A stretch of DNA of 37,631 bases, from the NCBI RefSeq assembly GCF_000336935.1, contig NZ_AOME01000013.1:1-37631 (forward strand), in the 5' to 3' direction. The position numbers and the translations under genes are program-made. Below are positions 1 to 37,631 of this stretch, piece after piece. Numbering within the stretch: the first letter of the stretch is position 1; the number at the start of each line of letters is the position of its first letter. The notes below the pieces were generated by a model, which searched no databases, was not told the DNA's origin, and was given only the letters and a program-made list of their open reading frames with translations. This DNA comes from Halococcus salifodinae DSM 8989 (lineage in GTDB: Archaea > Halobacteriota > Halobacteria > Halobacteriales > Halococcaceae).

Positions 1-1
1 C

Positions 2-55
2 CGCCGTGACGTGATCGAACCCACCGATACCGACGAGTGGCGACTCGTCGACTGA
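2..55 (+). CDS. C-terminal tail of an upstream gene (partial)
   Basis: Frame 2 is open from the window edge to a TGA at 53-55 and encodes a 17-residue acidic tail ending DEWRLVD. It overlaps the start of the prenyltransferase gene by about 19 nt, which would fit a same-strand operon. The fragment is too short to assign a family, and it could be non-coding. Confidence 0.35.
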   Translation, partial: RRDVIEPTDTDEWRLVD

Positions 56-939
56 CGACTTCGCGGCTCCGAGCGCAGTTCTGGGCGTGCTGGAAGATGA
101 GCCGCCCCGCACAGCTCCTCCTAGTGCTCGTCGTCTACGCGCTCGGCGCGAAGATCGCGCTGTCGAGTGGGGCGTCACTCGATGTCGTGAGGCTCGCGGT
201 CGGCGGCGCGGCGCTGCTCGCCGTCGCCGCGAGCGTCCACTACGCCAACGAGTACGCCGACCACGAGACCGACGCACTGACCGAACGAACGCCGTTTTCG
301 GGTGGAAGCGGCGCGCTCGCTCGGACGGGCCTTTCTCAATACCTCGCGCTCTACGCTGGCATTGCGACGCTCGCCATCGGAATGGTCGCTGCGGTGGCCG
401 GGACCACTCTCGGCGTTCTTTCTCACCCTGCGCTCGCCCTGCTCACGGTCATCGCCTGGTTCGGCTGGCAGTATTCGGTCGGGCCGCTCCGACTCGCGTG
501 GCGCGGTTGGGGCGAACTCGACAACGCCGCGCTCGGCGGTCTCGTCCTTCCGGCGTACGGCGCGGCCGTTCTCGACGGCCCTGTTTGGCGAACGCTGCTC
601 GCGTGCCTCCCGTTCTTCCTGCTCGTGTTCGCCAACCTCCTGGCCACCCAGTGGCCCGACCGCCATGCCGACGCTGCCGTCGGGAAGCGGACGCTCGTCA
701 CGCGGTGGTCGCCGCGACAGCTCAGGCTGTTGTACGTCGGGGCGGTCTGCCTGGCGTTCGGGTCCCTGCCCGTACTGGCGGGCAGCGTGCTTCCGGCCGT
801 CGTCGCGGCGGCGAGCCTGGTCGTCTTGCCGGTGTCGGTGTGGGGGGCGACAGGCTACACCGAGCGTCGAGTGCCGTTCCCGAGCGTCGCCGCGATGGTG
901 GCGCTCGTCGTCGTTCAGCTACTCGCGTGGTGTGTCTGA
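37..939 (+). CDS. UbiA-family prenyltransferase, MenA-like
   Basis: Integral-membrane prenyltransferase of about 300 residues, the usual UbiA size. The first Asp-rich motif is NEYADHETD at residues 71-79 and the second is DRHAD at 207-212, followed by GKRTL. Both would bind Mg-prenyl diphosphate at the membrane face. The GKRTL sequence and the GPLRL...GWGEL stretch near 149-161 resemble MenA (1,4-dihydroxy-2-naphthoate prenyltransferase) more than the lycopene elongases of haloarchaea, so a role in menaquinone synthesis is likely but inferred. The GTG at 37 is used because residues 11-25 look like the usual amphipathic lead-in to helix 1; the ATG at 97 is the alternative. The 3' end overlaps the convergent DUF547 gene by 21 nt. 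Confidence 0.85.
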   Translation: MATRRLTTSRLRAQFWACWKMSRPAQLLLVLVVYALGAKIALSSGASLDVVRLAVGGAALLAVAASVHYANEYADHETDALTERTPFSGGSGALARTGLSQYLALYAGIATLAIGMVAAVAGTTLGVLSHPALALLTVIAWFGWQYSVGPLRLAWRGWGELDNAALGGLVLPAYGAAVLDGPVWRTLLACLPFFLLVFANLLATQWPDRHADAAVGKRTLVTRWSPRQLRLLYVGAVCLAFGSLPVLAGSVLPAVVAAASLVVLPVSVWGATGYTERRVPFPSVAAMVALVVVQLLAWCV

Positions 940-1728
940 GCCGTCCGATTGCGAGCCCGCGAATCGCCCGAGCGCGAGCGACCAGTCGTACGACTGGTAC
1001 CGGATCGCGGGCGTCGCGTCGCCAGGAATGACTACGTGTTCGCGGAGCAGCGAGCGGATCCCGCGTCGGCCACCGAAGTCGCCGTGATACCACAGCATGT
1101 GTCGCGGCACGCGAACCACGCCCTGGTCGGCATCGTGCGCGACTTCCGTCTCCAGAAACCCCGCCGTCGCGGTGTCGAGCTGGTCGTCGATCGTCTCGTG
1201 GTCGTACGCGAGGATCGGAGGACAGCTCGCGGCCCCGCAGTTGAGCGCGAAGTGGATCCGCGAGTCGCGACTGTCGAGGCGGTGAGCGCGTTCGAACGCG
1301 TCGGCTCGCCGCGGGAGGTAGCCGAGGCCCAGCGAGTGTCGTGAGCGCCGGAGGAGGCCGTGTTCGATGTCGTCGAGGCTCAGTTCGTGGCCTGCGACCG
1401 CGACCACCTCCGCACGGAAAAACCGTCGCCGGTCCTCGTACTGTTCGGGCGCGGCGTCGAGCAGGAGCTGGACGTGGGCGTTGTAGACGTTGAGCCAGAA
1501 GGCGAGCCGGCGGTCATCGGTGGCGAGCGCGTCTCGGAGCGCCGCTGGTGGGAGGTCGCGGAGCGCACGCTCGTATCGGCGTGTCGACTCGCCGTAGCGC
1601 ACCGCTCGGAGGAGGTCCACAGCCAGCGCCAGGGGATCGGCGTCACTAGTGCGATCGGCGGCGTCGCTGTATCCGGTGTCGCTGGGACGTTCAGCATCGG
1701 ATCGGCTGTCAGTGTCGGCACGAACCAC
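919..1728 (-). CDS. DUF547 domain protein
   Basis: Protein of 269 residues. An acidic, probably disordered N-terminus of about 30 residues precedes a DUF547 core: the AFWLNVYNAHVQLLL block near residues 75-90, and the HFALNCGAASCPP block near 160-172, whose Cys and His residues are typical of the family. No biochemical role is established for DUF547 that would fix its function here. There is no obvious signal peptide. The start is a GTG at 1728, the only upstream start in frame. The gene is divergent from mtnP (75-nt gap) and its 3' end overlaps the convergent prenyltransferase gene by 21 nt. Confidence 0.82.
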   Translation of the reverse strand: MVRADTDSRSDAERPSDTGYSDAADRTSDADPLALAVDLLRAVRYGESTRRYERALRDLPPAALRDALATDDRRLAFWLNVYNAHVQLLLDAAPEQYEDRRRFFRAEVVAVAGHELSLDDIEHGLLRRSRHSLGLGYLPRRADAFERAHRLDSRDSRIHFALNCGAASCPPILAYDHETIDDQLDTATAGFLETEVAHDADQGVVRVPRHMLWYHGDFGGRRGIRSLLREHVVIPGDATPAIRYQSYDWSLALGRFAGSQSDGSDTPRE

Positions 1729-1773
1729 GGTCGATCGAGGGGTGGAGAGGTCATGGCCCTTTTCCCGTCATGT

Positions 1774-1782
1774 TTTAGCCGC
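1774..1782 (+). promoter_or_regulatory. TATA-like box for mtnP
   Basis: GTTTTAGCC lies 22-30 nt upstream of the ATG at 1804, the spacing expected for a leaderless haloarchaeal transcript. It supports that start over the much longer open frame beginning at 1360. Confidence 0.5.
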
Positions 1783-1803
1783 GCACACGCGATCGAACGA
1801 TGT

Positions 1804-2655
1804 ATGATCGGCATCATCGGCGGCAGCGGGATCTACGAGGCGTTCGATCTCGAAAACGTTCATGAAGAGGAGATCGAGACACCCTTCGGCGATCCGAGCG
1901 CGCCGATCACGGTCGGCGAGCTGGACGGCACCGAGGTCGCCTTCCTCCCGCGACACGGCCGCGACCACCAGTTCTCGCCAACCGACGCGCCGTATCGGGC
2001 GAACGTCCACGCCCTCAAACAGCTCGGCGTCGAGCGGGTGCTCGCGACCAACGCCGTGGGAAGCCTCCGTGACGACCTCCCGCCGCAAACCCTCGTGGTT
2101 CCCGACCAACTGTTCGACCGCACCCGACACCGGCCGTACACCTTCTTCGGCGACGGCATGGTGGTCCACATGGAGTTCGCCGAGCCGTACTGCCCCCACA
2201 TGGCCACCCATCTCGCCGAATCCGCGGACACCGCCACCGACGACGGCGCGCGCGAGGGTGGCACCTACGTCTGCATCGAGGGTCCCCAGTATTCGACGAA
2301 GGCCGAGTCGGAGTGGTTCCGCGACCAGGGCTGGGATCTCGCCGGCATGACCGCGGTCCCGGAGGCGAAGCTCGCCCGCGAGGCCGAGCTGTGCTATGCG
2401 ACCATCACCGGAATCACCGATTGGGGCGTGTGGAAAGGCGCAGTCGACGACCGTCTCGGCGACGTCCTCGAAAACGCCGCCGCGAACGAGGAAGCGATCA
2501 ACGCCACTCTCGAACACGCGATCCGAACGCTGCCCGACGAGCGCGATTGTGACTGCGAACACGCGCTGGAGGGCACGATCAACACCCCGAACGAAGTGAT
2601 CCCCGATGAGACGAAAGAGCGCGTCGACCTGCTCGCTGGCGAGTATCTCGACTGA
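1804..2655 (+). CDS. mtnP: S-methyl-5'-thioadenosine (or thioinosine) phosphorylase
   Basis: Trimeric purine-nucleoside phosphorylase family, 283 residues, cleaving 5'-methylthioadenosine with phosphate in methionine salvage. Visible motifs: GIIGGSGIY at the N-terminus, PRHGRDH at 49-55 (phosphate and ribose site), NAVGSLRDD at 83-91, GPQYSTKAES at 160-169, and GMTAVPEAKLARE at 181-193. The base-recognition motif that reads TDYD in well-studied MTA phosphorylases reads TDWG at 205-208. The first Asp is kept and the second is lost, so preference between adenine and hypoxanthine bases is uncertain. A C-terminal tail of about 50 residues contains a CDCEH sequence. The ATG at 1804 is set by the TATA box and by the family N-terminus. 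Confidence 0.92.
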   Translation: MIGIIGGSGIYEAFDLENVHEEEIETPFGDPSAPITVGELDGTEVAFLPRHGRDHQFSPTDAPYRANVHALKQLGVERVLATNAVGSLRDDLPPQTLVVPDQLFDRTRHRPYTFFGDGMVVHMEFAEPYCPHMATHLAESADTATDDGAREGGTYVCIEGPQYSTKAESEWFRDQGWDLAGMTAVPEAKLAREAELCYATITGITDWGVWKGAVDDRLGDVLENAAANEEAINATLEHAIRTLPDERDCDCEHALEGTINTPNEVIPDETKERVDLLAGEYLD

Positions 2656-2716
2656 GCGCGACAGCATTCGCGCTATCGGGATGGATCGACTGTCGGGGCC
2701 CGGTCGGCGCGTCGAT

Positions 2717-2824
2717 TCACGACCGACCGTCGTCGCGGACGTATTCGATCGCCGCGACGAATTGGTCGAGATCGATCCTGTCCTCGGTTTCGGCCAGGCG
2801 CTCCCGGATTCGTTCTGGCGTCAT
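2717..2824 (-). CDS. Possible 35-residue microprotein
   Basis: Short acidic, helical-looking ORF beginning MTPERIRERLAETEDRIDL. It lies downstream of scpA on the same strand, separated by about 138 nt. A TATA-like TCATATCT sits near 2849-2856, about 28 nt upstream of the ATG at 2824, which suits a leaderless start there rather than at the in-frame ATG at 2839. Composition matches host proteins. I do not recognise a family; conservation at this locus would decide whether it is real. Confidence 0.45.
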   Translation of the reverse strand: MTPERIRERLAETEDRIDLDQFVAAIEYVRDDGRS

Positions 2825-2962
2825 GGCCAATGTTACCATACAACTCGAAGAGATATGACTCTTTCGCCGGTTGCTATCGTTAGTCGATCTCGGCGTTGTC
2901 AAGTGTCTCTGTGTTCGATTCGCCGACGATCCAACCGGGTGGAACAGCGGGGAGCGATCGAG

Positions 2963-3871
2963 TCAGTCCGCGATCGCTTCGGTCGATCCGGTGTCGGCTG
3001 CCGGGTTCTGGATCCAGAGGTCGCCGAACAGTTCGTCCTGTTCGAGGCGGACGTGGCCCCGGTGTGAGAGAAAGAGCACGGCGAGGAAGGTTTCGACGCG
3101 CGACCCGCCCGCCTCCTCGATTTCGGCGTAGAGCACCTCCTCGCGCCCGGCGTCGTACTGCTTGCGGAGAACGCGCTGGACGTCCGCGATGATGGTCTCG
3201 ATGTCCTCGGTGTGGGCCGTGGCCGTGACCTCGGCTTCGGTGGGTTCGTCGTCGACCCGGAGGTCGTCGCCTGACCGGTATTCGAGGGTCTGAGTACCTC
3301 GTTGAAAGCCCTTCGGCGAGCCGTCGGTGTCGTAGGTTCGGGACTCCTTCCACCACGAGTCGCGTTCTGCCTCCCGGAGTTCCCGCACGAGTTCGTCGAG
3401 CGTCTCGGGGGTGCCGCGGGCCTGTTTCCGGTCGAGTCGGCGGTCCATCTCGTCTTCGAGCGCCGCCACCGGGTCCGGGCCGAACTCGCCTCCGTCTGCC
3501 GCTCCGTCTTCCGGACCCCACGCCTCCTCCCACGGCTCGGGCGCGGGGTCGGGCTCCGGCTCGTCGGGTTCGAGCAGCGCGTCGCTTTTCATCCGGAGGA
3601 GCACGCTCGCGTAGAACAGCGCCCGGCCGGAGGTTCGGAGGTCGGCGGCGTCGAGCCGCGAGAGGAACGCATCGGTGACTTCCACCACGTCGATGTCCCA
3701 CGGCTCGATCTCACCCTCCTCGGCCAGCCTGACGAGCAGCTCGACCGGCTCGACTTCTTCGGATTCGTCCGCATCGCCATCGGCTTCGGTCCCGGTGTCG
3801 CCAGCATCGTCCACGGCGTCGCCAGGCGACCCGACGCCCGCCGATGCCAGCGGATCGGGCGTGTCAGTCAT
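2963..3871 (-). CDS. scpA: Segregation and condensation protein A (kleisin)
   Basis: Kleisin subunit that bridges the Smc head domains in the archaeal condensin complex; 302 residues. An acidic, disordered N-terminus of about 40 residues precedes the ScpA domain, recognisable by VELLVRLAEEGEIEPWDIDVVEVTDAFL at about 43-70 (written here in part) and RALFYASVLLRMKSDALL at about 82-99. An acidic Pro-rich linker follows, then a C-terminal winged-helix region near 215-285 (FLAVLFLSHRGHVRLEQDELFGDLW). The start overlaps the smc stop by 8 nt, indicating translational coupling. No scpB gene is present in this window. Confidence 0.92.
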   Translation of the reverse strand: MTDTPDPLASAGVGSPGDAVDDAGDTGTEADGDADESEEVEPVELLVRLAEEGEIEPWDIDVVEVTDAFLSRLDAADLRTSGRALFYASVLLRMKSDALLEPDEPEPDPAPEPWEEAWGPEDGAADGGEFGPDPVAALEDEMDRRLDRKQARGTPETLDELVRELREAERDSWWKESRTYDTDGSPKGFQRGTQTLEYRSGDDLRVDDEPTEAEVTATAHTEDIETIIADVQRVLRKQYDAGREEVLYAEIEEAGGSRVETFLAVLFLSHRGHVRLEQDELFGDLWIQNPAADTGSTEAIAD

Positions 3872-6800
3872 CCGCAGGGGCCTCCTGGGCTCCGAGCTCG
3901 ATCCCCGTCACCGCCGAGACGTTGTCGCCCTGCATCGTGACCCCGATCGCGCGCTCGGAGCGTTCGAGCATCGCCGAGCGGTGCGAGACGACGATGAACT
4001 GGGCCTCGCTCGCGAGCTCGTCGACCAGCTCGCCCACCCGCTCGGCGTTGGCCGCGTCGAGGAAGGCGTCGATCTCGTCGAGCGCGTAGAACGGCGCGGG
4101 GTTGTGGCGCTGGATCGCGAAGATAAAGGCGAGCGCGGTGAGTGATTTCTCGCCGCCGCTCATCGCGTCCAACCGTTGAATCGGCTTGTCGCCCGGCTGG
4201 GCCTTCATCGTCAGCCCGCCCTCGAAGGGGTCTTCGGGATCTTCCAAGTGGAGCGTCCCCGACCCCGCCGAGAGCCGCTCGAAGATCGACTCGAACTGGT
4301 CGTTGATCGCTTCATAGGACTCCATGAACGTCCCCTTCTTCTGAGCCTCGTAGGACTCGATCCGCTCCTCGATCCCGTCGCGCTCGTCGGTCAGGGTGTC
4401 CTTCTTGCCGGTGAGGTCCGCGAGATCGTCCTCGACAGCGTCGTACTCGTCGATCGCGAGCATGTTGACCGGCTCTAGCTCCTCCATCTTCCCTTCGATC
4501 CGCGAGATCTCGCGCTCGACCTCGTCGTGGTCCGGAATCTCGTCGGCGTCGTACTCGCCGACCGCCGCGGCGAGCTCATCGATCTCCCAGTCGAGGCGTT
4601 CGGCGGTCTCACGCCGGTCTTCGAGAGCGGTCTCGGCCTCGTCAACCACCTCCTGCTGTTCGTCGCGGGTTGTCCGTGCGTCCTGAAGTTCGTCCTTCAA
4701 CTCGGTACGATCCTCTTTCAGCTCGGCGAGTTCCTCCTCCAGCTCGGCGACAGCGGCCTCCTTCTCGTCGAGGGTGTCCTCGCACCCGTCGATCTCGTCT
4801 TTGAGTTCCTCGATCCGTTCCTCGTTCTCGGCCTTGCGATTTTGGGCGGTTTCGAGCGTCGCGTGGAGATCGTCGATCGAGTCCTCGGCGTACTCCTTCT
4901 CCAGCTGGAGTTCGTTCAGCCGGCCGTCGAGGTCGTCCATCCGGTCCTCGCGGTCGTCGATCTCGGTCTCGATCGCGTCGGCCTCTTCGGTGAGCTCCGG
5001 GACGTCCGAATCCGCGAGTTCGCCCTCCAGATCGGCGATTTCGTCCTCGATCCCCTCGATCCGATCGTCGTGATCGGCGATCGCGGTTTCGAGCTCGCCC
5101 ATCTCCTCGTCGACCTCCTCGCGAGCGGTTTCGATCTCGTCGATCTCGTCCTCCAACGAGTCGATCCGCTCTTCGACCTCCTCGTGCTCGCGCTCTTTCG
5201 CCTCGATGTCGGCCTCGACCTCCCGCACCTGCTCGGCGGCCGCGGAGCGCCGTTCGCGCGCGTCGTCGAGCCGCTCTTCGACGTCGCGTACTGCCTCTTT
5301 CGCCTCGCGGCGCTCCTCTTCGAGCTCCGCCACCCGATCCGCGACCCGTTTCAGCCGGCCCTCGCTCGATCCGAAGGAGTACCGCGACCCGCTCTTCGAG
5401 CCGCCGGTCATCGCGCCGCTCTTCTCGACGAGTTCGCCCTCCAGCGTGACCAGGCGATAGTCGCCCATCAGCTCCCGTGCGGTCGCCATGTCCTCGACCA
5501 CGAGCGTGCTCCCGAGAACGTACGAGAACACGCCCGCGTACTCGGTGGGATAGTCGACGAGGTTCGCGGCGAAATCCACCACACCCTCCTGGCCGGGCAG
5601 TTGCGGCAGCGAGCGCTGGTGCATCTCGGTCAGCGGGAGGAAGGTCGCTCGGCCCGCGTTTCTGGATTTGAGATAGTCGATCGCGCTTTCGCCCACACCG
5701 TCGTCGTCGACCACGACGTGGGCCAGCCGCCCGCCGGCGGCCGTCTCACACGCGGTCGCGTACTCCGGATCGACGCCGCCGAGCTGGGCGATCGTGCCGT
5801 GTACCCCATCCATGTCGGCGTTCAACACCGTGGAAACCGCTCGACCGTACGACGAGCCGCTCTCGTCGGTCTTGGCTTCGAGGTCGGCGTATTTCTGCTG
5901 GGCGGCCCGCAGCTCCTCCTCGACCTCGTCCAAATCCTCGTTGCGCTCGCGTTTTTCAGTTTTGAGGTCGGAAACGACGTCCTCGATGTTCGCCTCGTTC
6001 GTCGCGGCCTTCTCGCGTTCGTCCGCTATGTCTTCGATTGCGGCCTCGATTGCGGGGATTTTCTCGCGCGCCTCGTCGAGTTCGGACTCGGTTTCGTCCT
6101 GCTCGGTCGAGCGCCGCCGTGCGGCGTCGAGCAGCCGGTCCTGCTCGCGCTGTTTCTCGTTCTTTGCGCTCTTCTCGGCTTCGAGCGCCTCACGTTGCTC
6201 CGCGAGATCGGCCTTCAGTTCGTCGTACGCGGTGTCAGTCGCCTCGATCTCGCTCTCGACCTCGGCGAGATCGTTTTCGAGGTCCTCGATCTCGGTCGCG
6301 ATCGAGGACTTCTCGACTTTGACCTGCCGAATATCGCTTTCGAGTTCGTCGACGGTCTCCTGCTTGCGGTCGATCTCCACGAACGCCTGGCGGCGCTCGT
6401 TTTCTGCATCTTCGATGCGCTCTTCGGCGGTCTCGATCTTGTCCTCCAGCCGCCCGATCTCGCCTTTGACCTCCTCGATCTCCCGTTTGATCGCGAGCTG
6501 CTCGTCCTCACCCTTCCGCTCGATTTCGGTGTTGAGATCGTCGAGGTCGGTTTCGAGCCGTGATACGCGGCCCTCACGCTCGTCGAGTTCGCGCCGTAGC
6601 TCCGCGATCTTTTCTTCGCGCTCGTCGATCTCTTCGCGGGTGTCGGCGAGCGCCTCGCGTTTTTCCTCCAGCTCGGCGGCCTTCCGGTAGCTCTCGTACT
6701 CTTCCTTCTCGTCGCGGAGGTCCTGATATTCGAGCGCGGTCTCACGCTCGTCCTCCAACTGGTTGAGTCGTTCCTCCTTCTCCTCGATCCGGAGCTCGGC

Positions 6801-7430
6801 CTCCTCGATCCGGCCCTCGACCACTTCGAGCTCCTCGAAGGCGTCTTCTTTCTTCGCGTCGAACGCGGCGACGCCCGCGATCTCGTCGATGATCTCGCGG
6901 CGCTCGCCCGCGGTCATGTTGATGATCCCCGTGACGTCGCCCTGCATCACGACGTTGTACCCCTCCGGGGTGACGCCGGCCTGGGCGAGCAGATCCTGAA
7001 TGTCGGCGAGGTTCACCGAGCGGCCGTTGATGTAGTAGTAGGAATAATAATTGTCCTCGGTCTGCTTGACGCGGCGTTTGACGGTGATCTCGTCGACGTC
7101 GCCGACGTCCTCGGTGCCGGCGGCGCTCTCGACCTCGGCGCGGGTGAGGGTGCTATCCTCGTTGTCGAGGACGACCGCGACGCTCGCCTCGCGCGTGCCG
7201 CCGACCCCGTCGCCCTCGTCGTGGGCGGGGTTGTAGATCAAGTCGGTGAGTTTGCGTGCACGGATGCCCCGCGTACGGGCGAGGCCGAGCGCGAACAGCA
7301 CGGCGTCGATGATGTTCGACTTGCCCGAGCCGTTCGGGCCGCTGACAGTAGTGAAATCCTCGTAGAAGGGGATTCGGGTCTTCCGGCCGAAACTCTTGAA
7401 GTTGTCTAAGACGAGCGTCTTGATGTTCAT
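3864..7430 (-). CDS. smc: Chromosome segregation protein Smc
   Basis: Full-length SMC ATPase, 1188 residues, for chromosome compaction and segregation. The N-terminal head has Walker A GPNGSGKS at 31-38. Two long Glu/Arg/Lys/Asp-rich coiled-coil arms (about 170-510 and 690-1020) flank a hinge at about 520-670 that contains GGVDPEYATACETAAGG. The C-terminal head carries the ABC signature SGGEKSLTALAF followed by Walker B FYALDEIDAFLD. It lies between an acidic coiled-coil protein (18-nt gap upstream) and scpA (8-nt overlap downstream), a three-gene condensin operon. Long open frames on the opposite strand here are shadows of the GC-rich coiled coil. Confidence 0.97.
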   Translation of the reverse strand: MNIKTLVLDNFKSFGRKTRIPFYEDFTTVSGPNGSGKSNIIDAVLFALGLARTRGIRARKLTDLIYNPAHDEGDGVGGTREASVAVVLDNEDSTLTRAEVESAAGTEDVGDVDEITVKRRVKQTEDNYYSYYYINGRSVNLADIQDLLAQAGVTPEGYNVVMQGDVTGIINMTAGERREIIDEIAGVAAFDAKKEDAFEELEVVEGRIEEAELRIEEKEERLNQLEDERETALEYQDLRDEKEEYESYRKAAELEEKREALADTREEIDEREEKIAELRRELDEREGRVSRLETDLDDLNTEIERKGEDEQLAIKREIEEVKGEIGRLEDKIETAEERIEDAENERRQAFVEIDRKQETVDELESDIRQVKVEKSSIATEIEDLENDLAEVESEIEATDTAYDELKADLAEQREALEAEKSAKNEKQREQDRLLDAARRRSTEQDETESELDEAREKIPAIEAAIEDIADEREKAATNEANIEDVVSDLKTEKRERNEDLDEVEEELRAAQQKYADLEAKTDESGSSYGRAVSTVLNADMDGVHGTIAQLGGVDPEYATACETAAGGRLAHVVVDDDGVGESAIDYLKSRNAGRATFLPLTEMHQRSLPQLPGQEGVVDFAANLVDYPTEYAGVFSYVLGSTLVVEDMATARELMGDYRLVTLEGELVEKSGAMTGGSKSGSRYSFGSSEGRLKRVADRVAELEEERREAKEAVRDVEERLDDARERRSAAAEQVREVEADIEAKEREHEEVEERIDSLEDEIDEIETAREEVDEEMGELETAIADHDDRIEGIEDEIADLEGELADSDVPELTEEADAIETEIDDREDRMDDLDGRLNELQLEKEYAEDSIDDLHATLETAQNRKAENEERIEELKDEIDGCEDTLDEKEAAVAELEEELAELKEDRTELKDELQDARTTRDEQQEVVDEAETALEDRRETAERLDWEIDELAAAVGEYDADEIPDHDEVEREISRIEGKMEELEPVNMLAIDEYDAVEDDLADLTGKKDTLTDERDGIEERIESYEAQKKGTFMESYEAINDQFESIFERLSAGSGTLHLEDPEDPFEGGLTMKAQPGDKPIQRLDAMSGGEKSLTALAFIFAIQRHNPAPFYALDEIDAFLDAANAERVGELVDELASEAQFIVVSHRSAMLERSERAIGVTMQGDNVSAVTGIELGAQEAPADD

Positions 7431-7448
7431 GGAGTGCTCGTGGGGGCG

Positions 7449-7736
7449 TTACGCGACGATGATATCGTCGGCCTCCGTCGTGTTCTCCTCCTCGTTTTCG
7501 GTGTGCTTATCTCCTTCGACAGCGGTCTCGACGGCGCTTGCCTCGGAGGAATCGGTTTCCGTCTCGGGCGTCGTGCCGACCCCGGCCTCGATGTACTCCT
7601 CGGAGTCGTCCGAATCGTCGGCTTCGAGCTCGCGGAGTCGATCCTTGGTCTCGACGAGCTCCTCGGTGAGGCCATCGACAGTGGCCTTGAGTTCGTTGAC
7701 CCGCGTTTCGAGTTCCTCGACGCGATTGCCCGACAT
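7449..7736 (-). CDS. Small acidic coiled-coil protein, first gene of the smc operon
   Basis: Protein of 95 residues. Residues 1-40 form a heptad-patterned helix (NRVEELETRVNELKATVDGL and onward), a likely short coiled coil; the rest is an acidic, Ser/Thr/Glu-rich disordered tail ending DDIIVA. The ATG at 7736 is chosen because a TATA box lies about 26 nt upstream; the in-frame ATG at 7757 overlaps that promoter. The position 18 nt before smc suggests a condensin-related or oligomerising partner, but that is inferred from context only. Confidence 0.8.
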   Translation of the reverse strand: MSGNRVEELETRVNELKATVDGLTEELVETKDRLRELEADDSDDSEEYIEAGVGTTPETETDSSEASAVETAVEGDKHTENEEENTTEADDIIVA

Positions 7737-7754
7737 ACCTCTCAAAGCCCGTCC

Positions 7755-7770
7755 CACGTCAATAAACGTG
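7755..7770 (-). promoter_or_regulatory. Promoter of the smc-scpA operon with inverted repeat over the TATA box
   Basis: On the minus strand the TATA-like TTTATTG lies about 26 nt upstream of the ATG at 7736. It is enclosed by a perfect 5-bp inverted repeat, CACGT (7755-7759) and ACGTG (7766-7770), with a 6-nt centre. The repeat overlaps the box, so a repressor or basal-factor site is possible; that is inference. Confidence 0.5.
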
Positions 7771-7848
7771 CGTCAGACGCTTGTCGCCTTTCCGTCATTT
7801 CCGGACCCGAAACGTGGTGGAATCGGGTCGAACGGCGATGGCGTCACG

Positions 7849-7853
7849 TTTTA
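7849..7853 (+). promoter_or_regulatory. TATA-like box for gatB
   Basis: TTTTA centred about 28 nt upstream of the ATG at 7879. It supports that ATG over the in-frame GTG at 7858, which would fall only a few bases from the box. Confidence 0.45.
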
Positions 7854-7878
7854 GCGGGTGCGGACGAACACGGGCACA

Positions 7879-9372
7879 ATGACTGCCCACGCCGCCGCGG
7901 CGCGCGAGCACGCCGTCGTCATCGGGCTCGAAGTCCACGTCCAGCTCGAAACCGATAGTAAGGTATTCTGTGGCTGCGGGACGGATTTCGAGGACGACGA
8001 ACCCAACTCACACACCTGTCCGACGTGTCTCGGCCTGCCCGGCGCGCTCCCGGTGCTGAACGAGGCGGCGGTCGAGGCCGGGCTCAAACTCGCCGCCGCG
8101 ATCGACGCTGACGTGCCTGAAACGACCCGTTTTCACCGGAAGAACTACTACTACCCCGATCTCCCGAAGAACTTCCAGATCACCCAGTACGACTCGCCGC
8201 TCTGCGAGAACGGCGCACTCACCGTCGCGATCGAGGACGACGAGCGGGAAATCGCGATCGAACGCGCCCACCTCGAAGAGGACCCCGGCAGCCTCCAGCA
8301 CGCCGGCGGCAGCGGCGGGATCGACACCGCCGAGTACACCCGCGTCGACTACAACCGCGCTGGCGTCCCGCTGATGGAGATCGTGACCGAACCCGACTTC
8401 CGGGGTCCCGAGGAGGTCAGAGCCTTCCTCGCGAAGCTCACGGAGGTCCTCGAATACCTCGACGTGTTCGACAGTTCGCGGGACGGCTCACTCCGGGTCG
8501 ACGCCAACATCTCGCTCGTGCCCGGCGAGGAAGTCGCCGCCGACGGCACGATCGGGAAAGAGGCGCTCGCGGCGGCCAACCGGACGGAGGTGAAGAACAT
8601 CTCGAGCCACAAGGGCGCGGAGAAGGCGCTCGCCTACGAGGTCACGCGCCAGCGCAACGCGCTCCAGCGCGATCGGACGATCGAACAGGAGACTCGCCAC
8701 TGGGACGAGTCGCGGGGCGTGACGGTCTCGATGCGCTCGAAGGAAGAAGAGAAGGACTATCGGTACTTCGCCGAGCCGGATCTCCCGGTGCTCCAGGTCG
8801 CCGACCGGGCCACCGAAATCGAGATTCCGGAGCTTCCCGACGCCAGACGCGAGCGGTTCCGCGAGGAGTACGGGCTGAGTCAGGCGGCCGCGCGAAAGCT
8901 CACCTCCACCCGCGACGTCGCGGATTTCTACGAGCGGGTGGCCGACCGCTTCGATCCCGACGTCGCGGCGTCGTGGGTCGCCGACACCCTTCTTGGGGAG
9001 CTCAACTACCGCGACATGGAAATCGGGGACATCGAGGGGCGTCTCGACGAGTTCGTCCGGTTGGTCGAGCTCGCCGAGACGGGTAAAATCACCGAGAAGA
9101 ACGCCGAAGAGGTCGTGTTGCGCGCGATGCTCGACGAGGGACTGAGCCCGGACGACGTGATCGAGCGCGAGGGGCTCGGAGCCACCGGCGAGGACGAGAT
9201 CGAACGGGCTGTCGGGACAGCGATCGACGAGAATCCGGGTGCGGTCGAGGACTATCACACGGGCGACGACGGCGCGCTCAACTTCCTCGTGGGCCAGGTC
9301 ATGGGGGCCACAGGAGGAAGCGCCGATCCGGGCACGGTGAACCAACTGCTCCGCGACGAACTCGACGGCTGA
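7879..9372 (+). CDS. gatB: Asp-tRNA(Asn)/Glu-tRNA(Gln) amidotransferase subunit B
   Basis: GatB subunit of the GatCAB transamidosome, 497 residues. It binds the mischarged tRNA and activates its side chain for amidation, using ammonia from GatA. N-terminal catalytic cradle: IGLEVHVQL at 15-23, zinc-binding Cys31, Cys33, Cys47 and Cys50, then FHRKNYYYPDLPKNFQI and YNRAGVPLMEIVTEP. The C-terminal helical YqeY/GatB tRNA-binding domain covers about 350-497. gatA and gatC are not in the window. Haloarchaea are known to make Asn-tRNA by transamidation, which would pair this enzyme with the AspRS encoded at 15328. Confidence 0.96.
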   Translation: MTAHAAAAREHAVVIGLEVHVQLETDSKVFCGCGTDFEDDEPNSHTCPTCLGLPGALPVLNEAAVEAGLKLAAAIDADVPETTRFHRKNYYYPDLPKNFQITQYDSPLCENGALTVAIEDDEREIAIERAHLEEDPGSLQHAGGSGGIDTAEYTRVDYNRAGVPLMEIVTEPDFRGPEEVRAFLAKLTEVLEYLDVFDSSRDGSLRVDANISLVPGEEVAADGTIGKEALAAANRTEVKNISSHKGAEKALAYEVTRQRNALQRDRTIEQETRHWDESRGVTVSMRSKEEEKDYRYFAEPDLPVLQVADRATEIEIPELPDARRERFREEYGLSQAAARKLTSTRDVADFYERVADRFDPDVAASWVADTLLGELNYRDMEIGDIEGRLDEFVRLVELAETGKITEKNAEEVVLRAMLDEGLSPDDVIEREGLGATGEDEIERAVGTAIDENPGAVEDYHTGDDGALNFLVGQVMGATGGSADPGTVNQLLRDELDG

Positions 9373-9449
9373 GTTCTGCGAGCGAGACGCCAGCGACGGA
9401 TCGCACAGCCGGTATCTCTTTGTACGATAATGGCGAGGAATGGCGTACG

Positions 9450-10616
9450 ATGAGCAACGACGACGCGGACCACGCGGGCGAGTTCGAGGGGTTCGGCGGG
9501 CGACACGTGCCCGAGGTCATGGTGGAGCCACTCGACGAGCTCGCCGGGGCGTTCGACTCGATCGCCACCACCGACGAGTTCCAGACGGAGTTCCGATCGA
9601 TCCTCGAAAACTTCGCAGGACGACCCACGCCACTCTTTCACGCCGAGCGCCTCTCGGAGCGCTATGGGGCCGAGATCTACCTCAAGCGCGAGGACCTCCT
9701 CCACGGCGGTGCGCACAAGATCAACAACGCGATCGGCCAGGCGCTGCTCGCGGAGAAGGCGGGCAAGTCTCGACTGATCGCCGAGACTGGCGCGGGCCAG
9801 CACGGCACCGCGACCGCGATGGTGGGCGCGCTGTTCGACATGGACACCGAGATCTACATGGGGACGAAGGACATCGAGCGCCAGCGGATGAACGTCTTCA
9901 GGATGCGGCTGATGGGCGCTGAAGTCAACGAAGTGACGCGCGGCGGGGCGGGCCTCGCGGACGCAGTCGACGCCGCCCTCGAAGATTTCGCGCAGAACGT
10001 CGACGACACCCACTATCTGGTGGGATCGGTCGTAGGGCCGGACCCGTTCCCGCGGATGGTCCGAGAGTTCCACTCGACCATCGGCGACGAGGCCCGCGAG
10101 CAGTTCCGGGAGCGAACCGGCGACCTCCCCGACGCGGCGGTGGCGTGTGTCGGCGGCGGATCGAACGCGATGGGACTGTTCGACGCCTTCCGCGACGATC
10201 CCGTGGCCTTCTACGGCGCGGAGGGCGGCGGCGAGGGCGGCGACTCGAAGCGCCACGCCGCGCCGCTCTCAGCGGGCACCGACGACGTGCTCCACGGGAT
10301 GGAAACACGGGTACTCGACGACGACACCGAGGTTCACTCGATCTCGGCGGGCCTCGACTACCCCGGTGTCGGCCCCGAGCACGCGATGTTCCAGGCCGTC
10401 GGCCGGTGTGAGTACCGCGCGGTTCCCGACGACGACGCGCTCGCGGCGTTCCGGGAGCTCAGCGAGACCGAGGGGATCATCCCGGCGCTCGAAACCGCCC
10501 ACGCGCTCGCGCTCACGAAGGAGATCGCCGACGAGCACGACACGATCCTCGTGAACCTGAGCGGCCGCGGCGACAAGGACATGGCGACCGCGGCTGAGCA
10601 GTTCGACCTCGGGTGA
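9450..10616 (+). CDS. trpB: Tryptophan synthase beta chain-like PLP enzyme (orphan locus)
   Basis: PLP-dependent beta-replacement enzyme joining indole and serine; 388 residues. The PLP lysine is K90 in HKINNAIGQ, the catalytic glutamate is E112 in AETGAGQHG, the phosphate-binding loop is CVGGGSNAMG, and the SAGLDYPGVGPEH and SGRGDKD motifs are intact. It is of the TrpB1 type rather than the longer TrpB2. No trpA, trpC or other Trp gene is adjacent, so it may be a second copy or a stand-alone indole scavenger. ATG 9450 is preferred over the in-frame TTG at 9420; a TACGATA box lies 21-27 nt before it. Confidence 0.9.
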   Translation: MSNDDADHAGEFEGFGGRHVPEVMVEPLDELAGAFDSIATTDEFQTEFRSILENFAGRPTPLFHAERLSERYGAEIYLKREDLLHGGAHKINNAIGQALLAEKAGKSRLIAETGAGQHGTATAMVGALFDMDTEIYMGTKDIERQRMNVFRMRLMGAEVNEVTRGGAGLADAVDAALEDFAQNVDDTHYLVGSVVGPDPFPRMVREFHSTIGDEAREQFRERTGDLPDAAVACVGGGSNAMGLFDAFRDDPVAFYGAEGGGEGGDSKRHAAPLSAGTDDVLHGMETRVLDDDTEVHSISAGLDYPGVGPEHAMFQAVGRCEYRAVPDDDALAAFRELSETEGIIPALETAHALALTKEIADEHDTILVNLSGRGDKDMATAAEQFDLG

Positions 10617-10711
10617 GTGATCCAAGCGACCGGCCGCTGCGAAACCGGCCGATCGGCCGCTGCGGCCGCACAGGCGTACGAGCGCGCCCGCGTAGTCTCG
10701 TGGTTTGCGAA

Positions 10712-10719
10712 AGGTTTAG
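10712..10719 (+). promoter_or_regulatory. TATA-like box upstream of topA
   Basis: AGGTTTAG, centred about 29 nt upstream of the ATG at 10745 and about 55 nt upstream of the topA ATG. It predicts a start of transcription at or near 10741-10745, and hence a leader of about 26-30 nt for topA. Confidence 0.45.
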
Positions 10720-10744
10720 AAGCCGTATCGGCCTATCGGACCCA

Positions 10745-10780
10745 ATGACGAGAGGGGGAGGGATCGTTCGATGGAGCTGA
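10745..10780 (+). CDS. Possible 11-codon leaderless uORF overlapping the topA start
   Basis: An ATG at the predicted transcription start opens a frame reading MTRGGGIVRWS and stops with TGA at 10778-10780, ten bases past the topA ATG (10771) and in a different frame. Its Gly codons contain the purine-rich GGGGGAGGG that could also serve as the topA ribosome-binding site. It may couple or attenuate topA translation, or be accidental. Confidence 0.3.
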   Translation: MTRGGGIVRWS

Positions 10781-13281
10781 TCATCACGGAGAAGGAGACC
10801 GCGGCGCGAAACATCGCCGAGATCCTGAGCGGCGAGAGCGCGGACGTCGAGCGGCGCAACGGCGTCAACGTCTACAAGTGGGGCGGCCGGCGGTGCGTGG
10901 GGCTCTCGGGCCACGTGGTCGAGAACGACTTCCCGGCGGAGTATTCGAACTGGCGCGACGTCGAACCCGTCGAGCTCATCGACGCCGAGGTGGTCGTCGA
11001 GCCACACGAGAGCCGCGAGAACATCGTCAGTACCCTCCGGCTGCTCGCTCGGGACGCCGACGGCGTCATCATCGCGACCGACTACGACCGCGAGGGCGAA
11101 CTCATCGGGAAGGAGGCCCACGACATCGTGCGCGAGGTGACTGACGCCCCGATCCGGCGGGCGCGGTTCTCGTCGTTCGCCGAACCCGAAGTACGAGAAG
11201 CGTTCGAGAACCTCGACGACCTCGACTTCGATCTCGCAGCCGCTGGCGAGGCGCGCCAGGAGATCGACCTCGTCTGGGGCGCAGCACTCACCCGCTTTCT
11301 GTCGCTGTCGGCGAAACAGATGGGCAGCGATTTCATCAGCGTCGGGCGGGTCCAGTCGCCGACCCTCAAGCTGATCGTCGATCGCGAGCGCGAGATCGAG
11401 GCGTTCGATCCCGACGACTACTGGGAGCTGTTCTGCGACCTAACCAAGAACGAGGCGACGTTCGAGGCACAGTACTTCTACGACGACGACGGCAGCGAGG
11501 CCGAGCGGGTCTGGGATGGCGACGTGGCCGAAGCGGTCTACGACGACCTCCGCGGGGCGAGCACAGCGGCAGTCGAGGAAGTCCGCCGACGCACACGGAC
11601 TGACGACCCGCCGGCCCCGTTCAACACCACCCAGTACATCCGCGCCGCGAGCTCGCTCGGCTACTCCGCCCAGCGCGCGATGAGCCTGGCCGAGAGCCTC
11701 TACACCGCAGGCTACATCACCTACCCCCGAACCGACAACACCGTCTACCCCGACGATCTCGACGTTGCGGAGCTGCTCTCGGAATTCACCGACCACCCCG
11801 AGTTCGGCGACGACGCCGACACGCTGCTGGAAGGCGAACCGACACCCACCGAGGGCGACGAGGAGACCACCGACCATCCGCCGATCCACCCCACGGGAGA
11901 ACTTCCCTCGGCCACCGAACTCGGCGACGACGAGCGCGCGGTGTACGAACTCGTCGTCCGGCGCTTCTTCGCCACGGTGGCCGAGCCAGCCGAGTGGGAG
12001 CATCTCCGAGTGACCGCCGCAGTCGGAGACCACCGACTGAAGGCCAACGGTAAGCGCCTGCTGGAAGCGGGGTATCACGCGGTCTACCCCTACGTCGATT
12101 CCACCGAGAACCACGTGCCGGACGTCGAGGAGGGTGACAAGCTGCCGGTGAGTGAGGTCCGAAGCGAGGCCAAGGAAACGCAGCCGCCGCGCCGGCGCGG
12201 CCAGTCGCGGCTGATCGAGACGATGGAGTCGATGGGGATCGGGACGAAGGCGACCCGCCACAACACCATCGAGAAGCTCTACGACCGAGGCTACATCGAG
12301 AACGACCCGCCGCGCCCGACGACGCTGGCGAAGGCGGTTGTCCAAGCGGGCAAGCGCTTCGCCGAACAGGTCGTGAGCGAAGCGATGACCGAACAGCTCG
12401 AAGATGATATGGACGCGATCGCCGCCGGGGAGGCGACGCTCGACGACGTGACCGACGAGTCGCGCGAGATGCTCGCGACCGTTTTCGAGGAGCTCCACGA
12501 CTCGCGCGAGGCGATCGGTGACTCCCTCCGGAACTCCCTCAAGGTCGACAAAATTCTCGGGCCGTGTCCCGACTGCGGGGCGGCGCTGCTCGTCCGTCGG
12601 AGCCGCCACGGTTCGTACTTCGTCGGCTGTGACGGTTATCCGGACTGTGAGTTTACCCTGCCGTTGCCCTCGTCGGGCAAACCGGTGATTCAGGAGGAAA
12701 CCTGCGACGAGCACGAACTTCGAGAAGTGAAGATGCTCGACGGCCGGAACACGTTTACCCACGGCTGTCCGATCTGCGCCGCAAAAGAGGCCGACGAGGC
12801 CGAGGATCGCGTGATCGGTGCGTGTCCGGAATGCGGCAGTGAGGAGGGCGACGATGGGGAGGGCGACGACGAGGAGAGTGGCGAACTCGCGATCAAATCG
12901 CTCCGGACGGGCTCGCGCCTCGCGGGCTGTACCCGATACCCGGACTGCGAGTATTCCTTACCCCTCCCGCGCCGCGGCGAGATCGAGGTCATCGACGAGC
13001 ACTGTGAAGAGCACGATCTACCGGAGCTCGTGGTCCACTCGGGCGACGAGCCGTGGGAGCTCGGCTGCCCGGTGTGTAACTACCGGGAGTACGAGGCGCG
13101 CCAGGCGGCCACCGATCTCGAAGACCTCGACGGGCTGGGCGAAAAGACCGCCGAGAAGCTCGCCGCCGTCGGGATCGACAGTTTGGACGATCTCCGGGAG
13201 GGCGAGGCCGACCAACTCGCCGCCGAGGTCCAGGGCGTGAGCGCCGACAACGTTCGGAAGTGGCAGGCGAAGGCGGACTGA
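10771..13281 (+). CDS. topA: DNA topoisomerase I (type IA)
   Basis: Relaxes negative supercoils through a transient 5'-phosphotyrosyl link; 836 residues. The TOPRIM domain starts MELIITEKETAARNIAEIL with Glu7 and the acidic triad DYDREGE near 108-114. The catalytic Tyr is Y318 in GYITYPRTDNT. After the clamp domains come Cys-rich C-terminal ribbons: CPDCG...CDGYPDC near 593-627, a CDEHE...CPIC pair, CPECG...CTRYPDC, and CEEHD...CPVC. A helix-hairpin-helix ending (LDGLGEKTAEKLAAVGI) near 793-810 would add non-specific DNA binding. Unlike most genes here it has a possible leader with a purine-rich site just before the ATG. Confidence 0.97.
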   Translation: MELIITEKETAARNIAEILSGESADVERRNGVNVYKWGGRRCVGLSGHVVENDFPAEYSNWRDVEPVELIDAEVVVEPHESRENIVSTLRLLARDADGVIIATDYDREGELIGKEAHDIVREVTDAPIRRARFSSFAEPEVREAFENLDDLDFDLAAAGEARQEIDLVWGAALTRFLSLSAKQMGSDFISVGRVQSPTLKLIVDREREIEAFDPDDYWELFCDLTKNEATFEAQYFYDDDGSEAERVWDGDVAEAVYDDLRGASTAAVEEVRRRTRTDDPPAPFNTTQYIRAASSLGYSAQRAMSLAESLYTAGYITYPRTDNTVYPDDLDVAELLSEFTDHPEFGDDADTLLEGEPTPTEGDEETTDHPPIHPTGELPSATELGDDERAVYELVVRRFFATVAEPAEWEHLRVTAAVGDHRLKANGKRLLEAGYHAVYPYVDSTENHVPDVEEGDKLPVSEVRSEAKETQPPRRRGQSRLIETMESMGIGTKATRHNTIEKLYDRGYIENDPPRPTTLAKAVVQAGKRFAEQVVSEAMTEQLEDDMDAIAAGEATLDDVTDESREMLATVFEELHDSREAIGDSLRNSLKVDKILGPCPDCGAALLVRRSRHGSYFVGCDGYPDCEFTLPLPSSGKPVIQEETCDEHELREVKMLDGRNTFTHGCPICAAKEADEAEDRVIGACPECGSEEGDDGEGDDEESGELAIKSLRTGSRLAGCTRYPDCEYSLPLPRRGEIEVIDEHCEEHDLPELVVHSGDEPWELGCPVCNYREYEARQAATDLEDLDGLGEKTAEKLAAVGIDSLDDLREGEADQLAAEVQGVSADNVRKWQAKAD

Positions 13282-13353
13282 GCCGCGTTTCTCCCCCACC
13301 GGCCCCGTCGTCGTTACGGAAGACGTTTTAGGCCACACTGGAATTGGGATGGT

Positions 13354-14094
13354 ATGAGTGCCCCGTGGGCGGAGTGGGACCATATCGTGAAGCTGGACCC
13401 CGACAAGAGCCTCGTCGACGGCGAGAGCTACGCCGACGTCTGCGAGACGGGGACCGACGCGATCGAGATCGGCGGCACGACCGGGATGACCGAGGCAAAG
13501 ATGACCGAGGTCATCGAGCCGTGTGCCGCCGCCGGCCGGGAGCACGACGTGCCGGTGTACATCGAGCCGAGCCACCCGGGGACCGTGGTCCACACCGACG
13601 GGCTCAGTGGGTATCTGGTTCCGACCGTGTTCAATGCCGGCGATATCGCGTGGCTGACCGGTGTCCACAAGGAGTGGGCCCGGATGGACACCGAGATCGA
13701 CTGGGACCGCACTCACACCGAGGCGTACATCGTGCTGAACCCCGATTCGTCGGTGGCGGAGTACACCCAGGCGAACTGCGATCTCGACGCCGACGAAGTC
13801 GCGGCCTACGCCACGATCGCCGAGCGGCTGTTCGGCCAGGAGATCGTCTACCTCGAGTACTCGGGCACGTTCGGCGATCCCGAAGTCGTGACCGCAGCGA
13901 GCGATGCGCTCGACGACGCCACCCTCTTTTATGGTGGCGGAATCGGCGACTACGACACCGCGCACGAGATGGGCGGACGCGCCGACACGGTGATCGTCGG
14001 CGATCTCGTCCACGACGAGGGCTGTGATGCCGTCCGCGAGACCGTCCGTGGGGCGAAAGAAGCCGGTCAAGAGCGGATCGAACCCGATCGCTGA
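13354..14094 (+). CDS. Geranylgeranylglyceryl phosphate synthase
   Basis: TIM-barrel prenyltransferase that makes the first ether bond of archaeal lipids, from sn-glycerol-1-phosphate and geranylgeranyl diphosphate; 246 residues. Family marks: [11 protein letters not shown] at 10-20, [10 protein letters not shown] near 38-47, YIEPSHPG near 69-76, [14 protein letters not shown] near 168-181, and the phosphate-binding [13 protein letters not shown] near 191-203. A TTTTA box about 26-30 nt before the ATG indicates a leaderless transcript. It lies 72 nt after topA on the same strand. Confidence 0.95.
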
Positions 14095-14128
14095 GCAGGG
14101 TTTCTGAACGCCGAGCGACACAACTATT

Positions 14129-14135
14129 CATATAC
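14129..14135 (+). promoter_or_regulatory. TATA-like box for the amphi-Trp gene
   Basis: CATATAC ends 22 nt before the ATG at 14157, fitting leaderless transcription of the amphi-Trp gene and perhaps of the gene 21 nt after it. Confidence 0.45.
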
Positions 14136-14156
14136 GATCGGCGCGTACGGAAGCGT

Positions 14157-14438
14157 ATGCCCGAGGAGGTACTTTTCGAGACCGAGCAGTCGATGGATCG
14201 GAGCGAGATCGCCAACTACCTGCGGACGGTGGCGGATCGACTCGACGGCGGCGACGAGATCGGGCTTGAGGCCGGCGACCAGCACGTGACACTCGCCCCG
14301 CCGGCCCGGCCGACGTTCGAGGTCAAAGCCGAACGCGAGACCGGCAGCGGCCCGGACGAGTTGAGCGTCGAGTTCGAGATCGAATGGGACGAAGGCGAGT
14401 CGGGAGCTGGCGGGGGCGGGAAGCTTTCGATCGAGTGA
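14157..14438 (+). CDS. Amphi-Trp domain protein
   Basis: Acidic protein of 93 residues. It starts MPEEVLFETEQSMDRSEIA, then has a helix LRTVADRL and a beta-rich half (VTLAPPARPTFEVKAERE, ELSVEFEIEW). This layout matches the small amphi-Trp domain family common in haloarchaea, whose function is unknown. A Gly-rich linker precedes the final KLSIE strand. It probably shares a transcript with the following gene, 21 nt away. Confidence 0.85.
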   Translation: MPEEVLFETEQSMDRSEIANYLRTVADRLDGGDEIGLEAGDQHVTLAPPARPTFEVKAERETGSGPDELSVEFEIEWDEGESGAGGGGKLSIE

Positions 14439-14459
14439 GCAGGAAAAACGAACAGTCCG

Positions 14460-15302
14460 ATGGTCAAGGAAGCGAGACAGCCGCACGAGCGCCCACCCGA
14501 GGAGCGTGAGGAGACCCATCTCCTCGAACAGCGTCGTGCCGAGGGTCGCACCGCCCTCCGAAACGCGGCCGCAAGAATCGCACTGGAGTACGCCACAGCA
14601 GTGACGGTCGCACTCGACCCCGAGCGCGTCGAATCACCGTCTCATGCCGGCTTTGAGCACGTTGACAGCGATTCCCGGTCGTGGTCCAACGAACCGTTCG
14701 CCGGCGACCCCTATCGCGTGTCGCTCCCTGATGGCCGGACGGCGGCCGAGGCGCTACTCGATAACGACGTCCCATTGAGGGAGTTCGTGGTCCATACCGA
14801 CGAGTCATGGCTCTATCGAACACACGGGCGGGTGAACGTCTCCGTTGCCGGACCGGACTACGAACGCGACCTGCGAACGCTCGCCGAGGAGCGCGGTGCG
14901 GTTCTCGTCCCGCTGGCAACACTCGGACGCTGGACCGACGGGCAGCGATGGTACGAAATTACTGACGGCCATCTCTCCATCTATCCCGATGACATCGCCG
15001 GGAAATCGTGGGAAGAGCGCCAGAGATACACGACACACGGGAGTTATCCCATCGCTGGTATCGAGTGCATCCACATAACTGAAAGTGAGATGACCATCGA
15101 GCTGTCGTGGGCAGCCATCGAGGACGATTCGCCGTTCATGCGGGCGGTCGGGGCGGTTATCGGAACCATCGGAGCCGCACTTCCCATCCCGGAGGCCCCC
15201 ACGGAGATGGATTTCGACTCACAGGAGGCGTTCGCAACGGCCGTCGAGACACTTCTGACTGCGACGAATCGTGGTGGTTACGACCGAACCGACGGCGTTT
15301 AA
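14460..15302 (+). CDS. Uncharacterised protein, 280 residues
   Basis: I do not recognise a family. The N-terminal 45 residues are highly charged and helical. A mixed alpha/beta core follows, with [22 protein letters not shown] (about 117-138, quoted in part) and a [28 protein letters not shown] stretch (in part) resembling a beta-sheet layer. A hydrophobic segment at about 228-245 ([16 protein letters not shown]) is too short and Pro-rich to be a convincing membrane helix. The gene follows the amphi-Trp gene by 21 nt, and its stop codon overlaps the TATA region of aspS. Codon use matches its neighbours. Confidence 0.7.
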
Positions 15303-15327
15303 GACCGCGGCTCCGAAACTCCGCACC

Positions 15328-16626
15328 ATGCAGGACCGAACCCACACCGCCGCGGCCACACCGGGCGAGTCGGTGACGGTTGCGGGCTGGGCACACGAGA
15401 TCCGCGACCTCGGCGGGATCGCCTTTCTCATTGTACGGGACCGCACCGGGAAGATCCAGGTCAAATTCGAGAAGGATGCGATGGACGAGGAGCTCGTCGA
15501 GGCCGGCACCGACCTCACCCGCGAGAGCGTGGTCGCCGTCACCGGCGATGTCGAAGAAGAAGAGCGCGCACCGACCGGCGTCGAGATCGTTCCCGAAACG
15601 GTCGACGTGATCGCGCCCGCCGAGCCCGAACTCCCGCTCGATCCCTCCGAGAAAGTCGGAGCCGAGCTTCCGACGCGGCTCGACAACCGCACGCTCGACC
15701 TCCGACGTGGCGAGGCACGCGCGATCTTCGAGATCCGTGCCGAAGTGCTTCGAGCGGCCCGCGAGGCGTTCCGCGATCTCGACTGTACCGAGATCAACAC
15801 CCCGAAGATCGTCGCCACCGGCACCGAAGGCGGGACCGAACTGTTCCCGATCACCTACTTCGGGCAGGAAGCGTTCATGAACCAGTCGCCGCAGCTGTTC
15901 AAACAGCTGATGGTCGGCAGCGGTCTCGAACGCGTCTCCGAGATCGGCCCGATCTTCCGAGCCGAGGAGCACAACACGCCACGCCACCTCAACGAGGCGA
16001 CCTCGATCGACTTCGAGTCGGCGTTCATCGATCACGAGGAGGCGATGGACGCGTGCGAGCAGGTCGTCCGCGCGGCCTACGAAGGCGTCGCCGAGAACTG
16101 CACCGACCAGCTCGACACCCTCGGCTACGACGACTTTTCGGTTCCCGCGGAAGCGTTCCCGCGACTGACCTACGAGGAGGCGATCGAGCGGATCAACGCC
16201 ACCGGCGAGCTCGACGAGCAGCTGGTGTGGGGCGACGACCTCCCGACCGAGGGCGAGAAGGCGCTCGGCAGCGACGTCGGCGGCCACTACTTCGTGACCG
16301 ACTGGCCGAGCGAGATCAAACCGTTCTACATCAAGGATCACGACGGACAGGATATTTCGACGGGGTTCGACATGATGGCTCCGAACATGGAGCTCGTCTC
16401 GGGCGGCCAGCGTGAGCACCGCTACGACCACCTCGTCGAGGGATTCGAACAGCAGGGGCTCGACCCCGAGGCGTTCGAGTACTACACCAAGATGTTCAAG
16501 TACGGGATGCCGCCCCACGCCGGCTGGGCGATCGGTGCCGAGCGTCTCGTCATGACGATGCTTGACCTGCCGAACATCCGGGAGGCGGTGCTGTTCCCGC
16601 GAGACCGTCAGCGGCTGAGTCCGTAG
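15328..16626 (+). CDS. aspS: Aspartate--tRNA(Asp/Asn) ligase
   Basis: Class IIb aminoacyl-tRNA synthetase, 432 residues, of the short archaeal type without the bacterial insertion domain. An N-terminal OB-fold anticodon-binding domain ([18 protein letters not shown]) runs to about 110. Motif 2 is [14 protein letters not shown] near 211-224 and motif 3 is [14 protein letters not shown] near 399-412. Start ATG 15328 is preferred over the upstream in-frame start because a GTTTAAGA box lies about 25-32 nt before it. With gatB in the same window and known Asn-tRNA transamidation in haloarchaea, a non-discriminating enzyme that also charges tRNA(Asn) is likely but not proven by sequence. Confidence 0.95.
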
Positions 16627-16708
16627 CGAGGTCGCGACTGTAAGGAGTGGCCTCGTTTTGCGAGCGGTGAGCGAAGCGAGCCGCGAGCGACGAAGACGTT
16701 GGGAGCCA

Positions 16709-16752
16709 GCGAGGTGAGCGAAGTGCACCTCGCCGGACAGGCAACGCCTGTC
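16709..16752. terminator. Tandem hairpins in a convergent intergenic region
   Basis: Two perfect stems lie side by side between the aspS stop and the convergent nuclease stop: GCGAGGTG/CACCTCGC (16709-16716 and 16726-16733, 9-nt loop), and GACAGGC/GCCTGTC (16736-16742 and 16746-16752, 3-nt loop). There is no T-tract, so a bidirectional terminator or mRNA-end stabiliser is inferred from position only. The stretch also holds the words GTGAGCGAAGCGAG and GTGAGCGAAGTGCA. Confidence 0.5.
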
Positions 16753-16759
16753 GCCGTAA

Positions 16760-19006
16760 CTATGAGTCGTTTCGTCTACCCTTTCGATGACTGCGACCGG
16801 AACCAGCCTTCCGGTTTCCGTACTCTGTCTCGTTGGTGTAGGTGTCGAACAGGTTGAATCGGTCCCCGAAGTTCGTCGTGATCGGAACCGATGGATTGCC
16901 ATTCAGGTTGTTCGTGCCGTCGGTCACCGCACCACCAAGGCGGAGGTCCGAACCGAGAGCTTCGGCGATCGTGTTTAGATTCGTCCGGGCTACTTCGGGG
17001 ACAGCCCCACCGAGCAGGACGACGGCACCACCGTCTTTCCGGAACGTACGGACAGCATCGAGTTCGGTCTCGGTGTAGGCTTCGGTGGGCGCAGTAATCA
17101 GCAGTGCTCGGCCGTTGCCGAGTAGCTCAGCTCCGAAGCCTGTTGCGAGTTGGTTGACCCCTTCGAACGCGATATCGACCCCTTCGAGATACCGCAGATA
17201 GTAGGCGGCATCCTCGGCCGAGAGCGCATAGCTCGCGGCGAACTGACCGTGGCCACCGTCGATGAGCACTGGTGCTTCCCCGTACTCGTCAGAAGCGTTC
17301 CTCTCCGGCGGTCCAGCACGGTCCGGCGGCCCCGCGTGAGGCGGTGGTCCACCGTTGCCAGGGGTATCGGGTGGCCCAGCATGGAGAGGAGGCCCGCGGC
17401 CGGCGGTGGCGGCGGTCCGCGACAGCAAGTGCGTCAGGAAGACGTAGTTGCCGTAGCCATTCGTCTCGACTGGATACCCCTCGGCGATCTCGTAGGCTTC
17501 ATCGACGAACGGTGATCCGACCATCGCGATCCCGGCGTCATCGTCGACCGCGATGAGCGGTGCGTTCGGCGTCGAGGCAGTGGCCTCGGCACGCACGGGC
17601 ACACGACCACTCAGATCGCCACTCGCGCTCTCGATGGCGGCTGCCCGCGGGACGAAGAGCTCCTCGACGGGATCGTTCCGAATCGACTCGGCGTTCGCTG
17701 GATCGCTCGCGGACCACACGTTTCGGCCGGTCTCTCGGGCGTCGAGTTCAGCGGCGAGGAACTCGTCGTGGCGTGCCAGCCCGGAATCGTACACGCGGGC
17801 GTGACCTGCGTCGATCACCCGGTGGTTGTAGAGTGTCTCGCGACTCCCAGAACCATCGGCGTCGTACGTGAGGTAGCCGAGCACGCGCCCGAACTCGTCG
17901 CGAGCTGGCTCGTTCGCGTCGAAGCTGAGGTCGACTCGCTGCCCGGGCGATAGTTCACCCCTCGCGAACGCGGTGGCCGCGTTGCCCGCAGCTTCGAGAT
18001 AGTCGTACGATTCGATTCCTTCCCACTCCTCGGCGCGCTCGGTGCTGGTCGCACTCCCCGTCTCGGGCGTGTCGATACCGAGCACCCGAATGGCCGTCTC
18101 CTGACCCCCTTCGAAACGGACATCGACCGTGTCGCCGTCGGTGACTTCGACGACTTCGACGGTGTAGGTCTTCGAGGGATCGAGTTCGAAGCCGAGGCCC
18201 TCACGGTCGGCAAAGTAGTCGAACGCGGTGTTGAAGTTCGAGGTCAACGGTACGAAGGGTGCGTAGAGGTTGTTCTCGGGGTCGTACACCTGATCGTCGT
18301 TGAACCGGAAGCCCGTGCCGATGGCTTCGGCGATCGCATTGAGGTTCGCCGTCGCGTCGAAGTTATTGAAATCCGACTGATCGAACAGCAGCAGTGTGCC
18401 CCCGTTTGCGACGAACGCCACGAGCGCGTCGCGTTCGGCGGCCGAGAAGACCTCCGAAGGCGAGGTGACGATCGCCGCATCGGCTCCTGTGAGGTCGGCA
18501 GCGATGTCCGTGGTCGCGGCGATTTCGTACCCGTTCGCTTCGGCGTAGCCGATGAACGCGCTGAATTTCTCGGTGTCGTAGAACTGCCCGTGCCCCTCGT
18601 CGAAGACGACGGTCGGGCCGTCAGCCTCGGCATCGAGAACGTTGAGCAGGAACTCCTCGTTACCGTAGTTGAAGTCGGTATCGTCCTGGCCGATCGGCGC
18701 ACCGAAACCCACGATCCCGTCGTCGCTCGCTACGAGGGGAATCGGTGTTCCATCGGGGTACGAAACGGCGTCACCGTTCCCATCCGCGTCGCCATTGTAC
18801 GCGGTGGATTCGGCCCAGACTGCGACCAGCGAGTCGTCGGTCAGGGGTCGTTCGTTCCCGTCGAGAAGGCTCGCCGTCGAGTCGAACGCGAGAGGTCGTA
18901 TCGTCCCGTCGGTTGCCAGCAGTTCCTGGGAGGACGCTGCGCCTGCTCCGGAGAGCGCCGTAGCGCTTGTCGCTCCCAGTGCGGTCAAAAAGGTTCGTCG
19001 TCGCAT
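16760..19006 (-). CDS. Tat-exported staphylococcal-nuclease-like protein with a duplicated accessory domain
   Basis: Predicted secreted nuclease of 748 residues. The N-terminus RRRTFLTALG plus an Ala-rich core is a twin-arginine signal. Residues 280-431 are an SNase domain with the catalytic set in place: D290 (VTDGDT), R307 (IRVLGIDTPE), D312, E315 and R374 (FGRVLGYLTYD). On both sides sits a related unit: residues 88-263 (PLVASDDGIVGFG...DEGHGQF...LNAIAEAIG...VPLTSNF) and 483-713 (PLIAVDDDAGIAM...DGGHGQF...LNTIAEALG...VPITTNF). These resemble the glutamine-amidotransferase-like folds of DUF4350-type proteins. The second copy contains a Gly/Pro/His linker at 537-568, and the protein ends in a basic tail. 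A role in degrading environmental DNA is plausible. Confidence 0.88.
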   Translation of the reverse strand: MRRRTFLTALGATSATALSGAGAASSQELLATDGTIRPLAFDSTASLLDGNERPLTDDSLVAVWAESTAYNGDADGNGDAVSYPDGTPIPLVASDDGIVGFGAPIGQDDTDFNYGNEEFLLNVLDAEADGPTVVFDEGHGQFYDTEKFSAFIGYAEANGYEIAATTDIAADLTGADAAIVTSPSEVFSAAERDALVAFVANGGTLLLFDQSDFNNFDATANLNAIAEAIGTGFRFNDDQVYDPENNLYAPFVPLTSNFNTAFDYFADREGLGFELDPSKTYTVEVVEVTDGDTVDVRFEGGQETAIRVLGIDTPETGSATSTERAEEWEGIESYDYLEAAGNAATAFARGELSPGQRVDLSFDANEPARDEFGRVLGYLTYDADGSGSRETLYNHRVIDAGHARVYDSGLARHDEFLAAELDARETGRNVWSASDPANAESIRNDPVEELFVPRAAAIESASGDLSGRVPVRAEATASTPNAPLIAVDDDAGIAMVGSPFVDEAYEIAEGYPVETNGYGNYVFLTHLLSRTAATAGRGPPLHAGPPDTPGNGGPPPHAGPPDRAGPPERNASDEYGEAPVLIDGGHGQFAASYALSAEDAAYYLRYLEGVDIAFEGVNQLATGFGAELLGNGRALLITAPTEAYTETELDAVRTFRKDGGAVVLLGGAVPEVARTNLNTIAEALGSDLRLGGAVTDGTNNLNGNPSVPITTNFGDRFNLFDTYTNETEYGNRKAGSGRSHRKGRRNDS

Positions 19007-19032
19007 GACAGTCTCGGACCTCTAACAGCGAA

Positions 19033-19056
19033 ATCAAATCATTTTTTATTTTATAC
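19033..19056 (-). promoter_or_regulatory. AT-rich promoter of the nuclease gene
   Basis: A 24-nt AT-only stretch broken by two C residues, in an otherwise GC-rich divergent region. On the minus strand it holds TATAAAATA about 42-50 nt upstream of the ATG at 19006, implying a leader of about 15-20 nt. Confidence 0.5.
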
Positions 19057-19207
19057 TGGCGGGATACAGTGAGAAAATAGAGTGGTGATCGGGTTATCGG
19101 GATCCAAGTCGGTAGACAGATCTCGCGTGCGTGACAGACGACGAGGGACGGCCGTGGGAACGACTATCAGAACGGTTTTTCACGCTCCGGCAACTCTTGC
19201 GGGACGC

Positions 19208-20728
19208 ATGTCCACCGACGCACGCACGCCGGAGGAGAGCCGCGACGAGATCCGGGAGCGCCACCGCGAGGCGCGCGCGGAGTTGATTCCCGACGAACCC
19301 GCACAGCACTACATCGGCGGCGAGTTCGTCGCGAGCGCGTCGGGCGAGACCTTCGAGACGCGCGATCCCACGACGGGCGAAGTGCTCGCCGAGGCCCAGG
19401 CCGGCAACAGCGAGGACGTCGATCGGGCTGTCGAGGCGGCGTGGGAGGCCTACGAGACGGAGTGGTCCGAGGCCGACGCCACGAAACGCCAGCGCGTGCT
19501 GAACGAGATCGCGGATCGAGTGGAAGACCGACGGAGCGAACTGGCCACAATCGAGAGTCTCGATAACGGCAAACCCATTCGCGAGGCGCGCGCGGACGTC
19601 GCCCTCGTCGCCGACCAGTTCCGGTACTTCGCCGGCGCGACCCGAACCCACGGCGGCGACACCGTGCCGTCGAGATCGGGCAAGTCGATCCAGACGATCC
19701 GCGAGCCCTACGGCGTGGTCGGCGCGGTCGTGCCGTGGAACTTCCCGCTGCTGATCGCGACGTGGAAGCTCGCGCCCGCGCTCGCGGCCGGGAACACGGT
19801 GGTACTCAAACCCGCCGAAGAGACGCCGCTCTCCGTACTCGAACTCGTTCGCGAGATCGACGACGTGGTTCCGGATGGCGTGGTCAATATCGTCACGGGC
19901 TACGGCGCTGAGGCGGGCGCACCGCTCACCGGACACGAGGACGTCCGAAAGGTCTCCTTCACGGGCTCGACTGCCGTCGGCAAGGAGGTCATGAAGGCCG
20001 CCGCCGAGAACGTCTCGGATGTGACCCTCGAACTCGGCGGGAAGAGCCCCGTCGTGGTGTTCCCCGACGCCGACATCCAGCAGGCGGTCCGCGTGATGAT
20101 GATCGCGATGTTCTATAACACTGGTGAGTGCTGCACTGCGGGCACCCGGCTGTTCGTCCACGAGGACATCTACGAGGAGTTCATGGACGCCTTTGTGGAG
20201 GCTGCTGAGGGACTTCAGATGGGCGACCCACTCTCGAAGGACACGCGACTCGGCCCGAAGGTCTCCGAAGAACAGGTCGAACGCACGCTCTCGTACATCG
20301 ACCAGGCGCGCGAGGACGGCGCGCGGATCGTGACTGGTGGGTCCCAGCCCGAGAGCGACGCGCTCGCCGACGGCTGTTTCGTCGTCCCCACCGTCATCGA
20401 CGATATCGATCACGACTCCGACCCCGTCCAGGAGGAGATCTTCGGCCCGGTCGAGGAAGTGTTCGCGTGGTCGGACTACGACGAGATGATGGAGCGCGCC
20501 AACGACGTCGACTACGGCCTCGCGGCGGGCGTCATCACGAACGACCTCTCGAAGGCGAACCGGGCGGCTCGGGACATCGAGGCGGGCAACATCTGGGTCA
20601 ACCAGTACAACGACTTCCCGGCAGGCCAGCCCTTCGGCGGGTACAAGCAGTCGGGAATCGGGCGCGAGCAGGCCGAAGACACCCTCGACCACTACTCCCA
20701 GACCAAGACGATCAACATGAACCTCTAA
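19208..20728 (+). CDS. NAD(P)-dependent aldehyde dehydrogenase
   Basis: Aldehyde dehydrogenase superfamily enzyme of 506 residues, oxidising an aldehyde to its acid. The Rossmann region includes VVPWNFPLLIATWKLAPAL and FTGSTAVGKEV. The general base is E275 in LELGGKSP and the nucleophile is C309 in NTGECCTAGTR. The end EEIFGPVEEVF...FGGYKQSGIGRE is typical of the betaine/retinal/indole-acetaldehyde dehydrogenase group, but the substrate cannot be read from sequence. An N-terminal acidic extension of about 35 residues precedes the fold. ATG 19208 is chosen because a GGTTTTTCAC box lies about 26-33 nt upstream. The first end unit of the cassette family begins 32 nt after its stop. Confidence 0.92.
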   Translation: MSTDARTPEESRDEIRERHREARAELIPDEPAQHYIGGEFVASASGETFETRDPTTGEVLAEAQAGNSEDVDRAVEAAWEAYETEWSEADATKRQRVLNEIADRVEDRRSELATIESLDNGKPIREARADVALVADQFRYFAGATRTHGGDTVPSRSGKSIQTIREPYGVVGAVVPWNFPLLIATWKLAPALAAGNTVVLKPAEETPLSVLELVREIDDVVPDGVVNIVTGYGAEAGAPLTGHEDVRKVSFTGSTAVGKEVMKAAAENVSDVTLELGGKSPVVVFPDADIQQAVRVMMIAMFYNTGECCTAGTRLFVHEDIYEEFMDAFVEAAEGLQMGDPLSKDTRLGPKVSEEQVERTLSYIDQAREDGARIVTGGSQPESDALADGCFVVPTVIDDIDHDSDPVQEEIFGPVEEVFAWSDYDEMMERANDVDYGLAAGVITNDLSKANRAARDIEAGNIWVNQYNDFPAGQPFGGYKQSGIGREQAEDTLDHYSQTKTINMNL

Positions 20729-20759
20729 GCGGTTTTATAGGGGTCATCGGAGAGCTCCG

Positions 20760-20829
20760 TAGTTTTGCGCGAGTCCTCCCCAGCAGTTGTGAGATCCAGC
20801 GTGCGAGATACAGGGCGCGTATCTTGCAC
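20760..20829 (-). repeat. End unit A: hairpin plus core, left end of cassette 1
   Basis: Hairpin at 20801-20829: arm GTGCGAGATAC, 7-nt loop AGGGCGC, arm GTATCTTGCAC, with 10 of 11 pairs. Read on the minus strand, a 22-nt spacer leads to the core GAGGACTCGCGCAAAACTA (20778 to 20760), which aligns with GAGGACTTCCGCTAAACACTA of unit E allowing small gaps. Loop plus flanks (ATACGCGCCCTGTA) match unit D over 14 nt. The core faces the aldehyde dehydrogenase gene and the hairpin faces the membrane-protein gene. Confidence 0.65.
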
Positions 20830-20830
20830 C

Positions 20831-20861
20831 AACCCTCTTGCTATTACTGACAGAGGGGGTT
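20831..20861. repeat. Second hairpin next to end unit A
   Basis: AACCCTCT (20831-20838) pairs with AGAGGGGGTT (20852-20861) with one bulge and a 13-nt loop. It lies one base beyond the unit A hairpin and upstream of the promoter of the small membrane-protein gene. It might act as a terminator for read-through from the aldehyde dehydrogenase gene or be part of the cassette end. Confidence 0.45.
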
Positions 20862-20880
20862 CGATAGCCAAAACAACAGA

Positions 20881-20888
20881 TATATTAT
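20881..20888 (+). promoter_or_regulatory. TATA box of the cassette 1 gene
   Basis: TATATTAT, 29-36 nt upstream of the ATG at 20917. It lies inside the paired end units, so the captured gene appears to carry its own promoter. A GGAGAG sequence at 20894-20899 is too far from the ATG for a normal ribosome-binding site. Confidence 0.55.
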
Positions 20889-20916
20889 CTGAAGGAGAGA
20901 ACCGCCGACACTCGGT

Positions 20917-21408
20917 ATGATAAGCCGGTCATGGTACTTCCCCATCCTCTACGTAATAAGCTACCTCTACTACCTCATCGGAACGTTAGTCATCCCCTCG
21001 CTCCAGATGCCGTTGATATTGGTAACGAAAGTGCTTGCCGCCATCACCGGTTTCATCCTCTTGTTTTCCTTCCCGCTGCTCGCTATCTTTCTGTATCGAG
21101 ACGCGAAAGCCATAATGATCGCTGACCGAGAGTGGGAACCAAAGCCAATACACTACGGAATTCTCGGCCTCGCCCCGATTCTGGCGATGATTCCTGCCAT
21201 CACCTTCTCGAACATCCCACAGGTCGCCACCACCGATTTCTACGCAGTAGCCGTTCCAGCAACGACCATGCCAGTAAACACGCAGGGCATCATAGCGTTT
21301 TGCCTCACGCTGGTTCCCTTAGCTGTCTGTGTGTGGTATCTCTACCGACGCCGGCAACGAGTAGGACTTACGTCGACTCTTGGACCCACCGTCGAATTAC
21401 AATCGTAA
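20917..21408 (+). CDS. Uncharacterised four-helix membrane protein (cassette 1 cargo)
   Basis: Protein of 163 residues with four predicted membrane helices (about 6-26, 30-58, 78-97 and 120-141), a short charged loop YRDAKAIMIADREWEPKP after helix 2, and a basic cytoplasmic RRRQR near 143-148 after helix 4. It is not acidic and uses many A/T-ending codons (ATA, GTA, TTG), unlike the GC-rich neighbours. I recognise no family. It is the only gene between end units A and B and has its own TATA box, which suggests acquisition as a unit. Function unknown. Confidence 0.75.
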   Translation: MISRSWYFPILYVISYLYYLIGTLVIPSLQMPLILVTKVLAAITGFILLFSFPLLAIFLYRDAKAIMIADREWEPKPIHYGILGLAPILAMIPAITFSNIPQVATTDFYAVAVPATTMPVNTQGIIAFCLTLVPLAVCVWYLYRRRQRVGLTSTLGPTVELQS

Positions 21409-21461
21409 GGACCGCCGAACGCCTACGAGAGCTTTAGTTCATGTCTTGCAGGCTCGATAAC

Positions 21462-21474
21462 CTCATGGTATGAG
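21462..21474. repeat. Small hairpin before end unit B
   Basis: CTCAT (21462-21466) and ATGAG (21470-21474) form a perfect 5-bp stem with a 3-nt loop, 54 nt after the membrane-protein stop and 17 nt before the unit B hairpin. It may be a terminator; there is no T-tract. Confidence 0.35.
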
Positions 21475-21491
21475 ATTGCGACAGAGACCAG

Positions 21492-21557
21492 ATGCGAGAT
21501 AGATCCTCTGTATCTCGCACGCCGATTTCAACAGGTAGTCATTCCGCAAAAGCACAA
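21492..21557 (+). repeat. End unit B: hairpin plus core, right end of cassette 1
   Basis: Hairpin at 21492-21520: arm ATGCGAGATAG, 7-nt loop ATCCTCT, arm GTATCTCGCAC. A 20-nt spacer (its start CGATTTCAACA resembles CGGCTTCAACA of unit C) leads to the core ATTCCGCAAAAGCACA at 21541-21556, comparable to CTTCCGCTAAACAC of units D and E. It is opposite in orientation to unit A, so the two form facing ends around one gene. Confidence 0.65.
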
Positions 21558-21646
21558 CGTGTGATGACTTCGGCCAATCCCCATCGCAGCCGTGGTGATC
21601 GTGCACCGTTGACGGAAGCCGTCGTCTCCTTCGAGAGGGCAGACGA

Positions 21647-22075
21647 TCACTCCATACCGCGCTCCGCCGCTCCCGCCCGTATCTCCGCGGCGCGTTCGCG
21701 AACCCACGATGTGTAGCGCTCGACTTTGCTGGGCTTCACGCCGTAGAACGACGCGACCCAGTTGACGTCCGTCTCGGGTTGGGTGAGGAGATACGCGGCG
21801 AGCGTGTCACGACCGGCCTGGATGATTGCCGGTGGGACGCCCCGCACACCCGTTCCTTCCTCCTGGAACCCGTTCACGTCGAAGTAGACGGCGGCGTACA
21901 ACTCCGCGAGGTCGGGATCGTCGAAGGTGATCCCGTCGTGGTGTGGCGCTTCGAACCGATAGCGCGGCCCCTCGCCGGTCGCCGAAACGTGTTCCGTGAT
22001 TCGCACGCCGAGGACGTACTCCCTGAACGACGATTCGCCCCGTTCGACGCCGGATGCGTCATCGGACTGTGCCAT
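21647..22075 (-). CDS. Uncharacterised acidic protein with a possible helix-turn-helix end
   Basis: Protein of 142 residues. After a short acidic start, residues 18-75 look beta-rich (EYVLGVRITEHVSATG, YRFEAPHHDGITFDD). Residues 78-140 are helical and end WVASFYGVKPSKVERYTSWV, which resembles a helix-turn-helix of the kind used for DNA binding, though weakly. I do not recognise the family. A TTAAGCC box lies about 28-34 nt upstream of the ATG at 22075. The gene is divergent from the DUF2298 gene, and codon use is host-like. Confidence 0.7.
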   Translation of the reverse strand: MAQSDDASGVERGESSFREYVLGVRITEHVSATGEGPRYRFEAPHHDGITFDDPDLAELYAAVYFDVNGFQEEGTGVRGVPPAIIQAGRDTLAAYLLTQPETDVNWVASFYGVKPSKVERYTSWVRERAAEIRAGAAERGME

Positions 22076-22244
22076 GCTGGACGAACCATCCTACGAGTCG
22101 GGCTTAAGTCGTTGTAATTGCGCTATATACCCCTCGGGACGGGTTGGGAACGCTACCAGCCGGGTTGGTGTTCCGATCCCGTTCGAGCGGTGTCGGCCCG
22201 GCAAGCAAAAGCGTATTACGGGCTTGCGGTTACCGTTCGGACGG

Positions 22245-24695
22245 ATGGAGTACGGCCTCGTCGTGGTGTGGTGGGTGGCTGTCGTCGGGCTCGCGCTGTT
22301 CGGCCTGCCGGTCGCCGCGTGGCTTTGCTCGACGCTGCCAGGCCGCGGCGCAGGGTTCTCGCTCGGCATCGCGTTGACGATCGTGACGCTCGTCGCGTTC
22401 TGGGTCGGCCACCTCGCGCTTGGGTGGGTGGCTCTCGGGGCTGGCCTCGTGGCGCTCGCGGTCGCGGCGGTGCTCGCGGTACGAGCAGGCGTCGCCATCG
22501 ACCGCCGGGCGGCTACCGAGGCGCTCGTGGTGTTCACCGTCGTTTACCTCGGTGTTCTCGTCGTGCGGTCGGTCGAGCCGGGAATCACGCCCGGCGGCGA
22601 GAAGTTCCTCGATTTCGGATTGGTGGCCTCGCTGTACCGTGCCCCGCAGCTACCGCCGGAGGACTTCTGGTTTGCGGGGGAGTCGTTGATCTACTACTAC
22701 GGCGGTCACTTCCTCGCGTCGCTGTTGACCCGACTCACGGGCACTCATCCGTGGTTCGGATTCAATCTCTCGATGGCGGTGTTTTTCGGGACGCTCGCGG
22801 CTGGAGCGTACGAACTCGCGGGCTCGATCGCGGCCAGCCGATCCGGCGACGATTCGATCGGCTCACAGTCTGCCTCACACGGGTCGGCCGGTCCGGATTC
22901 GGCCATCACTGCCGACTCGGTCACTACCGCCGACTCGGCCGTCGACTCGCGCTCGACCGGCGGTCGTGTCACGACCGGACTGTATGATCGCCGTGAGCGC
23001 GTCATCGCCGGTGTCACGGCAGTCTTTTTCACGGTCTGTGCGAGCAACCCCTCGACTGCGATCCGGTTGCTGGTGCGGCGGCTTCCGGCGGCGATCCGCG
23101 ACGAGGCCGCGACGGCGTTCGCGGCGGCCCACTCACAGCTCGTGACCGAGTGGGTCCTCGAACCGATCCCCCAGGGGTACAACTACAAGGTCGCCAGTCG
23201 GATCATTCCTCTGACGTACGACCCGTTTCCGCTGTTCGGGATCGTGCGGGGCGACATCCGGCCCTACCTCCTGAGTACGCCCTTTCTGCTCGTCGTGGCG
23301 GGACTCTGCTACGCCTACTACCGCACGCCCGCGACCGCGGTCCGCCGTCGTCGCGCGGTGGTCTTCGGTGCGATTCCCATCGTCGGCGGGTTCATGGCCG
23401 TCGTCAACACGTGGAGTTTCCCGACGGTCCTCGGCCTGCTGTGGCTCTCGCTGACGTTTGCCGATGCGGAACTGCGCTCGCTGCTCCCGGCGATCACGGC
23501 CACGGCTGTCGATCGGTTCGTCGGCAACCCAGGGTCCGACACGTCTCGCAGCATGGTGCGCGGCACGCTCGCCCGGACGATCGGGGCGACGGGGATCACG
23601 GTCGGTGCGGGGGTCATCGGGGTGCTCGTCGCGCTCCCCTTCCTCCTCGGGCCGGTGGGGTCGCGCCCGAGCACGCCCATCGTCGTCCTCGAAGCCGCCG
23701 CACGCAGTTCGCTCGGGTCGTTGCTGCTCGTCCACGGGGCGTTCCTCGCGGTGCTCGTCGCCACCTCGTTCGCGTGGCTCCGCGGCCGCGTGGCGACGTC
23801 GGTCGTGACCGCCGGTCTGCTCGCCTTTCTCGTCCTCGTCGCGGTCGCTCCGGCGCCGCTCGCGCCGTTCGCGCTGTTCGGCCCGCTGCTCGCCGTGGGC
23901 TGGTACGCCCTCGCCACCGATCGCGATGTCGGCTACGAGGGCGTGCTCGTGGTCGCCGGCCTCGGGCTCGTGCTTTTCGCCGAACTCGTGTACGTCAGGG
24001 AGGGCGGTGGCAGCCGGTTCAACACCGTCGTCAAGACCTACATGCCGACGTGGATCCTCTGGGCGAGCGCGACCGGGGTCCTTCTCCCGCGGCTCGTCCG
24101 TGGGCGGGGCGAGTGGTCGTGGAGCCGTCGCCGCCAGCAAGTCGGTGCCGTGCTCGCCGCGCTGCTCGTGATCTCGACTGCGGTCTACGGCGGGGTTGCA
24201 CTCAAGGGCCACTTCGACGATCCCGACACCGGCGGCTCGACGCTCGATGGCCTCGCCGCGGCCGAGGAGAACATTCCTAATCAGGTCGCCGCCATCCGCT
24301 GGCTCGACGACCGTTCCGGCCGGCCGACGATCGTCGCCGCACCCGGTATCGCGGTCTACGACTGGAGCGCCAGTCCGGCGTCGAGCCTCACGGGCTTCCC
24401 GACGATCGCCGGTGTCTCCCACGAGATCCAGTACCGCAGCCGGGAGGCGTACGTCGATCGCGTCCGAGCAGTCAACACCGTCTACCTCGGCTCGGACGGC
24501 TGGCGAGCCGAACTGCTCTCTCGGCACGACGTGGAGTACGTGTACGTCGGGCCGGCCGAACGCGATCGCTACGGTGATATCCGGCCGTTCGATGGGCTTC
24601 CCGGCGTCACAGTCGCGTTCAGTGCCGACGACGTGACGATCTACGCCGTGAACGGGAGTCGCCTGCCCGAGAGCGACCGGAACGTCTCGGGGTGA
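22245..24695 (+). CDS. DUF2298 (YYY-type) multi-pass membrane protein, GT-C-like
   Basis: Large membrane protein of 816 residues with about a dozen helices. The family mark is a conserved acidic and aromatic loop after the first helices (KFLDFGLVASLYRAPQLPPEDFW, in part, then SLIYYYGGHF near 145-155). DUF2298 proteins are regarded as probable glycosyltransferases of the GT-C fold, so a role in lipid-linked glycan or surface glycoprotein sugar transfer is inferred. Residues about 203-245 are an unusual Ser/Asp/Thr-rich loop with repeated ADSV/ADSA units. A soluble C-terminal part follows the last helix (about 660-816). ATG 22245 is chosen because a GTATTACG box lies about 30 nt upstream; the earlier open frame is extension. 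Confidence 0.87.
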   Translation: MEYGLVVVWWVAVVGLALFGLPVAAWLCSTLPGRGAGFSLGIALTIVTLVAFWVGHLALGWVALGAGLVALAVAAVLAVRAGVAIDRRAATEALVVFTVVYLGVLVVRSVEPGITPGGEKFLDFGLVASLYRAPQLPPEDFWFAGESLIYYYGGHFLASLLTRLTGTHPWFGFNLSMAVFFGTLAAGAYELAGSIAASRSGDDSIGSQSASHGSAGPDSAITADSVTTADSAVDSRSTGGRVTTGLYDRRERVIAGVTAVFFTVCASNPSTAIRLLVRRLPAAIRDEAATAFAAAHSQLVTEWVLEPIPQGYNYKVASRIIPLTYDPFPLFGIVRGDIRPYLLSTPFLLVVAGLCYAYYRTPATAVRRRRAVVFGAIPIVGGFMAVVNTWSFPTVLGLLWLSLTFADAELRSLLPAITATAVDRFVGNPGSDTSRSMVRGTLARTIGATGITVGAGVIGVLVALPFLLGPVGSRPSTPIVVLEAAARSSLGSLLLVHGAFLAVLVATSFAWLRGRVATSVVTAGLLAFLVLVAVAPAPLAPFALFGPLLAVGWYALATDRDVGYEGVLVVAGLGLVLFAELVYVREGGGSRFNTVVKTYMPTWILWASATGVLLPRLVRGRGEWSWSRRRQQVGAVLAALLVISTAVYGGVALKGHFDDPDTGGSTLDGLAAAEENIPNQVAAIRWLDDRSGRPTIVAAPGIAVYDWSASPASSLTGFPTIAGVSHEIQYRSREAYVDRVRAVNTVYLGSDGWRAELLSRHDVEYVYVGPAERDRYGDIRPFDGLPGVTVAFSADDVTIYAVNGSRLPESDRNVSG

Positions 24696-24734
24696 GTACC
24701 GGTGTTCGATGTGAACACGATCCGGTGGACGATG

Positions 24735-25490
24735 TCACGCCGCCGCGGACTGGAGCCACGGCAACTGTCGGGCACCGAGCCACCGGATCAGCGTCGAGGA
24801 GGCGTACCCCAGTAGGCCGACCGCGACCATCCCGACGACGACGTTCGGGTACTCACCGGCGGTGAAGGCGTTCCAGATGAAGTAGCCGAGACCGGTGCTC
24901 GACAGCAGTTCCGCGGCAACCAGGCTGACCCACGCCAACCCCATCGCGTTGACGAGTCCCGTGTAGATCGAGGGGAGCGCACCGGGCAAAACGACGTGAC
25001 GCAGGGTCTGTGACGAGGAGGCCCCGAGCGAGCTGGCCGCCTGTGAGAACTCCTCCTCGACGCCCTGAACCCCTTCGATCGTGTTGAGGAGGATCGGGAA
25101 GAAGGCGGCGAGGAAGATGATAAAGCGGACGATGTTCGCGGGGTTGATCAGGATGATCGTCAGCGCCGGGAACCACGCGATCGGCGGGATCGGGCGGAGC
25201 ACTTCGAGCGACGGAAAGACGAGGTCCTCGACGACCGCGCTTCGCCCGATCAACAGCCCCAGCGGGATTGCGACCACCGCGGCGATCACGAAGGAGAGAT
25301 ACACTCGAAACGTGCTCAACAGGACCTCCTCCCAGAACGACGCTCCGGTCGCCGCGTCGACGAACGCCACCACTACCTCCGGTGGCGTGGGAAGACTCGG
25401 TACTGCGCCGACGATCATGGTCGCGACGATCCAGACCGCGAGCAGCGCCAGCAGCGACACCGACTGCTCGGCGCGCCGGACGTACTCCAT
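24735..25490 (-). CDS. ABC transporter permease B (nitrate/sulfonate/taurine class)
   Basis: Permease of 251 residues with six membrane helices and the binding-protein-dependent transport signature. The EAA-like coupling loop is ASSLGASSSQTLRHVVLPGALPSI near 147-170 (in part). It is the last gene of a four-gene operon; its ATG overlaps the ATPase TGA by one base. It shares the WFPALTIILINP and FFPILLNTIEG blocks with the first permease but is shorter and clearly different, so the importer may use a heterodimeric channel. Confidence 0.92.
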   Translation of the reverse strand: MEYVRRAEQSVSLLALLAVWIVATMIVGAVPSLPTPPEVVVAFVDAATGASFWEEVLLSTFRVYLSFVIAAVVAIPLGLLIGRSAVVEDLVFPSLEVLRPIPPIAWFPALTIILINPANIVRFIIFLAAFFPILLNTIEGVQGVEEEFSQAASSLGASSSQTLRHVVLPGALPSIYTGLVNAMGLAWVSLVAAELLSSTGLGYFIWNAFTAGEYPNVVVGMVAVGLLGYASSTLIRWLGARQLPWLQSAAA

Positions 25491-26389
25491 CAGGCCCGTC
25501 CCTCCGCTTGCTCCATCGCGCGTTCGGCCTCGTCGTGGATGCTCTCGCTGGCGCGGCGCTGGAGTTCGTTGAAACGGTCGGTGGTGACCATGTCGGTGTC
25601 ACGCGGCCGATCGAGATCCACGTCGATGACGTCCTTCACTTGCCCTGGGCGGGCGGTCATCACGACCACCCGATCCGCGAGCAGAATTGCCTCCTCCACG
25701 TCGTGGGTGATGAAGAGCACGGTTCTATCGTCGTCCTCCCAGACGTCGAGCAGCTTCTCCTGCATCAGCTCCTTGGTCATCGCGTCGAGCCCGCTGAACG
25801 GTTCGTCCATCAGCATGATGTCGGGGTCGTTCGCGAGCAGTCTGGCGAGCTCGGCGCGCTGTTGCATCCCGCCGGAGAGCTCGTGTGGATAGGAATCCTC
25901 GAACCCCTCCAACCCCATCTGATCGAACAGCCTGTCGATCCGGCTCTGGTCGACCGCGTCGCGCATCTGGGGACCGAACCGGACGTTCTCGGTGATCGTC
26001 TTCCAGGGGAACAGTCGGTTCTCTTGGAAGACCACTCCCCGGGTGGGGTCGGGCCCGTCGACGGAATCTCCGTTGACCAGCACCTCGCCCTCGGTGGGGT
26101 CGAGATAGCCCGCGATACACTCCATCACGGTGGATTTCCCGCAGCCCGAGGGGCCGAGCACGGTCACGAACTCCTCGGCCTCGATATGGAGATCCATCGA
26201 GTCGACGGCCGTCAACTCGCCGCTGTCGGTGCCGTACACCTTGGTCATGTCTTTGATATTGACGGTGCCGGTCCCGCTCGACTCCGTCCACGACCGGAAC
26301 TCCTTGTCGGTCGCGTCGGCATCGTTGGTCGCGTCGGTGTGTTGTTCGTCCGTGGCGGTACGAGCGTTGGTGGGGTCACGTTCACTCAT
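25490..26389 (-). CDS. ABC transporter ATP-binding protein (nitrate/sulfonate/taurine class)
   Basis: ATPase of 299 residues. An acidic, disordered N-terminal extension of about 40 residues precedes the fold; Walker A is GPSGCGKST at 79-87, the Q-loop is VVFQENRLFPW, the signature is LSGGMQQRAELARLL, Walker B is IMLMDEPFSGLD, and the switch His is in FITHDVEEA. These match the SsuB/TauB/NrtD group. The ATG at 26389 shares ATGA with the stop of the upstream permease. A longer frame that continues upstream overlaps that permease and is rejected. Confidence 0.93.
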   Translation of the reverse strand: MSERDPTNARTATDEQHTDATNDADATDKEFRSWTESSGTGTVNIKDMTKVYGTDSGELTAVDSMDLHIEAEEFVTVLGPSGCGKSTVMECIAGYLDPTEGEVLVNGDSVDGPDPTRGVVFQENRLFPWKTITENVRFGPQMRDAVDQSRIDRLFDQMGLEGFEDSYPHELSGGMQQRAELARLLANDPDIMLMDEPFSGLDAMTKELMQEKLLDVWEDDDRTVLFITHDVEEAILLADRVVVMTARPGQVKDVIDVDLDRPRDTDMVTTDRFNELQRRASESIHDEAERAMEQAEGRA

Positions 26390-27246
26390 GATCGTTCCTC
26401 CGTCGTGGACCACGACATCAGCCAGTGGCCGAGACGCTCGACCAGCAGCGACGACGCATAGCCGAGCGCGCCGACGGCGAGCATGCCGATGACGACGATC
26501 TGGTTCTGCAACAATCGCGATCCTTGCATGATGATGTAACCGAGTCCGGGACCACCGGTGAGCAGCTCCGCGGCGACGACCGTGATCCAGCCCAACCCGA
26601 CACCGAGCGAGAGCCCGGTGATGATCGACGGCAGCGTCGCCGGCAGCACCACGTGGCGGAAAACATCTCCCGAGGATGCACCGAGGCTCTCCGCCGCCCG
26701 GCGGTACTCGGTCTCGATGTTCCGTGCGCCCTCGATGGTGTTCGTGAATATCGGGAAGAACGCCCCGACGAACACGACGAACAGCGCGGGCAGCGGCACC
26801 GAAACCGATCCCAGCGCGAGCGTCGGGAAGACGATGATGGCGATCGGGAGCCACGCGATCGGCGGGATCGGCCGAAACGCCTCGAGTGCGGGGTACAGCA
26901 GGTTTTCCCACCGCTGGCTCGTGCCCACGACCAGCCCGACCGGGATCGCGAACACGGCCGCGAACCCGACGCCGATCGCTACCCGTGCCGCCGAGTAGAC
27001 GGCGTGGAGATAGATGGTGTCGCCACCCTCGGTCAGGGGTTGGCCGGCGAGCGCACCGGCGAACTCCACGAGGGTCGTCACGGGGCTGGCGAAGTGATCG
27101 AAGTTGAGCACACCGAACCGGTAGCACAGCCACCAGACCGCGACGAACCCCACGAGCGAGAGGAGCTTCCGGAACCCCCTTGTCGGCGATGGAAGGCTCT
27201 CCGCGAACCGGTCGCCGATCCGTTCGGTCATCGACTGCGTACTCAT
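26386..27246 (-). CDS. ABC transporter permease A (nitrate/sulfonate/taurine class)
   Basis: Permease of 286 residues with six helices; the EAA-like loop is AESLGASSGDVFRHVVLPATLPSI near 180-203 (in part), followed by ITGLSLGVGLGWITVVAAELL. The N-terminal tail of about 25 residues carries basic residues before helix 1. The ATG at 27246 overlaps the substrate-binding protein stop by 4 nt (ATGA). It is first of two unlike permeases in the operon. Confidence 0.93.
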   Translation of the reverse strand: MSTQSMTERIGDRFAESLPSPTRGFRKLLSLVGFVAVWWLCYRFGVLNFDHFASPVTTLVEFAGALAGQPLTEGGDTIYLHAVYSAARVAIGVGFAAVFAIPVGLVVGTSQRWENLLYPALEAFRPIPPIAWLPIAIIVFPTLALGSVSVPLPALFVVFVGAFFPIFTNTIEGARNIETEYRRAAESLGASSGDVFRHVVLPATLPSIITGLSLGVGLGWITVVAAELLTGGPGLGYIIMQGSRLLQNQIVVIGMLAVGALGYASSLLVERLGHWLMSWSTTEERS

Positions 27247-28412
27247 CGTGACCCTCCGGACGCGTTGCCGATCGCCGAGCCGTTCGTCGCGGTGGAGCTG
27301 TTGCCGGCCGATCGCGGCGCCCACTCCACCGCGTCGTCGAGTTCGGCTGCTGCCTCGTTGAGTAGCTCCGGCTTGTACCGATCGTCGGACGGCGGCGCTT
27401 CGAGCGCCCCCTGGCGGGTGAGAAAGGCCGGTGCGGTCTCCTTCATCAACCGACCCGGCTCCTCCGTTTGCTCGTAGTCGGTCGCGTACCGCAGCCGTTG
27501 GACGTCCTCGCCGATCGGTGGGTCCTTGTAGACGCCCCAACGAAGCGTCGGTCGGTTGAAATATCGGAGGTCTTGTTCTTGGGCAACCAGGTCGAGGGTC
27601 CGCTCGTGGTCGGTGGCGAGCACCCGGGTCGCTTCGAGCTCGGCCTTCAGGATCCCTTTCGCCGCCTCTCGGTGGTTCTCGATCAGGTCGTCGGTCATCG
27701 GGATCCCGCCGGCGTCGATCACGTTGTACTCCGCACCGGTCGAGACGTATCGGGTGAGATTGTCCTGGAAGACCGATTTCGCGATCGAGGGTTCCCAGCC
27801 GACTCCCGCGGCGATTCGGCCCTCTCGGAGATTGGCGAGAATGGTCGAGATACCGGTATCCTCAACGGTCACATCGATACTTTCCTCCTCGAGCACCCGG
27901 AGAAGATACCGGTGAGAACACGCCCCGACCGTGACGCCGACCGTCTCACCGTCGATGTCGGTGGTCCGTTCGATATCGGAGCCCTTCGGGACGACCAGAA
28001 GGTTACACTGCTGGCCCCGTGACCAGTTCGCGAGCCCGACGAGGCTAGCCGGGGTTTCGTTCTGGGCGATGGTCGTCAGCGCCGGCATGTCGCCCATCCA
28101 GCCCGCCTGGTTCTTGCCGACGCTGATTCGGTTGCCGATGACCGCCCCCTGAAGCGCCGACTGCCAGTTCAGTGAGTATCCTTCGGGGAGGTACTTCTGT
28201 GGGATGTCGCTGTGTTTCATGACGAGCGCCTCCCATGCGTGGGCGGAGAACGGCTGGTAACCCATCGTCAGTGTCTGCCCGGTGCCGGACGCGGCACCGA
28301 GACACCCGGTTAACGCGCCGGTTCCCGCAATGGCCGACGCTTGGAGGAATCGTCGGCGCGACGAACTTGTCGTCTCGTCTTTCGATAATGGATTATCGTT
28401 CACTTTTGTCAC
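27243..28412 (-). CDS. Tat lipoprotein substrate-binding protein of the ABC importer
   Basis: Solute-binding protein of about 389 residues. The signal SSSRRRFLQASAIAGTGALTGC combines a twin-arginine motif with a lipobox Cys (GALTGC), the usual haloarchaeal way to anchor binding proteins (sequence quoted in part). The fold resembles the NrtA/SsuA/THI5-like group: GYQPFSAHAW, GAVIGNRISVGKNQAGWMGDMPAL, ATDHERTLDLVAQEQDL. The ligand cannot be assigned; nitrate, sulfonates, taurine or thiamine precursors are candidates. GTG 28412 is used, with GTG 28403 as an equally good start; longer in-frame starts add a non-signal-like basic segment. Confidence 0.86.
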   Translation of the reverse strand: MTKVNDNPLSKDETTSSSRRRFLQASAIAGTGALTGCLGAASGTGQTLTMGYQPFSAHAWEALVMKHSDIPQKYLPEGYSLNWQSALQGAVIGNRISVGKNQAGWMGDMPALTTIAQNETPASLVGLANWSRGQQCNLLVVPKGSDIERTTDIDGETVGVTVGACSHRYLLRVLEEESIDVTVEDTGISTILANLREGRIAAGVGWEPSIAKSVFQDNLTRYVSTGAEYNVIDAGGIPMTDDLIENHREAAKGILKAELEATRVLATDHERTLDLVAQEQDLRYFNRPTLRWGVYKDPPIGEDVQRLRYATDYEQTEEPGRLMKETAPAFLTRQGALEAPPSDDRYKPELLNEAAAELDDAVEWAPRSAGNSSTATNGSAIGNASGGSR

Positions 28413-28644
28413 CGTTCGACCATCGGTTGGTTGGCGCACGCTCCGATACGAACCGCGACCGACGTTCACGCGAGACCGTAAAATCGACGACGCGGCCAGT
28501 CTCGCTCGCATCGAGTGCAAGATGTCGGTAGTACGTAGTGTGGCTGTTTCGGGCCTAACCCTGTCGCCTGCGAATGAAAGTCTCCTCAGCTCGTTCCCGC
28601 AGCTCACCGGTCTCGCGGCGAGATTGGCGACGTTCGTCCCGCAG
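28413..28644. other. Intergenic region with the ABC operon promoter
   Basis: It holds no convincing gene. On the minus strand it should contain the promoter of the ABC importer operon, but no strong TATA box is evident. An inverted pair CTCG/CGAG around CTCGCAT lies near 28500-28515. Short frames crossing it are not supported. Confidence 0.4.
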
Positions 28645-29427
28645 TCAGTCGGTCGTACTCGACCGGATCGTCCGCTCGGCCGCGTCGAGCGCCGCCTCGC
28701 GATCGAACTCCTCGACGACGGTTTCGAGCTCCTCTCGTGAGTCGTCGCGCAGCTCGCGGGCGTACTCCGCGATCAGTGGGAGTGCACGCACGAGGTTGTC
28801 GACGATCGGGACGTCCGCGACCTGAGGCGAGCGCGAGAGCGGGTTGAGATCGATCACGATCTCGGTTTTGCCCATCGCGTCGAGCGCTGCCGCCCGGTCG
28901 CCGTCCTCCAGCGGAACGAGCACGACGTCGGCGGCGTGGATACCGTCGGCGTCGACCGTCGCGCGAGCGTGATCTAGCCCTGGAATCTGCGCGTCGGCCG
29001 CGAGCCCCAGCACCTCGCTCGCACCGTGCTCGCGGAGGTGCTCGGCGATCGCTGCCATCCGTTCCTCGGTGCGATTGAAGAGGTTCACCTCGATGTCTGC
29101 GTCCGTCGCTTGTGCGAGGTCGACCACCGCATCGGGACACAGCGCCGCGACGTTGCCGTTCACGGAGATCACGGGGTGGTCGGCGAGCAGGAACTGCGCG
29201 GCGGCGGCGCGGGCGGCCGCGTCGGCACTTTCGATGGTGCGCTCGCCGAGTAGGTAGTCGTACGCCTCGCCGCGCCCCTGAGCGATGAGTCCCTGACGCG
29301 ACGTGATGCCTTTCTCGACACCGTCCTCGATCCGATGACGCGCAAGCAGCGACTCGTGGCGGGGGTGTGACTCCGGGATCGCCGTCTCGTCGTCCGGATC
29401 GACGGGAATCTGCGGCTCCTCGCTCAT
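28645..29427 (-). CDS. 4-phosphopantoate--beta-alanine ligase
   Basis: Archaeal phosphopantothenate synthetase (DUF137 family), 260 residues. It joins 4-phosphopantoate and beta-alanine using ATP, the archaeal replacement for bacterial PanC. Family blocks: IPESHPRHESLLARHRIEDGV at about 17-37 (in part), TSRQGLIAQGRGEAYDYLLGE, VISVNGNVAALCP, EVNLFNRTEERM and VIDLNPLSRSPQVADVPIVDN. Pantoate kinase lies 58 nt upstream on the same strand and supplies its substrate. Confidence 0.93.
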   Translation of the reverse strand: MSEEPQIPVDPDDETAIPESHPRHESLLARHRIEDGVEKGITSRQGLIAQGRGEAYDYLLGERTIESADAAARAAAAQFLLADHPVISVNGNVAALCPDAVVDLAQATDADIEVNLFNRTEERMAAIAEHLREHGASEVLGLAADAQIPGLDHARATVDADGIHAADVVLVPLEDGDRAAALDAMGKTEIVIDLNPLSRSPQVADVPIVDNLVRALPLIAEYARELRDDSREELETVVEEFDREAALDAAERTIRSSTTD

Positions 29428-29485
29428 ACGACCGTTCGGCCGGTGAGCGACAAAAACACCCCGTGTTGGCGGCAGCCGGAAACAG

Positions 29486-30376
29486 TCATCGAGAGTCGAT
29501 CCCGACGATCCCCGCACCCGGAGGGTGGATCGTACAGGTCGCAGGCTCGTAGCCCGCGTCGGTGAGGCCGGTGTCGAGCGCGAACACCGTTTCACCGAGC
29601 ATTGCCATCGACGCCGCGCCGCCCGCGGCCTCGACGGCCCCGATGGCGGTCTCGACCCGCTCGGTCAGCAGCTCGGCCTCGCGAGCGAACGCTGCCGAGC
29701 ACGACACCATCCGTTGGAGTGTCGGTCCTTCGCGGAGCGTGGCGAGTGCGCGCTCGCCGGCCGCCGAGAGCCCGTCGGTGTCGCCGCCGAGGATCGCCTC
29801 GGTCGAACGCCCATCGAACGAGACGAACTCGACCCGCCTGTCAGCCCGAACCGGAATCCCGTCGAGAGCGCCGTGCGGCGGCGCGCCCGGCTCCATCCGG
29901 ATCGGCACGCCACCACGCGCCTGTGCCACCACATCGCCGAGTCCTGTTCCGGCGGTGACCTCCGCGGCGTGAGCCACGCCGACCAGCTCGTTCTCGGTAC
30001 GTTCGAGGTCGAAGCAGGCGTTCGCCGCGAGCGCCGCGCCGAGCGCCGCGCCGCCCGAGACGCCGAAGCCAGCGCTCACCGGCAACGGCGTCTCGACGGC
30101 AACGTGAGCGTCGACTCCGAGCGTGTCGAGCGTGCGCGTCACGGCGTCCATCTCGGCGGGTTCGCCACCGAGGGTGATGGTCGTCGCGGCCGTTTCGTTC
30201 GCTGGCGTGAGCGTAACCATCACGCCGTCGGCGAGCGCGAGCCCCGTTCCCCGCGACCCCGCCTTGCGGGGATCGTCGTGAGGATGAACGCTGAAGAATC
30301 CCGTGATATGACCGGGAACGAACGCCCGCGTCGGGGTCGCCGTCCGCTCACTTCGCTCCCCGTCCGACGTCGACAT
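29486..30376 (-). CDS. Pantoate kinase
   Basis: GHMP-superfamily kinase of 296 residues phosphorylating pantoate in archaeal CoA synthesis. The start motif AFVPGHITGFF, the ATP-binding PVSAGFGVSGGAALGAALA near 101-119, and GTGLGDVVAQARGG near 146-159 fit the family. ATG 30376 is chosen because a GATTTATCC box lies about 22-30 nt upstream; the earlier in-frame ATG at 30463 overlaps that box. It is first gene of a two-gene CoA operon and divergent from the FNT gene. Confidence 0.92.
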   Translation of the reverse strand: MSTSDGERSERTATPTRAFVPGHITGFFSVHPHDDPRKAGSRGTGLALADGVMVTLTPANETAATTITLGGEPAEMDAVTRTLDTLGVDAHVAVETPLPVSAGFGVSGGAALGAALAANACFDLERTENELVGVAHAAEVTAGTGLGDVVAQARGGVPIRMEPGAPPHGALDGIPVRADRRVEFVSFDGRSTEAILGGDTDGLSAAGERALATLREGPTLQRMVSCSAAFAREAELLTERVETAIGAVEAAGGAASMAMLGETVFALDTGLTDAGYEPATCTIHPPGAGIVGIDSR

Positions 30377-30604
30377 ACGAGGGAATCGGCCGTCGGCCGG
30401 GATAAATCCGCGCGTTCGGCGATCGGTCGATCCCCTGTTCGTGGCGGGCTCGTGATCGCACAAGACTTGGCCGCGAACGCCGGGAAAAGCGCTTTGTGCG
30501 AGTCACCGCTACGGGACAAACGACGACGTAAGGTGGGGATCGGTCGTCGGTTTCACGAATCAAAACGGATCGCTACCGATCGTGACCTCGCTACACCCCC
30601 GAAA

Positions 30605-30610
30605 ACATAT
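30605..30610 (+). promoter_or_regulatory. TATA-like box for the FNT gene
   Basis: ACATAT ends 28 nt before the ATG at 30638, supporting that start. The divergent interval 30377-30637 otherwise holds no gene; a possible imperfect operator (GGATCGCTACCGATC) lies near 30568-30582. Confidence 0.45.
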
Positions 30611-30637
30611 GAGCGATCCCCACCAGCAGCGATACCG

Positions 30638-31585
30638 ATGAACGACGACAACGACGCGGGCGGGGCGATCGCCGAGTCGACCGATCACGCCGCCTCGGGT
30701 GCGCCCGACGCCGGCTGGGCGATCGGCGACCGTTTCTCCTCGGAGGAGATCTTCCAACGGGTGCTCGCCACCGCCGACGAGGAGGTCGCCACCGGCACCC
30801 GCGAACTGTTCTTCAGCGGCCTCGCCGCGGGCTTTGCCATCGTCATCACGTTCGTCGGTCACGCGGCGGTGAGCGCGTACTTCCCCGAGAGTACGCTGCT
30901 TGGCTCCCTTTTGTATCCGATCGGCTTCATCTACATTATCCTCGGGCGCTACCAGCTCTACACCGAGAACACGCTACCGCCCGTGGCGCTGGTGCTGGCT
31001 CGCCTCGCCAGCCTGCCGATGATGGTGCGCGTCTGGGTCGTCGTGCTGCTCGGCAACGTCCTCGGAGCCGCTCTCGGCGTGTTCGTCCTCGCCAACAGTC
31101 ACGTGCTCTCGACCGCGGCAATGCAAGCAGGTGCTGATTTCACCCGGACGGGACTCGAAACCGCCTGGTGGGACGTGTTCTTCAAGGCACTGTTCGCGGG
31201 CTGGCTCGTTGCCGGCGTGGTGTGGCTCGGTCACGCCGTCCAGGACTCGGTCACGCGCCTGTTCCTCATCTACATCGTGTTCTACACGATCGCCGCGGCG
31301 GAGCTCTATCACGTCGTCACCACTGCGGCGGACGCGCTCTTTTTCGTGTTCATCGGAGAAGCCGGACTCCTCACCGTCGGCTACGCGTTCTGGCTTCCGG
31401 TGTTGCTTGGCAACACTGTCGGCGGCGTCTTCCTGGTGGCGCTCGTGAACTACGGGCAGACCGAACGCCAGCGCTTCCCCGAAGTCCGTGGACTCTCGCT
31501 GCGCGAGTGGCTCGTCGGCTGGGAGGGTGGTCGCGAGCGTGAGCCGGTGAACATCAAGGAGGCCGGCCCAAGAGACGACGATTGA
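30638..31585 (+). CDS. Formate/nitrite transporter (FNT) family protein
   Basis: Membrane channel of 315 residues. An acidic N-terminus of about 45 residues precedes six helices in the FNT order, with ELFFSGLAAGFAIVITFV (helix 1), LYPIGFIYIILGRYQLYTENTL (in part; the FNT selectivity-loop region) and FAGWLVAGVVWLGHAV. FNT proteins form pentamers moving small monovalent anions such as formate, nitrite or hydrosulfide; the substrate here is not known. The long open frame upstream is antisense to the pantoate kinase gene and is excluded by the TATA position. It converges with the PiT gene (76-nt gap). Confidence 0.9.
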   Translation: MNDDNDAGGAIAESTDHAASGAPDAGWAIGDRFSSEEIFQRVLATADEEVATGTRELFFSGLAAGFAIVITFVGHAAVSAYFPESTLLGSLLYPIGFIYIILGRYQLYTENTLPPVALVLARLASLPMMVRVWVVVLLGNVLGAALGVFVLANSHVLSTAAMQAGADFTRTGLETAWWDVFFKALFAGWLVAGVVWLGHAVQDSVTRLFLIYIVFYTIAAAELYHVVTTAADALFFVFIGEAGLLTVGYAFWLPVLLGNTVGGVFLVALVNYGQTERQRFPEVRGLSLREWLVGWEGGREREPVNIKEAGPRDDD

Positions 31586-31661
31586 CCGAGACCGCCGCTC
31601 CGCCGGGAACGCCGACGCGCTCCGCGAGGCAGCGTGCGGACGGTCCGTCAGGACGAACCGT

Positions 31662-32852
31662 TCACAGCAGTTCGATCGCGGTGATCACGGCGTAGCCCGC
31701 CCCCAGCGCCAGCACGAGCGAACCGATCCACGCGAGCACGGTGTAGCCCATTTTCCGCGCGCTGACGCCGCCCCCACCGGCCGCAAAGCCGCTACCGATC
31801 ACCGCGCTCACGATGATCTCGTTGAACGACACCGGGATCCCGAAGACGACCGCCGTCTGGGCGATCGCGAAGGAGGGGATGAGCGCCGCGATGGATCGCC
31901 GCGGCCCGAGCGAGGAGTAGTCCTGCGCGATCGCCTTGATCATCCGGGGCGCGCCCATCCACGATCCGGCGAGCAGGCCGATCCCGCCGAACACCAGCAG
32001 CGCGAGCAACGACACCGAAAACGGCAGGGTCGTTCCCTGAAACGCGGCGAGCAGCGGGCCGACCGCGAGCCCGACCTGGCTCCCGCCAGCCGAGAACGCC
32101 ACGAGGCCGCCGAGCGCCAGCAGGAAGTGGCGTTCGGCGCTGTCGACGCCCGAGCTGAGGTCCCAGACGAGCGCGCCTGCGACGAGACCGGCGACGGCGA
32201 CCGACACGAGTCCCGTCCCGATCGTCGTCGATAGCGGGAGATCCGTCGCCACCGCGGCGGCGATCGACGCCCCGCCGGAGTCCGAGCCGAGAAGCGTGAA
32301 GGGGACGTTCGCCACGATGAGACCGACGATCCCGCCGAGGACCGGGACGGTGTAGCGCTCGGGGATCGCCTCGTGGCGGAGCGTCCGCGCGGTGACGTAT
32401 GCGATACCGCCACCGACGAACGGCGTGAGCAGCCACAGCGTGCCGATCTCGACGTACTTCGGCCAGACGGGGCTGCCACCGAGCCCGAGCCCGACGCCGA
32501 CGACCGCTCCCGTCACGGTGAACGCGGTGGCGATCGGATAGCCGGTGAAGATGCCGACCGCGACGAGCGCCGCCGCGAGCAGGAGGAGTACCGTCGACGC
32601 CGTCGGCGAGAGCGAGATCCCGCCGACCAGTCCTGTGCCGACCGCGTCCGCGACGTTCGCGCCCTGGAGCACCGCACCGAGGAAGCCGAGAATGCCGACG
32701 AGAAAGCCCGCGCGCATCACCGAGATGGCGCGTGCGCCCACGGCGGGCGCGAAGGGTGTCGATCCCGACGATCCCGCGCCGATGGTCCACGCCATGAACA
32801 GGCTGGCGACGGTCGCGACGACGAGGACGGCTGCCGTTCCGGCCGCGACCAT
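31662..32852 (-). CDS. PiT-family inorganic phosphate transporter
   Basis: Low-affinity phosphate transporter (PHO4 family), 396 residues and about ten helices. The two duplicated signature regions are visible: GSSGSTPFAPAVGARAISV near 27-45, with LQGANVADAVGTG, and later SFNEIIVSAVIGSGFAAGG near 344-362. A haloarchaeal-type NANDxAN equivalent is modified as GARAIS. No phoU-like gene is adjacent. The start ATG at 32852 gives the standard N-terminus. The promoter region contains end unit C about 180 nt further upstream. Confidence 0.91.
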   Translation of the reverse strand: MVAAGTAAVLVVATVASLFMAWTIGAGSSGSTPFAPAVGARAISVMRAGFLVGILGFLGAVLQGANVADAVGTGLVGGISLSPTASTVLLLLAAALVAVGIFTGYPIATAFTVTGAVVGVGLGLGGSPVWPKYVEIGTLWLLTPFVGGGIAYVTARTLRHEAIPERYTVPVLGGIVGLIVANVPFTLLGSDSGGASIAAAVATDLPLSTTIGTGLVSVAVAGLVAGALVWDLSSGVDSAERHFLLALGGLVAFSAGGSQVGLAVGPLLAAFQGTTLPFSVSLLALLVFGGIGLLAGSWMGAPRMIKAIAQDYSSLGPRRSIAALIPSFAIAQTAVVFGIPVSFNEIIVSAVIGSGFAAGGGGVSARKMGYTVLAWIGSLVLALGAGYAVITAIELL

Positions 32853-33029
32853 CCGTCAGACCGTCCTCCGGAAATCCGCTCTCGTCGTCGGCACGTCGCC
32901 CGCCCTGCCGTCAAACACATTGGTCATGGTGATGCATCGACACCGCTCTCGGTTAAACTGTTGTTCCCGGCGGTCGCGTGGCGAGCCGAAGTTCGCCGGA
33001 GCGACTGACGATGCTATAGCAATCAGCAT

Positions 33030-33106
33030 TGATTTCAGAACCTCCATATTACAGGTTGTTGTGTTGTTGAAGCCGATGTGCGAGATGTAGAGGGTGTATC
33101 CAGCAC
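33030..33106 (-). repeat. End unit C: hairpin plus degenerate core, left end of cassette 2
   Basis: Hairpin at 33078-33106: arm GTGCGAGATGT, 7-nt loop AGAGGGT, arm GTATCCAGCAC, with 9 of 11 pairs counting wobble. On the minus strand the loop reads ACCCTCT, like ATCCTCT of unit B, and the first spacer bases CGGCTTCAACA resemble unit B. Further on, AATATG...TTCTG...AAA (33050 to about 33033) aligns loosely with AATATG...TTCCG...AAA of unit D. The core is the weakest of the five. Confidence 0.5.
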
Positions 33107-33184
33107 CCGTTCCTGGAATGCGATTCATTCAGCTTCCGGCAAATCTGCCAACTGAGTGTCTGGTTGATGACTGCTAGCATAGAT

Positions 33185-33778
33185 CTATCGAGTGGCGATG
33201 AGGACACCGACCGACTCAGTAATAATTTCGATATCGGTGAGCGTGAAGCCTGCACCTGCGAGGAGATTGGCGACAGTTCCCATCGGTGGCAGTGTTTCGT
33301 AATCGTTTGGGGTCTGCGTCGGCCCGAAGCGCATTTTGTCGGCCACCACTATACAACGAGGATTCAACGCCACGAGACCGTCGATGGCCGTGCGTAATTC
33401 GTCCTCGCTCCCTTCATCGTAGGCCATATACAGGGCGTAGCTGGCGACGACGACATTCACAGATTCCTCAATGTTCGGTTCACGAAATGATCCGTGATCG
33501 AATGAGACATTCTCGATACTGCGTCTTTCAGCCTTCTCTCGGGCGTACTGGAGCCACTCGTCGTAGATGTCTCGCCCTAACACGTGGTCACACTTCGATG
33601 CAAGTTCGAGAGCGACGATACCTGTGCCCGTACCGATATCGACCACGGTATCATCGCGCCCGATTGGAGCGTGCGTGAGAAGAGAGGACAGACACCTCTG
33701 GTACACCTCATCTGCCTCGCTGTCCGCATCGTAGTCCATCGGGGTGTAGCCGTGATAGTCGCGTTCCGTGTTGGTCAT
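33185..33778 (-). CDS. Class I SAM-dependent methyltransferase (cassette 2 cargo)
   Basis: Protein of 197 residues with a Rossmann methyltransferase fold. Motif I is VVDIGTGTGIVALELA near 45-60, motif II acidic residue in LGRDIYDEWL, and NVSFDHGSFREPN and VVVASYALYMA follow. No target-recognition domain is visible, so the substrate is unknown. A CATATCC box about 20-27 nt upstream supports ATG 33778 over the longer in-frame start at 33850. AT-richer codons set it apart from the transporter upstream. It is the only gene between end units C and D. Confidence 0.85.
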   Translation of the reverse strand: MTNTERDYHGYTPMDYDADSEADEVYQRCLSSLLTHAPIGRDDTVVDIGTGTGIVALELASKCDHVLGRDIYDEWLQYAREKAERRSIENVSFDHGSFREPNIEESVNVVVASYALYMAYDEGSEDELRTAIDGLVALNPRCIVVADKMRFGPTQTPNDYETLPPMGTVANLLAGAGFTLTDIEIITESVGVLIATR

Positions 33779-33841
33779 CGGTACGGCGAATAGGATATGC
33801 TGCAGGATAAGGGTCTCAAGAATCATCGTTGACACATTCGG

Positions 33842-33932
33842 CCGATACATACGCGCCCTGTACCTCTCGCATCATTCCGGATAGTTCTGATAATGTACTA
33901 AAAGAGAATATGAGAACTTCCGCTAAACACTA
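33842..33932 (+). repeat. End unit D: hairpin plus core, right end of cassette 2
   Basis: A degenerate hairpin at 33842-33872 has loop GCGCCCT (33853-33859). Loop and flanks (ATACGCGCCCTGTA) are identical over 14 nt to unit A on its minus strand, followed by TCTCGCA in both. The spacer has GGATAGTTCT, resembling GGTAGTTCT of unit E. The core ACTTCCGCTAAACACTA at 33916-33932 is identical to that of unit E in inverted orientation, with weaker similarity running from about 33909 to 33942. Confidence 0.65.
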
Positions 33933-33942
33933 CAGCAATCGG

Positions 33943-34209
33943 AGAAGGATGTACGTCCATACGAACGAAAGCAGTGGTGAACGAGCCAGCGCCAAGCCAA
34001 CTGACGGCAGATGATTCATCCACCACACAGCTGGACGAGTGTAGCGACGACGCCAGCGCCGATCGAGTGACCTGCAGTCGGATTCACTCCACCACAACCG
34101 CTCCCCATCAGGTTCGGGCAACCCACCGCCCGAGCCGGGTTCGAGCGGTTTCATCAACGGGGCAACGAAGTAGAAAATTCTTTCAGCGTGTCTCGTGTCT
34201 CACTCGACA
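33943..34209. other. Intergenic stretch before the membrane winged-helix gene
   Basis: No gene is supported. The last part (AGAAAATTCTTTC at 34172-34184) is AT-rich and about 26-38 nt before the ATG at 34210, so it is the likely promoter. The palindromic GAAAATTC within it is a possible operator. Confidence 0.4.
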
Positions 34210-35397
34210 ATGAGCACGGCACGAGGGTTGCCGATCCGCGTTACCCTCTGGTGTGTCTTCCTCGGGGTCGTCGCCGTGGGCGGCGTTGCCGCCGAACCGG
34301 TGTGGCCACAAGAACGCCAAATCGAGACCGAACGCAACGAGTCCGACAACCGACTCCACATCGCGCTCCGATCGGATGGCTCGGCGGACGTCCGGATGAG
34401 CTACCGCACCCGGCTCGACGATCCGAACGAGACGGCTGCCTTTCGGCAGCTCCGAGCGAACGCCCGAGCCACCCCGGAACGCTACAGCGAGCGGTTCGCC
34501 GAACGGATGAGCGAGGCGGCCGCGACCGCCGAGGTGACGACGGGCCGAGAGATGGCGATCGAGAACGTGAGCGTGCGGACCACGCGCCCGGATAGTACCG
34601 TCGGAGTCGTGACCTACACCTTCACGTGGCGTGGTTTCGCGACGACCAACGGCGAACGTCTCGGGGTCGGCGACGCACTCGAAGGGTTCGTCCTCCACGA
34701 CGGATCGCAGGTCACGATCGCCTGGCCGGACGGCTACGAGCCGGCCACGATACGTCCATCTCCCGACGACCGACGAGCGAACGCCGTCGTCTGGACGGAC
34801 TCGCCGGCGTTCGAGGAAGACGGCCCGCGAGTCGTGGTGTCCGCGTCGAACACGACCACCGTCGGTTCGTCGGGGGATGCCGATCCGGGTGGCGTGATCC
34901 CGAACGCCGTCGAAGACCTCCCGCGTGGCGTGGCGGCGCTCGTGGTGGTCCTCGTCGTGGTCGTCGTTGTCTTCCTCGTCTACCGGAAGAGCGGGACGAC
35001 GACTGCCGAAACGACTGGAGCCGCGGGGAGCGAAACCGCGGCCACGGTCGCACCCGGGAGCGACTCGATCGACGGAGGCGCGACGAGCGTCGATGGTGGC
35101 ACCGCCGACGACACGGACGCTACCGAACCGGCGCGCGACGAACCGAACGACGACGCGGCGAAGCTACTGAGCAACGAGGAGCAGGTGCTGCGGGTGCTCG
35201 AACGGCACGACGGACGCATGAAACAACAGCAGGTCGTCACCGCGCTTGATTGGACCGAAGCGAAGACGAGTCAGGTGGTTTCCAGCCTGCGTGCCGAGGA
35301 CAAAGTCGAGGGGTTCCGGCTCGGCCGCGAGAACGTCCTGTCGCTCCCCGAAGATCCGACCGGCGAAGCGGGCTCGAACGGGGATAATTCGGGTTGA
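34210..35397 (+). CDS. Membrane-anchored winged-helix protein with extracellular domain
   Basis: Protein of 395 residues. A signal or anchor helix lies at about 8-28; an extracellular beta-rich domain runs to about 235 (RLHIALRSDGSADVRMSYR, TTRPDSTVGVVTYTFTWRGF). A single strong helix at about 238-260 (GVAALVVVLVVVVVVFLVY) is followed by a Thr/Asp/Gly-rich linker and a C-terminal winged-helix domain at about 318-385 (SNEEQVLRVLERHDGRMKQQ, TALDWTEAKTSQVVSSLRAE). This architecture occurs in many haloarchaeal membrane regulators of unknown signal (DUF7343/DUF7345-like, from memory). Transmembrane sensing of a surface condition is inferred. The secreted protein gene follows 64 nt later. Confidence 0.82.
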   Translation: MSTARGLPIRVTLWCVFLGVVAVGGVAAEPVWPQERQIETERNESDNRLHIALRSDGSADVRMSYRTRLDDPNETAAFRQLRANARATPERYSERFAERMSEAAATAEVTTGREMAIENVSVRTTRPDSTVGVVTYTFTWRGFATTNGERLGVGDALEGFVLHDGSQVTIAWPDGYEPATIRPSPDDRRANAVVWTDSPAFEEDGPRVVVSASNTTTVGSSGDADPGGVIPNAVEDLPRGVAALVVVLVVVVVVFLVYRKSGTTTAETTGAAGSETAATVAPGSDSIDGGATSVDGGTADDTDATEPARDEPNDDAAKLLSNEEQVLRVLERHDGRMKQQQVVTALDWTEAKTSQVVSSLRAEDKVEGFRLGRENVLSLPEDPTGEAGSNGDNSG

Positions 35398-35461
35398 TTC
35401 GGCTGAACGGTACGGGGAGTCTATATCGCCCCACCGCATCGTGGAGTACAGTGACAGCTCG

Positions 35462-36484
35462 ATGACTGATCGACGGCGCGCGGTCGCACTCTCGCTGGTG
35501 ATCGTCCTGCTTTCGAGTGTGGTATCGGTCGCTGCGCTTGCACCCACGGCTGCGCAGACGGAGCCGACCGATGGGCAGCGGAACGGATCGGTGTCGGGAG
35601 CCGAGACACCGGGTGCGGCGTTCTCGATCGCGATCGGTGTTCAGGGCACGGAGACGGAAGCCACGGTCGAGTGTCGAGCACTCGACGCCGCGCTTGCGAA
35701 CGCGACGACCAACGGATCGGTGGCTGCTGTCGTCGCCGACGAAACACGAGCCATCGCCGAACGGCTCGATGGGCTCTCGACACGCCACAGGACGCTTTCG
35801 ACACGGAACACGAGCGCCAACGACACGCGTAAAGCGGTGCTTCGCGCGAAGCGGACGACACTCGACTGTCGGCTCGATCGCCTCTCGACAGCAGCGGCGG
35901 CCCTCCCTCCCGACGTCCGTTCCGCACACGACATCACCGACCGCAGGCTATCGATGCTCTCGACGCGTGTGAACGCCGGCGGCGAAGGGATCGAAAGCGG
36001 TCGTGTGGACAGCAGACACGACGGAACGAACGGCACCGTGACGACAGGTGAGCCACAGCCGCGAAACGCCTCGACGACACAGCTACCCAAAGAGCAGACA
36101 CCGACCGCGACAGCGACAGAGCTGGAGACACCGACGGAGACGGCGACCGAAACGGCGACAGAAACACCGACAGCGACCGAAACGGCGACAGCCACGAAGA
36201 CGACGACAGCAACGGCGACGCCGACCCCGACTACGGACCCGACCCCGACAGCGGAATCGACCACCACGGACGACTCGGCGGGCACCGATCGGCCCACGGC
36301 ATCCGACAAATCACCTGACGACGGTGAGGGCGACACGGAAGAAACGGACGACGATGGCGGGAGCGACACCGACGAATCCGACGGTCGGACGAACGATGAA
36401 GGAGACAACGACGACGAGGCGGACAACGACGGGGAAGACAGCGACGACGAGGCGGACAACGACGAAGACACGAACGATGAGTGA
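35462..36484 (+). CDS. Secreted Thr-rich and Asp/Glu-rich protein
   Basis: Protein of 340 residues with a signal peptide (RRRAVALSLVIVLLSSVVSVAALAP). Residues 45-170 form a helical domain containing two Cys (VECRALDAAL, LDCRLDRLSTAAAAL). It then becomes low complexity: Thr/Ala/Pro/Glu-rich at about 205-265, typical of an O-glycosylated stalk, and Asp/Glu/Asn-rich to the end. There is no C-terminal helix or PGF anchor motif. A CTATATCG box lies about 34-41 nt before the ATG at 35462. Its position after the membrane winged-helix gene suggests a shared function, perhaps as ligand or target; this is inferred. Confidence 0.8.
   Translation: MTDRRRAVALSLVIVLLSSVVSVAALAPTAAQTEPTDGQRNGSVSGAETPGAAFSIAIGVQGTETEATVECRALDAALANATTNGSVAAVVADETRAIAERLDGLSTRHRTLSTRNTSANDTRKAVLRAKRTTLDCRLDRLSTAAAALPPDVRSAHDITDRRLSMLSTRVNAGGEGIESGRVDSRHDGTNGTVTTGEPQPRNASTTQLPKEQTPTATATELETPTETATETATETPTATETATATKTTTATATPTPTTDPTPTAESTTTDDSAGTDRPTASDKSPDDGEGDTEETDDDGGSDTDESDGRTNDEGDNDDEADNDGEDSDDEADNDEDTNDE
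36105..36480 (+). repeat. Low-complexity coding repeats in the secreted protein gene
   Basis: Near-triplet ACN/GAN repetition encodes the Thr/Glu-rich stalk (36105-36260). Near 36409-36470 a unit of about 33 nt coding DDEADND(G/E)ED occurs twice. Replication slippage could change its length. Confidence 0.6.
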
Positions 36485-36499
36485 CTGTGGCCGAAGCGA

Positions 36500-36590
36500 T
36501 AGTGTTTAGCGGAAGTCCTCGTACCCCCATCAGACAATCACCTTGTCAGCTGTTAGAACTACCGTGCAAGACAGAGAGAATATCTCGCAT
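36500..36590 (-). repeat. End unit E: hairpin plus core, probable left end of a third cassette
   Basis: Hairpin at 36564-36590: GTGCAAGACA, loop GAGAGAA, TATCTCGCAT, with 8 of 10 pairs. Reading on the minus strand, GGTAGTTCT follows the hairpin, and the core ACTTCCGCTAAACACTA (36516 to 36500) matches unit D exactly over 17 nt. The core begins 16 nt after the stop of the secreted protein gene. The hairpin faces the hydrolase gene. Confidence 0.65.
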
Positions 36591-36883
36591 CTGATGTCTG
36601 CGGCTATCTCTTGTTTCAGAGACTGGCCCTGTAAGCAGGGGAGTGCCTGACGATTGTTGAGTCGGGTAGCAGGATTTCCATAGGTGACAGGGCGTAGATA
36701 GCGAATCAGTCCGGATTTCTTGTGAGACACTACTACTACTACTTCAGCGGTTGATGTAGAGTAGCCAGGATCCCACACTGGCAGTGACTGGCAAAACCGT
36801 ACAGGAGAGGGATAGTCCATTTTCGTCGTACAGCGCATCTATAAGCCGATTCGAGAGAATAGACACCCATAGAGAGAAACACT
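36591..36883. other. Intergenic stretch before the hydrolase gene
   Basis: No gene is firmly supported. It contains a CCCTG/CAGGG hairpin at 36627-36640, an ACT triplet repeated five times at 36729-36743, and a CTATAAG box at about 36838-36846 that probably serves the hydrolase gene. A 102-codon minus-strand frame at 36530-36838 crosses this stretch and may be a degraded gene. Confidence 0.4.
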
Positions 36884-37432
36884 ATGAAACAACGAGTGCT
36901 GTTCATTCACGGCGCCGGGGGATACGAGGATGATCAAATATTGGCGACTGATCTGCGTGATGTGCTGGGGACGGCATACAACGTTCGGTATCCGAAAATG
37001 CCGGATGGAACCGAGGTAGAGAGATGGAACGAGCAGATCGCAAACGAACTCGCTGCTTCAGATGGCAGGGTGATTCTCGTCGGGCATTCGCTAGGTGGTT
37101 CGCTCCTGCTGAAATATCTTTCCGAAGAGACGGTTGAACAACCTGTTGCCGGACTGTTTCTGCTCGCGCCACCCTACTGGGGTGCTGAAGGGTGGGATGT
37201 CGACGAGTACACGCTGCAAAACAACGTCGCATCGAAGCTACCCACTGAACTGCCAGTGTTCTTCTACCACAGCCGCGCTGACGAAATAGTACCATTTGCC
37301 CACCTTGCGCTGTACGCAGGAAAACTTCCGCAGGCAACTATTCACGAGCGTGATAGCGGCGGACATCAGTTCAACAACGATTTGTCAGAAGTTGCTCGTG
37401 ACATCAAACGACTGAAGCAGAAGAACTCATAG
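36884..37432 (+). CDS. RBBP9/YdeN-like alpha/beta hydrolase
   Basis: Small serine hydrolase of 182 residues, near the usual RBBP9/YdeN length. The catalytic set is visible: nucleophile S69 in VGHSLGGS, acid D133 in SRADEIVPF, base H161 in GGHQFNND, and the oxyanion start LFIHGAGG at 6-13. The substrate is unknown. Codons are AT-richer than in the core genes, and the gene lies downstream of end unit E in the same relation as the other cassette cargo. A perfect hairpin lies 48 nt after the stop. Confidence 0.85.
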   Translation: MKQRVLFIHGAGGYEDDQILATDLRDVLGTAYNVRYPKMPDGTEVERWNEQIANELAASDGRVILVGHSLGGSLLLKYLSEETVEQPVAGLFLLAPPYWGAEGWDVDEYTLQNNVASKLPTELPVFFYHSRADEIVPFAHLALYAGKLPQATIHERDSGGHQFNNDLSEVARDIKRLKQKNS

Positions 37433-37479
37433 CGAGACAAACAACTGACTCACTCAGACACGTCTGTAGGTGAACCAGA

Positions 37480-37493
37480 ACCACCGAAGTGGT
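37480..37493. terminator. Hairpin after the hydrolase gene
   Basis: ACCAC, loop CGAA, GTGGT form a perfect 5-bp stem with a stable-type tetraloop, 48 nt after the hydrolase stop. No T-tract follows, so the terminator role is inferred from position. Confidence 0.4.
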
Positions 37494-37573
37494 ACTACTC
37501 AGATTCAAGTTGCTGCATAAGGCCGAGCATATCGGACTGAGTGGCACTGTCTAGTTGAGGTAGCTTGAGGAAT

Positions 37574-37619
37574 GAGCAGGTCGTAGCGAGTATTGGTCAT
37601 GAAACTCGGAGACCTGCTC
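37574..37619. repeat. 9-bp inverted repeat around the last start codon
   Basis: GAGCAGGTC (37574-37582) and GACCTGCTC (37611-37619) are exact inverted repeats separated by 28 nt and enclose the ATG at 37599. It could sequester the start in mRNA or be an operator. Confidence 0.4.
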
Positions 37620-37631
37620 GGAGAGACGTTG
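37599..37631 (+). CDS. Start of a gene cut by the window edge
   Basis: An ATG at 37599 opens a frame, MKLGDLLGETL, that runs off the end of the window. Eleven codons are too few to assign a function, and it may not be coding. Confidence 0.3.
   Translation, partial: MKLGDLLGETL

Follow-up and report, generated by a model that had tools for sequence, protein, structure and literature searches.

A single-gene cassette of Halococcus salifodinae as a probable unit of an apparently undescribed, widespread haloarchaeal gene-swapping system with its own recombinase

How a lone membrane-protein gene comes to lie in a fixed place on a haloarchaeal chromosome is the question raised by a short segment next to an aldehyde dehydrogenase gene of Halococcus salifodinae DSM 8989. 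An initial annotation had proposed here a single-gene mobile cassette between two facing units, A and B, each with an 11-bp stem and a 7-nt loop. We analysed the whole stretch of 37,631 nucleotides (the window, G000:C13:1-37631) and compared the genome of this strain (G000) with those of nine congeners (G001–G009). The end units were scored with a site weight matrix trained with 56 sites, all taken from other genomes (leave-genome-out), and 200 shuffled windows gave a maximum of 15.6 bits. Sites A and B reached 42.9 and 35.1 bits against this maximum, in full agreement with the proposed pair of facing units, and a further copy, site C, reached 32.5 bits. With the same matrix, we identified 90 sites of at least 12.5 bits in 538 kb of sequence and 0 in shuffled sequence. 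On the evidence given below, positions 20735–21586 very probably form one unit of a modular haloarchaeal system for the exchange of gene cassettes.

The element opens with an alpha anchor (P-end of unit A; 20735–20811, minus strand), which extends from a CTATAA terminus, beside the stop codon of the aldehyde dehydrogenase gene, as far as the P-arm at 20801–20811. This anchor is one of 13 P-flanks with a common end point and is found with 98% identity after the same gene in G001. Site A (20801–20829, plus strand; GTGCGAGATAC agggcgc GTATCTTGCAC) is composed of this P-arm, the spacer AGGGCGC (20812–20818) and a C-arm (20819–20829). The gene cassette itself, or C-module, spans positions 20819–21502 (plus strand), and the only open reading frame between sites A and B (20917–21408, plus strand) encodes a 163-aa membrane protein, for which the Pfam search returned no family and which has a close homolog only in G005 among the 10 genomes of the genus. 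The cassette is closed by site B (21492–21520, minus strand; ATGCGAGATAG atcctct GTATCTCGCAC), with the C-arm at 21492–21502, the spacer at 21503–21509 (AGAGGAT when read from the P side) and the P-arm at 21510–21520. The latter begins the beta anchor (P-end of unit B; 21510–21586, plus strand), a member of a P-flank family of 23 copies. Outer ends of the A type occur elsewhere in the genus with 77–98% identity, and because the A and B end families both terminate near CCTATA(A/G), the element extends from about 20735 to 21586. The element is thus real but larger than the interval 20760–21557 first assigned to it; likewise, the 20–22 nt spacer and outer core described beside each stem are present but belong to a longer conserved outer end (20735–20811 in unit A, 21510–21586 in unit B). 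The remarks that the cargo is AT-richer and that the cassette has no recombinase of its own were both correct, the GC content being 0.52 in the cassette versus about 0.65 in the surrounding DNA.

All sites share a layout of 11-bp arm, 7-nt spacer and 11-bp arm (29 bp), with a constant spacer length and a spacer that reads A-R-R-G-S-N-Y in one direction. Three arm types (GTGCRAGATAS, GTGCTGAATAS and GTGAYCGATAC) combine freely, so that many sites lack good hairpin potential, and the palindrome is most simply read as two recombinase-binding half-sites. Because the spacer sequence is asymmetric, each site is polar (P-arm, ARRGSNY, C-arm). An independent check on this polarity comes from the anchors, which are confined to the P side, where they occur with either spacer class. 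They form three families of 13, 23 and 5 copies (alpha, beta and beta2), each with about 64 conserved nucleotides past the arm and an end near CTATAR; a second P-side class is a family of 66-bp linkers. Read inward, the outer termini of all three anchor families have CTATAG-G/T-G-N-TTA in common, in the manner of a terminal inverted repeat, and may represent a second, separate boundary; no target duplications were seen outside the CTATAR termini. The linker cores (e.g., L032 8605–8699) contain an imperfect palindrome, CTGCCGAATTTCTGGCAG, that could be a terminator, an insulator or an inter-cassette binding site.

The C side consists mostly of unrelated sequence, namely gene cassettes, and 56 of about 90 C-flanks are singletons. 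For cassettes shorter than 3.5 kb, the median length is 969 bp and the mean GC content 0.53, and there is usually one main gene; the cargo includes HIT, EamA, CAAX protease-like, subtilase, alpha/beta hydrolase, GNAT, APH-like, aminoglycoside N-acetyltransferase-like and nickel-transport-like genes. Gene direction relative to the spacer types was mixed, and no rule was found. Two of the cassettes, at 1577–2290 and 3300–4112 of locus L035 (G007:C8), encode an APH-like phosphotransferase and a protein resembling aminoglycoside 3-N-acetyltransferase. Cassettes are oriented "+ ... -", linkers and recombinase modules "- ... +", and C- and P-modules alternate. We distinguished two spacer classes by their last bases, GC (AGGGCGC-like) or T (AGAGGNT-like). 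The two ends of a module almost always differ in class: this applies to 29 of 31 cassettes (15.7 expected by random re-pairing; 29 reached in 0 of 20,000 shuffles), to 11/11 linkers and to 12 of the 13 classifiable recombinase modules, or 52/55 modules overall.

At the aldehyde dehydrogenase locus, relatives hold other content at exactly the same place, as the proposal of a mobile cassette had implied. Between the same alpha and beta anchors we identified the 163-aa gene in G000, a HIT-family gene in G001 and an EamA-family gene in G005. On the dehydrogenase side, the spacer in these three genomes is AGGGCGC or AGGGCGT; at the other end it is either AGAGGCT or AGAGGAT or has decayed, both sites being decayed in G005. 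The aldehyde dehydrogenase gene and alpha anchor of G001 are 92–98% identical to those of the window up to the spacer, after which an GTGACCGATAA arm and other DNA follow. The window cassette is found in G005 on another contig and in other surroundings (93% DNA and 95% protein identity); this copy has the C-arms GTATCTTGCAT and ATGCGAGATAG and both spacers as in the window, but its left P-arm is the CTGCTGAATAG of a linker and not that of the alpha anchor. At site A, homology with G001 stops at 20823 and homology with the G005 cassette starts at 20808, and the partner change between genomes falls inside the 7-nt spacer. The EamA cassette of G005 has a relative in an array of G007 (69% protein identity). 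After the dehydrogenase gene of G008 there is neither anchor, only about 230 bp. A short element in this genome (G008:C180, L065, about 8900–9010) encloses a hairpin between inverted ends, ATAGGGTCGGTTGT ... ACAACCGACCCTAT, and recalls the CTATAR termini of the anchors; it is possibly an unoccupied place or a different small mobile repeat. In a search for an exact empty site of the cassette on G000:C51, its flanks were not syntenic.

The position of the partner change bears directly on the likeness to IS200/IS605 elements or palindrome-associated elements (PATEs) that the initial annotation had drawn. On that account, the units would be near-terminal palindromes of IS200/IS605-derived non-autonomous elements, moved as single-stranded DNA by a Y1 transposase. 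The palindromes do lie near conserved outer termini (CTATAR), and PATEs, which also have near-terminal palindromes, are abundant in Haloquadratum (PMC3119063). SMR-A elements of the same genus, of about 110 bp, insert within PATE palindromes with no target duplication and have a mobilisation described as "enigmatic" (PMC3119063), and this insertion recalls that of linkers at the spacer. However, the likeness was not borne out: the sequence changes partner inside the 7-nt loop and not at a terminus beyond the hairpin, which is the behaviour of a tyrosine-recombinase spacer rather than of an IS605 or PATE end. Moreover, the spacer is constant at 7 nt, the arms on either side of it belong to different flanks, and many sites pair unlike arm types. 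The window element contains no tnpA; it also carries a gene, as do the other window units, whereas PATEs, compared here by description, are non-coding relatives of IS605 reported as too short to encode proteins. We consider such an origin very improbable.

Equally small is the probability that we assign to homologous recombination between dispersed intergenic repeats with no dedicated recombinase. The anchors, up to 90% identical over about 90 bp, would offer a substrate for it, but breaks at the spacer occur even where the outer flanks are unrelated (linker versus anchor), and homology gives no reason for the strict polarity or for the heterospecific pairing in 52/55 modules. Even less credible is that the dyads mark gene borders as RNA-level or regulatory elements such as terminators or operators. 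They are intergenic and palindromic, and some linkers hold a second short palindrome, yet an Rfam scan of the window returned no match, identity between genomes breaks inside the loop, and ends of this kind also delimit a recombinase module.

The exchange system would also account for the arrangement of the remaining sites in the window, where further copies of the units had been noted and were confirmed at 33078–33106 (site C), 33842–33870 (weaker) and near 36562 (decayed). A chromosomal segment between two beta anchors (21587–33013) is inverted in comparison with G005, G001 and G008, where the genes at 21.65–33.09 kb have the reverse orientation with respect to the dehydrogenase gene (21649–33092 in the synteny with G005). 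The segment is followed by the beta anchor of site C (P-end; 33014–33088, minus strand), another member of the anchor families, and by site C itself (33078–33106, plus strand) with the spacer AGAGGGT at 33089–33095. At one end, synteny is lost at site A (20807 or 20823); at the other, it stops within the spacer of site C in G005 (33092) and just beyond this spacer in G001 (33099). The second gene cassette (33096–33852) has a GC content of about 0.52 and a methyltransferase-like gene at 33185–33850 on the minus strand (Pfam Methyltransf_25 and others). It is closed by a weak site (33842–33870, minus strand; 12.3 bits) with an TTCCGCTAAACAC core and the spacer AGGGCGC from the P side, and then by a beta2 anchor (P-end; 33860–33935, plus strand) that resembles the 5-copy beta2 family and ends in CACTACAG at 33935.

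In the simplest history, element 1 (alpha–cassette–beta) and element 2 (beta–methyltransferase cassette–beta2, now at 33014–33935) would have flanked the segment on either side, and their facing AGAGGNT sites would have inverted it through a single crossover. The spacers of the two partners are AGAGGAT (site B) and AGAGGGT (site C). The arm GTGCGAGATGT of site C matches GTGCGAGACGT and GTGCGAGATGG beside the same flank in G001 and G005, which supports this single-crossover history. Element 2 would formerly have lain at the 21.6-kb end of the segment; in G005, no anchor was found at that end.

A third element begins at 36499–36590 (plus strand), where a beta2 anchor (36499–36572) is joined to the decayed site E near 36562, which has lost one base and scores 7.1 bits; its flank matches the site B region. 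The next intact site lies beyond the window, at contig position 39032, and the contig was covered up to 39060. Between the decayed left site and this right site at 39032, we observed an alpha/beta hydrolase gene (36884–37432) and then a transposase-like gene. Elsewhere in the genome, at 17698–17816 of locus L024 (G000:C108), where a contig end contains an N, a beta anchor and its site occur twice at a distance of 90 bp, either as a tandem duplication or as an assembly edge.

A candidate for the enzyme was found inside modules with the same ends. In G007, about 45 bp separate a site from the start of the gene that follows it, which encodes a tyrosine recombinase of about 245 aa. Close copies (at least 72% identity) in seven haloarchaeal families have at least one bracketing site of at least 10 bits in 24 of 25 loci and both in 14, whereas 0 of 3,000 in-gene control windows reach 10 bits. 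The length of this module is mostly 797–825 bp. By HMM, its product is a PF00589 protein that scores far below the cut-offs for XerA, XerC/D and integron integrase; the catalytic R, K, H, R, W and Y are kept in nearly all copies, and several copies have stop codons. Named copies reside on plasmids of Natrinema, Haloarcula, Halorubrum, Haloprofundus, Salinirubellus and others. On the Haloarcula marina plasmid NZ_CP100405.1 (L143, 7312–15760), linkers and intervening cassettes follow the recombinase module in series; an IS200/IS605 pair adjoins the module there. Given its position inside modules with the same ends, this tyrosine recombinase, rather than a Y1 transposase, is the likely agent of movement. 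Its nearest relative with a described role (about 43% identity) is Int1 of PhiCh1 and PhiH1, the recombinase of a tail-fibre inversion locus (PMC6210493). The two share a short form of about 225–245 aa, a CGYC motif, the same catalytic residues and a link to DNA inversion. Int1 differs in sitting within one phage invertible segment, and PhiCh1 Int1 was rejected as a carrier of the same sites, its locus having no R1-type site. A scan of viral contigs found no relative of the module recombinase.

Of the 392 genomes and 95 genera of the order, 129 and 56, respectively, have recombinase homologs. No clear sites border the more distant ones (L136 and L138–L140; 50–66% identity); these second-tier homologs may have sites of their own. 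Matches to the site model at E ≤ 0.01 were found in 269/392 genomes and 71/95 genera, although single matches may be due to chance. Among 84,980 species genomes, 14 of 16 exact matches to sites of the first arm type fall in haloarchaea, in about ten genera; similar sites are present in Halococcus thailandensis, and sites are located both on chromosomal contigs and on haloarchaeal plasmids. Five or more sites are commoner in genomes with a close recombinase (13/28 versus 56/364, Fisher p = 0.0002, with genomes treated as phylogenetically independent and a count of 19 standing for 19 or more).

Within the genus, G007 has 89 site matches, G000 about 30 and G002 0 (E ≤ 1). We rejected the idea that the module recombinase resides in every genome: close copies are present in G006 and G007 only, and G000, as well as G001, G003, G004, G005 and G009, has sites and no close copy. 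For G000, either the gene was lost, or transient DNA supplies the enzyme, or the reaction depends on a different enzyme, for example a XerA-like one. The last option corresponds to the same exchange system served by a XerA-type recombinase of the host, with the module recombinase gene as a passenger or occasional helper. Site-rich genomes that lack this gene do have an ortholog of the XerA-like gene G000:C51:130432, and the sites resemble dif in their 11-bp arms, short spacer and presumed use by a tyrosine recombinase. However, archaeal dif has a 6-nt spacer and is present in one copy per chromosome (PMC8371274), whereas here the spacer has 7 nt and copies are many; G002 has a XerA-like gene and 0 sites at E ≤ 1; and the module recombinase gene is bracketed by sites in its own module in seven families. 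We regard service by XerA as unlikely, though better placed than the other alternatives. For the sites themselves, identity with chromosomal dif was rejected, since most genomes contain many copies and G002, despite its XerA-like gene, has no site.

Based on these comparisons, we propose that the tyrosine recombinase would cut at the spacer edges, so that arms stay with their own flanks and partners swap inside the spacer. Gene cassettes would present C-ends on both sides, and anchors, 66-bp linkers and the recombinase module would present P-ends, which would produce the alternation. With one AGGGCGC-type and one AGAGGNT-type spacer per module, its own ends would be incompatible and could react with like sites elsewhere only. 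Two crossovers would then replace one cassette by another, as a natural recombinase-mediated cassette exchange, and one crossover between facing like sites would flip the DNA between them, as between B and C. Because its ends do not react with each other, a module would be stable, without self-inversion, and exchangeable whole by two crossovers; because the sites of a cassette are inverted, a lone cassette would not be simply excisable. We infer that the module recombinase is the catalyst, that exchange takes the double-crossover route and that the enzyme is supplied in trans to genomes without the gene.

Among known systems, the closest in its working is that of the Acinetobacter dif (pdif) modules, which are moved by XerCD and in which inversions and one-for-one replacements need equal or near-equal spacers (PMC13141974). 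Both have one or a few genes between inverted polar sites, two alternating kinds of module and rearrangement between like spacers, here seen in the locus swap, where one end keeps AGGGCGC/AGGGCGT and the opposite end AGAGGNT. The haloarchaeal system works like these modules, yet it stands apart from them in sites and hosts. Their sites consist of an 11-bp XerC arm, a 6-bp spacer and an 11-bp XerD arm, whereas ours have a 7-nt spacer and other arms; they reside on Rep_3/OrfX plasmids and depend on chromosomal XerCD for movement, whereas the present system is archaeal and largely chromosomal. It also has a recombinase gene in one kind of module, anchors and 66-bp linkers, and almost all of its modules end in spacers of two different classes. 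Integrons similarly combine a tyrosine recombinase with cassette arrays like that of the Haloarcula marina plasmid, but their sites all point in one direction, whereas here directions alternate, with 11-7-11 dyads at both ends instead of attC and no attI beside a fixed integrase. An integron was rejected, the integrase model TIGR02249 giving 18.7–20.9 bits against a cut-off of 265.

The literature that we searched, with most subscription journals lying outside it, holds no description of such a system, and novelty is accordingly provisional. We think it probable, with some reserve, that this is a previously undescribed class of mobile element: a haloarchaea-wide exchange system in which cassettes, linkers and the recombinase module each have two incompatible sites.

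Haloarchaea exchange genes freely, and to our knowledge no integron-like device is known in them. The system offers a testable mechanism, with defined sites, a spacer-class rule and a candidate enzyme, for the trade of single genes between species at fixed chromosomal spots. Besides aminoglycoside N-acetyltransferase-like and APH-like genes, the observed cargo includes transporters, hydrolases and a protease, and the sites are ready-made heterospecific sites for archaeal genetics. Heterospecific sites are the device that engineers use for recombinase-mediated cassette exchange. The principle behind dif modules has been reported as unique to Acinetobacter (PMC13141974); our comparison suggests an origin in another domain of life as well. 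Haloarchaea apparently possess a widespread and undescribed natural gene-swapping system with its own recombinase; if this is true, evolution built the engineers' heterospecific-site device, and haloarchaeal chromosomes keep fixed docking places for exchangeable genes.
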